Of a stretch of DNA of 64,000 nt, positions 1 to 64,000 are shown in pieces. This DNA comes from Xestospongia bergquistia. Its lineage: Eukaryota > Porifera > Demospongiae > Haplosclerida > Petrosiidae. The notes beneath the pieces were generated by a model, which worked only from the letters and a program-made list of their open reading frames with translations, was not told the origin of the DNA and searched no databases. The translations under genes and the position numbers were made by a program. Numbering within the stretch: the stretch's first letter is position 1; each line of letters begins with the position of its first letter. The stretch covers positions 28,072,249 to 28,136,248 of the forward strand of contig OZ014411.1 in NCBI GenBank assembly GCA_963965975.1, written 5' to 3'.

Positions 1-1012
1 AATATAACTGAGGATCCTAAATGACTAGTTTAATATATTGTGAAATATATATATTTAGAGTCTACATTGTAAAGTATAGTACATGCATATATGTGTGTGT
101 GTGTGTGTGTGGATCATTGTAGCAAATTGATTGATGTAACAAATCTATGGTAATTTTCATTGCATAATCATATTGAGAAATTTAATAAACACTACTCTGT
201 TCTTAATATGCTAATCATAGGTCATTAGTTGCTAGTCAGTGTTATAAGTTAACAATCATTTTAACAACAGATGTACTGACTTCTTTCATGCATGGTTCAG
301 AGATTCATGTGATATGATGGTAACTACCTATTAGACACTTTCTCAACTATCTAGGGATACAAACTAGCTTAATTTTTATTCATTATGATGAGGGAAGGAA
401 CTCTGAGAAGACCAAGTATATGTAGTGTCCCAAGCCATGGACTCCCCTCCAACTATTATTTCAATCATGAAATATATGTAGGACTCTTACATGCTATGAC
501 TCTAGATCTTTTTTAACTTGTCCAAAGTCAGGGTGGTACATTACAATTGATATTACATTGAGTCCTATAAATATGTTCTACAACTAAACATGTATTCTTG
601 TTGACATAAATCAAAGTGTAGCATTAGAAAAAAAGAAATGATATAGGAAATAATCTGGGTATCATATTCGACAGACCTCTTGTGTGATCTAAGTCAAGAA
701 TCTGGTTTATGTGAAGAAAATATTGTGTCATCTCAGCAAGTGCTCAGTGAATGTTGGGAATCAAGTTGTACAACGAATTACTGTTAGGGAAAGGAGCTGA
801 GGCATTTACACAAATCATACAATACATGGACATGCTCTTCCAAAATTTTCAATGTCTTTATTCAAATAAATCAACACATGAAGACTGGAAATAAAGAGGT
901 CAAATTATTATCCGTTCTAATAAGATCATAATATTTTCATTTCTGGTAGAAATATTGATTGCTATATGATAATACTGTCACAATTAATACAGATATCATT
1001 AACTTATAAATT
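1..1012. other. Non-coding stretch left of uS12m
   Basis: No open frame with family resemblance and no convincing exon was seen. It contains a short (GT)n run near 90-112 and otherwise AT-rich sequence. The right end probably holds the 3' untranslated region of the uS12m gene, which is on the minus strand. Confidence 0.5.
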
Positions 1013-1426
1013 CTATTTAATAGGGTGTCCACAGTCATATTTTCCTCTAATGACTCTAACTTTAACTCCTGGTACATCTTTGGGTCCTCCTCCTTGAATA
1101 AGGACAACATCGTGCTCTTTAAGAGTGTGTCCTTCTCCTGGAATATATGCTGTCAATACTTTACCAGTACTCAAACGAACTTTACAACATTTCCGTTGAC
1201 CAGAATTTGGTTTTCTAGGTTTTAAAATCATAGTTTGTAAGACAATGCCTTTAAGTTGTGGTTGACCATTCATTGGGCCTTGTTTTTTGGGCTTTGTCTT
1301 TAATGGACCTTGTCTAATAACTTGTTGAAGAGTTCTTAAGTAGAAACTACTTGTATGAAGATATGACGTTAGAAGAGATGTGTGAGACCATGATCTTTCA
1401 GCAGTCCTCCAACATGTTGACAACAT
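1013..1426 (-). CDS. MRPS12: Mitochondrial ribosomal protein S12 (uS12m)
   Basis: Single-exon frame of 137 codons ending in TAG. Residues from about 45 onward carry the conserved uS12 core: the [11 protein letters not shown] segment, then [18 protein letters not shown] and a [11 protein letters not shown] stretch, which in the family line the decoding centre of the small subunit. The first 40 or so residues are rich in Arg, Ser and Thr and poor in acidic residues, as expected of a mitochondrial targeting presequence, which bacterial uS12 lacks. The protein should be imported into the matrix and assembled into the mitochondrial small subunit. It lies about 640 bp downstream of, and on the same strand as, the mitochondrial EF-Tu gene. 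I see no lesion. Family identity is very secure; the start is the first ATG of the frame. Confidence 0.95.
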
Positions 1427-2068
1427 TGTATATGAAATTTAAAATTTATTTAGTTTGGAAAGACGTTTACTTCCTCGTGCTCTTGCCACTAATAATTTTT
1501 GGAGGTGTGGCTACCAAAATAGCTGCAAATTATTGTTTTTGTTCTGACATCTTTTGAAGTCACGTGACAAATATAAAATTGAAAAATTAATTATCCATTT
1601 TCAGAAATGTTTGAAATTGAAAATACAATCAAATTGCAGTATTTAACTGTTTATTAAAATAATATATTGTTTTATACAAATTTTATTAGCCTTTAAAAAA
1701 ACCATGTTGATAACTATAATATATATCAACTTTAATCCTGAAATGTTAAAGTACAAATTAATTAATGTACCTATTTTATCAACAATTAAAGCATTATAAA
1801 ATGAAAGAACAATTCTGAATTACTTTCTAAACTATGGACCATACATGTACCAGTGAACCAGGACAAAATTTAGCAATGGACCCTCTCTATAGGTCTATGA
1901 CATCATACGACATTACTATTAAAATAAAAGATTACTCAGAATAATACATTGGAATATTACTGTATGTAACAATGTACATGTCCCTCTAATTTGTAGCAAA
2001 ATGAGAGAAGATTAAAAGAGTTACAAGTTAAACAGAATTGTACTTCATTTATTCACTTAATAAATTAG
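1427..2068. other. Intergenic gap between uS12m and EF-Tu genes
   Basis: AT-rich sequence with no coding frame I can support. It should contain the uS12m promoter and the EF-Tu 3' untranslated region. Confidence 0.5.
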
Positions 2069-3861
2069 TTACAATATTTTAGTGACTACACCAGAACCAA
2101 TAGTTTTATGTCCTTCTCTTAAAGTAAATCTTTGTTGCACTTCTAGAGGAATATCTGCTTTTAATGTTAAAGTCATTGGAGTGTCCTCTCCTGGCATCAC
2201 CATCTCTTTATCCTAATTAGATCATAAATGTGGGTGTTGTCAGTTAATAACTTACTTCTGGTAATGACACTACGCAAGTTACATCGGCAGTTCTAATAAA
2301 AAGTTGTGGGGAATAATTACTCATAAATGGAGTATGTCGACCACCTTCTTCTTTCTTTAATACATATACCTATAACAATATTAGTGGGTGTGGTGAGTGG
2401 GTGGAGTTACCTGAGCTTCTAGTTTACTACAAGATATCACTGTATCAGGTTGACATAGTAACATCCCACGTCTTATTTGTTCTCGTTTAATTCCTCTAAG
2501 CAATGCTCCTAACTGATCTCCAGCTTGTCCTTCATCAAGTTCTTTATGAAACATTTCCAACCCTAAAAATTTAATTATGAACAATAATTACAAGGGCAGG
2601 CCTTATTACCTTTAACAGCTGCTTTCATTTTTGTTTTGTGTCCAATAATTTCAACTTCTTCTCCTTTTTTAATAGTCCCTCGTTCAACTCGTCCAGTCAC
2701 AACTGTACCACGACCAGCTATAGAGAACACATCTTCAATAGGAAGTAAGAAGGGCTTTTCAAAATCTCTCTTTGGTAAGGGTATCCACGTATCAACTTGT
2801 TCAAGTAATTTAAGAATAGAGTCAGTACCAACTGTTGGATTTTTGTCCTCTAAAGCACACAGTGCTGATCCAGCAATAATAGGTGTGTTGTCTCCATCAT
2901 AATCATATTCACTAAGAATTTCTCTCATTTCTAATTCCACCTTTATTATTAATAGATAGCATTAATTAATAAAATTATAGGAACTTACCAATTCTAACAT
3001 TTCAGGATCATCAACCATATCTGCTTTGTTAATGAACACAACCACACTTTCAACACCCACCTAATCAAATAATTATAATAATCAATACAATGATGTCATT
3101 GTGACATCACCTGTTTAGCTAATAGTAAGTGCTCTCTTGTTTGAGGCATCTGTCCATCAGTAGCAGCAACAACTAAAATTGCACCATCCATTTGAGCAGC
3201 TCCTACAAATTAAAATTAATTACTATAAATTAAATATTTACTTACCTGTTATCATATTCTTAATGTAATCAGCATGTCCAGGACAATCTACATGAGCATA
3301 ATGACGATTAGGGGTCTCGTATTCCACATGAGCTGTTGCTATGGTGATACCCCTGGCTCTCTCTTCTGGAGCATTGTCAATGTCAGCATAAGATTTAAAA
3401 TTTGCATTGCCTTTTTCTGCTAACACTATATATAAAACAAATTATTTAATTTGTTTGTTAATTAATAGGGTACCTTTTGTAATAGCTGCAGTTAATGTAG
3501 TTTTCCCGTGATCTACATGTCCTATTGTACCAATGTTGACGTGAGGTTTGGTACGAGAAAATGTCAATTTCTCAGCATATTGATAAATGGGTGTGGCTAT
3601 AACATGTTACACATATAATGTAGATGTGGTCATTGTAAATTATACCTGATATATATCGTTTGTCTTGAAAGATGACTGAAGTATTACACTAAATGATGAG
3701 TTATTATATTGGTGGGTGTGGCATATTATGATACCTTGATGCTTGGTTTAACTCCGCCTACAAATTTAAGAGTGGTACCTGTTTTAACAAAAAAATAATG
3801 ACAGATAGTAGTTATTTTTTAAAGGACCTCTTCGAAGAATGGATTTGAGGAAGGTAGCCAT
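2069..3861 (-). CDS. TUFM: Mitochondrial elongation factor Tu, 11 exons
   Basis: GTPase that delivers aminoacyl-tRNA to the mitochondrial ribosome. Exons read on the minus strand: 3828-3861, 3735-3778, 3646-3688, 3474-3596, 3246-3425, 3111-3202, 2989-3060, 2610-2940, 2411-2562, 2256-2369, 2069-2212. They sum to 1329 nt, giving 442 residues plus TAA, the usual family length. The G1 motif [11 protein letters not shown] is in exon 4, the switch I segment [15 protein letters not shown] and the G3 motif [12 protein letters not shown] in exon 5, and the G4 motif NKADMVDD in exon 7. The domain 2 signature [13 protein letters not shown] is in exon 8. About 50 residues precede the GTPase core and look like a targeting presequence plus linker. 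All ten introns are only 41-50 nt, with GT and AG ends. No lesion was seen. Confidence 0.95.
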
Positions 3862-4116
3862 TAATCCACGTGGAAGAAAACGGTAAGTTTACGAAAATGT
3901 AACACGTGTTTATAGAATTTGAATTAATGAAAACGGTGTCCGTTGTATTCCGTATATTACTAATCACTCAGAAACGTAATATGATATGATACCTTTACTG
4001 TATGATATAAAATCATACATTTTTGTTTATTTATAAATATAAATTGCTTGTTATATTGACAATAATGTTGTTATCATTCTTTAATTGTTTCCCACAAATA
4101 CTACAATAAGATATTA
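3862..4116. promoter_or_regulatory. Upstream region of the EF-Tu gene
   Basis: AT-rich sequence directly 5' of the EF-Tu start, so presumably its promoter and 5' untranslated region. No TATA box is obvious. The first 90 bp recur in decayed form near 12940-12975 and 17010-17075, and the stretch from about 3970 to 4116 recurs near 20970-21130, so this region was part of an old duplication unit. Confidence 0.45.
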
Positions 4117-4440
4117 CAAGCTCTTAATTATCTAGAAGGAAAGAAGCTCAAGGGAGTTTTCAAAATGTGAATTATCTAAAAAAAAGAAATGTTATCTAGA
4201 AGGAAAGAAGTCATACAAGCTCAAGGGAGTTTTCAAAATGTCAATTATCTAGAAGGAAAGAAATGTTATCTAGAAGGAAAGAAGTCATACAAACTCAAGG
4301 GAGTTTTCAAAATGTCAATTATCTAGAAGGAAAGAAGTCATACAAACTCAAGGGAGTTTTCAAAATGTCAATTATCTAGAATGTTATCTAGAAGGAAAGA
4401 AGTCATACAAGCTCAAGGGAATTGATAAGCTGTTAATAAT
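4117..4440. repeat. Short tandem repeats with an AGAAGGAAAGAA core
   Basis: About five imperfect copies of a roughly 55-60 bp unit built on 'tatctagaaggaaagaagtc', followed by 'atacaagctcaagggag' and 'ttttcaaaatgtcaatt'. The same core reappears near 13410-13470, 17460-17670, 19770-19800, 20310-20370, 21120-21240 and 21640-21670. It therefore marks each copy of the segmental duplication that carries the MBF2-like genes. Some copies stay open in one frame by chance; I do not regard them as coding. Confidence 0.7.
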
Positions 4441-6300
4441 CCAGAAAAGGAAAAAAATCATTTAGAAACTAACTAACTTGTAGTCACCTGTATATACTAC
4501 TCCTCTATTAAGTAATAAGTGCATCACATTGTGCAGGTCAGTAGTTACTCTATTCTGTATTTTGATAAAACCATGCAGTGTAACTGAAGCAATAAAATAT
4601 CACTATCATTTGGTCTATAAGCTTTCGATTATCCAGAAGGAAAAAAATCTTATCGAGAAGGAAAAATATCATAGAACATCCTATATATATATAGCTGTAT
4701 ACATTCAAACCAATTTGATGATCATAATATTGAGGATAACATACCCTACTTCATAGATATATCAGTGTATGTATGTGTACAGATATTTTTTATACTTCAT
4801 TATCAACGACATACATGAAGTGATGTCACTCTACATGCAATTAAACAAGAACATAGATGTACTACTCTGTATCATACAAGTATTAATATTACGTATACTA
4901 AGATTAGGTAAATAATGTGCTTTTATGATATCAAATTGTAATTGTCATATATTGTAAAGAAATACTGTAAGTATAATGAATTAATGTTATATATTTTTGC
5001 TTGTATCACAGAATATCTGTTCATACAAACAAGTAGACATATTTTGAAGAAGTATGTAGTATAAGAATACAAAATGGAGTTCTCCATGTGTATAATACAA
5101 TAATATAATGTCAGAACATTAACAAATGTCATCATAAATAATGTTATAAGTAAGAAACAATATACAAGTGTGTGATTTATGAATTCATGTTTGAATTGTC
5201 TTCGTTACAGAATCACATCAATTTGATGTAAGCTCAATATTGAGTTACCATAAAGCCAAAAAACTAGTCTAACTCAATATGTGTAGAACCAAATAGAAAC
5301 CAAAAATACTCCTTGTAATTTATATCCATATAACTGATATTATGAGGGAGGGCAGATATTATTACAACTTAACTAATTTAGTTAAAATAGTATCTACTTA
5401 TAATTTCAATTGAAGCCATGATTCAACTACTATAGTAAAGTGGGTATAAAACAATGTGGTTGTAGATGTAACTAGTTGGTTTTATGAATATTGAATTACA
5501 CAAGTATTGGTCTTGTAGCAACTTTGATTTGGACTTACATCATAATGATGTAACTGTAGTAATGAAGACCATAGTTAAAATGACAATATGCTTTTTCAGA
5601 GAATATGTTCACTTTTTATTGTTTAAATATAACAGATGATCCAGAAGAGCATTTTTACTTTGAATTGAACAAAAAAACTAAGTTTCCTGAACATTATATG
5701 AGTGTGTTCCTGCAAGCACATGTGCTTTGCATAAAACAATTGGGATATACTGCAGTGATGAAATAAGAAGGGCACAATATTTGCACAATCATTTTACAAG
5801 ACACATATCATTATATATTATACAAAGTAACCTACACACTTTAATTTCACATTTAATGAAAATGATATAAGCCTATACTAAACTAATAAGTCTTTTCTAT
5901 TTTGTGACAGTACAGACAAGGTTTGGTTCAAGGTAACCTGCCTATTAATGAATGATGCAACAATTGCCATATATAGCAATTGTCACTTTGGTAATTAGTA
6001 ATAAGTGATTATTGCTGTTCATGTTTGTCATGAGCATACCAAGTAAAAAGGAATAATTGTGTAAAGAGATAATACTGATAATATATTACTAAGAGTTGTA
6101 ATATGTAGTATTGTTGATATAGTTTATAACATAGTGATGTGCCTTTAAAAAGGTTTGACATAAAGAGTGTTATATCAGAATTATGAAATTACAATGAATT
6201 TTACCTAGTAACATGACAAATTTTATCATCACCATATTTAACATGACTTCATGTAAGAGGAATCTTAACAGTTGTTCTATCTAGAGCTGACATACAAATA
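4441..6300. repeat. Duplicated non-coding block upstream of the first MBF2-like copy
   Basis: No gene is supported here. Long stretches are clearly homologous to sequence near 20030-20870 and 21520-22260, so this is one arm of a segmental duplication. A MITE of the kind seen at 14882-15324 lies near 5190-5602: it has facing arms around 'tcttcgttacagaatcac' and 'gtaatgaagaccatagtt'. Confidence 0.6.
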
Positions 6301-6319
6301 ATAGAGTTACCCAAAAGTC

Positions 6320-6327
6320 TATATAAA
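6320..6327 (+). promoter_or_regulatory. TATA box of MBF2-like copy 1 (pseudogene)
   Basis: TATATAAA preceded by the conserved block 'aatagagttacccaaaag' and followed by a conserved leader containing 'gaaatctcctatcagatag'. The same arrangement occurs six times in the cluster. Here the leader has lost about 17 bp, including the splice donor that intact copies have just after 'cctgattctaat'. Confidence 0.7.
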
Positions 6328-6637
6328 GCTTGCTACTGTGACTTAAAATCGAATTAACTGTCAGAAAGAAATCTCCTATCAGATAGTGAGTGTTCCTGAT
6401 TAACCACAAATATTTAAATATAAAGTCCTGCGATTAATCTAAAAGGTCTTTGTGGATTTAGTAGTGTCATAGAAATTATATATGTGTTAGTCATATATAA
6501 TTGCATTTCATTATGTTAAAAAGAACTTACTATATATGGTTAAAGGTTAGAAACAGACATTCAATGATAATAACATTGTTAGTTTCTTTCTATTATTTTT
6601 ATGTCTGAAAACTAATTTTTATTTAATAATGTTATAG

Positions 6638-6782
6638 TGAAGAAAATAGCTAAAGTAGTTGCTAGAATGGCTTCATCTCATGATCCCTATACTTTAGAAT
6701 ATCCTAGCCATGGCAAACAAAGTATGGAATCAGTTAACAACTGGAAATGAACACCACAATCTTACTCTTAATGAATAAATAA
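6638..6782 (+). pseudogene. MBF2-like pseudogene, copy 1 (5' part only)
   Basis: An acceptor-like 'gttatag' is followed by an exon start matching the intact copies. The first ATG (at 6668) opens a frame that resembles the N-terminal 30 residues of the intact proteins. After 'ggcaaacaaagtatgg' the frame shifts by one base; the homologous residues (VWNQL, then HHNLTL) continue in another frame and soon reach a TAA. The 3' two thirds of the gene are missing and the sequence runs into the 3' flanking motif 'gaataaataaagag'. The copy at 14374 has the same lesions. Confidence 0.75.
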
Positions 6783-7146
6783 AGAGAATCAATAGATAAA
6801 TGAATTATGGATAGATGAACTTTTTGATATAATAATTGACTACTAAATGATTGTATAAATTAATAAGAGAAACAATCCAGACTCATCTTATCATCACTGT
6901 ATGACTCATTAGTTATTGTCATGATCATTTACAATAAAATAATATGCTTATATCATTGTTATGTTATGATATTATAATACAAATTGTCATGTTTATTTTG
7001 GTTTTATAACACTTTCATCCATATTTCCAAAAAAACATTAACTTTAGCTCTAAAAAGAATATAATTTCCTATCATTTCTTTGCATTAAAATGATTATTCT
7101 GTTTAATTCACTTCTATAGTTACATGTAGACCATTCGTTATTAACA

Positions 7147-8240
7147 CACTGTAAAGAGCATTTTATCATTTTAACTGAGCTCTTTGTTACCACAGTTTCA
7201 TCAATATGATGTAAACCCAATTCTAGGTTGCTACAACACTAGTGTTGTTCCAGTTCTTAGGTATTGAACTAAAAGTAATTTTAGTACCATCATTTTAATT
7301 TTAGCTCCAATTCTAGAACTAGAGCTAGTACTAGAACTAAAATAATTTTTATCTCAGTGCTGGAATTAGAACTGGAACTAAAAATATTTTTTAGGTATTA
7401 CTGGAACTAAAATTTGAGTTTCTTCACAGTTTTCCATAAGTGGAGAAGCATCAAAAGGACAAAAAAATAGATTGATTAACTACAATTTGGAACACGAAAC
7501 ACTGCTAAGAAAAAATAAAAAGTACTTATAACTTGTTTCATAGAAATTGTGATTGGTTATAAATTAATATACGATAAACATTTGAAACTGCACGGCATGG
7601 AACTATGAATTAAGCGGAAAATTTCCAGAACTAAAACTGGAAATAAAATTGTAAAACAAAAATTTCCAGAACTGGAAGTAGAACTATAAAAAGAACAATT
7701 TGGTTCTAGAACTAGAACTGGAACTATAAATGATAAACTTAAGGTTCAGAACTAGAAGTAGAACTATAAAAAGAACAATTTGGTTCTAGAACTAGAACCT
7801 GAACTATAAATGATAAACTTAAGGTTCTAGAACTAGAACTGGAACTATAATTTGATATGAGAACTGGGACAACTCTATACAACACCAATACTATATTGTA
7901 ACTCAATACGTATAAAGACAACTAGTCGTATCTAAAATCAGATTAATATTACACCCACTTTGCTATAGTAATTGAATGATGGCTTCAATTGAAGCTATAA
8001 GCAGATACTATTTTAACTGAACCTAACCCAGTTATTTTAATTGAAATAGTACCTGCCATAGTTTCAATTGTTGGACATAAACTACAAAGACAACTATTTG
8101 GCTTCTAGTTGGTGCTATATGTACTGAGTTAATAAGTTTTGGCTTTGTTGTAATTCAATATTGGGCTCACGTCGTATTGATGAAATTCTAGTAACGAAGA
8201 CAACAGTTGAAATGGCATGTACAAAATGTTATTTTAAGTG
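7147..8240. mobile_element. MITE family B copy, with a hAT-like element nested inside
   Basis: Starts with CACTGTAAAGAGC and ends with the inverted form TTTTAAGTG. The arms face each other (left 'tcatcaatatgatgtaaacc', right 'cgtcgtattgatgaaattc'), so the element can fold back. An uninterrupted copy of 443 bp lies at 14882-15324. This copy is longer only because of the insertion at 7240-7877. It carries no protein and probably depended on a transposase encoded elsewhere. Confidence 0.65.
7240..7877. mobile_element. hAT-like non-autonomous transposon with AGAACT repeats
   Basis: 638-bp insertion flanked by the 8-bp direct repeat TACAACAC (7232-7239 and 7878-7885). The paralogous site at 14967-14974 has one TACAACAC and no insert, so the boundaries are set by an empty site. 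The ends are imperfect terminal inverted repeats: TAGTGTTGTTCCAGTTCT at the left against TAGAGTTGTCCCAGTTCT at the right, read inward. An 8-bp target duplication and TAG-type ends fit hAT elements. The interior is a degenerate array of CTAGAACT and GGAACTA hexamers, with a larger unit duplicated near 7676-7830. No transposase is present. Confidence 0.8.
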
Positions 8241-8439
8241 TAGTTTATGACATAGTTATGTGCTTTATAATACATTTGACATGAAGAGTATTATATCAGA
8301 ACTATCAAATTACAAAAACTTTACCTAGCAACATGAGAAACCTTATCACCACCATAATTAACATACCTTCCCATCAGAGGAATCTTAACAGTTACTCTAT
8401 CTACAACTGACATACTGATAATAGAGTTACCCAAAAGGC

Positions 8440-8447
8440 TATATAAA
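8440..8447 (+). promoter_or_regulatory. TATA box of MBF2-like copy 2 (gene disrupted)
   Basis: TATATAAA in the conserved block 'ttacccaaaaggc'. The leader is followed by 'cctgattctaataaaag' and a GTATGT donor, so the first non-coding exon still looks functional. The paralogy to the copy at 15524 runs to about 8742 and then stops before the coding exon. The missing 3' end turns up at about 11675-11760. Confidence 0.65.
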
Positions 8448-8744
8448 GGTCTCCACTGTGACTTAAAACCGAATTTACTGTCAGAAAGAAATCTCCTATC
8501 AGATAGATAGTGAGTGTTCCTGATTCTAATAAAAGGTATGTTAACCACAAATATTTAAATATAAGTTTCTGCATTTATGTTTTTCATGTAAAAGGTCTAT
8601 GAGTATTTAGTAGTCATAAAAATTATATATATATATATATATATATTAGTCATATAGTTGCATTTCATTATATTTATAATGTTATAAGGACTTAGTATAG
8701 TTAAAGGTTATGAAACAGACATTCAATGATATTAACATTGTTAT

Positions 8745-9560
8745 AACTCTGTTCCAGTTGAGAAGAGCCACCCAAATAACATGTGAATAACTTTGCCGTT
8801 TTATGTGCTATCCACATGGGACTTACACACATTATCGATACAGCTTGCATTATCGATAAAACTCTGTGATGTGGTCGTTTGGACTTGTAAAAAGAAAAGT
8901 ATTTAAAATAGAGCTGGAAAAAGTGATGACGATATTACAAAGAGTGTATAATATTTATTCTCTTTAGTTATTTGCAACATATTATTCAATATAGCTAAAA
9001 GTGCATTGGAAGTCAACTTCTTTCTTCAAAAAAATTGAAATTTGACTTTCTTCATCTTTATCATTTTCTTCACTTTTCTTCTGCTTTCTACCTTTACTTT
9101 TCTACAATGAAGATTTGCAAATATCTTAGTGTAGGCTTAGTGCTTACAATATGGTGCCTTCACTTAGTGCAATATTTTCACAAAGTTTTTCTCTCCTAAA
9201 AGAGAGAAAGCTACAGTAATACTTTTACTCGTTAAAATATCTGGTTATAAGGTACGTCAAACATCTGTACTTTTATGATGATAGAAGTTTAATTTTATAA
9301 CTACATGCTTATATACACAACAAGGCGAACGTTTTCATAGCGTAACACGTGTCAAAACGGGCTTGTATATTCACAAGCGAATTCATAGTGTTAAATAATA
9401 GAACGTTAATGATATCAGTACGTGCATCGTTTCTATCAAGAAACCATAGCGTAACGCTGTTTCGTTGATGTAATTAGTAGAAAAGAAACTACATAGTAAA
9501 AAGATGCTACATTTAGAAATGATTTATAATCATTTATTTTTCTTGATATAGTTATTATAA
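8745..9560. other. Unexplained sequence replacing an MBF2-like coding exon
   Basis: Sequence with no counterpart in the other duplication units. It begins exactly where similarity to the first intron of the intact copy breaks off. No coding frame with family resemblance was seen. Confidence 0.4.
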
Positions 9561-9566
9561 CTAAAT

Positions 9567-10500
9567 TTATTTTTTCATAGCATATATATTTAATGAATAA
9601 ATGTTGTTAGAATTGTCATGATCATAAATTAATGCCAACCTAGGAGTTTCTTCTCTTTCTATTATCTGTAGTTCTGTATTGTCTTTGAAGACACGTGTTT
9701 CAGTACATTCATGTACTACATTGACAATACGATTAGTTCTTGAAGAGAGAACTGTTTCAAGTTTGTCTTCCAATTCCATTAGAGGACAATCAAATTCGTT
9801 TGTCAACTCTTCTCCAGATGGTGAAGTCATCTTCAAGAGACAACAAATTAAACAGAAAGAAAGACCTCTAATGTTGGTTGTCATGTAGCAAGCAATCATG
9901 ATACCATATTGATATGTACCCTATGATAGATAATAATTGAAAAATTGTAATATAAAACTATTCACATACCTCAGATACAACAATTTCTACAGCATATCCT
10001 ACATAAACAAGAGTTTTATGTCGATCAATGACTCCCCATACTGTTTTACAAGTAGTGTCATTTGATATACTTAATGTGTCACTATATTGAAAACTATCTT
10101 GTAGAGTTTTAATATACTGATTACCAGCATTGGGTAACTTGACAATGACATGACCAAACTACTGCAACGGACAGTCTTGAACCTGTGTGCTAATGAATAA
10201 ATTTGAAACTAAGCTAAGATTCAACACTATAACCAGTCCCTGGATTGTAAATTTTTTTGTGTGAATAAAGATTACAAGAGGATACAAAATTTAAAAAATG
10301 CCTGAATAGCTGGGTTGTCCCATAGTTGAACCAAACTTTTTCCACTACTAGTACAATAATTAAAATGATGTATTTTTAACATTATACTTACCATCTTTCA
10401 TCAGTGAAATAACTTCCACTATACACATGTCTGATACTCTCTAATTTGGGAAACCTATTGGCAATATCATGACTTGGAGCTTGTTTATATATGTAGATTG
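9567..10500 (-). CDS. Unrecognised multi-exon gene or gene fragment
   Basis: Three consecutive exon-like segments on the minus strand with plausible splice sites: about 10393-10500 (contains HDIANRFPKLESI and HVYSGSYFTDE, followed by GTAAGT), about 9970-10160 (contains VIVKLPNAGNQYIKTLQDS and TCKTVWGVIDRHKTLVYVGY, followed by GTATGT) and 9567-9922 (ending in TAA). The last exon has a Cys-rich hydrophobic stretch that could be a membrane segment, followed by an acidic, charged tail. I do not recognise the family. The 5' end was not found, so this could be a complete small gene with a missed first exon or a fragment carried in by transposition. It lies inside the interval that interrupts MBF2-like copy 2. 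Confidence 0.35.
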
Positions 10501-10859
10501 ACACACTTTAAACACATATTTCACTTTGTCTTTGCTCACAATGAAACATAACTGACCCATACATATTTGAATAATGTTTGTGCATAGTTCAGAATAGCTA
10601 TTTGGTGTGCACAACTCTTAGTTAGTTATAAAAAACAGCATTTGTGATTTAAAATATATGTGACTTGTGAACACATATTTCACTACATTCATGAAAATTG
10701 AAGCTTTTTAACGAAAAGGAATGCTAGTTTAAAAGTTAGTGAATGGTGTAGGCTGGTTGGACTGTAGGTGTTTATTGTGTTTTATGTGTTACACCAGCCT
10801 TGTGATGAATGAATTATTAAAATGTTTATGCAAGAAAAATTTTAGTCTCTATTGTGACT

Positions 10860-11350
10860 ATATCAAATTTCTGATAAATGATAGTGAAAAGAAGACTAGG
10901 AGCTAGTGCAGGAAAAAGAAGTAAGGCAAGAATAGGACAGCGCAGAAAATGATCAAAGGGCAAGGTATGTTAGATTATGTATTGTTTTGTTTAATTCATT
11001 TTAATGTGATTTAATAGTTAAGTGCGGTAGTTGATGAGCAAATAGAGTTACCTAGTGACTGGATGGAAGTGTCAGATGTCCATTACCAGCAGAAGCGATA
11101 TTGTGTCATCTCATATCAGAAGACTGTTGGGTGTGCACCTTTAGTTGTTACTCGCTCTTTATAGTGTGATACATCTGTAGTTCCTTCACTTGCTTCTTTT
11201 CCTGAAGTGTTGCCAGATTCTGATATTTTTAAATTAATGACTATCATTAATAAATTGGTTAATAAATTTTAAATAACTAGTAAAATTCGCGTGAACGCAA
11301 CATGGCGTCATATCCGGCATAACGAGCATGTGTCCATTCGGTTTCAGCAG
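10860..11350 (+). pseudogene. Possible decayed exons, unknown origin
   Basis: A short basic segment near 10873-10950 is followed by an intron-like stretch. Near 11019-11150 a coding-like frame reads LPSDWMEVSDVHYQQ and then RYCVISYQ before a stop. No family assigned. It could be transposon debris. Weak evidence. Confidence 0.2.
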
Positions 11351-11354
11351 TTTC

Positions 11355-11564
11355 CTATCCCGGTATGATATTTATTATATCTGGTCCATCTGAGGCTTCC
11401 GTAGCTGATGTAGCGTCAAATTGTCTCATGCTGTCAACGATGTGTAACATCATATGGATCTTTGTTTTTTTTAACATTTCAGGAGAATGCTCATTGATAT
11501 GATCTACAAAATCTTGACAAATCTGTCTAAGTTCTTCATCATGAGTTGGATTGTAAAATGGCAA
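11355..11564 (-). pseudogene. Possible transposase fragment
   Basis: A 69-codon frame containing EELRQICQDFVDHINEHSPE and then KIHMMLHIVDSMRQF. The pattern K-x-H-x-x-x-H-x-x-D-x-x-R-x-F resembles a segment in transposases of CACTA/Tnp2-type elements. The frame is too short to be a functional gene and no neighbouring domain is preserved. Tentative. Confidence 0.3.
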
Positions 11565-11669
11565 TATGTCATTTTGAAGATCTAAAATATTATGATAGTT
11601 AAGCTATAGTATTATATCCATTTGTCACCTTTGAAAGAGTAAACCAAATAGCTTGAATACCACTAAAAT

Positions 11670-12010
11670 CATGTGTGGATTTCATCACAAGGTTATCGTT
11701 TACAGAATATGCAAGAAATAATGTTTGTATCTGTTATATGATAATGTAACTTTATTAACTTATGTTATAGGATAACATTAGTAGGTTATAGCTCGTTAAT
11801 TTTTGTTTTTCTTAAAGTTTGATTATTATATATAATTTGATTATTATAAGTAATGTAAATGTAGTATTTTATTTGAATTCAATCTAAAAATTGATCAACA
11901 TCTAATAATCATGACAACAATAGCACCACAAGAATGGACAAATAAAGAGCAATCAATGGATAAATGACATGATAGATGGATGAATAGATAAACTTTTGAT
12001 CTTTATGCTA
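11670..12010 (+). pseudogene. 3' end relic of an MBF2-like gene (copy 2)
   Basis: From about 11680 the sequence matches the last 20 codons, stop and 3' flank of the intact copy at 15893-16261: 'gtggatttcatcacaaggtt' is identical, followed by 'atcgtttac' and a degraded KRKK ending with TAA. The match continues through 'gatggatgaatagataaac' of the 3' flank. Together with the promoter and leader at 8440-8740 this is a gene whose coding part was replaced by about 2.9 kb of other DNA. Confidence 0.75.
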
Positions 12011-12081
12011 TTTTCCTATGCATCTTCTCATAATATAAAGTCAGGTATTAGCCTTAAGTCTTCTTAGCAGCTTCCTTTAGT

Positions 12082-12291
12082 TCAACATTCAACAACTATC
12101 TTTTCAGCTTCAATAGCAGCCTGATCTGCTGAATGATTATGATCCTTTTGTGTTGTGATAGTATTGTCCTTAAATGTTGTTAGTGACCCTGTACATTCTC
12201 TGTTGCTGCATCTCCAAATTATCCTTTGATCTCTTCCTCTCCTGTTGATTACATATCTGTGACCTTCATTCAAAAATACCCTTCTCCTCAT
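12082..12291 (-). pseudogene. FLYWCH-type zinc finger fragment
   Basis: A 69-residue frame with the FLYWCH pattern: F-L-x-x-G-H-x-Y then IIWRCSNRECTGSLTT and a final KDHNHS giving the C2H2 ligands. FLYWCH fingers are common at the N-terminus of Mutator-like transposases and in host proteins derived from them. No transposase core follows and no flanking exon is visible, so I call it a transposon relic. Confidence 0.6.
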
Positions 12292-12879
12292 TTAGTGATG
12301 GTAAACTCTGGCTTTATAGTAGAAAATGCTCTCTAGGATCTGAACTGAAATTTATCTTGAATTTATACCATTTGCTAAACTTATCAAAGTATGCTTTGGT
12401 TATTGCATAATTGATTCAAGAAGTCAATAGACCGTATCAAATTTAGGTAACTCTATTTACAATGAGATTTACCGGTAGTCAATGTTAATTGCAATGAAAA
12501 TACACTATATTTGTTTAATTAGAATTACGGTATCCGTAGGCGAAACCGAACTATTATCAGAGTAGGTAAGTCCGGATGATACCAAATATGTCACTGACTT
12601 AAAAACATCTATTGCTGTTTCTCTTGTCATAACGACAGTTTATTCCACAATTTGTTTTCTTCCTTCAGGTTACCATTTACAATAAGTTAGTTTAAAGGCC
12701 TGTATATACAACAAAAAACAAAGAACATCATTTCGTGTCTTACCAGTAAACAATGTGGCAGAGACTATTATAATTGTTACAGCATTCACTGGCAGAATGT
12801 GAATATCATTACTCATTGTCTGATGTGTTTAACGATAACACATCCACACATGAACATACACATATGAAGTAAGCAAACA

Positions 12880-12975
12880 TGTTAATTTATTCAGTTAATA
12901 AATTAGTTACAAAATTTTAGCAACTACAAAGTCATTAATCCATGTAGAAGAAATGGAAATTTATGAACATAAAAG
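12880..12975 (-). pseudogene. EF-Tu gene ghost: fused 3' and 5' ends
   Basis: 'ttaataaattagttacaa' and the following bases match the EF-Tu stop region at 2056-2090. After 'caactacaaagtc' the sequence jumps to 'attaatccatgtagaagaaa', which matches the EF-Tu start region at about 3859-3880. Everything between (about 1.77 kb of gene) is missing. This is a remnant of a duplicated EF-Tu locus with its interior deleted. Confidence 0.7.
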
Positions 12976-12979
12976 ATAT

Positions 12980-14090
12980 TGTGGATGGTGCCTGGTGTAA
13001 CAATATAGATTAGACTTGGTTCAACGTAACTTACACAATCTAATTACTGCATGTCTTAGTAACAGTCATTTTATGAACATACATAGTAATCACTGGTATA
13101 AGATAAGACAATGTCATTTAACATTTAAAGATAGGTGTACCTTGAGTAGATTAATTTAAATCTTGTCATATTATAATGACATATATATATATATATATAT
13201 ACTAATGAATGTTGTAAATTGATCAAACCATGTAGCAACACAATATTCCTAACATGTTTTAAATTCTATAAGATGTTGATCCAGAATGAAAAATATTATA
13301 GAATATTCTTGTTGTATGTATTTTAAACCAATTTGATGATCACCATAGTAAGCATAAAAGTTACTGAAACAATGCAATTGATGTCAAAGGAAATTCCAAA
13401 GATGAATTATCGAGGAGGAATGAAATCTTATCCAGAAGGAAAGAAATATAATCCAGGAAGGAAAGAAGTCATAGAAGACCAAAGTTGTAAGAAAGTAATC
13501 ATAGTTATATGTATTCAAACCAATTTGAAGATACAATATTAAAGATAATGTAATTATATAATCTCAGAGCAATGCTATTCATTATACAAAATAACCTGTA
13601 CACTGTAATGTCACTTGAAAATAATATAAGTCCATACTAAAGTAATAAGTCTTTGCTATTTTGTAACAATACAGATTAGACTTGGTTCAACGTAACTTAT
13701 ACAATCTAATTACTGTCTTAGTAACAGTCATTGTATGAACATACATAGTAATCACTGGTATAAGATAAGACAATGTCACTTAACATTTAAAGATAGCTAG
13801 CTACCTTCAGAGTGACATTCACTTCATATCAGTGTTTTATACATTTTATAATATATTACTGATATATTACTAAGAGTTGTAATATGTAGTATTGTTGATA
13901 TAGTTTATGACATAGTGATGTACCTTTAAAAAAGGTTTGACATAAAGAGTACTATATCAGACTATCAAATTACAAGGAATTTACCTAGTAACATGACAAA
14001 TTTTATCATCAACATATTTAACATGACTTCATCTAAGAGGAATCTTAACAGTTGTTCTATCTACAACTGACATACTAATAATAGAGTTAC
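12980..14090. repeat. Segmental duplication block, non-coding
   Basis: Contains the AGAAGGAAAGAA-type repeat near 13410-13470 and a long tract homologous to 5800-6310 and 18960-19500. A frame at 13333-13542 is the repeat itself, not a gene. Sequence near 13015-13100 is repeated at 13678-13770, so a smaller local duplication is nested here. A (TA)n run lies at about 13181-13201. Confidence 0.55.
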
Positions 14091-14099
14091 CCAAAAGTC

Positions 14100-14107
14100 T
14101 ATATAAA
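14100..14107 (+). promoter_or_regulatory. TATA box of MBF2-like copy 3 (pseudogene)
   Basis: TATATAAA with the same flanking block as the other copies. As at 6320, the leader lacks the 17 bp that contain the splice donor. Confidence 0.7.
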
Positions 14108-14373
14108 GCTTGCTATTGTGACTTAAAATTGAATTAACTATCAGAAAGAAATCTCCTATCAGATAGTGAGTGTTCTTGATTAACCACAAATATTTAAATA
14201 TAAGTTCCTGCAATTAATCTAAAAGGTCTATGTGGATTTAGTAGTGTCATAAAAATTATAGAAATAGTCATAGAAAATATATATGAGAAACAGACATTCA
14301 ATGATATTAACATTGTTAGTTTCTTTTATTAATTTTATGTCTGAAAAATAATATTCTTTTAATAATGTTATAG

Positions 14374-14518
14374 TGAAGAAAATAGCTAAAGTTGTTGCTG
14401 GAATGGCTTCATCTCATGATCCCTATACTTTAGAATATCCTAGCCATGGCAAACAAAGTATGGAATCAGTTAACGACTGGAAATGAACACCACAATCTTA
14501 CTCTTAATGAATAAATAA
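14374..14518 (+). pseudogene. MBF2-like pseudogene, copy 3 (5' part only)
   Basis: Near-identical to copy 1 at 6638-6782, including the one-base frame change around 'aacaaagtatggaatcag', the early stop and the missing 3' part. The shared lesions show that copies 1 and 3 descend from one already broken gene. Confidence 0.75.
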
Positions 14519-14881
14519 AGAGAATCAATAGATAAATGAATTATGGATAGGTAAACTTTTTGATATAATAATTGACTAACAAATGATTGTATAAATTAAT
14601 AAGAGAGACAATCGAGACTCATCTTATCATCACTGTATGACTCATTAGTTATTGTCATAATCATTCACAGTAAAATAATATGCTTATATCATTGTTATGT
14701 TATGCTATTATACTACAGATTTTCATGTTTATTTTGGATTTATAACACATCCATCCATATTTCCAAAAAACATTAACTTTAGCTCTAAAAAGAATATAAT
14801 CTCCTATCACCTCTTTGCATTAAAATGATAATTCAGTTTAATTCACTTCTATAGTTACATGTAGACCATTCGTTATTAACA

Positions 14882-15324
14882 CACTGTAAAAAGCATTTTA
14901 TTATTTTAACTGAGGTCTTTGTTACCACAGTTTCATCAATATGATGTAAACCCAATTCTAAGTTGCTACAACACCAATACTATTGTAACTCAATATGTAT
15001 AAAGACAACTAGTTGTATCTAAAACCATATTAATATTACACCCACTTTGCTATAGTAATTGAATGATGGCTTCAATTGAAGCTATAAGCAGATACTATTT
15101 CAACTGAACCTAGTTAGGCTGAAATAGTACCTGCCTCTCCTCCATAGTTTGAATTGTTGGACATAAACTACAAAGACAACTATTTGGCTTCTAGTTGGCG
15201 CTATACTACTGAGTTAATCAGTTTAGCTTAGTTGTAATTCAATATTGGGCTCACGTCGTATTGATGAAATTCTAGTAACGAAGACAACAGTTGAAATGAC
15301 ATGTACAAAATGTTATTTTAAGTG
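14882..15324. mobile_element. MITE family B, uninterrupted copy
   Basis: 443-bp fold-back element starting CACTGTAAAAAGC and ending TTTTAAGTG, with long imperfect inverted arms. It is the empty-site reference for the hAT-like insertion at 7240-7877. Its terminal CACTGTAAAAA is shared with MITE family A (19505, 21265 and 37101), so the two families probably used related transposases. Confidence 0.65.
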
Positions 15325-15523
15325 TAGTTTATGACATAGTGATGTGCTTTATAATATGTTTGACATGAAGAGTATTATATCAGAACTATCAAATTACAAG
15401 AAATTTACCTAGCAACATGTCAACTTATATCACCACCATATTCAACATAACTACCTGTCAGAGGAAACCTAACAATTGTTCTATCTACAACCGACATACT
15501 AATAATAGAGTTATCCAAAATGC

Positions 15524-15614
15524 TATATAAAGGTCTCCACTGTGGCTTAAAATAGAATTAACTGTCAGAAGAAATCTCCTATCAGGTAGTGAGTGTTCCT
15601 GATTCTAATCAAAG
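15524..15614 (+). promoter_or_regulatory. Promoter and 5' leader exon of the intact MBF2-like gene
   Basis: TATATAAA at 15524-15531 in the conserved block, then a leader ending 'gattctaatcaaag' and the strong donor GTAAGT at 15615. A 248-nt intron follows, with its acceptor TTATAG just before 15863. The leader has stops in the coding frame and no ATG in it, so it appears to be a non-coding first exon. Confidence 0.65.
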
Positions 15615-15892
15615 GTAAGTTAACCACAAACATTTAAATATAAAGTTCATGCATTTATGTATTTCAGTTGAAAGGTCTATGTGTATTTAGTATAGTTTCA
15701 TAAAATTAAATAGTAGTTATATAATGGTATTTCATTATTTTATAATGTTAAGGACATTGTATTGTTAAAAGTTTAGGAAACAGATATTCAATGCAATTGA
15801 TATTGTTAAATTTTTCTATTAATTTTACATTTTAAAACTAATTTCCATTTAATAATATTATAGTGAAGAAACTAGCTAAAGTAGTTGCAGGA

Positions 15893-16261
15893 ATGGCTGA
15901 TCACTATAGTTTAGAAATTCCTAGCATAGCAAAGGACAAATGGAATGGGATAATATTTGAAAAAGGTCGTGACAATCTTACTATTGGTCCACCAAATGCC
16001 AAAGATGTAGTCCTCTACTCACACCACGAACGTAAACAAAATGGTATTGGTTGGGTCTCTCATACATTCTCCTATACATGTAAACCTGGAGAAGAAATCA
16101 CTGCAGTTCTGGCCTATGATATGTGGGATGATGGTACTGGAGGAAATCCTAAATTAAAGAGTGGAGGAGTTGGCGAAAAAGAAGTGTCAATTGAAGTTAC
16201 CTCTCAATTGATGCGTGGATTTCATCACAAGGTTATCGTTTACGGAAAACGCAAGAAGTAA
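15893..16261 (+). CDS. MBF2-like small protein, intact copy
   Basis: Frame of 122 codons from the first ATG after the acceptor at 15862 (MADHYSLEIP) to TAA. The frame is also open back to the acceptor but only with a GTG, so the ATG is preferred. I read the C-terminal two thirds as MBF2-like: LTIGPPNAKDVVLYS, then a beta-rich middle, then EEITAVLAYD, a GTGG turn, SGGVGEKEVSIEVTSQ and RGFHHKVIVYGKR. Insect MBF2 proteins show the same order (G-x-R-x-x-D ... ITxIxxxD ... NGxGG ... GGxG ... SQRGxGINF ... IYG). Insect members usually have a signal peptide; I see none here. Function is unknown; in insects the family includes a transcription co-activator and secreted salivary proteins. The family assignment is from memory of the pattern, not a search. 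Confidence 0.6.
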   Translation: MADHYSLEIPSIAKDKWNGIIFEKGRDNLTIGPPNAKDVVLYSHHERKQNGIGWVSHTFSYTCKPGEEITAVLAYDMWDDGTGGNPKLKSGGVGEKEVSIEVTSQLMRGFHHKVIVYGKRKK

Positions 16262-16264
16262 TGC

Positions 16265-16955
16265 TTGTGTCTGTTATACAGTTATGTAGCTTCATTGTTG
16301 GACATTTTAGTAAACATTGTTAGGTCAAAGCTGTATTAATATAATTTTTGTTCATAATGTTTTGATTATTATATATATATATGTAGTATTATATTCAAAT
16401 TCAATCTAAAAATTGATCAAAATCTACTAATCATGACAACAATAACACCACAAGAATGGATAAATAAAGAACAATCAATGGATAAATGACATGATAGATG
16501 GATGAATAGATAAACTTTTGATCTTGTGATTGATGAACTATGAATAATTGTGTAAATTAATGTAAAAGACAATTGTTAGTCATCTTACATTTTATATCAG
16601 TCAATAGTTATTGTTATAAAAGATCGAAACAACCTTGCTCATTTCAACCAATTATCATCTGTTGAGGACTCTATTCCAGCTGTTTTATTGGTTGTTGCTA
16701 TGGACTCATTAGATGTATTTTGATTGGTTGTTGTATTGTATATATAACTTGGTTTTGTTTATTGATTTTATTATTGGTTGTCCAGACAAACATAAAGTCT
16801 GAAATTTCCTATCATAGTTATTATTATAATCAATTACAGTACTGTAAAATGTTTTATATCCAATTGTATTGTGCTATTATCTTAGGAATCTTCATAATTA
16901 TTTCGGATTTTAACACTTTCACTGATGTTTCCAAAAAACTCACAAATCATGAGCA
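16265..16955. other. 3' flank of the MBF2-like gene
   Basis: Contains likely polyadenylation motifs (AATAAA within 'ggataaataaagaac' near 16455). A TG-rich frame at 16720-16965 is not supported as coding. The segment ends where the second EF-Tu ghost begins. Confidence 0.45.
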
Positions 16956-17075
16956 AACATGTTAATTTATTCAGTTAATAAGTAAGTTTGCAAAATTTTA
17001 GCAACAACATATTCCACGTAGAAGAAACGTTAAGGTTACGAGCATGATGTAGAATTTCAATTAACGAAAATGACG
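16956..17075 (-). pseudogene. Second EF-Tu gene ghost
   Basis: 'gttaatttattcagttaata' and the following bases match the EF-Tu stop region, and from 'ccacgtagaagaaacg' through 'gtagaatttcaattaacg' the sequence matches the EF-Tu start and upstream region at about 3865-3935. The gene interior is gone. The breakpoint differs slightly from the ghost at 12880, so either the copies decayed independently or they were remodelled after duplication. Confidence 0.65.
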
Positions 17076-17079
17076 GGGA

Positions 17080-17868
17080 ACTTCTGGGAAGAAAGAAAGT
17101 CAATACCAATACTGTCAATATAACAAGTAATTTATATTTAAAGTAAAAAAGCATCTATGATTATATATCATACAATAAAGATATAGTATCATAATGAATG
17201 CCTTGAATGGATTAGTTTTTTAAAAATGTCATATTATAATCACATGTATATATACTACTGGACGTTGTAAATTAATGAAACCATGAAAATTATTAAGCGA
17301 CACAATATTGCTTACATGTTTTAAATTCTATAAGCTATTGATTATCCGGAAGGAAAAATCATAGGATGTTCCAGTTGTATGTATTTTAAAACAACTTGAT
17401 GATCACCATATTAGTTAATAAAACAATAAATATAGCTCAAGGGAATTTCAAACTTCAATTATTGAGGAGGAATGAAATCTTATCTAGAAGGAAAGAAACC
17501 AGTGAATATCAAAATCATAAGATAGTTGTATGTATTATAGCTGACTTGATGATCACCATATTAAGCAATATAGCTCAAGGGAATTTCCAAGCTCTAAATT
17601 ATCAAGGAGGAATGAAATATAATCCAGTCGGAATGAAATTTTATCTAGAAGGAAAGAAATCATAGAAGATCAAAGTTGTAAGAAATCATAGTTATATGTA
17701 CCAATTTGATGATACAATATTAAAAATAATCCTAGTTATTAGATATATTTATAACTGTGTATCTATGTATACAGCAATATTTTATACTTTGTTATCAATG
17801 ACAAACTTGAAAGGATGACACTTACATGCAATTGGCAATACCATAGATACTCTACACTATATTATGTA
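17080..17868. repeat. Segmental duplication block with AGAAGGAAAGAA repeats
   Basis: Non-coding. Repeat units near 17460-17500 and 17600-17670. Frames in this block are produced by the repeat. The THAP element has inserted at the right edge. Confidence 0.5.
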
Positions 17869-18947
17869 TATAGACCTCCTGCAATAGGCGTGTCAGTTAG
17901 CGGGCGCGGTTTCCTGTCGGCCATTTTGGTGTACATGTGGACTGGAACTGAGACATTGTGATATGTGCGATTGTTGACTGTGGAAATCGATCTGTAAGAG
18001 ATAGAGGAAAGAGTTTCTATAGGCTTCCAGCTATTATATGTAATCAAGGAACACAGACAGAAGCTTTGAGCAGAAAGAGACGGGATGCATGGTTAGCAAA
18101 GATTAGAAGAGAAGACATATCACCTGAACAGTACTACAACATTCGAGTATGTTCAGATCACTTTATTAATGGCTCTCCATCACGCCCTTATGATGAAACC
18201 AACCCAGATTGGGCTCCTTCCCTTAAGTTAGTGTTTGAGGCTTCAGCTTGTGGCAGATCAGAGAGATATGACTGTGCTTTGAAAAGAATGATTGCTGTGT
18301 TCGAGTGAAGAGTCAATGGAAATGGTTGACACAGTCACATGTGGGGATGGGAATGACAATGAAATGGAAAATGCAGAAGAATGTTGTGATACAGTGACGA
18401 CACGAACTGAGGTTGCTGTTCAAACAGAAGAAACAGAGGACCACAGGCAGTTAAAGGAGGAGATGGAAGAGCTGAAAAAAGAGAATGATCGTCTGAAGCT
18501 GACAAATCATCATTTGACACTTAAAGTGGAAGAGCAAGGCTTCACCGAGGATAACTTCAGGAACAATGACTTTGTATTATACTGGCCTGTGTAAGTGGGA
18601 ATTATTTGTTGCTTTATTTGAGTATGTTAAGCCATGCTTGCAAACAACAGGGAAATCCAGTCTTTCCTCTTTTCAAAAGTTGTTGTTGACTTTGATGAGA
18701 CTTCGTAACAATCTATCCTTTCCAGATTTAAGATATCGTTTTGAGATTCATCCCACAACTGTCAGTCGTATTTTCTACCGAGTGCTGGATTTGCTATTCA
18801 TTAAACTTAAGACAAGACATATTATTATTATATAATACAGTGTATAATATATTGTATTCTTGGAGGCCATTGTGTCCACATGTACACCAAAACGGCCGAC
18901 AGGAAACTGCGCCCGCTAACTGACACGCCTATTGCAGGGGGTCTATA
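17869..18947 (+). mobile_element. THAP-domain DNA transposon relic with 72-bp TIRs
   Basis: Terminal inverted repeats of about 72 bp (17869-17940 and 18876-18947), starting TATAGACC and differing at about three positions. Inside, plus strand: a THAP zinc finger (CAIVDCGNRS near 17964, then VCSDHF near 18150), an acidic linker, a coiled coil (EEMEELKKENDRLKL near 18455) and a helix-turn-helix (LRNNLSFPDLRYRFEIHPTT near 18706) of the type that precedes DDE_Tnp_4 catalytic domains. The THAP start lacks an ATG (GTG at 17958), there are frame changes near 18300 and 18570, and the DDE domain is absent. So it is an internally deleted, inactive copy whose well-matched ends suggest recent mobility in trans. 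Which superfamily (ISL2EU-, Harbinger- or Kolobok-like) I cannot decide. Confidence 0.8.
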
Positions 18948-18959
18948 TTAGTAGATCCA

Positions 18960-19500
18960 AATACATACTATGATATCCATTATACAAAATAACCTGCACA
19001 CTGTAATGATACAAAAAATACAAGTCCATATTAAAGTAATAAGTCTTTGCTATTAATTTTATAACAATACAGATTAGATTTGGTTCAATGTAACTTACAC
19101 AATATAGTTACTGTCTTAATAACAGTCATTGAGTGTACATAAATAGTAACCACAGCATGGTATAAGATAAGGTAATGTCACTTAACATTTAAAGATAGCT
19201 ACCTTCAGAGTGACATTCACTTCATATCAGTGATGTATACATTATATAATATATTACTGATATATTACTAAGAGTTGTAATATGTAGTATTGTTGATATA
19301 GTTTATGACATAGTGATGTGTATTATAATAAGTTTTGACATAAAGACTATTATATCTTAACTACCAAATTACAGGAAATTTACCTAGCAACATGTCAACT
19401 ATTATCACCACCATATTTAACGTAACTACCTGTCAGAGGAAACCTAACAGTTGCTCTATCTACAACTGACATACAAATAATAGAGTTACCCAAAACTCTA
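18960..19500. repeat. Duplication block with a truncated MBF2-like promoter
   Basis: Homologous to 13580-14105. It ends in the promoter block 'aatagagttacccaaaa', with the TATA region cut off at about 19504 by the MITE that follows. No leader or coding exon follows, so this copy is dead. Confidence 0.6.
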
Positions 19501-19504
19501 TATA

Positions 19505-19741
19505 TCACTGTAAAAATTAATACCTATGTCATTTTAACAACTAATTTGTAGTTTACATGGATGGATCACTATGGAATTTAGAATTCTTGAGAATTACTCA
19601 CTATGTAATTTGTTGGCATGTTGTACTTGTACATAGCAATAAATTATATAATGAGTAATTCACATAAATTCTACATTCCATAGTAATCCTTCCATGTAAA
19701 CTACAAATTAGTTGTTAAAATGACATATTCATTTTTACAGT
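19505..19741. mobile_element. MITE family A, copy 1
   Basis: Fold-back element of about 237 bp with ends CACTGTAAAAATTAA and the reverse complement form ending TTTTTACAGTG. Nearly the whole element is an inverted repeat: 'aactaatttgtagtttacat' in the left arm and its complement in the right arm. It sits directly on the TATA box of an MBF2-like promoter copy. Flanking TAT on both sides suggests a short TA-type target duplication. Confidence 0.75.
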
Positions 19742-19744
19742 GTA

Positions 19745-21260
19745 TCACAAGCTCAAGGTAATGTACGAGCTATCAATTATCTAGAAGGAAAGAAATCTTA
19801 CAAGCTGTCAATTGTTCAGATGAAAAGAAATCATTTAGAATTAACTAACTCAAAGTACATGTGGGAAATATTTAAAGAAAGAAGTCAATATCATTATTGT
19901 CAATATAACAAAGAAGTTATCTTTAAAATAATGAATTAGGTATTTATAATTTATATCATACAATAAAGGTATAACATCATAGTGAGTGCCTTGAGTGGAT
20001 TAATCTAAATCATATCCTATTATGGTCATGTATATATACTACTCCTCTATTAAGTATTAATATGCACATTGTGCAGGTCAATACTTAACTCTATGTTGTA
20101 TTTTGATGAAACCATGCAATGTAACGGAAGCAATAACATATCACTGACGTGTCTTCTCTAAGCTGTCAATTATCCAGTAGTAAAAATCATAGTACAATAT
20201 ACTAGTATATATTCAATCTAATTTGATGATCACAATGTTAAACATAACTGTAACTAAAGTAATTCAATAAATCTCAATGGATTTTCCAGTTAAGCTGTCG
20301 ATTATCAAGAAAGAATGATATCTTATCCAGAAGGAAAAAAGTCATATCAAGAAGGAAAGATATCATAGAGCATCCTAGTTGTATGTATTCTAACCAATTA
20401 GATTATCTCAATATTAAATATGACCCTACTTCATAGATATATCAATGTATGTATGTGTACAGATATCTTTTATTACTTCATTATCAATGACATTCATGAA
20501 GTGATGACACTCAACATACATTAACAATAACATAATTATGTGTAGTACTCTGTATCAAACAAGCATTTTGTATACTAAGATTAGAAAGGTACATAATATT
20601 TTTTATGACTTTATAATGTAATTGTCATATATTGTAAAGAAATACTGTAAGTATAATGAATTAATGTTATATATTTTTGCTTGTATTGTAGAATATCTGT
20701 TCATACAAACAAGTAGATGACATATACAAAATGCACTTCTCCATGTGTATAATATAATAATATAATATCAGAACATTGACAAATGTCATGATAAATTATC
20801 TTATAAGTAAGAAGCAGTATACAAGTGTATGATTTATGAATTCATATATGAATATGTTCACTTTTTACTGTTAAAATATAACAGATTATCCAAAAGAGCA
20901 TCATTTAGAAACTAACTATTGAGCTTGTATGATTTATTTCCTTCTAGAAATTTAACAATCATTCATTATGATATTATACCTTTACTGTATATATGATCTA
21001 AAAATCATAGACGCTTGAATATATATAAATATTAATTACTTATTATTTTGACAATAATAATATTGCCTTTATTTCTTTGACTGTTTCTACTAGTACTACA
21101 AAAAAGTAATTTAAAGCACTCAATTATCTAGAAGGAAAGAAATGTTATCCAGAAGGAAAGAAACACACAAGCTCAAGGAAATGTACAAGCTATTTATTAT
21201 CTAGAAGGAAAGAAATCATACAAGCTCAAAGGAATTTACAAACTACAATATACTCACATG
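19745..21260. repeat. Segmental duplication block, non-coding
   Basis: Homologous to 4117-5160, with AGAAGGAAAGAA repeats at 19770-19800, 20310-20370 and 21120-21240. The stretch 20930-21130 matches the EF-Tu upstream region at 3970-4116. No gene supported. Confidence 0.5.
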
Positions 21261-21264
21261 CCAC

Positions 21265-21493
21265 TGTAAAAATGAATATGTCATTTTAACAACTAATTTG
21301 TAGTTTACATGGAAGGATTACTATGGAATGTAATTTATGTGAATTACTCATTATATAATTTATTGCTATGTACAAGTACAACATGCCAACAAATTTACAT
21401 AGTGAGTAATTCTCAAGAATTCTAAATTCCATAGTAATCCATCCATGTAAACTACAAATTAGTTGTTAAAATGACATATTAATTTTTACAGTG
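21265..21493. mobile_element. MITE family A, copy 2
   Basis: Same fold-back element as at 19505, in the opposite orientation of its asymmetric centre: the 'ttgctatgtacaagtacaac' segment appears on the other side. Ends CACTGTAAAAATGAA and TTTTTACAGTG. Confidence 0.75.
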
Positions 21494-21499
21494 TGTTTC

Positions 21500-22780
21500 C
21501 TGTCATTTATCCAGAAGAAGAAATTATAGGACAATATAGTAGTATATGTTCAAACCAATTTGATGATCACAAATATATGTTACTGAACTAATGCAATAAA
21601 TCTCAATGGATTTTCAAATTAAGCTGTCAATTATCAAGAAGGATGATATCTTATTGAGAAGGAAAAAAATTCTAGAACATCCTAGTTGTATGTATTCCAA
21701 GTTATTTGATTATCTCAATAATAAGTATGACCCTACTTTATAGATATATCAATGTATGTATGTGTACAGATATCTTTATATATACTTCATTATCAATAAC
21801 ATACATGAAGTGATGACACTCAACATACAAGTAACAATAACATATGTGTAGTACTCTGTATCATACAAGTCTTTTGTATACTAAGATTAGAAAGGTACAT
21901 AATGTATTGTTTTTATGACTTTATAATATAATTATCATATATTGTAAAGAAATACTGGAAGTATAATGATTTAATGCTATAAATCTTTGCTTGTATCACA
22001 GAATATCTGTTCATACAAACAAGTAGATATATTTTGAAGAATAATGAAGTATATAAGAATACAAATGCACTTCTCCATGTGTATAATATAATTATATAAT
22101 GTCAGAACATTAACAAATGTCATGATAAATTATCTTATAAGTAAGAAGCAGTATACAAGTGTGTGATTTATTAATTCATATGTAAATATGCTCACTTTTT
22201 ACTGTTAAAATATAACAGATAATCCAGAAGAGCATTTTTACTTTGAATTGGACAATAAAACAGTCATTATGAGAGAATATATCCAAGCAATGAAATATGA
22301 AGCACACAATATTTGGACTATATATCATTCTACAAGACACATACCATTAACTATTATAAAAATAAGCTACACGCTGAAATTCGCTTTTAAATTAAAAAGG
22401 CTTTCTATTTTGTAACAATACAGATAACATTTAGTTCAATGTCTATCAATGAATGTCCCAGCAATTGTCACATTGGTAATTAGTAATAAGTGAATATTGC
22501 TGTTCATTTTTTGTCATCAACATACCAAGTAAAAAGAAAATGTATAAGTTAATAATACTGGTAATATATTACTAAGAGTTGTAATATGTAGTATTGTTGA
22601 TATAATAGTTTATGACATATTAAAGTACCTTATAATAAGTTTGGTATGAAGAGTATTATATCGTAACTATCAAATTACAAAGAATCTACCTAGCAACATG
22701 TCAATATTTAGCATAACTACTGTCTGAAGAAGCCTAACAATTGATCTATTTTACAACTGACATACTAATAATAGAGTTAC
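21500..22780. repeat. Segmental duplication block upstream of the second intact gene
   Basis: Homologous to 4600-6310. It leads directly into the promoter at 22790. No gene supported. Confidence 0.5.
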
Positions 22781-22789
22781 CCAAAAGGC

Positions 22790-22797
22790 TATATAAA
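22790..22797 (+). promoter_or_regulatory. TATA box of the second intact MBF2-like gene
   Basis: TATATAAA in the conserved block 'ttacccaaaaggc'. The leader continues to about 22890, where 'gattgatgtaagttcc'-type donor sequence (GTAAGT) is present, although the leader 3' end differs from the copy at 15614. An intron of about 200 nt runs to the acceptor TTTAG just before 23089. Confidence 0.6.
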
Positions 22798-23096
22798 GCT
22801 TGTCACTGTGACTTAAAATTAAATTAACTGTCTGAAAGAAATCTCCTATCAGCTAGTGAGTGTTCCTGGTTCAAAGTTCCTATTGATGTAAGTTCCTATT
22901 TATGTATTTCAAGTGAAGGTCTATGCTGATTAGGTAGTGTCATAAAGTTTTATATTAGTCAAATAGTTGTATTTTATTATTTTATGATATTAAGGACTTA
23001 TTATATTTAAAAGTTTAAGAAACAGACATTCACTGATATTAATATTATTAATTTATTTCTATTTTATATCTGAAAAATAATGCTTTAGTAAAGAAA

Positions 23097-23492
23097 ATGG
23101 CTCAAATAGTTGGTGCTATAGCTGCAATTGATGATATTGTAGAAATTCCTGGCAAGATGAAGGAGGTATGGAATCAGATATCAGCTGGACATGGACGCCA
23201 CAGTCTTACCCTTGGTGAACCAAATGACAAAGATATAGTCCTCTACCAAGAAGAGCTTCGTAAAGGCTATGAATATTTTGGTAAGGTCTCTCATACATTC
23301 TCCTATAAAATCAAATCTGGAGAAGAAATCACTGCAGTTCTAGCTTATGATGAATGGAGTGATGATACTGGAGGAAATCCTGAGAGAAAGAGTGGAGGAG
23401 TTGGGGAAAAAGAAGTGTCCATTGAAGTTACCTCTCAATACATGCGTGGATTTCACTTCAAGTTTATCGTTTACGGAAAACGCCAAGAGTAA
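23097..23492 (+). CDS. MBF2-like small protein, second intact copy
   Basis: 131-residue frame from ATG to TAA, starting eight bases after an acceptor. It keeps the same architecture as the protein at 15893: HSLTLGEPNDKDIVLY, a beta-rich middle, GEEITAVLAYD, TGGN, SGGVGEKEVSIEVTSQ and RGFHFKFIVYGKR. The 50 C-terminal residues are far better conserved between the two copies than the N-terminal 40, and the two N-termini can barely be aligned, so the C-terminal beta domain is the functional core. There is no clear signal peptide; MAQIVGAIAAI is only mildly hydrophobic. Function is unknown and the MBF2 assignment is by pattern recognition. Confidence 0.6.
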   Translation: MAQIVGAIAAIDDIVEIPGKMKEVWNQISAGHGRHSLTLGEPNDKDIVLYQEELRKGYEYFGKVSHTFSYKIKSGEEITAVLAYDEWSDDTGGNPERKSGGVGEKEVSIEVTSQYMRGFHFKFIVYGKRQE

Positions 23493-23494
23493 TG

Positions 23495-24010
23495 TCTGCG
23501 CCAGCCATACGATTTATGCAGCTTCATTAATTTTCATTAGGACATTTTAGTAAACAATATTAGGTCAAAGCTGCATTAATATATTGTTTTTTTAAAGTTT
23601 TGATTATAACACATAATATAGATGTAGTTTTTTTATTAGAAGTCAATCTAAACAATTGATCAATATCAACTAATCATGACAGCAATAACACAATATAAAA
23701 TAGATAAATAAAGAAAAAATCAATGGATGGATGAATGAAATAATGGATGGATAATGATGGACTGATAATGACAAATGATTGTATACATTAATAAGAGAGA
23801 CAATTGTGACAAAAACTCAGAAGACAAATGCATTGACTTGTATGTGCTTTATCTATATAATTGCAAGTTCATTAACAAACGTATTTGACAATCACTGATG
23901 ACAAACTCTTCTAATTTCTAGATGGAACTCGTATTCTAAAAGGTACATTAGAGATCAGTGGTATAAGTAATATAACTCTATAGTGACTGGGTCATATAGA
24001 ACAAGGCTAT
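23495..24010. other. 3' flank of the second MBF2-like gene
   Basis: AATAAA motif near 23706 within 'agataaataaagaaa', then AT-rich sequence. No gene seen. This is the right edge of the duplication cluster. Confidence 0.45.
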
Positions 24011-24019
24011 AATAAGACA

Positions 24020-24330
24020 GTTATGCAATCTACCTCAATAATAATGTCTAGTGATAAAAGGAAATGGACATACTATTTTAATTGTAGCAGTGGTGTCCTA
24101 ATAAGATCATTAAAAATATCAAACTGTAGAGAGTTTAACAAGCTGCATTATTCTTTTTACTCTCATAATATAATATTGGAATTGACATCATTTCTGAATA
24201 CTTCATGATTTGACTTTACTTTCCAAAACATTTTTGTTTTAAAGTAATTGGAAATTCTTTATTTGCTAATAATGGAGCTCCTGAGATTGTTGGAATGAAT
24301 ATTTTGATTGAAAGGAGTAAAGAAATGTTC
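24020..24330 (+). pseudogene. Possible decayed beta-helix coding fragment
   Basis: A frame at 24023-24208 and, in another frame near 24245-24310, IGNSLFANNGAPEIVGMNI. The latter has the N-x-x-F-x-N-N-x-A-x-x pattern of the right-handed beta-helix repeats in the gene at 46310-50076. Stops separate the pieces. Weak evidence. Confidence 0.25.
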
Positions 24331-24459
24331 AGAATTATTACTGCATGCAAAATTAAATTTCACATAATACTTATATGCATGCATAATGGAGGGAGATGTT
24401 TTAATATAATCTAATTTATTGTGTAACCAAATGATACTGAATTCCAGATTCAATATAGC

Positions 24460-25090
24460 TGTAAGTAAACCATGATATACAGTATATATCCCAATTTAAT
24501 GACCTCAACCAACTTACAAACACTGCTACTTTGTATGTAATGATTTCCAAGTGAGGAAGGAAAGACACAGCAACAGAGGGAAGCACTTACTAAGTGAATT
24601 ACACATGGACATGTATCTGTGTACATATCCATCCATGCAAACCCCTGTATGTACCTTACCTGTATATATATATATATTTAATATTTTATGGTAATAAAGA
24701 CATATGTCAAGTATTGATCAATAATTTTGTGTGAGTATTGTAAACACATCTAATATAATGCATAGAGTATACACTTATATTAATTATATCTACAGGATTT
24801 ATAAGGTTACTGATTTAATTAACTTGAAGTATTGTGTAAGTGCTACATTGTCTTTAATGTAATATGTTATTATTACATCAATTATTGTATCAGACACTTA
24901 ATGGAAACACTGTCAGATGTGATTTAAAATGTATATATGCATTTTTTAACAAAGAGGTTACTAAAACATATATAACTAATGATACATAGATGTTTTTAGC
25001 CTCTAATATTGTACTATAATATAGTGTCTTTCATTTGCATTAAGCAATACAAATTACCACAGTATATAATTTTAGTAGTCAGTGTAGTTC
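24460..25090. other. Gap between the MBF2-like cluster and the SRCR gene
   Basis: AT-rich, with a (TA)n run near 24663-24677. The right part probably contains the SRCR gene's 3' untranslated region. No gene seen. Confidence 0.45.
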
Positions 25091-25095
25091 TGTCT

Positions 25096-28000
25096 TTACT
25101 GATATCGACTCTCCAGACTCTTCATGAGTTCCCTCTCATTAGATGCATTAAAAGGAACTTGGAATTCTTCATCACTCAAACCAGCAATAGGGTTCACAGC
25201 ACCTTGACCAGTCAAACCAGACTGACCAGTCAAACCTGTTGGTCTTGTCAGAGTGGACATTCTCACATTCAGTTGCATTTGATACAATTTCTTAACTTGA
25301 CGATGTTTTATCAAGATATAAACAAACAAGCTATAGAAAGTGAAGCATACTTATTGAGACTAATACATAATTAATACTGAACTAAATAATGAATACATTA
25401 AGTTAATACCTGATGATTATCAGTATAGCAATTGCTAACAAAGCACCCAAAACACCCATAGTACTGACAATAGGTATTCCTTCAAGTGCGTTATTACCAC
25501 TTACCAAACGTATATCAGAATCAGAACAATCTAATAACAATTATTAATAGTGAATGTATAATAAGTAACTAACTCACTATCTCTATAGACAATTTGTACA
25601 TGTACAGATGTACTCTGTAAAACATTTGATGGATTAGATGGAATGATTATGTTATTATATGTTGGCCAACAGTTGACACCAGCAACATTAACTTTACTGA
25701 ATTGAGCAACACCATCCTCAGGAGTAAGTAAGGTTTTTTGACATCTATCCAGTTCTACTTCACTTCCATTGCACACAACATTTGTTAATTGAATATTTCT
25801 GTTTGGTTTACCATAATGGGATCCAATAACAGCTGTGGCTCCTATAATATTACAAGCAAAATGATCAATTTGTATAAAATCATATATACTTGCACTTAAC
25901 ATATACTTAAGAGTGAATGTAATGTCATTACCTGTTGCATTGTAATTCAATTGACGACATACAACTTGAGCTTCTTTGTTGCTCCATCCATTATCTGATA
26001 CAAGACCCCAAGTGTTATAATAACAGACCTCAACTGTTCCTTCAAGTGCATTATTACCACTTACCAAACGTATATCAGAATCAGAACAATCTAATAACAA
26101 ATATTAATAGTGAATGTATTATGAGTAATTAACTCACTATCTCTACAGACAATTCCTACAATATTATTACGAGAACAAGTGAAGGTGCCATATTGTTGTT
26201 TTTCACAATCGCTAAGTCCACCTTCAAAACCACCACAATTGATGTTTGAATACACAATAGCTTGATTACCATCACCAAAGTAAGAGTTTAAGTAAACGGT
26301 AGGTTCTATAGAATTATATATATTAGTCATTTACATAGGATATACTCATTATACCTGATATTCCCAGGCCAAGTTTTCTACATACAACATAGGCATCAGT
26401 AACATCAAAGCCAGTACCACATACACTTCCCCAGACACCTCTGGAACAAACTTCCAGGCGCCCAGACTTATCAGATGTGCCATTTATAAGTCGAACTGCT
26501 CCATCAAGACAACTATCTGATTCTAAAGAAAAGTTTATGACATTATAATCCCTTACTAAGCCCTACCATAACAATGTAGTCCAATAGGATACTGACAATT
26601 AGACTGACATCGGTCACTAATAACACATTCTGTTAAAGATGTAGCAGTTGGTTCATTAGCACAAGAAAAGTTTTGAAAAAGACTTGCAAAAATTGATGAG
26701 CCAAATCTTCCATCATTAAAAATAGCTGTGACTAAAAAAAGGGAAAAAGCACTGTGAAAGTATATTGTCAAGACATACTTTCATAGTTTGTATATCCAAG
26801 CTGCCTACAAGCAACAACAGCTTCAATTGGACCCAAATAACAAAATTTAGACCAAGATCCATAATAGCAATATTCCAAGTCTCCTTCAGGTATGCTTTCT
26901 TGACCACCAGTTAGTCGGATATTACCATGTGCACATTGAGTGCCTCTATTTTGTGGTGTAATACATTGATCAGGAGCGTTGCATTTAACACCAGCTACAC
27001 TAGTCTCCTCAAACATATCTTTTCCTTGTTGTAGAGATAGAGATGTCAGAGTACAGTCACTTAACCTATCCTCGTTGCCAGTACAGACAATGTCAGATAA
27101 ATAAATAGTTTTATTTGGCTTTCCAAAATATGAATTGTAATAAATAAGAGTATCTGTGATTAGACAACAATATACAAAATAAATTAATTATTTTATTGGC
27201 AAACCTTGGGTTTGATAGCCTAACTGTCGACACACTACTTCAGCAGCTTGCTGATTCCAACCAAAATCAGATATAAGCCCCCAAATATTACTGTAGCAAA
27301 CTTCTATAGTGCCTTCATAACTCCATTCACTTCCTACTAGACGCACATCTCCATCATTACAATCTATAATTGTATGAATACATCAATAAACATGAGAGCT
27401 ACTACATTATTAAAGTTCATACCATATCCACATAATACCCCAGCCACATTTTTACGAGAGCAAACTGACTGTGGATAGATTTGTTTGTCACATTCAGTTA
27501 AAGTATTCTCCCATCCACTACAAGTAAAGTTTGTATAGACTATTGGATATATGCCAGCACCAAATGTAGAGTTAGTGAACACTACTGGTTCTAAATTATC
27601 AAAATAATTTGATGAAGGCATGTTACTACTATTTTTACCTAGTTCAGGATGACCCATTTGCGTACAAGCAACATGTCCATCAGTGCTATCCCATCCTTGA
27701 TCACAGACAGCACCCCAGACTCCATTATAACACACTTCAACTCTGCCTTCATTTTCAATGACACCATCAACTAAACGGATCTCACCATTAGTACACATTC
27801 CAGGATCTATATGACCACATTATTATGTATTATTAAAACTTGTTAGCTTACTGAAGCAAGTTATGGCAATGTTTGATAAAGCACACCAAGGTGTACATTC
27901 ACTAGTATGTACTGTACACTGTGAGATAGAAGACTCAGTTCCAGTACATGTAATGTTATTGAATAAACTGAAGTTTCTAACAGTTCCAAAGTCATTAGTT

Positions 28001-31000
28001 TGAATAATGGAGGCAGCTATAAAATGACAATAAAAATTTATTTATTCTTTGTTTATTTAGTACCTGAATAGTTAGTGAATCCTTGTTGCTTACAAGCTAC
28101 AGAAGCTGCCACAGGATCTAATTTACAAAATGGTGACCAATATCCATTATAACAATACTCTAATCGGCCTTTACCAACTTGTTGACTACCCATCAGTCTA
28201 ATGTTTCCATTAATACTACACTCTGATCCTGGAGTGTTAACCCAATCAGGTGTTCTAATACATTCACTTGGTTCATCATAAAGACAGTCTACACCAGCAA
28301 TACTAGCAGAGGCTGATGCTAATTTTCCACTATTGAAATTCAGAATAGTTTTAGAACATTGTGTGATACTTGTTTCATGACCAAAACATGATACATCTCT
28401 AAAGTGAACAATAAGCTTTGGCTTGCCATAGTATGACCCATGAATGGGATCAGCAACTGTAGGCAGATACTAATACTAATATAAATTATTTTAATAACAT
28501 ACTTCCTCCACTATAGCCCAGCTTGTTGCAAACCACCTCTGCATCTCCCTTACTCCATCCTGCATCTGATATCAAGCCCCATAAACTGTTATAGCACACT
28601 AAGACAGTGCCTTCATTGGAATATTTTCCACCATATAGTTTAACATCACCATTTTGACAAGCTAATAGAGCCAAGCAATGTCATTATGAGCACAGCAAAA
28701 TGGACTTACCATCTTTACAAGTAACACCAGCAGTGTTTTGTTGTGTACAATTAAAGTTTGGAAATACATTTTTGTTACAGTGATGTATGCTTGTTTCCCA
28801 TCCAGAGCAAACTAAACTACTCCAAATAACAGGACCAGTGGTTTCACCAAAATGTGCATCATAATATGTGATAGGACCTATATTGAGCAAATGTAATGTG
28901 TGATATAATATTGTTTGCTAGCATACCTTGTCCACCATATCCTAGTCCTTTACAAAGTACATAGGCATTACTGGTGCTCCATCCAGTCTCACATATAGCC
29001 CCCCACACTCCATTGAGACATATTTCAACACGACCTTCTTGCTCAATAGTACCATTGACAAGTTGAACTTCACCATCACTTGAACATGCACCTGGATCTG
29101 TAAGTTAATAATGATCATAATCATTCATTCACACTACTATTAAAGGTAACTTACTATAACAACGCAGACCATACTCTGTTGTACATCTTGAATATGAAAT
29201 ATAGCATTCACTTTCCTTTCTGACTTCAGTGCATTCAGAAAAGTATTGCTGACCACTACTACAATACTTGTATTTAAAAGTGTTTAAAGCATTACTTCTA
29301 CCAAATCTCTCATCATCAAATATACTGGCATCTAATGAAAAATAAACTATTAGTTCTATACATGTTATAATCACATACAAGTGTAGTTATATCCCAGTTG
29401 GTTACAAATGACTGAAGCAGTTGAAGGTGAGATATCACAAAATGGTGCCCACTCTCCTTTATAACAATACTCTACCCTTCCTTCATTAGATGTTGTTCCA
29501 TTAGTTAATCGTACAGCCCCATTTGTACAGGCAGAGCCTAAAGTTAGTAATAAAAATCTTTGTATGATTTTCTAGCATTACCTATTTACCTTGTGTAGGT
29601 GAATAACAAATAAGTCCGAGAGTTTTTGTACTATAACAACCACTATAATAATAAGGGTTACATTGTGACAGAGAAGTATCAGAAGATGTACAGGGCCATA
29701 AATAGCGATCATAATCATAGTACAGTCCATATTGAGAATAATCAGTTCTATCTATCAAACCAAAAAGTAATAATTTTAAATGACATTATTAAAGTCACTA
29801 ACTTAAAGCTCCAGGGTATCCCATTTCCTGACACATTATTTTGGCAGTATAACAAGAGAAGGAATAATCGCACACACTTTTCCATGAACCACTTCTACAA
29901 TACAAGGCAATGCCTTCATTATTAGGTCCTGTGTCATATGGCCTCCATAATCTGACCTGCCCACTTACACAAGAGTCTGATACACAACCTGAGAATGGAA
30001 ATCATGCAAAAAACATATATACATATATTTAGTTTATACATTTAATAGTACATATAGAAGAGTAACAAACAATCTATGTTGTTACAAAAATTAATCAATA
30101 ATTTTATTATAAATAGTTACTAACAAAAAAGACTTACCATAACATTGGACTCCTATATCCTCACCATGATGGCAACCATCGGAATTTGGAATATAATCGC
30201 AGGAGAAAAGGCTAACACTATTTGATGAACAGCTGACATCTCTCATGTTAATAGCTCCATAACCTTGTCCAACTTGACCATTTCTCCAATAATTATCTAT
30301 TGTTATAATCTTCTTCAGTTAGATTCAACATTGCACTTGCAGCATCCCAACTATCCCAACCATCATTACACACAGCACCCCATTGATTGTTAATACATAC
30401 TTCTATAACTCCTCTTGTCCTGTCATTTGAATATGGTATCATTCGTATGTCTTGATTAGTACATGTACCACCACCTATGAACAAAAAATAATATCATGAT
30501 ATAATGATACTACAACTTACTCTTGCATACAACACCAGCCAAGTTACTGTAACTGCAATTAATGTTGTTTGGAGATGAATAGCCACAGTTGTATAGAGTT
30601 GTCTCTGTCCCAGTACAGCTGACATAGTCCATCCAGATAGTGCCATTTCCCCAACCATAGAGAGATCCAGTTTGTGCTGTAGCTCCTGAAAATGTTATAT
30701 TATTATTATGCCTTAAAATTAATCAGAGCTAGTTTTCTTGAAATTTTTCAGATCCATGCAAAGTTAACAATTAAATATAGTAACGATTACACAGTTAAAT
30801 AAAGTCAACATGCACTTGTCTATACTTTCACAATATGATCTTTGATACATTTCTTACTAAATATGATAACATGCTTACATGTTAATAAACAGTTATTGTA
30901 GCTTATGCTAATATATTCAGTCCATTTGAAATATTAAATTCTAATCAAAAACATGAATAAAGCAATAATATGCCAGTACAATACAATTTGCACATATGGC

Positions 31001-32097
31001 TATGTTATATAAGTTCACACTTTATTTAGCCTCTGCAGTAAAGGTATCGTTACTTTTCTTCACATGAATTTCATAGTGTTATTCTATGTAGAAAATACAT
31101 AGTATTTGTCCTGTATAGACTGTTAGCAGTCAATTCCTTTCATAAACATAAAATAACATAGACACAACAAATAACATGCTATGTATGTACACTAACTGTA
31201 CTGCCAAATTTCAAACTATATTCAGGTTTTTATAGGTCAAGACTAAAAAGACAAAGCGTTAAAATAAGATACTCCCACTCATATAATCACTAATATTGAA
31301 AGAGTGTTATTACAGCGAATCTAAATCTCTGCACAAGTGACAAACTGGACTGTTTGAAGCAATGCTTAAACTCGTGTAGTGAACAAACGTCATCAATTAT
31401 AAACACAACCCATTGCTGGTCGTTTTCTTTTAAAATGTTGTAATTTTGACGTCTTAACTTGCAAAATTGCAACAATTATAATTACTCACATAAACAAGCA
31501 GTAGCTACCAGTGTATTGTTCTTTCGCAAACGCCTGGGTACGAGACTAAAAACTATACATGCTGCTAGTATCATATACTATGACTCACGCGCAGTGAGTA
31601 ACGCGTAGACTTAACTTAAAATTCCATTCATGAAGTCCAAATTTATCGTGTCCCATTTTAGCGATTATTACTAAAGTCGCTAAAATTAATAGACCCAAAG
31701 AATATTAGACTTAAGGTATACGTGCCGCATGTATTTTCTGGTTGTATTAACTAATCATCACAAATATTCAAGTAAAACAAAGGTAAACATATAAATACAT
31801 GTCATTAATAATTACCTGCTGTTGTGTATCCTAACTGACTGCAAACAACCTGAGCATCAACAGTATCAAATTCATTATGACAGATCCATCCCCAGGTACC
31901 ATTGAGACAAATTTGGACATTACCCTCCCAGTATCCAGAGCCCCAAACTAAACGAACAGTTCCTTGAGAATTACAGGATTCAGAATCTGTGCAGAATTAT
32001 GATAAATAGATCATATCACAATCTACAAAGTTTGCTCTATTCACTTACCTGCACTAAATGCAAAGAATGCAAGTATTAATGCCACAAATGACAACAT
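25096..32097 (-). CDS. Multi-SRCR-domain transmembrane receptor, about 24 exons
   Basis: Predicted type I receptor of about 1539 residues. Exon 1 (32049-32097) encodes a signal peptide (MLSFVALILAFFAFSA). Exons between 31986 and 25578 encode about twelve SRCR domains, most split over two exons; domain 8 is one exon (27423-27806), and two exons (28064-28456, 26779-27153) join the end of one domain to the start of the next. Typical motifs are VCYNGVWGAVCDQGWDSTDG, EVVCRQLGY-like and SVAGVKC-like segments. Exon 25410-25530 gives a short SRCR stub and one membrane helix (VSTMGVLGALLAIAILIII). The last exon (25096-25330) gives a cytoplasmic tail of about 75 residues with a GLTGQSGLTGQ repeat. Internal exons are multiples of three with phase 1 introns. 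The frame closes if a 40-nt intron is accepted in domain 2. SRCR receptors bind microbial or self ligands; the ligand here is unknown. Confidence 0.9.
25482..25591. repeat. Direct repeat of a partial SRCR exon plus intron
   Basis: Nearly identical to 26041-26148. Both copies contain 'ttattaccacttaccaaacg', the exon boundary, the short intron and the start of the next exon. The left copy fuses into the membrane-helix exon, so the duplication supplied the juxtamembrane sequence (CSDSDIRLVSGNNALEG). Confidence 0.85.
25578..29537 (-). repeat. Three tandem copies of a three-SRCR-domain unit
   Basis: Domains 4-12 fall into three repeating types. Type a (domains 4, 7, 10) has an EYCYxGxWxPFC start and an IFxDxRFG-like second half. 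Type b (5, 8, 11) has GVWGAVC and an FGxGxxPIVY-like second half. Type c (6, 9, 12) has CYNSLWGLISDAGW-like and YYGKPN-like segments plus a longer last loop. The unit starts lie near 29537, 28230 and 26935, so the period is about 1.3 kb. The exon that joins type c to type a is kept in both internal junctions. Confidence 0.75.
30686..31815 (-). other. Long intron within SRCR domain 1
   Basis: At 1130 nt it is far longer than the other introns of this gene. No coding segment was recognised in it; a 61-codon frame at 31290-31475 has no family resemblance. It could hold a transposon relic or regulatory sequence. Confidence 0.5.
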
Positions 32098-34465
32098 ATT
32101 GCTCTTGCTAGTAGTATGTCTTGTGAAATGAAATAAGATATGTTGAAGTCTTCATGTGTGTGGTATAGTAGTCTTCTCAAATAATATCATATTTCATATT
32201 TCATATAGAATCTCTTTCCCAAGATTACATTATTCATGAGTTGTCAACATGTTAAGAGGAAGCAATAGGTGTCAACTAACATGAGAATATTAATTATACC
32301 AATATAAGTAATGAATCTTGTTGTTTGTAAACATTGGTTCTAATACTTTGATTTTTACTGAATGAAGCTATAACTGAGGTGAAAAAGGTATTTTGAATTT
32401 CATCACTTATTAAGTTTTTATCATAAAACTGAGTACTTTGTATGATAATTGAGGTCTATATTTTCCAGCATCAGCTTTAAAATAATAATAAACTACACAA
32501 TTACACACAATAATTATAACAGTAGCATTTTTAGTTCACTGTTGTGATGAGACTATAATGACGATAAACAGGTTTTCATACTGTCAACCAACATGTTGAT
32601 AGTATTAAATTGGCAAAATATTGTCATTATATAATATATTTATTGTTGTCTTTGTAAAAATGTGTATTGTCATTATAGTCTCATTGCAGAATGACTTTGT
32701 CCTCTTGTATGATTTTCTGTCATTGCATATTTTATGACCAATAGATATTGCTATAGTTGATTCCTATCATGCAGTACAATACAAATCATATAGAAGACCA
32801 ATGCTGCATCTACCTATATATATATTTTATCAATAAGACGATACTTTATTGTAAAATGAACATTAAACCTGATGCACTTTGCCAATACTCTTGTAACATT
32901 AGATATCATGAAATATACTATATTTCCATAGAGAATGATATGACTATTGAGAAGTATAGATGAACAAATTGGACAGACAGACTCTATTGACTACAATACA
33001 GAAATGTTCTATTCTACTACTCTCTCGTTGTGCAATACAAACAAGTCAATGTTACGAGTTGTTTATAACTTTAGCCAAAGAATTGAAACTTTTCAGTTAT
33101 AATAAAATATTATTAATAATGAGAATACTTAGAATTCAAAGACTATAATTTATATACATTCTTGGAATAATAAGCCAATTCTCAAAATCTTTTCTCTTAA
33201 TAATTTTACAATGAAAATAAGTCAATTCTTAGAGGAGGCAACTTATTGGAATTGATGCCACAGATCTAGCTGCAAAGTCTATGAATATAAATTGTTTATT
33301 TATAAAGTTATAGTATTCACGAACGTCTGGGAGTAACAAACCTGTTTATAGTAAAATGATATGACAAAACAACTGTAGATAACAATCTTTATTCTCATGA
33401 AGTAAAATTTAGTAAAATGTTAATCTTGGCAACATCTAAGTTTTGAGAAGCGTTAAATTCCGAGACGGAAGAAAGTCTTACAATTATTTTAACTTTAAGT
33501 TTAGTAACAAACTGTAAATGTCAATAATCAAATGAGATCAATATATCTGCATTAAAGATAAAATATACATGTATTAAAAATACTTTGTTGTATGGCCGAA
33601 ATAACACTCGCAGGGTTTAGAGTCTGGCAAGTAACAAATTATTAATATGCATATTTTAGATCGATAGACATATGAATATTCATAAGTTATAAAATGACTA
33701 TTCATAAGTTACAGAAATGAATAATCATAAGCTACACAAATGTGGAATATATGGATACTCACATAAGTATCTTTGAATAGTGTAGCGTTAGAACTGTAAT
33801 GTGCTTCTATGTACACAATGCCTATAATGATAATATATATATATTTAATGTTTGATCATATAGTTCATTATTATCAACTTCACAATTATCATAATGACAA
33901 AATTACTGATTAAATAGGAAGTCTTAATTCTATATGTTGTTCAATGACCAGTCCATGACCTTGAGCGATAAATATATGGAGATTTATGATTAACTTTTAA
34001 AACTTGAGTGAAATAATTGAGCGGATAGAGGTTAAGTGATGTCAAATCATTGTTCAGATTTGAATTACTGAACTATTATCATTTTTATATATTAAATGAT
34101 TCCTATAACATACCTAAAGACTAATATATTTCATTATTGTAAATAACATTATATATATGTAATTTAATACTATAATTGATATTATAAATGTTATATATAT
34201 TTGTAATTAGATATAAAAATATTAATTTCAAGAATCTCATTTCTTCTAAGAATCAATATTTTTTCTTAGTATTGCACAAAAGATTCTGAAATTTGGTGTT
34301 TATACTATTTCTAAGAAAAGTATCACATAGCTGATTTAATTCTTAAAATCTACATAATATTTATATAACATTTGTCATATTATAATAATCTAACCTGTTG
34401 AGTAACTGTATGATTTATCTTGAACTGGTAGAAGATAAAAGAACCACTCTCCAAATTAGTCAATT
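32098..34465. other. Upstream region of the SRCR gene, no gene seen
   Basis: AT-rich. Frames at 32757-33148 lack family resemblance and have low-complexity composition. The first few hundred bases should include the SRCR promoter. Confidence 0.45.
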
Positions 34466-35330
34466 GGCCTACAAGTCAACAGGAGAATGCTGCTAGCTGC
34501 TACTACTGGTGAACAACATGTTATTATAGTGGGTGGACTTAGTTCACCTGATTACTGGCAACTTACAAAGTTACAAAGTCATGGACAAAGGTTATGTAGT
34601 CATCCATGTCCTATAAACTGTATAACAAAATGATTTATGTTTGTAACCATAGCATTAGGGAACATAGAATTTAGTATAGTATTCAAAATTTTTACCTTTA
34701 CAATTACCATTAGTAAATTATCTATCATTAAATGATAATGTTTCTTAACATTTCACCTTTTTAATGCACAAATGTGTATTTTAATATTGCTAGAGCTAAG
34801 TATGGTTCATGATCCTTATATGTTCCTGCTAAAGTACATGATCCACTGATATTTAATGTATAATGATTAGTTTTGCTGTAATATCATTTTGAAGTCATAT
34901 AGTATATATATATTTTATCATTTAGCTCTCTACTAGTGTATGTGGCTAAGAGACAGTACCATTCCCTCTCAACATGGAATATATCATCTATCAGTGTATG
35001 AGTAGTTCCATTTGAAGGATATTGATATGGAGATGGTTATCTCATGATAAAATATGGTAAGTACTGTTTATTTATATTAATATATTGTTTAACTAATTAT
35101 CTTAATATGATATAAGAGTTTTGACTCATTTTGTGATACAAATAAGTTTCAAGTTTGATACTTTTGTAACTTACAATAACATCTAGACAGCATAGGCTAC
35201 CTAGACATGGTAGTCTTTCTAAACATGTCAGATATAGAAGACAGGTTGAGCCAGACATCAAGCTTGGCTGATTACCCCAAACCTCAACAACAAGGAGACA
35301 TAAAGATTCGTGTACAACAAGCTCTGTGTA
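34466..35330 (+). pseudogene. Possible isolated exons, origin unknown
   Basis: Two coding-like segments: near 34480-34600 (LLAATTGEQHVIIVGGLSS, then YWQLTKLQSHGQ) and 35225-35320 (MSDIEDRLSQTSSLADYPKP, followed by a GTATAT donor). The first has an IIVGG turn like kelch repeats. They may be remains of one gene or of two. No continuation was found. Confidence 0.25.
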
Positions 35331-35419
35331 TATATATAATAGTATTACAACATTTACATTATGAGTTTGTATTTAATTTCTTGTTCTCTTTGCTACATTT
35401 AGTGTACCTGCATTGTTAA

Positions 35420-37095
35420 CAAAAAAATCGATTTTGTTATTATATATATGTTAATCAAAAGGCCAACTGGGTAAGTTTCACTTATCTCCTAGCCTGGAAT
35501 TTTGTGTAAGTGGCTGTGCTTAATTCATAGCCTTAGTCTTTAGACTGTAATTGATTTCAGTACTCAATCTTCTTTGTGTAACATATATATCTTTTTAATT
35601 CTTTTAAAACAATGAAAAAAGCATGCCATATAATTGATGTATAGAATAATAAATATGTTTACATGTCAGACAGCCTCTCTCCAATACAGTGCTTGTTTCT
35701 TTAGTAGTACTTGTCATGATGTTTTTGTCATATTATTGAACCTTGAGCTTACCTAAATAACATAGTAGGGGTGAGCTGATCAACTGATGAGTCACAAACA
35801 TTAAGGTGTTGAAGCATTCTCCTGAGGAAGTACATGACAACATCTATTAAGTAAAGAACCTCTACTATCTGCACAGAGTTGACATAGATATTTTGTGATG
35901 CTAGGTACATTGAAGGTACTTGACACATGACCTTTCAATATAATATTATTATATAAATGTATGTTGTGCTACTAAATAGTTTGATTTGGTGATCAAAGAA
36001 ACCTCTTAGTTTATTTTGTCATTTATAACTATGTAATTAAATTGTTTCATTAGCTATCTCTTGTACTATACCAGTAATTTTTACGGAAATACTTATAAGT
36101 AAATATTAAAAGTACCAGCATATGAAGTTTAGAAGAATTAAAGTATATAATATATAGCATATATTAAAATAAAATAATATGATATTTCCTAATATATACC
36201 TATAAACAATGACATAAATCATCTAAATGACCAAATATATAATCATTTAGATTGTATATAAAACATTGAAAAGCTAAGTAGTAAACATCACACCATTGGT
36301 TAATGAGACTGAACAGTCATAATATAAGTTAGCAGATCTATAAAGATTCTGTTTAATTTCTCATTAGTTAGACACACCAATTTTAATAGATACTGGTCCT
36401 TACGTGTATGGGACAGTCCTACAAATCATGGACTTGTCCTTTCTGAGAAGTTGTTCGTTGAAGTGAATGAACTAATTCCATAGCAAATAATTAAGTCATA
36501 AAAATGGTATAGGTTTGTAATACTTTTAAATGTTATTTGTAGGCTTGTATGAAACCTTAGACACATGAGTCAATTATAACAACCAGTTATTTTAATAGTC
36601 ATGTAATTAATTATTACTATTATTAAAATCATCATTGTGTATCTTATGGACATAATTTATTAATCTATACATTTGTGATATCTGTTTCTGAGCCCCTCAC
36701 CATAACCACAAGTGAACAAATCAGAGTTATACTCATACATGTGCACTCATGAAATGATTGTCATTTCAACTTAGTTAGCACATTCTACAGCCCATTGGTT
36801 GCTAATGAAACTATGTAATGATATATACTGAGTGTTGTCCAATAACTGAAGCCATTGGAGCTAACTACATATTATGATGTCTTAGTAAAGCTGTCAGGTA
36901 CAACAATTATTTATGGCATGTAAACAATTATTGATGACAACATAACATATCTTTGTGAGTAGTTAAATTGTGTTAAATATGTATGTTATTAATGAAACAA
37001 TGTCAATCAAGACTTCGTTGATATGACAATGCATTTCAAGTGTGTAAACTCATATAATAATTTCACATGCTTAAGTGATACATCACTTTTAGTAG
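35420..37095. other. No gene seen
   Basis: AT-rich intergenic sequence without recognisable exons or repeats. Confidence 0.45.
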
Positions 37096-37100
37096 TAGTA

Positions 37101-37333
37101 TACTGTAAAAATTAATATGTTATTTTAATAATTGGTTTGTACTTTACATGAGTGGATTACCATGAATGTAGAATTTATGTGAATTACTCATTGTATAAAT
37201 TGTTGCTATGTACCAGTACAACATACCAAGAAATTACATAGTGAGCAATTCTCAAGAATTTTATATTCCATAGTAATCTATCTATGTAAACTACAAATTA
37301 GTTGTTAAATTGAAATATTAATTTTTACAGTGT
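37101..37333. mobile_element. MITE family A, copy 3
   Basis: The same fold-back element as at 19505 and 21265, here more diverged: ends ACTGTAAAAATTAA and TTTTTACAGTG, with flanking TA on both sides. It lies about 150 bp beyond the 3' end of the EF-hand gene. Confidence 0.7.
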
Positions 37334-37484
37334 ACCTCATTCATAAGTGTGGACAATGGTATAACATTCAAATATATATAAATCACATTTTTTGCTTTAA
37401 TATCAAACTAAATTGTATCAATCAATGAAGATCTTACAGTTACTATATAATCAAGTGTAAACACTTATTTTTATGCAATTCAAA

Positions 37485-37985
37485 TTATGGAGTAAGGAAG
37501 AATTGAAGTACAGCTTGTCTCTTCTCATCAAGTGTTATAACGCCATCATGATTGAGGTCTTCTTCTTTGAAAACAATATCAATCATCTCATCATCCATGT
37601 CTAAAACTGCTCGACAATATTGATGCATCTCATCTGGAGTAATAACTCCATCTCCATTGGCATCTATAACTTCAAAATGGGCATCTGCATACGCTATTAT
37701 ACGCTCTTTAACATCAGGTTGAGTAACAAACTTCCTTATTCCTTCAACAAACTTATCTGCATCAACATTATCCAATCCTTGTAGCCCAAAGGACCAAACA
37801 TTTAGCAATGCTTCATGATAGCGCTGTTCTGCATCAGCTCCCTTCTTTCCAAATTTAGCCATATTCTTTGCTATTGTTGCAATATCATCATAATTAATAA
37901 GACCATCTTTATTCCTATCAAGGTGACTAAAGCGCATCTTCACTTTATAAATCCAAGTAGGGTTCTCGGTATGAGCGGCAGACAT
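37485..37985 (-). CDS. EF-hand calcium-binding protein, sarcoplasmic (SCP/calexcitin) type
   Basis: 166-residue single-exon frame. Three EF-hand loops look competent: DRNKDGLINYDD (residues 23-34), DANGDGVITPDE (about 109-120) and DLNHDGVITLDE (about 143-154). The second hand (around DNVDADKFVEG) is degenerate and lacks the usual 12-residue loop. Length, loss of the second loop and the PTWIYKVKMRFSHLD start fit the invertebrate sarcoplasmic calcium-binding protein/calexcitin group, which are soluble cytosolic Ca2+ buffers or sensors. There is no signal peptide. An upstream non-coding exon is possible. Family assignment is secure, the precise subfamily less so. Confidence 0.85.
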   Translation of the reverse strand: MSAAHTENPTWIYKVKMRFSHLDRNKDGLINYDDIATIAKNMAKFGKKGADAEQRYHEALLNVWSFGLQGLDNVDADKFVEGIRKFVTQPDVKERIIAYADAHFEVIDANGDGVITPDEMHQYCRAVLDMDDEMIDIVFKEEDLNHDGVITLDEKRQAVLQFFLTP

Positions 37986-38332
37986 CCTTCAATATTTAAA
38001 TAAGTAATTTAGTGAGTTAGTCCTTGATGTGATCAGATAAACTGCAATAGATTAACACAAGAGAGTGTAAATGATAGTTATTATTAAGGAAATATGATAT
38101 ACTGGAAGTGATATATTTGGATAACCCATAAATCAAAAAATGGCACATATTAGTTACGTGTAGTATTGATAATATTAATAACTACAAGATAAACATTGGA
38201 TATTTGACTAATGGTAATATAAAATACTATAAAATATGTTTGTACATGTATTTGAGATGCTGAAAACAATGTCTTCACTAAAGTCTAATGAGTGCTATCA
38301 TTCCTTATATGGACCACAAATTTGACCTAAAC

Positions 38333-38384
38333 AACTAGTCAATGCTCCTTTCCCTCTTATAAGGGAAAGGAGCATTGACTAGTT
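38333..38384. repeat. Perfect short hairpin
   Basis: A 23-nt arm starting 'aactagtcaatgctccttt' is repeated as its exact reverse complement after a 6-nt loop. It lies about 65 bp from the copia 3' LTR. It could be a tiny fold-back element or an exonless regulatory hairpin. Confidence 0.8.
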
Positions 38385-38448
38385 ATGTACTACTGTCATT
38401 AACACACATATTATAGTCTTTGACTACTTTTAAATTTCATAATATAAT

Positions 38449-38639
38449 TGTTATGATTTTAGTCTTTTAAATAATATTAATGATTCCAGTATTTTACAAA
38501 ACTGAGCAACTGAGCAACTTACAAAACCAAAAAGAAAGATTGCTTAGATAATACCACAATAATTAAATACCTGTGGTTACAGTATATAGTAATAATCATA
38601 CATGTAACAAACTATGTAATCGTTAGCAGTTTCTCTACA
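38449..38639 (-). repeat. Copia element 3' LTR
   Basis: 191 bp, bounded by TG and CA. The outer flank ATAAT (38444-38448) matches the flank of the other LTR. A purine tract, GAGGAGGAA on the minus strand (38640-38648), abuts it as the polypurine tract. It differs from the 5' LTR by about a 2-bp indel. Confidence 0.9.
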
Positions 38640-38668
38640 TTCCTCCTCGATTCATAGTTTCGTAGGTA

Positions 38669-41600
38669 TTAAGTCAGTCCTAATTTTTCTCGTAAATATT
38701 CGAATTGTGTTTTAGGTAGAGGTTTTGTAAAGATATCAGCTACCATTTGGTCAGTTGGACAATAAGATATAGTGATTGTTTCAGCTTGAACATTCTCTCG
38801 AATAAAATGGTGTTTTATATCGATGTGTTTTGTTCGTTTATGTCCGATAGGGTTCTTTGTCATGGCAATAGCTCCTTGATTGTCTTCTAAAATTTCAGTG
38901 GCTTCTTTTGTATTGATATGCAAGTCATTTAACAGTCTTCTTAGCCATATTGCTTCCTGTGTAGCTAATCCCAATGCCATGTACTCTGCTTCAGATGTTG
39001 AAAGAGCAACTGTTTGTTGCTTTTGACTTTGCCAACTAATTGCTCCTCCTGTCATAATAAAGACATTACCAGAAGTTGAGTGTCTGTCATCCAAGTCATT
39101 TGCCCAATCAGCATCAGAGTATCCTAATAACTTTGTTTCTTTAGATGGTTTGTATCGTAGTTTTAGAGAGATAGTTCCTTTAAGATAACGAAAAATACGT
39201 TTAACAGCAGTTAGGTGAGCTTCAGTTGGATTAGCATTATATTTTGAGACTACACCAATTGCATAGGCAATGTCTGGTCTTGTAGCTCTAGCTAAATGTA
39301 GTAAACTACCAACCATTGATTGATATTGAATAGAATTGACTGCTTTGCTGATTTGATCATTCTTCTCTAATTTTACATTGGTGTTCATTGGTGTGGTGAC
39401 TGTATTGGCATCTGATAGACCATACTTTTCAAGTAGTCTTTGAATATATTGACTTTGGTTCAATGATATACTTTCCTTTTCAAGGTGAATGTTTACACCT
39501 AAACAGTAGTGAATTGGACCTAGATCTTTCATCTTGAAAGTGTTCTTAAGTAGTTCTTTCATTTGTAACATCTCCTCTTGTGTTTCAGTTATTAGTATAA
39601 GGTCATCAACATATACTGCTACAATTTCTAATTTTCCTTTCTTGTTGACTCTAATAAAAATGCATGGATCAGCACTACTCTGTATAAATCCAAGTACATT
39701 CATGTGTTGATTGAACTTCATGTTCCAACAGCGAGGGGACTGTTTCAAGCCATACAGGGACTTCTTAAGTTTACATACTAGGTTTTCCTTCCCTGCTTTA
39801 ATATAACCAGGTGGTTGTTTCATGTATATGTCTTCCTTTAGGTCACCATTGAGGAATGCAGTAATTACGTCCATTTGATGTACCAGCATGTTGTTTTGAG
39901 CAGCATATGCTAAAATAGTACGAATTGAGGAGAATCTTGCTACAGGAGAAAAGGTCTCTTCATAGTCTATGCCGTACTTTTGGGAAAAACCCTGTGCTAC
40001 GAGTCTACCTTTGAATCTCTCTACTTCTCCCTTGCCGTCATACTTTACTCGAAAGACCCAATTACAGCCAATAGTTCTTCTTCCTTTAGGAAGTTCTACC
40101 AGTTCCCAAGTATTGTTTTCCATTAGAGCTGAGTATTCTGAGTTGGCTGCTTCTCTCCATTCTTTTGCATTATTTCCTTGTAGGGCTTCTTCAATTGTCA
40201 TTGGTTCTTCAACATCTTTAACCTGAATATCTTGTACATGATTGACATATTCATCTATCCCATAACGAATAGTTGGTCTCTTATTTCTATCTGACCTCCT
40301 AGGCTGTGGTTGAGGTGAGTCAGGTGATTGAGATTGAACAAGTTCTTCTGGTTGAGAAGTCTCCTCCTGGTCAGGTAGGTCAAAGGGAACTTCACTGGGT
40401 TCTTCACTAATTACTTCTTCTACAGGGCTTCTGTTGACATCTAAGGAGTCTCCAATGAACTGAGACTCATTAAAAATAACATCATGTCTTGTGTAAGATC
40501 TTTGTCCTACTGGATCCCATACTTTGTAATTTTGAGTTGATTCTGTGTAACCGATAAATATGAGTTTTTCAGCTTTCTTGTCAAGTTTCTTACGATTTCC
40601 ATCTGGTATATGGGAATAAATGGTACAGCCAAATGTGCGAATGTGTTCTAAGCTTGGCTTCTTTGAATACCAGTATTGATAAGGTGTACAATCTGAATTT
40701 AGAGCAGTAGTTATCATTCTATTTCTTAGATAAGTAGCAGTAGACACAGCTTCTGCCCAATATGCATTACTGAGATTTGCATGAAATAACATAGATCGTG
40801 CTGCTTCACCAAGTGTTCTATTGAGTCTTTCTGCGACTCCATTTTGCTGTGGTGAGTAGGCAGCTGTAGATTCAGATTTAATACCGTACTGCCTAAGGTA
40901 AGCGAGAAAATCTTGTGACATGTACTCCCCACCTCTATCTGCTCTTAATGCTTTGATTTTAGTACCTGATTCGTTCTCAGCTATAGCTTTAAACTCTTTA
41001 AATTTGTCCAAGGCTTCAGATTTGTGTTTCATGAAATATGTGTGACTATATTGTGAGTAGTCATCTACGAATGTTATGAAGTATCGACTTCCTCCAAATG
41101 ATTGAGTTTGCATAGGCCCACATACGTCAGTATACACTAATTGTAACTTTTCTGTTGATTTGATAGTATTGAGTGGAGGGTGAGGTAGTCGGTGCATCTT
41201 TCCTTGTATGCAGGCATCACAAAACGTTTGAGTTCCATCGAGAGGTATTTCAATTCCATTGGCTGCTTTGGTTAACTGACGTAGTTGTTTAATGTTTACG
41301 TGTGCTAATCTCTGATGCCACAGATCAATTTTCTGTTTACTTAATGTTATCTCCTTCTCTGTAGCAACATTAGCACTTATTGATTTAAGTACTTCACAGT
41401 TAAGTGTATACAATTTTCCAACAGGTGATCCAGTTCCAATAAGGTTTTTCTTCTTGTTTCTAATCCAGCACTTTTGACCAAATGATACACTATTACCACT
41501 CATTGTTGATGCTCTGACACTAAATAGATTACTTGTCAGTTGAGGTACGTATAGCACGCTATTCATCCATCCAACTACTCTTCTGTTGTTGGGTAGATAC

Positions 41601-42415
41601 GAGACGAATTTAATGTCTCCCGATCCGAGTGCTTCAACTGTATGTCCATCACCCAGTCCTACTAACTCTGGTGTGTTGAACTTTCGATAATTACGCAGAG
41701 TGTCTCTTTGAAAAGTCATATGTTTGCTTGCTCCTGAGTCAATTATCCATTTGTACTTTAGATCTTTATTATCTGTGAAGAATGCGTCATGAGCAATAAA
41801 CATCTGGGCGTCTTGCTCATTTGAGGAACTCTTTTGTGTACTGGGTGTGTCTTCTGCTTTGTCGGCATGATGCTTTGATCTGTGGTGTGGCTGTCTTGAA
41901 TCTTTTGACCTGGGTTTACGACAGTCTTTTTGATAGTGACCAGCTTTTCCACAATTATAACAGACTCCAGGTCTACCACGACCTTTGGCACGAGCCTTTA
42001 GTGCTTCGTCCCCTGGTTTAGGAGATTCGTGAATACCGTTTCCTTTACTTCGTCTTTGCTCTTCATCTAGTAGAGCTTGTTTGGTAAACATGAACGTGAG
42101 TTCGCTATCTCCCCTTGCTAGTAGAGCTGTAACAAGTGTTGGATAAACCTCTTGAACACTCTTTAATAGAATAGCGACCTTATTGAGTTCGCTTACTGTT
42201 TCTCCTAGAGCCGTTAGCTGGTCAGACAATTCATCTATTTTACGAAGATGATCGTGAATAGTCGAGCCTCTCTTCATTCGTTGCCCATAGAGTTGCATCA
42301 GTGTGTGCACTTTATTACTGACTGTTTTCCTTTCATATATTTCGCATAGTGTGTCCCATAGTTCTTTGGTAGTTTTACAGTTCATTACAGCTGGGACATT
42401 TTTTGACCAATGCAT
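38669..42415 (-). CDS. Copia Gag-Pol polyprotein (main frame)
   Basis: 1248-codon frame ending in TAA. In order: gag C-terminal part; zinc knuckle CYNCGKAGHYQKDC (about residue 150); aspartic protease WIIDSGASKHMT (about 225); integrase with the HQRLAHVN zinc region (about 365) and the catalytic segment starting LVYTDVCGPM (about 430); reverse transcriptase with MDVITAFLNGDL and the catalytic YVDDLILI; RNase H with YSDADWANDLDD and HIDIKHHFIRE. No stop interrupts protease, integrase, RT or RNase H. The first ATG of this frame is internal to gag; the true start is in the adjacent frame at 42615. Confidence 0.93.
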   Translation of the reverse strand: MHWSKNVPAVMNCKTTKELWDTLCEIYERKTVSNKVHTLMQLYGQRMKRGSTIHDHLRKIDELSDQLTALGETVSELNKVAILLKSVQEVYPTLVTALLARGDSELTFMFTKQALLDEEQRRSKGNGIHESPKPGDEALKARAKGRGRPGVCYNCGKAGHYQKDCRKPRSKDSRQPHHRSKHHADKAEDTPSTQKSSSNEQDAQMFIAHDAFFTDNKDLKYKWIIDSGASKHMTFQRDTLRNYRKFNTPELVGLGDGHTVEALGSGDIKFVSYLPNNRRVVGWMNSVLYVPQLTSNLFSVRASTMSGNSVSFGQKCWIRNKKKNLIGTGSPVGKLYTLNCEVLKSISANVATEKEITLSKQKIDLWHQRLAHVNIKQLRQLTKAANGIEIPLDGTQTFCDACIQGKMHRLPHPPLNTIKSTEKLQLVYTDVCGPMQTQSFGGSRYFITFVDDYSQYSHTYFMKHKSEALDKFKEFKAIAENESGTKIKALRADRGGEYMSQDFLAYLRQYGIKSESTAAYSPQQNGVAERLNRTLGEAARSMLFHANLSNAYWAEAVSTATYLRNRMITTALNSDCTPYQYWYSKKPSLEHIRTFGCTIYSHIPDGNRKKLDKKAEKLIFIGYTESTQNYKVWDPVGQRSYTRHDVIFNESQFIGDSLDVNRSPVEEVISEEPSEVPFDLPDQEETSQPEELVQSQSPDSPQPQPRRSDRNKRPTIRYGIDEYVNHVQDIQVKDVEEPMTIEEALQGNNAKEWREAANSEYSALMENNTWELVELPKGRRTIGCNWVFRVKYDGKGEVERFKGRLVAQGFSQKYGIDYEETFSPVARFSSIRTILAYAAQNNMLVHQMDVITAFLNGDLKEDIYMKQPPGYIKAGKENLVCKLKKSLYGLKQSPRCWNMKFNQHMNVLGFIQSSADPCIFIRVNKKGKLEIVAVYVDDLILITETQEEMLQMKELLKNTFKMKDLGPIHYCLGVNIHLEKESISLNQSQYIQRLLEKYGLSDANTVTTPMNTNVKLEKNDQISKAVNSIQYQSMVGSLLHLARATRPDIAYAIGVVSKYNANPTEAHLTAVKRIFRYLKGTISLKLRYKPSKETKLLGYSDADWANDLDDRHSTSGNVFIMTGGAISWQSQKQQTVALSTSEAEYMALGLATQEAIWLRRLLNDLHINTKEATEILEDNQGAIAMTKNPIGHKRTKHIDIKHHFIRENVQAETITISYCPTDQMVADIFTKPLPKTQFEYLREKLGLT

Positions 42416-42615
42416 TGTAGAACTGAGTAGAATGCTTTCTCTTCTTTGGTTTGACTATACCCTTGTTGTGTACTGTTCATTGTTCCATTTGCATACTCCC
42501 ATTGTTCTGCAGCCTTTAGAGCATGACTAACTTGGAATTTCCACACTGGCCAATCCTTCTCAGTCTTTAGTTGAGGCACGTTAGCAAAAAACTTAGTATC
42601 TGTTGTCGTAGCCAT
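42385..42615 (-). CDS. Copia gag N-terminus, out of frame with pol
   Basis: 76-codon frame starting ATGGCTACG, 23 bp inside the 5' LTR, with the gag-like segment TEKDWPVWKFQVSHALKA. It overlaps the main frame by about 30 nt and is one base off. The frame change coincides with a run of six A residues, so a single-base loss there is the simplest cause. Copia elements normally have one continuous gag-pol frame. Confidence 0.75.
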   Translation of the reverse strand: MATTTDTKFFANVPQLKTEKDWPVWKFQVSHALKAAEQWEYANGTMNSTQQGYSQTKEEKAFYSVLQCIGQKMSQL

Positions 42616-42618
42616 GGA

Positions 42619-42637
42619 GGGTTCTGGGCTCGTAACC
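42619..42637 (-). other. Candidate primer binding site
   Basis: GGTTACGAGCCCAGAACC on the minus strand starts directly after the 5' LTR. Its complement contains CTGGGCTCGTAACCC, which looks like the 3' side of an anticodon stem and loop, not a tRNA 3' end. Drosophila copia primes from a half tRNA in the same way. Confidence 0.55.
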
Positions 42638-42830
42638 TGTTATGATTTTAGTCTTTTAAATAATATTAATGATTCCAGTATTTTACAAAACTGAGCAACT
42701 GAGCAACTTACAAAACCAAAAAGAAAGATTGCTTAGATAATACCACAATAATTAAATACCTGTGGTTACAGTACATATAGTAATAATCATACATGTAACA
42801 AACTATGTAATCGTTAGCAGTTTCTCTACA
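42638..42830 (-). repeat. Copia element 5' LTR
   Basis: 193 bp, TG...CA boundaries, followed by ATAAT. Nearly identical to 38449-38639. It should carry the element's promoter and start of transcription. Confidence 0.9.
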
Positions 42831-43276
42831 ATAATAACTTTTCATAAAGTTGCAATGCAATGGGACATTCAAAATAGAAAACAAGTTTAAACATCTAATC
42901 TATTCTCACAAACATATAGTTGTATTAGACAGTGCACTTATATAGGTGTCAAAATGGTTGATAGCTGTTTTAACAATAACTACACTTTATATGATAAGGT
43001 AGTTCATATCTTTTGTACTTAAATAATTATTTTTTACCAGCTATGTTCTGTGTTGTATTTTGTTCTTATCTTTCCAGTTTGAGCAAATAACAGCGATGCA
43101 GGTTGGTACACCTAGTGAACACAATTATGATATTAAAAAACAACTGAGTCTATAAACAATATGAGTCATTTACTAAACTAGATATCTTAAAGTAGTAGCA
43201 AACTACTCACCTTTTACACAGACTACAAAAGTCAACACTTCACGTTGAATACAAGAAACGAATGACAGGAATATTA

Positions 43277-43698
43277 TACCGTATGGCGGGTATTATTGGC
43301 GTCTTAAATATTTGACGGTTTGCCATCAAAATAAGCAAATTAAAATTTGACGAAATTTTAATTTGGCGATTTATTAAAATAATTGCTGTAATTAAAGGTG
43401 GGTGGAACGATGGGTGGTACTGCGTGTACTATATAACGCCACGTGAACTCTCGTTAATGTAGATCGATGGATACTTACGAGATTTTCGTGATAAGGATGT
43501 GCACTGTTCTTCACTAGGCAGGACAGTTCTCTTCGTGAAATACCTAAGTAACGCCATTTACGTAGCGGCTAGCAGATGGGGATCACATGCAGGGAGGCGT
43601 GAAAAATTATTGACGGCTTTTGATTTGACAATTTTGTTGCATGCAGACCGTCAATACGCCAAATTAAATTCGCCACCAATAATACCCGCTATACGGTA
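43277..43698. mobile_element. TA-flanked MITE, mariner-like
   Basis: 422 bp between TA dinucleotides. Terminal inverted repeats begin TACCGTATGGCGGGTATTAT at the left and TACCGTATAGCGGGTATTAT at the right (read inward), with one mismatch in the first 20. Subterminal TTGACGG motifs are also inverted. No transposase; a 73-codon frame inside is not recognisable. Confidence 0.8.
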
Positions 43699-43700
43699 TA

Positions 43701-44985
43701 TGATTATGAAGTCATTGTGATTGTTACCGTAAATCTCTAAATCCTCGAAAAATTTAAATTGGAAAACGAACAATTATATTGAACTTTTCCGAGGAGGCCT
43801 ACAACAGTTTTGGTCTGGTTGTCAATGTCAGCATCTATTGGTCAAAGCAATCTGCTCAGAAACTGGTGATGGAATAAACATTAAATCATTATTAACTCTG
43901 GTACAAGCATTAGCAGATATAATGGTTATATTGGGCTTGACTTTCAGCTATTAGTTAGTCTTGTGGTAAATTATATTGATTAGATTGTTTGCATCTAAAC
44001 TGATTTAAAATTTATTGTACATGTTATGTACTAGTACTCAGGAGAAAGAATTTTGATAAAAGTGAAAAATTCAGATCTGAAAAGATTTCAGTGATTTAGA
44101 AATTTTTGCAGCAGTATTTGTATCCACTTATATACCATAGATTTGACCATTTTGATACCTATTTTCTACTGCAATGTGTGGACAATTACTTGAATGTTTG
44201 CAAATCATACATCATATCATTTCCAACTTTTAAAAAGTATAGTTGTTCAATGTTGAAAATAAGTTGATTTTTTAACTAAAATCCATGTACATTTTGATTG
44301 CATATATCACTACATAATATATTGAAGTTTATCATACTAATAGTAATGGTCCAGCATATCATTATAATAGCTCTATCCATTAATGATATGAATAGTCAAT
44401 TCCATAGTACAATAAATACATTAGTAATAAAAACTGTACATGATGTTTACTATATTACATAAATAATCTACATACATACAACCTTTATAATAATATATTG
44501 ATTAAATGAGTCCATCAATTATTACACTGAATTAATATTAATTTAATTGGTTTTGTTGTTCTATGAACTTTGGAAATAGAATATTGAAGAGCAATCATGA
44601 CATTACCGGGACTGTTTAGAACATAGTAGCTATACAGTATTGTGTAATTTAAAAAGAACTTACGAATACTATTAATCACTAAAATCAAGAGACATCAATA
44701 AACAGTCTGACAAAGAGAAACTTTGCCTCTTCACTCATTCAAGATGTTATACATACACAGGACTGGTTCTATCACCACCTACCTTGTTGACAAGTGGCAG
44801 TTATCATCTATTTTGTGCAGCGTGAGCACTATAGCAAATTGAGTGACTTTGGTGGACAAAATCCTTTTTAAATGTAGTATTATTTATTTACTTTTAGTGT
44901 ACACATGTAACAATGTACATCTTCAAATTTTAACTTATCTATATATGTACTGAATTTGTCTCCCCTCAATTAATTGATCTAATAT
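43701..44985. other. Mostly empty; one coding-like segment
   Basis: A coding-like frame near 43790-43950 on the plus strand reads GGLQQFWSGCQCQHLLVKA and LLTLVQALADIM, with no family recognised and no flanking exons. The rest is AT-rich without support for genes. Confidence 0.3.
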
Positions 44986-44989
44986 ATAC

Positions 44990-45175
44990 AATCAAGAGGT
45001 GTCTTTTTTCTGGTTCTTTCACTGTTAATTTCACAGATGAAAAATCAAGCATATATATATATATATTTGTGTGCTGACTCACTTAATAGCTCTGAAGGAA
45101 CTTCTGAAAGTGGTGAAACAATGTTCTGTCAAAAGCACTAGAATTGGTAAGTTAATTGATCTGCAAAAATTACTT
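44990..45175 (-). pseudogene. Relic copy of a death-domain gene exon
   Basis: Matches the start of the last exon of the ANK-ZU5-death gene and its acceptor (56210-56395): 'caatcaagaggtgtcttttt' and 'gctctgaaggaacttct' are shared. It is interrupted by a (TA)n expansion and carries small indels. The death domain itself is not preserved. So it is a fragment of a paralogue. Confidence 0.75.
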
Positions 45176-45179
45176 ATAC

Positions 45180-46300
45180 AACAGTTATACGTCCATTACA
45201 ATGTCAACATAATCAACTTCCATTACTATTAATTGATCATTACATCAATATCATTATTAATATCATTATCATTAGGTTACTTTAAGAGTAATCAATTACA
45301 ATTATAATTACTTTCTACAATTATAATTATCATTATTACTATTAGAAATGTACATATAATTACATGAAAATGAATAAATGATTACATAAAATGTTATTAT
45401 CCTTCTTTTTAACACTACTCCATTGTCATTATTTAAAAATTTACTCTTTCTCACTATGTTGTGTTGCCAGTTCAAGATGATTCTCTTTAACACATTCAAA
45501 TTGTCTGTTGTGACACATTTTTATCATCTATTGAATGTACTCACAACTCATACAATTATTTATTTACTTTTTGTGTACATGTAACAATGTTTATGTAGTT
45601 TTATTTTTAATATTTTCTTATTGCACTGCTCTATCTAAATAATGTACAGAAAACAAAGAAATTGTTGAAGAGATAATTCAGTTTGTAACAAGTATTAACA
45701 TTCTACAAGAGTATATTTCACAAGAGTTGTGAAGAGTTGTGGGATGAATTCAGTATTAAGAAGTAGCTTCTGCAATGGGCCATTGAGTTCTTTCCCATAA
45801 GTCTGCACCTCCAATTATAACTATAATTTTATTCTTAATGCATTGTAGTAAAATAGGAATTATTTAATTAAAATATAAAAACTTTAGAGTTTTTCATGAC
45901 CACACACTAGTTGCTACTCAACTACACAAATACTAACTGTTACTTTGTGCATACATTTTTGCTATGAAAAACATAGAGTATTTATTATTTTAGTAATAGA
46001 AAAATCCATTGTACCATTTAAATGATTATCACTGGTTATTTAATTATACGTTTGTATTTAATGATCCTGTTATATCCTGAAACAGTTATAATTTTATTAA
46101 TGATCAAATCAAAACACAGTAATATGGATTTCTGTATACATGCAAACAACTTGATTCTCTTTCTGTGTCTTTATTTGTAATCATATTAACAATAATAAGC
46201 TAAACTAGGAAATTACAAAAATAATACGACATGACAAAATTATTTAACCTTTTCTACTGAATTACAAATTATATGTATGTTGTTAAGTTCTCTGCAAACT
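45180..46300. other. No gene seen
   Basis: AT-rich sequence with no recognised exon. The right end probably holds the 3' untranslated part of the beta-helix gene. Confidence 0.45.
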
Positions 46301-46309
46301 GTCTGGCCT

Positions 46310-49300
46310 CTATTCTTCATACTCAAAAGAATCTTCATCTCTTAGTAGAGGTTCAAGATGTCTATTATTATTATTGTTCTTCACTAGTTTCTTGATCATT
46401 TTACAGAAAAGACAGTTAGTAATTTTGAGATATTGTACACACTTCCTAATACAACGCAGACGACTCATTGAAATATATCCATGATATAACAAGATGATAC
46501 AATAGGTAACAAAACAAAGAACAATTTCAAGTGTGGTCACAATGTTGGTTAAAGTATGATAATCTGATACATTGTAAGGAAGATATACAATAAAATTCAC
46601 CAGAAGAAGTACCATAAACCATAATTCAAGTGCATTTAATATATTCTTCTTGTAATGCATGACAACAGTTTGTGCAATAGTATAAAATACCAGAACAAAT
46701 ATAATCAGTAAAAGTTTTAATGTCATATTGCTACCTTGAAATATAGCAGTGATAATGTAGATGAGAGACAGGACTATCAACCTCAAACCAAACCAGTACC
46801 TTAAGTTGTCTTTATAAGGCCCATGAATAGCATCAATAAATGGACGAAAGTATTTTGAAATGCAGCCAATTCTCAACATTTTAACTCCAAACAATCCAAC
46901 CAATGTAAAAGGTATAATAAAGAAAGATAACATTACAAAACTAAGACATAGTAAAACAAGGTGGTAAGGATTTTGACCATAGAGGATACTGCCGTCTCTA
47001 TACCAAACCAGTACCTTACCAGAACTATTAGTGCCATTAAAATGAATATGTACTGGTGTGAGAACAAGCAATGAGATTGATAACAAATCTGAGTAAGAGA
47101 TGTACATCAATGTTACAAGTACTTGTACAGAGGACCCAACAATAAGGTTAGCAATTCTTGTGGAACAGTGACTTAAGAGGACAATGGCAGCAACAATTAA
47201 CCAAAAGTAAACTGGGTAAAAGTACAATATAGCTGTTTTGCCAAGCTCATTGAGATCACTTGTTATACACACAGGTACATTCCATTGATATTTGATGGAA
47301 GTAAGCAAATACACCATATATTGTAAAGGTGTGTAATCGATTTCCATTTCAGAAGATGGCCATATAGTATTTAGCCAAAATATGAAGCCTCCAAGAGTAC
47401 CCAAGTCAATTGTCAATCTCAAACTAAACAACACTAATACATACACTATACCTCCTAGTATACCAAAAGATATAGCAAGTGCTGAATGTAATGTATTAGA
47501 ACACTGGTAACAATCATTGCTCCCAAGGACAATACTGTAGCCTTCTTTACACTGACCACATAGCCATCCCATACGATTCCCTCTACATATAAAGTCAGGT
47601 TGTGATATATTTATAGCTGTATTTGGTAGACAGTAATCAGGAGGACAGTGTTCAGTATAAGCAATGTTAGTTCCATCATCTATAATACCAAGCTATGATA
47701 AAGGAGGAATATTTATAGCTGATGTATTAATGTTACATTGTGTAATCCCAAACCTTTTCAGAAATGAGCTACATCCACATGCTTTGGTCTCACTACTGTA
47801 TATAAATCCTGGTGGACAACGTTTTGAAATAAGTTTAACTTTTTCTGTAGGAATATATCCCAAGACTTCAAAGTATAAATACATTATACCACTAACACTT
47901 TCTGAAAATATGGTAAAATGTAAAGATGTACAATTTTTGCTGTAGACAGTTTGAATTTGCTGTGTAACAGGTAGCAGATGTGTAATGTCCTCTTGACTAT
48001 GATAATTGTACTGATATTTCACAACTTTAGTCAGTCTGGTTAAAATTTGAGCATAAGTTGGATTACCATTTAGATCATAAGCTTGTAGACCAATTGTTAT
48101 GGTTTCACCAGGATACACTTTGATCTGGTCATCATTATTAGCACTGTTGTTGATATTACAACGATAAGTGCTAACAGCTACTGAAGATATTTCAGTGAAC
48201 CCATGATCATTGTTTTTCACTTCAAAGTGTAATAACTTTGAATATATATAACTAGAATTTCCATTTTTTAAATACAACTGTTGACACTCATATAATGGAG
48301 ACATGTAGATGGAATTTCCAGCTATTTGGGCAGTGTTATTTTTAAAAATCAACATAGCATTTAATTGAGAAACGTTCTGACTTACAACTTGAATAGAACA
48401 TAATGGGTTAGTTATTGGGAGGTTTCTATCCATATGTGAATAAATTGCACCGCCAAAAAAGGAAGCATGATTGTTGATAAACAATGCATTAGCTGATTCA
48501 TGAATAAAGAGATATGATGATGAGTCAAGTTGGATAGCAGCTCCATGACTGGCTTTGTTGTTATTAAAAATTATTGTGCCATTTAAATGAATGTCACTAT
48601 TATATGCTAGTATTACTGACCCTGTTATTTGTTTAAAAAGATTTTTTTCTCCAATGATGTAAACAGATTTTGTATTGACAAAAAACATTTTGCCTAATTT
48701 AAGAGCTGTTTTTAAAGATGTGTTTGAATTTACATCATAAAGATTGAGAGAATCTAAAATTATTTCTAAATTTTTGTGTCTGTTAGATTCTGAGAGAATT
48801 AGTGGACTGTTAATTTTTGAGAGAATTAATGGATTTTGTATTCCAACATAACTTTGTCTATAATCTAAATGATCTAGGTGTATTCTAAGATTAACAGAAG
48901 CAGTAGTTGATGTGATAACACGAAGAAATGAGAAATTGTATGGATTTGAAGGAAGATAAGAAATGAAATCATTATAAGTAATAAAATGTGAATCACTAAT
49001 AATGTGACTATCTGAAATAGATAATATATCCCATGGTTTATGAAGGGTACCTTCATCATTAAAGGTTGTAGTGACTAAACAACCTATTCTAAATGTAGCA
49101 TATATTCTCTCGAGTATATTGTGGTGAAAATGGGAAGTGGCAACTCTAACAGAAGTATTTCCTACTGGTGCATCATTGAATATAATTGCCAAACCATCAA
49201 AGACACCACCTACATCTTGATTCCAATATCCATGTGACAATAGTACATTAGCACTGTAGTTCCCTAGGCTGAAGATAATTGTTGCACCAGCTGCAAATGC

Positions 49301-50076
49301 ATTGATTGCTTTAGGCTCTTTGGCATGGACTTGAGCTGCAATATTAATGTCAGTATATGGTACAAAGTTGTAATTATCTACTACAACTGTATTGTTTATA
49401 AGTACATGTGCTTCTAATACAACTATTCTCTTGTCAAAATTACTAAAGTACAATAAAAGTCCTGATCCACCACAACTGGGAACCACTTTATTAAAACATT
49501 GAGCACTGACAGATGTAGAAGTGATGTTGATATTAGTAAGGGTAACATTGTTATTGATATTAATTAAAAGTATAGCAAAACCATAATAGTTGTTAATGCT
49601 AACCCCAAACAACATGATATAAGAGGAGTAAGAGATAAACAATGTAACTGACTGACTCTCATGAAAATAGAAAGCTGTATCATTAGGATATAGAGTACTA
49701 CTTGATGGCATAGGTCCTCCACAATGTGTTATATTTATATTTTCAATTGACAGCCTACTGACATATTAAAAACCAAAGCTAACAGATTTGTAACTATTAT
49801 TATAATGTCTGCAAGTAATAATAGCAGGAGATATTGATGTACTATGTAAGGTGATATTTGAAATGTTACTCACCAAACAAAAAGAACTTGAAGATAGGAT
49901 GTGCTCCACATTAGGAGAAAGTAGTAGCTGAGTGTTGGTAAAAGAGGATTATCTGGATCACAGAGATATTTGTTTAGATCAGCAGGATTATTTAGTAAAT
50001 GGATATGAGACAAATTTAATGTTAAACAGGACACTAGTATGAGAAACCACAGCATGGAAACCATTATCTTATTCAT
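46310..50076 (-). pseudogene. Beta-helix ectodomain plus multipass membrane protein, with three lesions
   Basis: Intronless locus of about 1250 codons. It starts at 50076 with a signal peptide (MNKIMVSMLWFLILVSCLTL). The ectodomain (about 49860-47750) is an asparagine-rich right-handed beta-helix with repeats such as FINNHASFFGGAIYS, which match the FxNN and GGAI signature of polymorphic membrane protein repeats. A Cys-rich module (LCGQCKEGYSIVLGSNDCYQC) follows, then about eight hydrophobic membrane segments (47480-46480) and a charged tail ending DEDSFEYEE. Three lesions break the frame: a one-base shift near 49935-49950, an in-frame TAA at 49766-49768 and an in-frame TAG at 47693-47695. 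The homologous reading resumes directly after each. It could be a young pseudogene, or the lesions could be assembly errors. Function unknown; the layout suggests a surface receptor or adhesion protein. Confidence 0.7.
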
Positions 50077-51784
50077 CTTTGAATTGGTGATTAGCTTCTA
50101 AGAGTCTTGTCCTGTGTATATCTGTTCAGATGTGAGCAGTATCATTTATATATACAAGTTGGACCGGATGTTGCAATAAATTTATTACAACAGGATTTTG
50201 TAAACAACTGTTCATTATGACAGTTTTTAAGCTAATTTTTATGTTGTTATATATTACGAATGTAAGCATCAAAAGGTGTCAACAAGGTAACTTGATAGTA
50301 TGATAGCATCAAAGCCATTTCGAAATGTACTCACGTGACAAAAGTAGGATATAAGATTACATGTTGTTTAGCACTAATCTACTGCAGATACAACAGTTAC
50401 CAACCATAGTAAATTTAAGTATTTTAGAACAGCTATATAACTAAAGACACATTTGGAATGATAAGTTTATACTAAAAGGGACACTGTGTTATATTGAGAT
50501 CTTATCTATCACATATGGTATATTATTATGCATTGAGTAGTTGTTAATTTTCAACCAAAACGGAGAAATAATACAACAGATATGTTACTACAATGTCTTT
50601 TTTCACAGAGGTCATGAACATAATATTATATTATCAGTGTAGGTACTTATGTGAAGTTAATTTCCCATACAAACAATATAAGAAGTTCAATAGACTGCCT
50701 AATTGTCACTGCTTGGCAATTATTCTACTTTGCCACACAATAATTGTTGTTGTCAAAATCTCTGTCTTAATTGATAACAGATATTATCAAAAGTAAACAT
50801 ACAACGTTTTTATAGAAAATAGTAAACTGTCAATAAATCACTGTTTGGTGATCTTTGGATAAAAAACAAATTTTACTATTAGTTGATCTCATATAAACAG
50901 GACTTTGTGGAGGATTGTCATTGTTAATTTTAGAGACAATATTGGTTAATGAGGTTTATAATAAGATTATCTCCATCAATGTCTTGCATCATCTACTGTA
51001 TAGTTGTCAGTAATATTATATATCTACATATATAAGTAGGATGTTTACAACAAAAGTCCCATGACATAACTTTGCAAGCAAATGTCCATTATGACAGTAT
51101 CTCAAACAATTCTGATGTTATTTTATATTACAGAAGCAAGCATCAACAATTACCTTGTCAACATTGTAGCCTGACAGTGCAACAACATTGAAAGTATTTT
51201 AAAGCTTACACACATAAACAACAAAAGTACACAATTTTCTGTATTTTGTTAGCTTAAATGATTAATTATAAGTGGATATTTAATATTGACTTAAGTCAGA
51301 GCTAAACTTTGTTTTGCATAATTATAAAACTGCAGTTATATAATTTTTATAACAACTCTATGTAACTAATAGTGATTCAAATGTACGTCCACAATAAGTT
51401 TAATATCACTTCAAATTATACCAAAAAAATCTTATAAAACAAAATGTTATGGCATATGTTTTATGCCAATCATCATAGTAGTGCTTAATATGTAAGGTAA
51501 TTGAATATTAACCAAAGGCCACCTGACAGGGTTTGCATACAATAGTGAATCATCACAATCATTAGTGTAATTATTGAGCAATAGCAATAGTAACAGGTTT
51601 TTTTATGTAAACAGTAGAAACAGGTGCTCATATATAGTTGATATTATGACACTGTCACAGTATGACTGAATATTGGTTTAAATGGTCAGTCATAAGTGCT
51701 TCTTAATATTGCTGTCAAATCAATGTACCCCTATATGATAAAAGAAACTATTGCAAGTTCTGTATATATATATATAATATAAAA

Positions 51785-51822
<38 letters not shown>

Positions 51823-52690
51823 TTTCTTTGCTTTGATTATACTTACACACATGAACTGATGGTTGAGACTGTTGGCCATGAATAAAAGAAGTCATGTGCT
51901 TGTATTCAACATTGTGCTAAAAAATCGGCCACCTCTTCAATCCTGATTTGATAATTCTGTTAAGGTCATGTTATTTATGGCTCCTAAGGTTTGAGTATTT
52001 GTATGCCATTTTCTCAATTAAACATCTTGATGTTTATTTAAATAAGTCATGTATTCAACTTGAACAGTTAACTGAGACATCACAACTGAATATTAAAACA
52101 TGTGGCAAGTGGTGACATGTGTTTTCTTAGCATGTTCCTGACAATCCTCAGACCAAATGTTTGTTCTGTCTATTTGCACAACCACTGTGTTTACTCCTGA
52201 TGTTTATTTGAGTTCCATTCATGAGATCAATCCCCTTAGTATAAATTCCCTTTAAAATTAGTAGAATTATTACTTCCTCTTAACAAATACATGAGGACAT
52301 TATGGTGATGCAAAAATATAAGAATGGCTGTATTGGTAAAGCTACTTTAAAATAGTCAAATGTTGTAGTTAGACAAAAACACAATCATCATACAGAAAAC
52401 CATTTTTACTCTCAAAAGATGCACCAATAAGCATTGACATCATTTCAATGGGATTGATTAAAAAGACTTGATGTTTTCCATCATTAGCGTATCTCCTGAT
52501 AACATATATATGTTAACTAACTCATGTTAACATAACTCTGCACCACCTAAAATTAAAAGCTAATAAAACAATGTTCATGTAGCAAGCAAATTAACTATAA
52601 TATTTCATTAACTATTTCAAGGAGAGACTTGACAGGAACAGAAAACAAAGGATGTGTATTTAATAAGTAAATACGCTAATAAAATAATGT
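50077..52690. other. No gene seen
   Basis: AT-rich. An imperfect (TA)n tract lies at 51755-51822. No coding segment with family resemblance was found. The left edge should include the promoter of the beta-helix gene. Confidence 0.45.
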
Positions 52691-52699
52691 TCACTTTTC

Positions 52700-53250
52700 T
52701 TAAACTATAACTCCACTTGGAATGCATGGAAACATTGGCGTTTGGAAAACTATGTCAATCCAATCAATCCCTCTGTATTGTTGTTCTATCCTCTAATTGC
52801 TGGTCTGAGTTTAGTCTGTCTCTAATATTATAATGGTAATATTCACTGGAACTTGAGCAAATAAACTTATCACATGAAAACTTACAAGAACATCTTGATC
52901 TTCTAAAGAAGTGTTAGTGATGATATCCACAAAGTGTGGTGTGTTCTGGATGAATGAGTCAGTTATTCCTAGCATTGGTGATAGGATTATACTGAGTTCT
53001 TTAGCCAAGTTGTAGGTGAAGATCCAATTGTAGAGATGATTGGTCTAAGCAGTATACCACTTTTGTGTATTTGGGTAAACCAATAAAACCATATAGCTGT
53101 GACATGATTGAGTTCTTTGGTGTAAGGTGTTTAGCAAGATCTATAGCGATGTATTCTGATCTCAAGGTGTTATCCAGTCCTCTGTTGATTGAAATGACCA
53201 ATCTATTGCTATATATTGATCTCTATCCAAGGCTACTGTTGTATTTCCTT
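52700..53250 (-). mobile_element. Penelope-like reverse transcriptase fragment
   Basis: Decayed RT pieces in shifting frames. SQLYGFIGLPKYTK near 53100 resembles the LYGLPKIHK motif; LAKELSIILSPMLGITDSFI then DVLVSFHVISLFAQVPV (53005-52830) resembles the LSPL-x-G-x-TDS and VSFDVVSLFTNVPV motif; QLEDRTTIQRD near 52775 fits the next conserved segment. This motif set is typical of Penelope-like elements. No endonuclease or ends were seen. Confidence 0.6.
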
Positions 53251-53461
53251 ATCAGCAGGAAGTATAACAAGCCCTTCCTTCTTAAAGTTATTAGTGCAGC
53301 TCATTCAGCTCAATAAAAGTAAGTGACAGTGTGTCTTGGTACTTCTTATTAACTAAGAGTCTTATTAACTAAGACTCTTCACAACATACAAAGTGTAGAA
53401 CAGCACATATGTAAATGAATTTTGTGTATAAACTATTGTTCAAAATACTTAATTTTTTAAC

Positions 53462-53822
53462 CTCATCAATTTTGGTGGTGGGTATTCTAATACCTAAGCA
53501 TCTACTTTCAATAGCTGGTATAAATTTACTTGTGGAATTACATAGTAAAATAAGTGAACATGATGTTATGTATTTCTGAATTATTCCTCTTAGAGGTTGT
53601 TGTGCATTGTTTGTTAACCTGTCTACCTCTATTAAAACAACCACTAAACATGGATGAATGGATAAGAGATGGATAAAATTATAGTTATGAAGATGGACAA
53701 ATGGCTGAAAGAATGGATTACCTCTAAATTCTCTATGGCTAGTATCACTGAAATGAGACTGAGCTATTTCTTTTAGTAATCCCATTAAAACAACATGATC
53801 ATATATACCAGCATCACTGATT
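53462..53822 (-). pseudogene. RFC3 gene fragment (two exons)
   Basis: Two exons joined by a 77-nt intron: 53722-53822 (SDAGIYDHVVLMGLLKEIAQ) and 53462-53644 (VVVLIEVDRLTNNAQQPLR, then CSLILLCNSTSKFIPAIESR). These match replication factor C subunit 3 around the Walker B and sensor 1 region (EVDKL is EVDRL here; CNSTSK is kept). The upstream frame hits a TGA and no further exons are present on either side. It is therefore a broken partial copy that kept its intron, so it arose by DNA duplication, not retrotransposition. Confidence 0.65.
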
Positions 53823-54134
53823 CAGTAATATATAATAATATATAATATGATATGTTTTTCTTTATAGGCTTCTTTATCTTCTACAGAGACTTCCAGGGAT
53901 GTGGTTCTGCCTATTGTTCATGACAAAAAATATAATTATGGTTTAAAATAATACATGTAGGATATGTATATAATGTATATTATTATTATAAATGTATTAC
54001 ATAAAGTACATGTGATATATTGAGAGTTGAATACAATGAACAGTCAAAACGCATCAGATTAGGCAATGCTGCTGATGAACTATTTAAAATATTAATTGTC
54101 ATAGTACAGAGTTGCTTTTAGTTTTTCCTTTTAA

Positions 54135-54861
54135 GGTCTTTAAATCCTCATCATATTGATCCTGAAAATCTCAAACAAATTCTAACTAAGGTATTATCAT
54201 TATAGTATGTAATATAGTCATGACAGAGTGTCACTGATATACTTCATACAGTGACAATGTGGTTGGAAGATAGTGAGTTACTGGGACCAAAGAATAAGCA
54301 TTTACTTTGCATGAAATATTGTTAGACAATTATTTAGGTCAGTTGTAATATGTGTATACTAACAAACCAAAAGAAATATTATTTATCATTTGTCAATTTT
54401 CATATTTTCATATTTAGTTTTCATATTTTTGCAGTTTGCAAGGTCTTCATAATACAATATTGTATTCTTTTACTTATCATTATTGTACCTGGTCGCATTA
54501 AAATGTGTTTTTGGGTGAAGTCAATTGCCCACAGCTGAGCATCAAATTCCGGTCATGGCTTCGTCCTTCGTTTCTTTCAACCAGTTTTTAAATTAAAAAC
54601 CAACTCTTGATGAATTATGTGAACATGTTAGAATTGACACTAAATGGTACAAATTTGGTGTACTCCACAAACTAGATCCAATTAAACTAGATGGTATTGA
54701 ACAACACTACAGAGGTAACGATGTCAAAGCTGTAAAGATGTTCGAATTATTGCTGAGTTTCATGCCAAAAGCTAAGAGAAGAGACATTATTGAAACACTA
54801 CAGAAACCAGCCATTGCTGAGAATGTTTTTGCTGAGGAATACAAGAATTCATTAGAAGAAA
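54135..54861 (+). pseudogene. Death-domain exon, plus strand, possibly broken
   Basis: 54597-54861 encodes a clear six-helix death-fold pattern: TLDELCEHVRIDTKWYKFG, LDGIEQHYRGNDVKAVKMF, LLLSFMPKAKRRDIIETLQK, NVFAEEYKNSLEE, followed by the donor GTGAGT. An ATG at 54555 is in the same frame, but an in-frame TAA (54594-54596) lies between. A short exon-like piece at 54137-54190 (LNPHHIDPENLKQILTK, then GTATTA) may belong to the same gene. No partner exons downstream were recognised. It could be a pseudogene or an internal exon with a missed acceptor. It converges on the ANK-ZU5-death gene. Confidence 0.5.
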
Positions 54862-54869
54862 GTGAGTAT

Positions 54870-55930
54870 TTTATATCCCTAGGATGAGATTATCTTTTCT
54901 TATGACAAAATATAGCGTAAAAGGAGGTACCCAATCAAATACTACAGAAATACTCTCTTCAACTTCCACTTTCTATGAAACTTGTTCAAATGTTGTACAC
55001 TTGTGTAATTATATATTGCACTGTTATGTCACATACAAGTATCAACATCCAGACATAAAAGATCTAGAAAATGGACCTAAAATGAACCAATGGTCTTATC
55101 TATATTCAAAGGATATATAGTACCCATATCACTGATAATGACATATACTTAATACTTTCATTGCTGTTCCTCTCCATCAATAAAAACATTTGTTCAGTTG
55201 TTATCAAAATTAATAGAGTAAAAAAAATTAACTGACATCATCTAACTGCTAAATGACTTTCACATACAAGCATGTAGTTAATTTTTACAGTACATGTACT
55301 TATGGGCTCTGGCAGCTACACTTGCTGAATTGTAATACCTATGGATATGACTCACGTGCAGGAATGTAATGTTTATCAAATGTGAACTTCCTTTTCTTTG
55401 AAAATTATTCTTAAGCTGTATTACATTGTTTGTATGGTTGCTATGGTAATTTAAAATTGTGCTGAAAAAACTATTTTCACTAAAAAAAAATCATAAAAGT
55501 TTGTATGTCATTTATAGTAGAATGTTATGAAGTATACTTAATATAAGCCAGAACAGCAACACATATAGCTCCTGTGATCAAAATAAAATTAAACTTGAAC
55601 CTTGAACTCCAAATCGTGTCTACAGAAAATACAAACAGCAATATAATACACAGATACTAAGTATATTCATGTTAAATAATCTATTGTTGTCAATTCAACT
55701 GGTAGAGTCCAAATATTTTCTAGTAGATGATTAGTATAATCATTATAACACCACAAAGTCACACACTAAACTTGTATATGCATACACTGCACACAACATA
55801 TGCATACTGTTGTTGTTGGGTGGAGGATCAACTATTCTAGTGGGAGATGTTCTTGTAGCTGCAGATAAAGCTAGTGATGGTGAACTGAAAAATTGACCTT
55901 TAGTAAAAAGAGGATATAATGTTACATGAT
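54870..55930. other. Convergent intergenic region
   Basis: No exon supported with confidence. A frame at 54884-55120 is not recognisable. Inverted ends near 55217 and 55290 ('aaaaattaactgac'-like and 'gttaatttttacag') hint at a very short MITE related to family A. On the minus strand at 55743-55888 a frame after a CAG acceptor could be an alternative last exon of the neighbouring gene. Confidence 0.35.
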
Positions 55931-55935
55931 CTCTA

Positions 55936-58311
55936 TTACAAGTTAATACCTTGCTGGTCAGAATTATACTCATTCAATAAATAACGACAGATTTCATTAG
56001 CTAAATTCACATTTTTTAAAGGTTGATCCCTTACAACAATGATAATTGTTTTCCAGCACACCTCACGCTTTCTCTGATTTATCCAGAGTTGTAAAACTTC
56101 TGAGAGTCTTGTTTTATTATTATGTGATACACTGTATTCCTCAGATTTTATGTCACCATATTCTACACAAAGTTGTTCACCAATACTTCTCCACTCATAT
56201 TTTACAGGGTCCAGTACAATCAAGAGGTGTCTTTTTTCTGGTTCTTTCACTAATGTTAGTTTCACATATGAAAAATCAAGCATGTATGTATTATATGCTG
56301 ACTCACTTAATAGCTCTGAAGGAACTTCTTCAAATGGTGAAATTTTTCTGTCAGAAGTACTGGACTTAGTAAGTTGATCTGCAAAAAAATTATATTGGTA
56401 ATCTTAGTAATATTGCTTGGATAAATGAACAACTATATTTGAGTAATAACATACAACATACCTCTTGTATCCTTTAGTTCATAATCTGCAATGATCAATG
56501 AACTCGCTTCTTCTCTTGTTCCCTTAAAATTGAGTTCCAAGTCATCAACTTCTTTATCAACTTTGAGTCTTGCTTTAAACTTTAAGTGAAGCAAGGTAGT
56601 GTTTGGTTGACTTTGATCAACATCTTCTCTTTTAACCTATATATGATAATAAAAGCAATCAATGAGTCATCAGACTAATAATATCTTACTAGACATGGCT
56701 CCTTAAGAACCTTGATGTCATAACTTTCATTATTTGATACGTCAACTTTCAATTCATTATGATCTTCATTAAAGTAGAACTTCACTGGTTTTAAATGTTT
56801 CCAATCTTTATAACAGGGGTCAGTGTTAACTCTCTAGCACACGACAATGAAATTATTGTTATATGATATCTTGTACTGTGACTACTTACTTCAAGATAAG
56901 GTTGAAGGTCTTTTGTGACTACAACCTGTATTTCCCAACACAGTTTTTCCATCAACTTAACAAAGACTGCTATAATGTAACCACAAGGAGGTTGTTTAAT
57001 TATTTCAAATTGAGGGTCTTTTTTGTTTTGCCAAACAATACCCAGGACAGAAAAATCTGAGATTTTTATAGCACCAGAGTTGTCATTAACTGTAAACTCT
57101 TGGTTGGTTGTATGAACAGGCACAATTTCAAATTTGTATGGTGGTGGTCCTTTAGCTCTGATGAAGGCAAGCTGCTTGCAATCCTCTAATGAAATAAGCT
57201 CAACATTATGTTGAAGACAAAGCTTAATTGGTTGCCTAAATTCTCCTGTTGTTTTGATCTCATAGAAACAGCTCACAGGCTCAACATTAGGAGGTAACTC
57301 AATATCTGCTTTTGCTGGTGCAACTACTTTAACTTCAGCCTTGACTACATTGCCTTTTTGTACAGAATATTTTGGTATAACTAGCTTAATGCCATAGCCC
57401 ATTTTATAGAAGACCTGTTCTTCTTCAAAGTTTTCAATATTCCACTCTGAAACATTTTCCAAAACTAGAAAAATAAATGTCCACATGGTTTGTGTAAGTG
57501 TGCCATCACATTAAAGAGTTTCTAACCTCGTTCAGGATTATATTCTGCAAAAAGATTCTCAATGTCGTTTCTGTTTTCATTTTGACATTCATCCAAAGGG
57601 TTTTTACCACATTTATTCCTAATAGTAGTGTCTGCACTACGAGACAGTAACATTTGTACAATATCAACATCTCCTTGTCTGCAGGCAAAATGTAATGATG
57701 TATTTCCATCCTGTTTAAAGAAAAATATTAATTATAACTAACGGCATATATTAATAACACAGGTCACATGTTAAGACATAAATCTTTTATAATTTTATCA
57801 ATGACTTCTTTTATTTGTTCTACTGGTGAGTTTGATATAATAAAACAGATTCAAAAAATTCAGTTATAGTAACATAAATATATTGCATAGCATGGTTCAA
57901 AGGTGTATATGCATTACATAAACAGGGAAATTTGTGTAACCAGTAGGCCAAAGAATGATATTTTTTACAAAATCCTGAGTTTACAGATTAATTGATATAT
58001 CTAATTACATTATTATGATATACATACTAGTCTGCCAGTATAAATCCATAATGTAGCATGTGGGTGTTTAGCTTTAGTCTTATAAATTGTCAGGTTGGAA
58101 TGTTTATAACACTTATAGACCATAATTATAAAAGAACTGATAAAGCTTGTAATCAGATGATAAAAAATGTGAATTTGCTTTCTATGAAAAAGAAAATAGC
58201 TTTTTAAAATATCTGGTTTCAAATATTAACTGCATTAAATGTGTTTTGTGGAATTGACACTTCAATTGAAATGTATGGGCTACCAATGTTATCATGATAT
58301 ACATACATACA

Positions 58312-58344
<33 letters not shown>

Positions 58345-61341
58345 CAGAATTAAAGGACAAAAGAACAGAGCTCTCGCTGTGTTGCTGTTACTCCAAGTTT
58401 CACGCGTTATGCGATCGTCAGACAGCTGTCTGACGATCGCATAACGCGTGAAACTCGGAGTAACAGCAACACAGCGAGAGCTCTGTTCTTTTGTCCTTTA
58501 ATTCTGTTCTAACCCGCTCTGTCTAAACGACATCGAGCACTCTTCAACAGACTTAGATACTTCAGTATATATATATATATATATATATATATTGTATTGT
58601 GAACATACTCTAGAGTAAAGTATTCCTTGAAAGGGGAACATTCTGTTCAATACAATAATTGGCATGACTATATAGAACCAATATAAACAAGACCCATTTC
58701 AGTGCTGGTGGATGGCCTTGACTGAAAGTAAACCATATAACCTGTACTAAACACTGCTTGAAATTCAACAGTAAAACAAAGTACAAACACACAACATTAG
58801 AATACTATTACAATAGTAAACAAGGTGACTACAAACAAAAGCATAACACTTAAAAAGTCATGTTAGGGTAGAAAAGAAAAGCCAATACAGTCAGAAAGAT
58901 AATTAATCTTCTGTAGCTTTTTGTTAATGTAAATATTCCACAAATTTTAATAAAACAAATGTATAACATCTATATACACTATGGATTTGTTAGTACATCA
59001 GACACCATTGATCAAAAATACAAACAACATTATTAGGTGTAATTTACCGACCTCATCACATAAATTTGGATCTGCACTAAATTGTAAGAGTGATTGGATA
59101 ATTTCACGATGACATTTAGCTGAGGCAATCTGTAAAGGTGTCTTCTGATTCTGGAAAACAAACACATTATATGCATGCACTGTAACAGGTTTGTAGTAAT
59201 ATTATTAAATCTGACAAACTAAGTAGTAAAAAACATACTACCTTGTCAAGAATATCAGGATTTGCATCAAATTGTAAGAGCATATTGACTATCTCTGAAT
59301 GGCCTTCACTTGCAGCAATATGCAAAGCTGTCATCTCATCCTAAAATTGACGTAGACACTGCAGTGAATTAAGAGATCAATTACCTCATTGTGAGATTCT
59401 ATATTAGCTCTATTTTCAAGAGCTAGTCTCACTCCATTAATGTCTCCATTCAGAGCAGCTGTGAGTAAATTTTCATTCTAATAAAATATAAGTAATATAT
59501 GATAAACTGAATATATAGGTTGTTACAATAGAAAACTCTATTCTAGTCATCGTCCATAATTCAATTATATATGTTAGTAAGGTATACTGAGCTTAATGTT
59601 TTTCTTTGGATAAAGACAAAGCTTACCTCACTATCTGGCTCATCAAAAGACGATTCATATTCTTTATCTGAACAAAAATGGAATTAAAAATTAAACTTAT
59701 AATAGTTTTTATGAAGCTAATTTCATGTAAAATTAGGATTTTGAAACTAGGAGGCTGTCAGTGGAGACTACAATGCTTGAAGGCTGAATATAGTATGGTA
59801 AATCGACCATACCTATTGTCCTAGGGCTAGCAGTTGTTGTCTCAGCCATTAATGTGTGTAATTTAATTTGATTCATCACTTTCACTTGCCAACATATGGT
59901 CTAACATTGCCAAAAACCAAGTTAGGACTATGCATCATGCCAAGCATTAAAATAGGAAAAAATAATAATTTCATGCATATACAAAATGTGGTTATGTAAT
60001 TATCTACCTGGTTCTAAGGTATTCGTTAAAAGTCTTAGTATCTCCTCCCTGTTGTCAATGTCAGACATAAGGGCATTTGCTGGAGTTTCACCACTATTAT
60101 TAATAATGGTTGTGTCAGCATGTTTAGAAAGCAGATAATGTATTATATTTGCAAAGCCATTTCTGCAGGCATCATGCAATGGAGTATCTCCAACCTGTAT
60201 GTAGAAATCATAAGTTATCTGTGCACAATAATAATATATATAATCTAGTGTTTATAACTTACATTATCGATACACACAATATTTGCATTATACTGCTCAT
60301 ATAATAATGTCACAATGTCAAGGTGACCTTTATATGCCGCTAAATGTAGAGGAGTCATGTCATAGTTTTCCTACAAGGAAAGCATCGAAAATAACATCAA
60401 TGTGACAATACATTGATAAATAATTATAAAAATTTAAAAGTTCTTAATGCATAATTGAATATAACCTACATTGTCTTGAGTATATAAATATGCACCATTC
60501 TCAAGAGTATTAATAACACTACTAACATCTCCAGACCGGATAGCAGCAACTAATTCTTCATTCTAGTGAAAAATACAAAAACTGTTCAAGTCACTGCTAC
60601 AAACATTTTTCCTAGTACTAAATAATGACAACATTAGAAGGTACAGTAAATTTTAAAAATGTTTATTACTATTTGTAATTGTTACATATTATAATAATCA
60701 TCAGCATCTTAAATTTTTAACAATTTTTTTAACTTAGAGACAAGTATTAGATTAAAACACATGCTATCATATTACTTATTAGACTCTCAGGATACATATT
60801 TTGTAGGAGAGACAACTATTTGAGGTGGTAAGGGCAATGTCTACAATAATTGTATTTAGAATTTTTTGAGCCTCCTTTATAAAGTTAGTATCAAAACTAT
60901 ATACATCAGTTAAAAAATAAAGCTTGAACTTTCCAGGAAAGTCACAGGCAAAATAGGTGAGCACTTTTTTGAATTAGCTTTTACTTATTTCATGTCTCAA
61001 AGCTAGATGATAGAACGTCTTGCTTCGAGACTAGCAATATGCTAGCTTGATTGTTTTAAAAGTGATGAACATTAGATTTCCTTCATCTTCTACAGAAAAT
61101 TCAAAAGACCCTTCTTGTATATATTTATATTATACATACAGTAACGCGAATCACTTCTAGGGAAGGGGAGAATACAACACACACAATAATTGTACGTGTG
61201 CGTATTTATGATCTTGTAAGCAAGACCAAGTACTTCCCCTGTTTGGCTTGGTTTGGCTCGCAAAACTAAAATTGACTTACGATGGACTTATCATAGAGTT
61301 GATTGTCAACAACTTACCAGTTTTTCTAAGGGTGTAGCCAT
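55936..61341 (-). CDS. Ankyrin-repeat, ZU5 and death-domain protein, 13 exons
   Basis: Exons: 61318-61341, 60470-60562, 60263-60370, 60008-60194, 59627-59667, 59385-59477, 59242-59340, 59052-59150, 57527-57710, 56890-57464, 56690-56833, 56462-56636, 55936-56378. They sum to 2265 nt, a closed frame of 754 residues. Ankyrin repeats fill residues about 9-137 and 152-300 (for example MTPLHLAAYKGHLDIVTLLY, MTALHIAASEGHSEIVNMLL), separated by an acidic linker. Residues about 320-410 look like a ZU5 domain (YGIKLVIPKYSVQKGNVV). The middle (500-610) may be a divergent UPA-like region. The C-terminus is a death domain (EWRSIGEQLC, then RLSEVLQLWINQRKR and LANEICRYLLNE). Ankyrins, UNC5 and PIDD share the ZU5-death pairing; the repeats make this closest to a miniature ankyrin. 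It is likely a cytosolic signalling adaptor, as no signal peptide or membrane segment is seen. Confidence 0.85.
57711..59051 (-). other. Long intron with palindrome and (TA)n tracts
   Basis: 1341 nt between ankyrin exons 8 and 9 of the ANK-ZU5-death gene, much longer than most other introns here. It carries the palindrome at 58343-58508 between two (TA)n tracts. No coding exon seen. Confidence 0.6.
58343..58508. repeat. 166-bp near-perfect palindrome
   Basis: Two 83-bp arms meet at 58425/58426 (centre GACAGCTGTC) with no spacer and a single mismatch. The arms contain 'cacgcgttatgcgatcgtc' and are richer in CpG than the surroundings. (TA)n tracts lie at about 58316-58342 and 58566-58592. It may be two head-to-head transposon ends, a fold-back element or an assembly artefact. 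Confidence 0.9.
59813..59849 (-). CDS. Alternative first exon of the ANK-ZU5-death gene
   Basis: ATG at 59849 opens MAETTTASPRTI and ends in a GTATGG donor in phase 1, the same phase as the exon that ends at 60008. Splicing to 59667 gives a frame of 629 residues that lacks the first three ankyrin-bearing exons. No acceptor upstream would place it inside the long transcript. It implies an internal promoter near 59850-60000, or a separate downstream gene. Confidence 0.55.
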
Positions 61342-63514
61342 GAAGGAATCGGAGCAGCAGGAGTGATAGCTGGAAGTTCAAGCATTAACGTATGTATAGT
61401 CTAAAGATTTCTTGCGATATTTATAAAATTTAAATTTAAACACAGATTCAGTGTAAACAATTATTTTTTCGCACAATTTAATTAGAATTGACACATAATT
61501 ATCACAATGCTATATTTCAGTGCTGAATGATTTCATAGTCTAGTTGTGACAAGTTAAGTAACTAGTGTTTTATGTGTAGAAAGGTGTGTCTATTATGGAC
61601 CACCATGAAGTTAGTCTGACATGGCTTACTGCATAAACATCAAAACAAAACAAATACAGGTTTCTTCAGAAGAAATCATTTTAGCAAGTTACTGCAATCT
61701 TTTTGCTTACACAAACGTTTTGGCGAACGAAAGTTCATCTTTTAGTGACAAGACCATTTAAAAGTGGATAAAAGTCACTAGTTTAATAACCACACTCATT
61801 TTTGTATAAAGTATATATGTTATCCTATATAAATAGCTACGTTAATTCTATTTTCAGATTTAGGCTCATATTTTGCTGTGTATGGCATTACTTATACTCC
61901 ATAAAGTAAACATATTTAACTTATGTTGTGTTTTTGGTTTGTATGATTTACACACTTGGTTTGAATTAAATTATAGAATTCACTGTACCTACATTTGTTA
62001 TATAAGTGTATAATGCCATTTATTTATATATGTAAGCATGTATATAACTGGTGTATTCCTAAAAGAACTTAGTGACAGGTAGATTAACAAATATGATATT
62101 AAAATGAAGATGCTGAACAATGAAATCATATATTTCTGGAAGCACAGAATAATAAGAGATGGTACAAAGTTTATGACATCAAAACATTTATTTTTACACC
62201 ATTTGTTACACACGACATTGGTATGAATGATGCTGTATGTCGAGTTTACATTTATAGCACAACTAGCATGGCTGTTGTTATAAATTGTAACAGCTTCCCT
62301 TGTTAAATAATACATAATTTTTGCCTGTCAATATCAGAAATAAATGTAGCAGTAGAATGTATCAGAAAGAGATGTTACAATTAGAGAAATTAACTTATAA
62401 ACACATGTCATTGCTGTTCTGTATAAGCTTTGAGAACAAGAAGAACATACATAATAATATTCTTTTATAAGTGTGACTACATTCATAGCAATAAAATGAA
62501 ATATCTCACTTAAGTGCCAAATAGGTTCTAATTAACTTCCACTAAGACCCCTTACTGCAGACACAGTAGACTCTTTCTTGTAGAATACTTGCAATGAATA
62601 ATATTATATTTAACAGCAGGTGGAAGAATTGTCAATACTCAAATGACAAGCAACTAGGCAAGTATGCATAAACAAATGATTTGCAACTAAAGCATTGTAT
62701 ACTAATATAATTTGTGTGTGTTACCATATTTTTGTGTATAAGCATTAAAATAGACATTCTATTAAGCACTACTCAACTGTTTTTAACAGAATCCAACAAC
62801 ATTTTCCATCAATAGTAACAGTCATTGTACTTTCTGGAATTCCTACTTCAGTCCACATGTTACCTTTTTTGACTTTGCATGTTACTTTTCTTCAAAATAC
62901 TAACACATACGTATATTATAATTATTATGGTATAAGAAAAATGACCAGGTATATATTTTTGAAGCTGTGTATTGTGATGAAGGAAATATTAAAACTATAG
63001 ATTTGAGATCATCTAGTAATGTTCTAGATAAATTTTCACGGTGATGTCATCAATAACTAAGCTAAATGTATAATACTCTATCAAATCCATAAATTATTAT
63101 GCACTGTCTATAATTTAGTATTATACTGTCAACTAGCTACCTTCATAGTAGGAATCAAATACCTATAAAAACTTAACATTATTTTAAATTAGCAACATAA
63201 TAAATAAAAAGTAAAAGTGCTCAAGCATACTAAAGTCTGTCCTGTTGAGTTTAAAATTATATCTTCATTTTGACAAACTTTTTTATTCAGTAAAGAACAT
63301 ACACTTTGTAATCTCTCATATAACATTATTTACTGATCTTGTGTTATATTGAACACGACTACATCCTTTCTTATAAAAATTACTTTATTCTAGTAATGTT
63401 GATAGATAACTTTGAGATGTTACAGTAATTAATTGTGTAACAACACATCCTGTGTTAAATAATATAACGTTTTTGTGATAGTATTCATATTTGATCTAAT
63501 CTATTTGGATGATA

Positions 63515-63576
<62 letters not shown>

Positions 63577-64000
63577 GACCTTTTATATACTGACCATAAT
63601 CCATTATTAAGTCTTGCTTAGCTCTAATAAGACCTTTCCTTTGCATTTATTTCAATATTACAATGATGGGCAATGCTCTATGTATGAATACTCATTGAAT
63701 TAAGATCTACTCTGCTGAATGGAAATACAGATGCTCTCAGTAGATTAGAAATTTGATGCAAATGCTTAGCAAGATTTTTATAGTGAAAATGTATTATAAA
63801 GTTGGCAATTTATACAGCTCTCTTAGTTCTATTTAATAGAAGATTGGACAAAAAATTTTCAACGTTCTTCCTTCAGATATCTGTGATTTTTCACTGCGTA
63901 TTTTACAATGTTTAGCACTTGTTCAAATTACAATGAACTTTTTTAATTAGAGTCTGAGAGGGGCTATGATGTAACTGAGAACCACAAGTATTCAAGAGAT
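61342..64000. other. Right end of window, no gene seen
   Basis: The first part should hold the promoter of the ANK-ZU5-death gene; one CpG-containing stretch lies at 61140-61260. A long (TA)n tract sits at about 63517-63574. A frame at 61998-62315 is AT-driven and has no family resemblance. Confidence 0.45.

Follow-up and report, generated by a model that had tools for sequence, protein, structure and literature searches.

Sequence relics of a duplicated EF-Tu gene within a local tandem array of the sponge Xestospongia bergquistia

The closest described counterparts of the genes at the locus reported here are the mitochondrial elongation factor Tu (TUFM) and the MBF2 family (PF15868), the latter being familiar from silkworm multiprotein bridging factor 2. 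The DNA analysed, referred to as the window, is a stretch of 64,000 nucleotides from X. bergquistia, which holds an EF-Tu gene, a tandem array and, within this array, two short EF-Tu-derived sequences that are called ghosts (Table 1). For the predicted protein of the EF-Tu gene, the second phmmer match is 1xb2, ‘Elongation factor Tu, mitochondrial’ (4.7e-174; residues 50–439 aligned), whereas its best match in the PDB, 6gfu (2.5e-177; residues 50–442 aligned), bears the label ‘Elongation Factor Tu’ alone. The EF-Tu likeness extends across the whole core of the predicted protein, with about 49 residues ahead of this core; PF00009 is matched by the gene and PF03144 is matched in one exon. A mitochondrial role may be proposed for the gene at 3861–2069. 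In contrast to TUFM, the ghosts encode nothing of the protein except the last six residues.

The two open MBF2-like genes match nearly the full length of the PF15868 profile and pass its curated cut-off of 25 bits (58.2 and 59.1 bits), with dN about equal to dS between them (NG86). A difference from the known family is that these are the only two MBF2 matches in the 146-Mb sponge genome, both at the locus.

A local tandem array of EF-Tu, repeats and MBF2-like copies

The dot plot of the first 24 kb against itself, which had been proposed as a check in the preliminary description, gave 96 direct and 16 inverted matches (positions 1–24000, E ≤ 1e-5), and none in any of 10 second-order Markov sequences; the remaining two 20-kb parts of the window gave 4 and 4 self-matches. 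Between 3901 and 24000 the self-matches cover 14,240 of 20,100 bases; within 1–3900 only 47 bases are covered, and 2044–2090 is seen in the self-alignment. The array is composed of local units that start in the EF-Tu 3' flank (at about 2035–2044) and run through repeats to MBF2-like copies, units 2 and 3 opening with an EF-Tu cut down to its two ends. More AGAAGGAAAGAA copies lie at about 13.4, 17.4–17.7, 19.8 and 21.1–21.2 kb, the exact motif ATCTAGAAGGAAAGAA occurs at 11 sites in the genome, all inside the array (reversed control, 0), and the spacer (3850–5196) as a query gave 15 matches in the genome, again all inside the array. No tRNA was found in the window. In the 146-Mb genome, matches to the unit parts are confined to the locus, save for six EF-Tu tail fragments that sit on other contigs without the remainder of the unit; the earlier proposal that EF-Tu, the AGAAGGAAAGAA repeats and an MBF2-like gene multiplied together as a local tandem unit is thus well supported.

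Table 1. Coordinates of the features of the EF-Tu locus and its tandem array (positions in the window)
Feature	Position	Strand	Description
Open EF-Tu gene	2069..3861	-	Hand-placed GT-AG gene model, open frame; 11 predicted exons, 442 aa
EF-Tu predicted exons 1-6	3861-3828, 3778-3735, 3688-3646, 3596-3474, 3425-3246, 3202-3111	-	
EF-Tu predicted exons 7-11	3060-2989, 2940-2610, 2562-2411, 2369-2256, 2212-2069	-	
EF-Tu stop-codon end kept by both ghosts (left part)	2044..2090	+	Self-alignment, local alignment
EF-Tu start-codon region with 5' flank, retained by ghosts	3856..3933	+	Alignment reaches 3898 in ghost 1 and 3933 in ghost 2
AGAAGGAAAGAA repeat cluster adjoining intact EF-Tu	4126..4460	+	Self-alignment
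Truncated MBF2-like copy plus promoter, unit 1	5602..7239	+	Part 6069-7239 is 90% like 13853-14974
Unit 1 second MBF2-like copy	7878..12003	+	Promoter part 7878-8743, 3' end 11653-12003
Ghost 1	12872..12975	+	EF-Tu tail 12882-12928 joined to start region 12930-12970
Truncated MBF2-like copy plus promoter, unit 2	13572..14974	+	
Open MBF2-like gene, unit 2	15863..16261	+	PF15868 1.2e-15; promoter about 15325-15530
Ghost 2	16952..17075	+	Left junction as ghost 1; EF-Tu tail 16962-17009, start region 17010-17070
Unit 3 MBF2-like promoter stub	18970..19504	+	Ends beside MITE-like element 19506-19742; self-alignment
Two more copies of repeat-bearing spacer	19746..22235	+	About 80-82% to parts of 4483-5196
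Open MBF2-like gene, right array end	23097..23492	+	PF15868 5.9e-16

The identity between unit parts is unequal (about 65–94% by part), and the spacer to the right of EF-Tu is nearer to 20.3–22.2 kb than to unit 2, so that the array is mosaic; in addition, a 110–130-bp block is inverted in some units. A simple whole-unit history was found to be inadequate, as the nearest units differ between the spacer and the MBF2-like parts. The truncated MBF2-like copies common to units 1 and 2 are without a body, with the promoter and 3' flank kept, and are sisters in the trees (support 100/98 and 100/99), while support in the promoter trees is weak outside this pair. In the second copy of unit 1, the middle (8744–11652) has been swapped for dispersed repeats. 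The earlier statement that only the small gene was retained holds for the two MBF2-like genes that are open, but not for the two truncated copies, the copy with a repeat-filled middle and the promoter stub.

The two ghosts of the EF-Tu gene

Each ghost consists of the last EF-Tu codons and the 3' flank joined to the start-codon region and the 5' flank, with about 1.77 kb absent, and both EF-Tu ends stand in the correct order and orientation; beyond the ghosts, the array continues as spacer and MBF2-like copies. This fusion of the stop region to the start region with loss of the interior had been described for both sites, with local alignment against shuffled controls as the proposed check. When each alignment was tested against 1000 dinucleotide shuffles of both sequences, the EF-Tu 3' end (2044–2090) scored 69 against ghost 1 (12882–12928; shuffle maximum 34) and 44 against ghost 2 (16962–17009; shuffle maximum 31), and the EF-Tu 5' end scored 37 against ghost 1 (3856–3898 with 12930–12970), barely above the shuffle maximum of 33, and 48 against ghost 2 (3862–3933 with 17010–17070; shuffle maximum 29). 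In all four tests the real score was attained by none of the 1000 shuffles. The real-sequence control comprised 4,886 overlapping 150-bp windows on both strands, minus those starting at about 1.5–4.3 kb; the top places for the 3' end were ghost 1 (69) and ghost 2 (44), followed by the reverse strand of ghost 1 (35), and those for the 5' end were ghost 2 (48) and ghost 1 (37), followed by a score of 26. The fusion is confirmed at both sites by the shuffle tests and this control. The homology of the ghosts to a functional-looking parent gene exceeds chance, and the ghosts are, as judged from sequence, relics of a duplicated EF-Tu gene.

By eye, V-V-A-K-I-L-stop is still legible in ghost 1 when the frame of the EF-Tu tail is followed, so that the coding gene is its source. 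The matches to the putative 5' flank reach 3898 in ghost 1 and 3933 in ghost 2, about 40–70 bases before the ATG. At E ≤ 10 the window outside the gene gave no EF-Tu coding match, coding capacity having been lost in the ghosts, and no third ghost was found in the window, the next places scoring 36 (at 11226, with ghost 1 as query) and 32 (at 13976, with ghost 2) versus 98 for ghost to ghost. In the genome, the ghost 1 query gave three places, namely ghost 1 itself, ghost 2 (2.1e-16) and EF-Tu, and with EF-Tu DNA as the query (E ≤ 1e-5) ghost 1 was reported and ghost 2 was not.

Three other identities were rejected. A transposon or dispersed repeat as the source of the ghosts disagrees with the three genome places of ghost 1 and with the confinement of the 15 spacer matches to the array; a processed (retro) pseudogene disagrees with the presence of a putative 5' flank, the absence of the exon interior and, by eye, the lack of poly-T at the left edges; and an older ghost-like sequence into which EF-Tu had been inserted disagrees with the last EF-Tu codons standing in frame in ghost 1 and with the outside fragments, which side with EF-Tu.

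One emptying or several

The EF-Tu match ends at base 2090 in both ghosts and resumes at positions within 6 bases of each other, and the ten bases to the left of 2044 are identical between the ghosts and different in EF-Tu. At five positions in the tail the ghosts agree against EF-Tu; at four of these, all six outside fragments, which are one family rather than six independent witnesses, share the EF-Tu state, so that the ghost state is derived, and the fifth is ambiguous. The alanine codon of V-V-A-K-I-L was rejected as ancestral and is derived, as all six fragments carry the EF-Tu state. Over the 91 shared columns the ghosts are barely grouped: the ghosts go together in 11 columns, EF-Tu and ghost 1 in 10, and EF-Tu and ghost 2 in six, with identities of 81% (ghost 1 and ghost 2), 80% (EF-Tu and ghost 1) and 76% (EF-Tu and ghost 2). 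The ghosts are thereby slightly more diverged than several neighbouring parts of units 1 and 2 (85–94%). A 10-column gap common to both 5' parts in the MAFFT alignment carries little weight, because in ghost 1 the significant alignment stops short of this gap, at 12970.

Because the edge at 2090 is common, the right edge is nearly so and four derived changes are found in both ghosts, a single emptying is likelier, and an EF-Tu copy was probably emptied once, after which the emptied unit was duplicated again. The earlier wording, in which copies in the plural were hollowed out, is a poor fit to this edge and to the derived state of four of the five tail changes. We infer that a complete second EF-Tu may once have been present. 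The whole history, which we consider fairly probable, would comprise duplication of the EF-Tu unit, one emptying and re-duplication of the ghost: EF-Tu would have been duplicated in tandem together with the repeats and the MBF2-like gene, a single deletion of about 1.77 kb would have removed the extra EF-Tu body between the start codon and a point about six codons short of the stop, and a second duplication of MBF2-like parts along with the ghost would have yielded two ghosts sharing a single junction. The spare EF-Tu would have been dispensable and its loss therefore unopposed, and the ghosts would need no present function. As a two-step history this is incomplete, because the array is mosaic and contains the block that is inverted in some units.

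Alternatively, the ghost may have been hollow from the outset, through template switching from tail to start in the first duplication, and have been duplicated later. Replication-based rearrangements yield arrays with inverted and rearranged pieces, such as are seen here, and the one clean junction, the identical left edge and the absence of an EF-Tu coding remnant elsewhere in the window also agree with this origin; however, it requires a jump spanning exactly the gene body, a direct mark of which is not recognisable after about 20% divergence, and we regard it as unlikely. That two complete extra EF-Tu copies were each hollowed independently, as first worded, is very improbable: the weak grouping over all 91 columns and the difference of a few bases at the right junction edge would favour it, but the identical left edge at 2090 and the four polarised changes common to the ghosts speak against it. 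Similarly doubtful is a broader process in which the locus would repeatedly empty genes by replication, keeping the ends and skipping the bodies, which would cover the truncated MBF2-like copies as well as the ghosts and would take the six tail fragments on other contigs as a sign of repeated copying. Gene conversion between units, by which one junction spread to another EF-Tu (two whole copies, one deletion), is in keeping with the mosaic units and their unequal divergence (about 65–94% identity by part), but lacks a demonstrated conversion tract and has a very slight probability. Finally, chance likeness of AT-rich sequence, or dispersed-repeat copies, is extremely improbable: although the matches are short and AT-rich and ghost 1 barely exceeds its shuffles in the 5' part, chance is ruled out by the shuffles and the 4,886-window control, and dispersal by the three places only in 146 Mb.

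Comparison with duplicated pseudogenes

In conclusion, the ghosts and the array are a case of ordinary duplication and gene decay that is unusually legible. The general picture of gene duplication and loss is left unchanged by the EF-Tu ghosts; they provide a readable case in which the spare copy of a conserved gene was lost after tandem duplication while the neighbouring sequence was kept, and in which two scars of 100 bp are an aid in tracing the limits of old duplications and the order in which they arose. As in duplicated (non-processed) pseudogenes and relics, the ghosts adjoin their parent, carry its putative 5' flank without the coding body and lie within a tandem array holding other decayed copies. 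They differ in that two ends alone are kept and in that one empty scar was probably re-duplicated, which is an aid to ordering the steps.

EF-Tu ends fused at two places in the array

The array to the right of EF-Tu contains two 'ghosts', in which the stop-codon end of EF-Tu is joined to its start-codon region. The EF-Tu tail (2044-2090) aligns to 12882-12928 in ghost 1 and to 16962-17009 in ghost 2, and is followed immediately in both by the match to the start region (12930-12970 and 17010-17070, respectively). The preliminary description had read these places as fused EF-Tu ends, and the controls bear this out: none of 1000 shuffles reached the score of any of the four alignments; the closest case was the start-region match in ghost 1, which scored 37 where the best shuffle scored 33. 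When the 64 kb was scanned in 4,886 overlapping windows, covering both strands outside the EF-Tu gene region, the ghosts came out as the top two places for each EF-Tu end; we regard this real-sequence control as stronger than the shuffle test. Across the 146-Mb genome (21 contigs, probably of an animal to judge by gene content; the window spans 28,072,249-28,136,248 on a contig of 28,166,986 bases), ghost 1 as query found three places at E<=10, namely ghost 1, ghost 2 and EF-Tu; EF-Tu DNA at E<=1e-5 recovered ghost 1 and missed ghost 2.

Self-comparison of 1-24 kb gave 96 direct and 16 inverted matches, versus none in ten Markov control sequences, and within 3901-24000 the matches cover 14,240 of 20,100 bases. 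Of the first 3900 bases, only the 47 at 2044-2090 have a match in the rest of 1-24 kb at E<=1e-5, so the duplicated unit seems to begin in the EF-Tu 3' flank, with the S12-like gene outside it. The exact motif ATCTAGAAGGAAAGAA has 11 sites genome-wide, all inside the array (its reversed control has 0 in the genome), and the spacer 3850-5196 as genome query gave 15 matches, all within this array. PF15868 at E<=0.1 matched genome-wide only the coding parts of the two open MBF2-like genes, and a protein search of the genome likewise gave two matches, both in the array. That motif and MBF2 matches lie solely here supports the proposed tandem unit of EF-Tu, repeats and MBF2-like gene. Close to where the spacer copies start lies a 110-130-base block (3980-4082, 17089-17200, 19854-19988, 20960-21090), which is inverted in two of the four copies.

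Features of the locus and related copies (C, contig and L, locus of the same genome)
Feature	Position	Strand	Remarks
Ribosomal protein S12-like gene	1016-1426	minus	PF00164; left of EF-Tu
EF-Tu gene	3861-2069	minus	11 exons, 442 residues, stop-free (GT-AG gene model, hand-placed)
Array 1: repeat-bearing spacer	3980-5196
Array 2: truncated MBF2-like copy	5602-7239
Array 3: second MBF2-like copy	7878-8743 + 11653-12003		middle replaced
Array 4: ghost 1, then spacer	12872-12975 (ghost)
Array 5: truncated MBF2-like copy	13572-14974
Array 6: open MBF2-like gene	14967-16939		coding 15863-16261
Array 7: ghost 2, then spacer	16952-17075 (ghost)
Array 8: promoter stub	18970-19504
Array 9: two further spacer copies	19746-22235
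Array 10 (last): open MBF2-like gene	22552-23810		coding 23097-23492
MITE-like element copies	19506-19742, 21262-21493, 37102-37334, L030 4332-4550
EF-Tu tail fragments	C2:13457170-13458025, C2:13462712-13462940, C2:14166809-14167561, C2:14471420-14472151, C9:3576442-3577205, C9:4084006-4084687		EF-Tu protein and DNA searches (L036-L041 set)

Origin of the ghosts

The preliminary description had several extra EF-Tu copies hollowed out; the loss of the EF-Tu body is supported, whereas a plurality of emptyings is unlikely, since the shared junction and shared derived tail changes favour a single emptied ancestor of both ghosts. The EF-Tu match ends at 2090 in both, resuming at 3856 in ghost 1 and 3862 in ghost 2, and the ten bases left of 2044 are common to both and different in EF-Tu. 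At five tail positions the ghosts agree against EF-Tu; with six tail fragments of EF-Tu from other parts of the genome as outgroup, the EF-Tu state is found in all six at four positions, the fifth being ambiguous. A 10-column gap placed by MAFFT in both 5' parts counts little, lying for ghost 1 outside the significant alignment. Against a single origin, the 91 shared columns divide almost evenly: 11 pair the two ghosts, 10 pair EF-Tu with ghost 1 and 6 pair it with ghost 2. In units 1 and 2 the truncated MBF2-like copies clearly group as sisters (support 100/98 and 100/99), and the spacer copies pair otherwise; a second duplication, extending from one MBF2-like copy across the ghost to within the following spacer, would produce this discordance.

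The unit may once have held a whole second EF-Tu, or it may have been born hollow through a template jump. Other readings were rejected: an older site entered by EF-Tu, because ghost 1 spells (by eye) V-V-A-K-I-L-stop in the EF-Tu frame; a retrocopy, the ghosts having neither exon interior nor poly-T (by eye) and matching EF-Tu sequence before its start codon; and a repeat family, the genome holding three places for the ghost 1 query.

MBF2-like genes and mobile elements

The statement that only the small gene was retained is partly right, because two MBF2-like genes are open, but the remaining copies survive as truncated or replaced versions or as promoter remnants. With dN 0.30 and dS 0.26 over 129 codons (NG86), the open pair gives no indication of whole-gene purifying selection; the C-terminal half of the proteins appears conserved (by eye). 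The MBF2 family is known mainly from arthropods; its presence here may deserve notice if the host is no arthropod.

Right of ghost 2, at 17868-18948, lies the remnant of a DNA transposon, in which a THAP domain and a helix-turn-helix of transposase type (PF05485, PF13613) are bounded by 75-base inverted ends 96% alike. A palindromic MITE-like element of ~235 bases has CACTGTAAAA ends (by eye); its two array copies, oppositely oriented, are 96.6% alike, and the MBF2-like promoter stub ends where one of them starts. A ~450-base dispersed repeat occurs at 14888-15334, 5196-5596 and 7878-8213, and of at least 91 matches on many contigs (40 of 380 candidates scored) most are to this repeat. The replaced middle of the MBF2-like copy (8744-11652) is a dispersed-repeat patchwork, whose best copies, on other contigs, are 92-95% alike. 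Right of the array, 25055-31905 recurs in inverted orientation at C1:326000-333744 (L028), towards the opposite end of the contig that carries the window; the two are ~92% alike across 4.4 kb, and the copy adjoins an MBF2-like promoter piece.

EF-Tu, its fragments and its neighbour

Among solved structures, the EF-Tu model is closest to 6gfu ('Elongation Factor Tu', 2.5e-177), followed by 1xb2 ('Elongation factor Tu, mitochondrial', 4.7e-174). The introns and ~49 additional N-terminal residues are consistent with a nuclear gene encoding a mitochondrial protein. The six tail fragments (68-80% alike in DNA) all carry the flank left of EF-Tu, which traces them by sequence to the main locus and not to the ghosts. 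Five, compared with 9-9.5 kb of surroundings, have long similar stretches in common (one pair ~9.2 kb at 96%); the sixth (2.5 kb taken) entered the tail alignment only. Together they appear to stem from a single captured gene fragment that was spread afterwards. A weak additional match to the EF-Tu query, on C7, involves intergenic sequence only.

The S12-like gene and EF-Tu adjoin on one strand. The bacterial str operon includes both genes; here, however, their order is reversed and ~640 bases separate them, so that the adjacency is probably a coincidence.

In conclusion, the locus is a tandem duplication with loss of the redundant gene body, the scar of which was probably duplicated again. 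Events of this kind are already known, and this locus adds another example.
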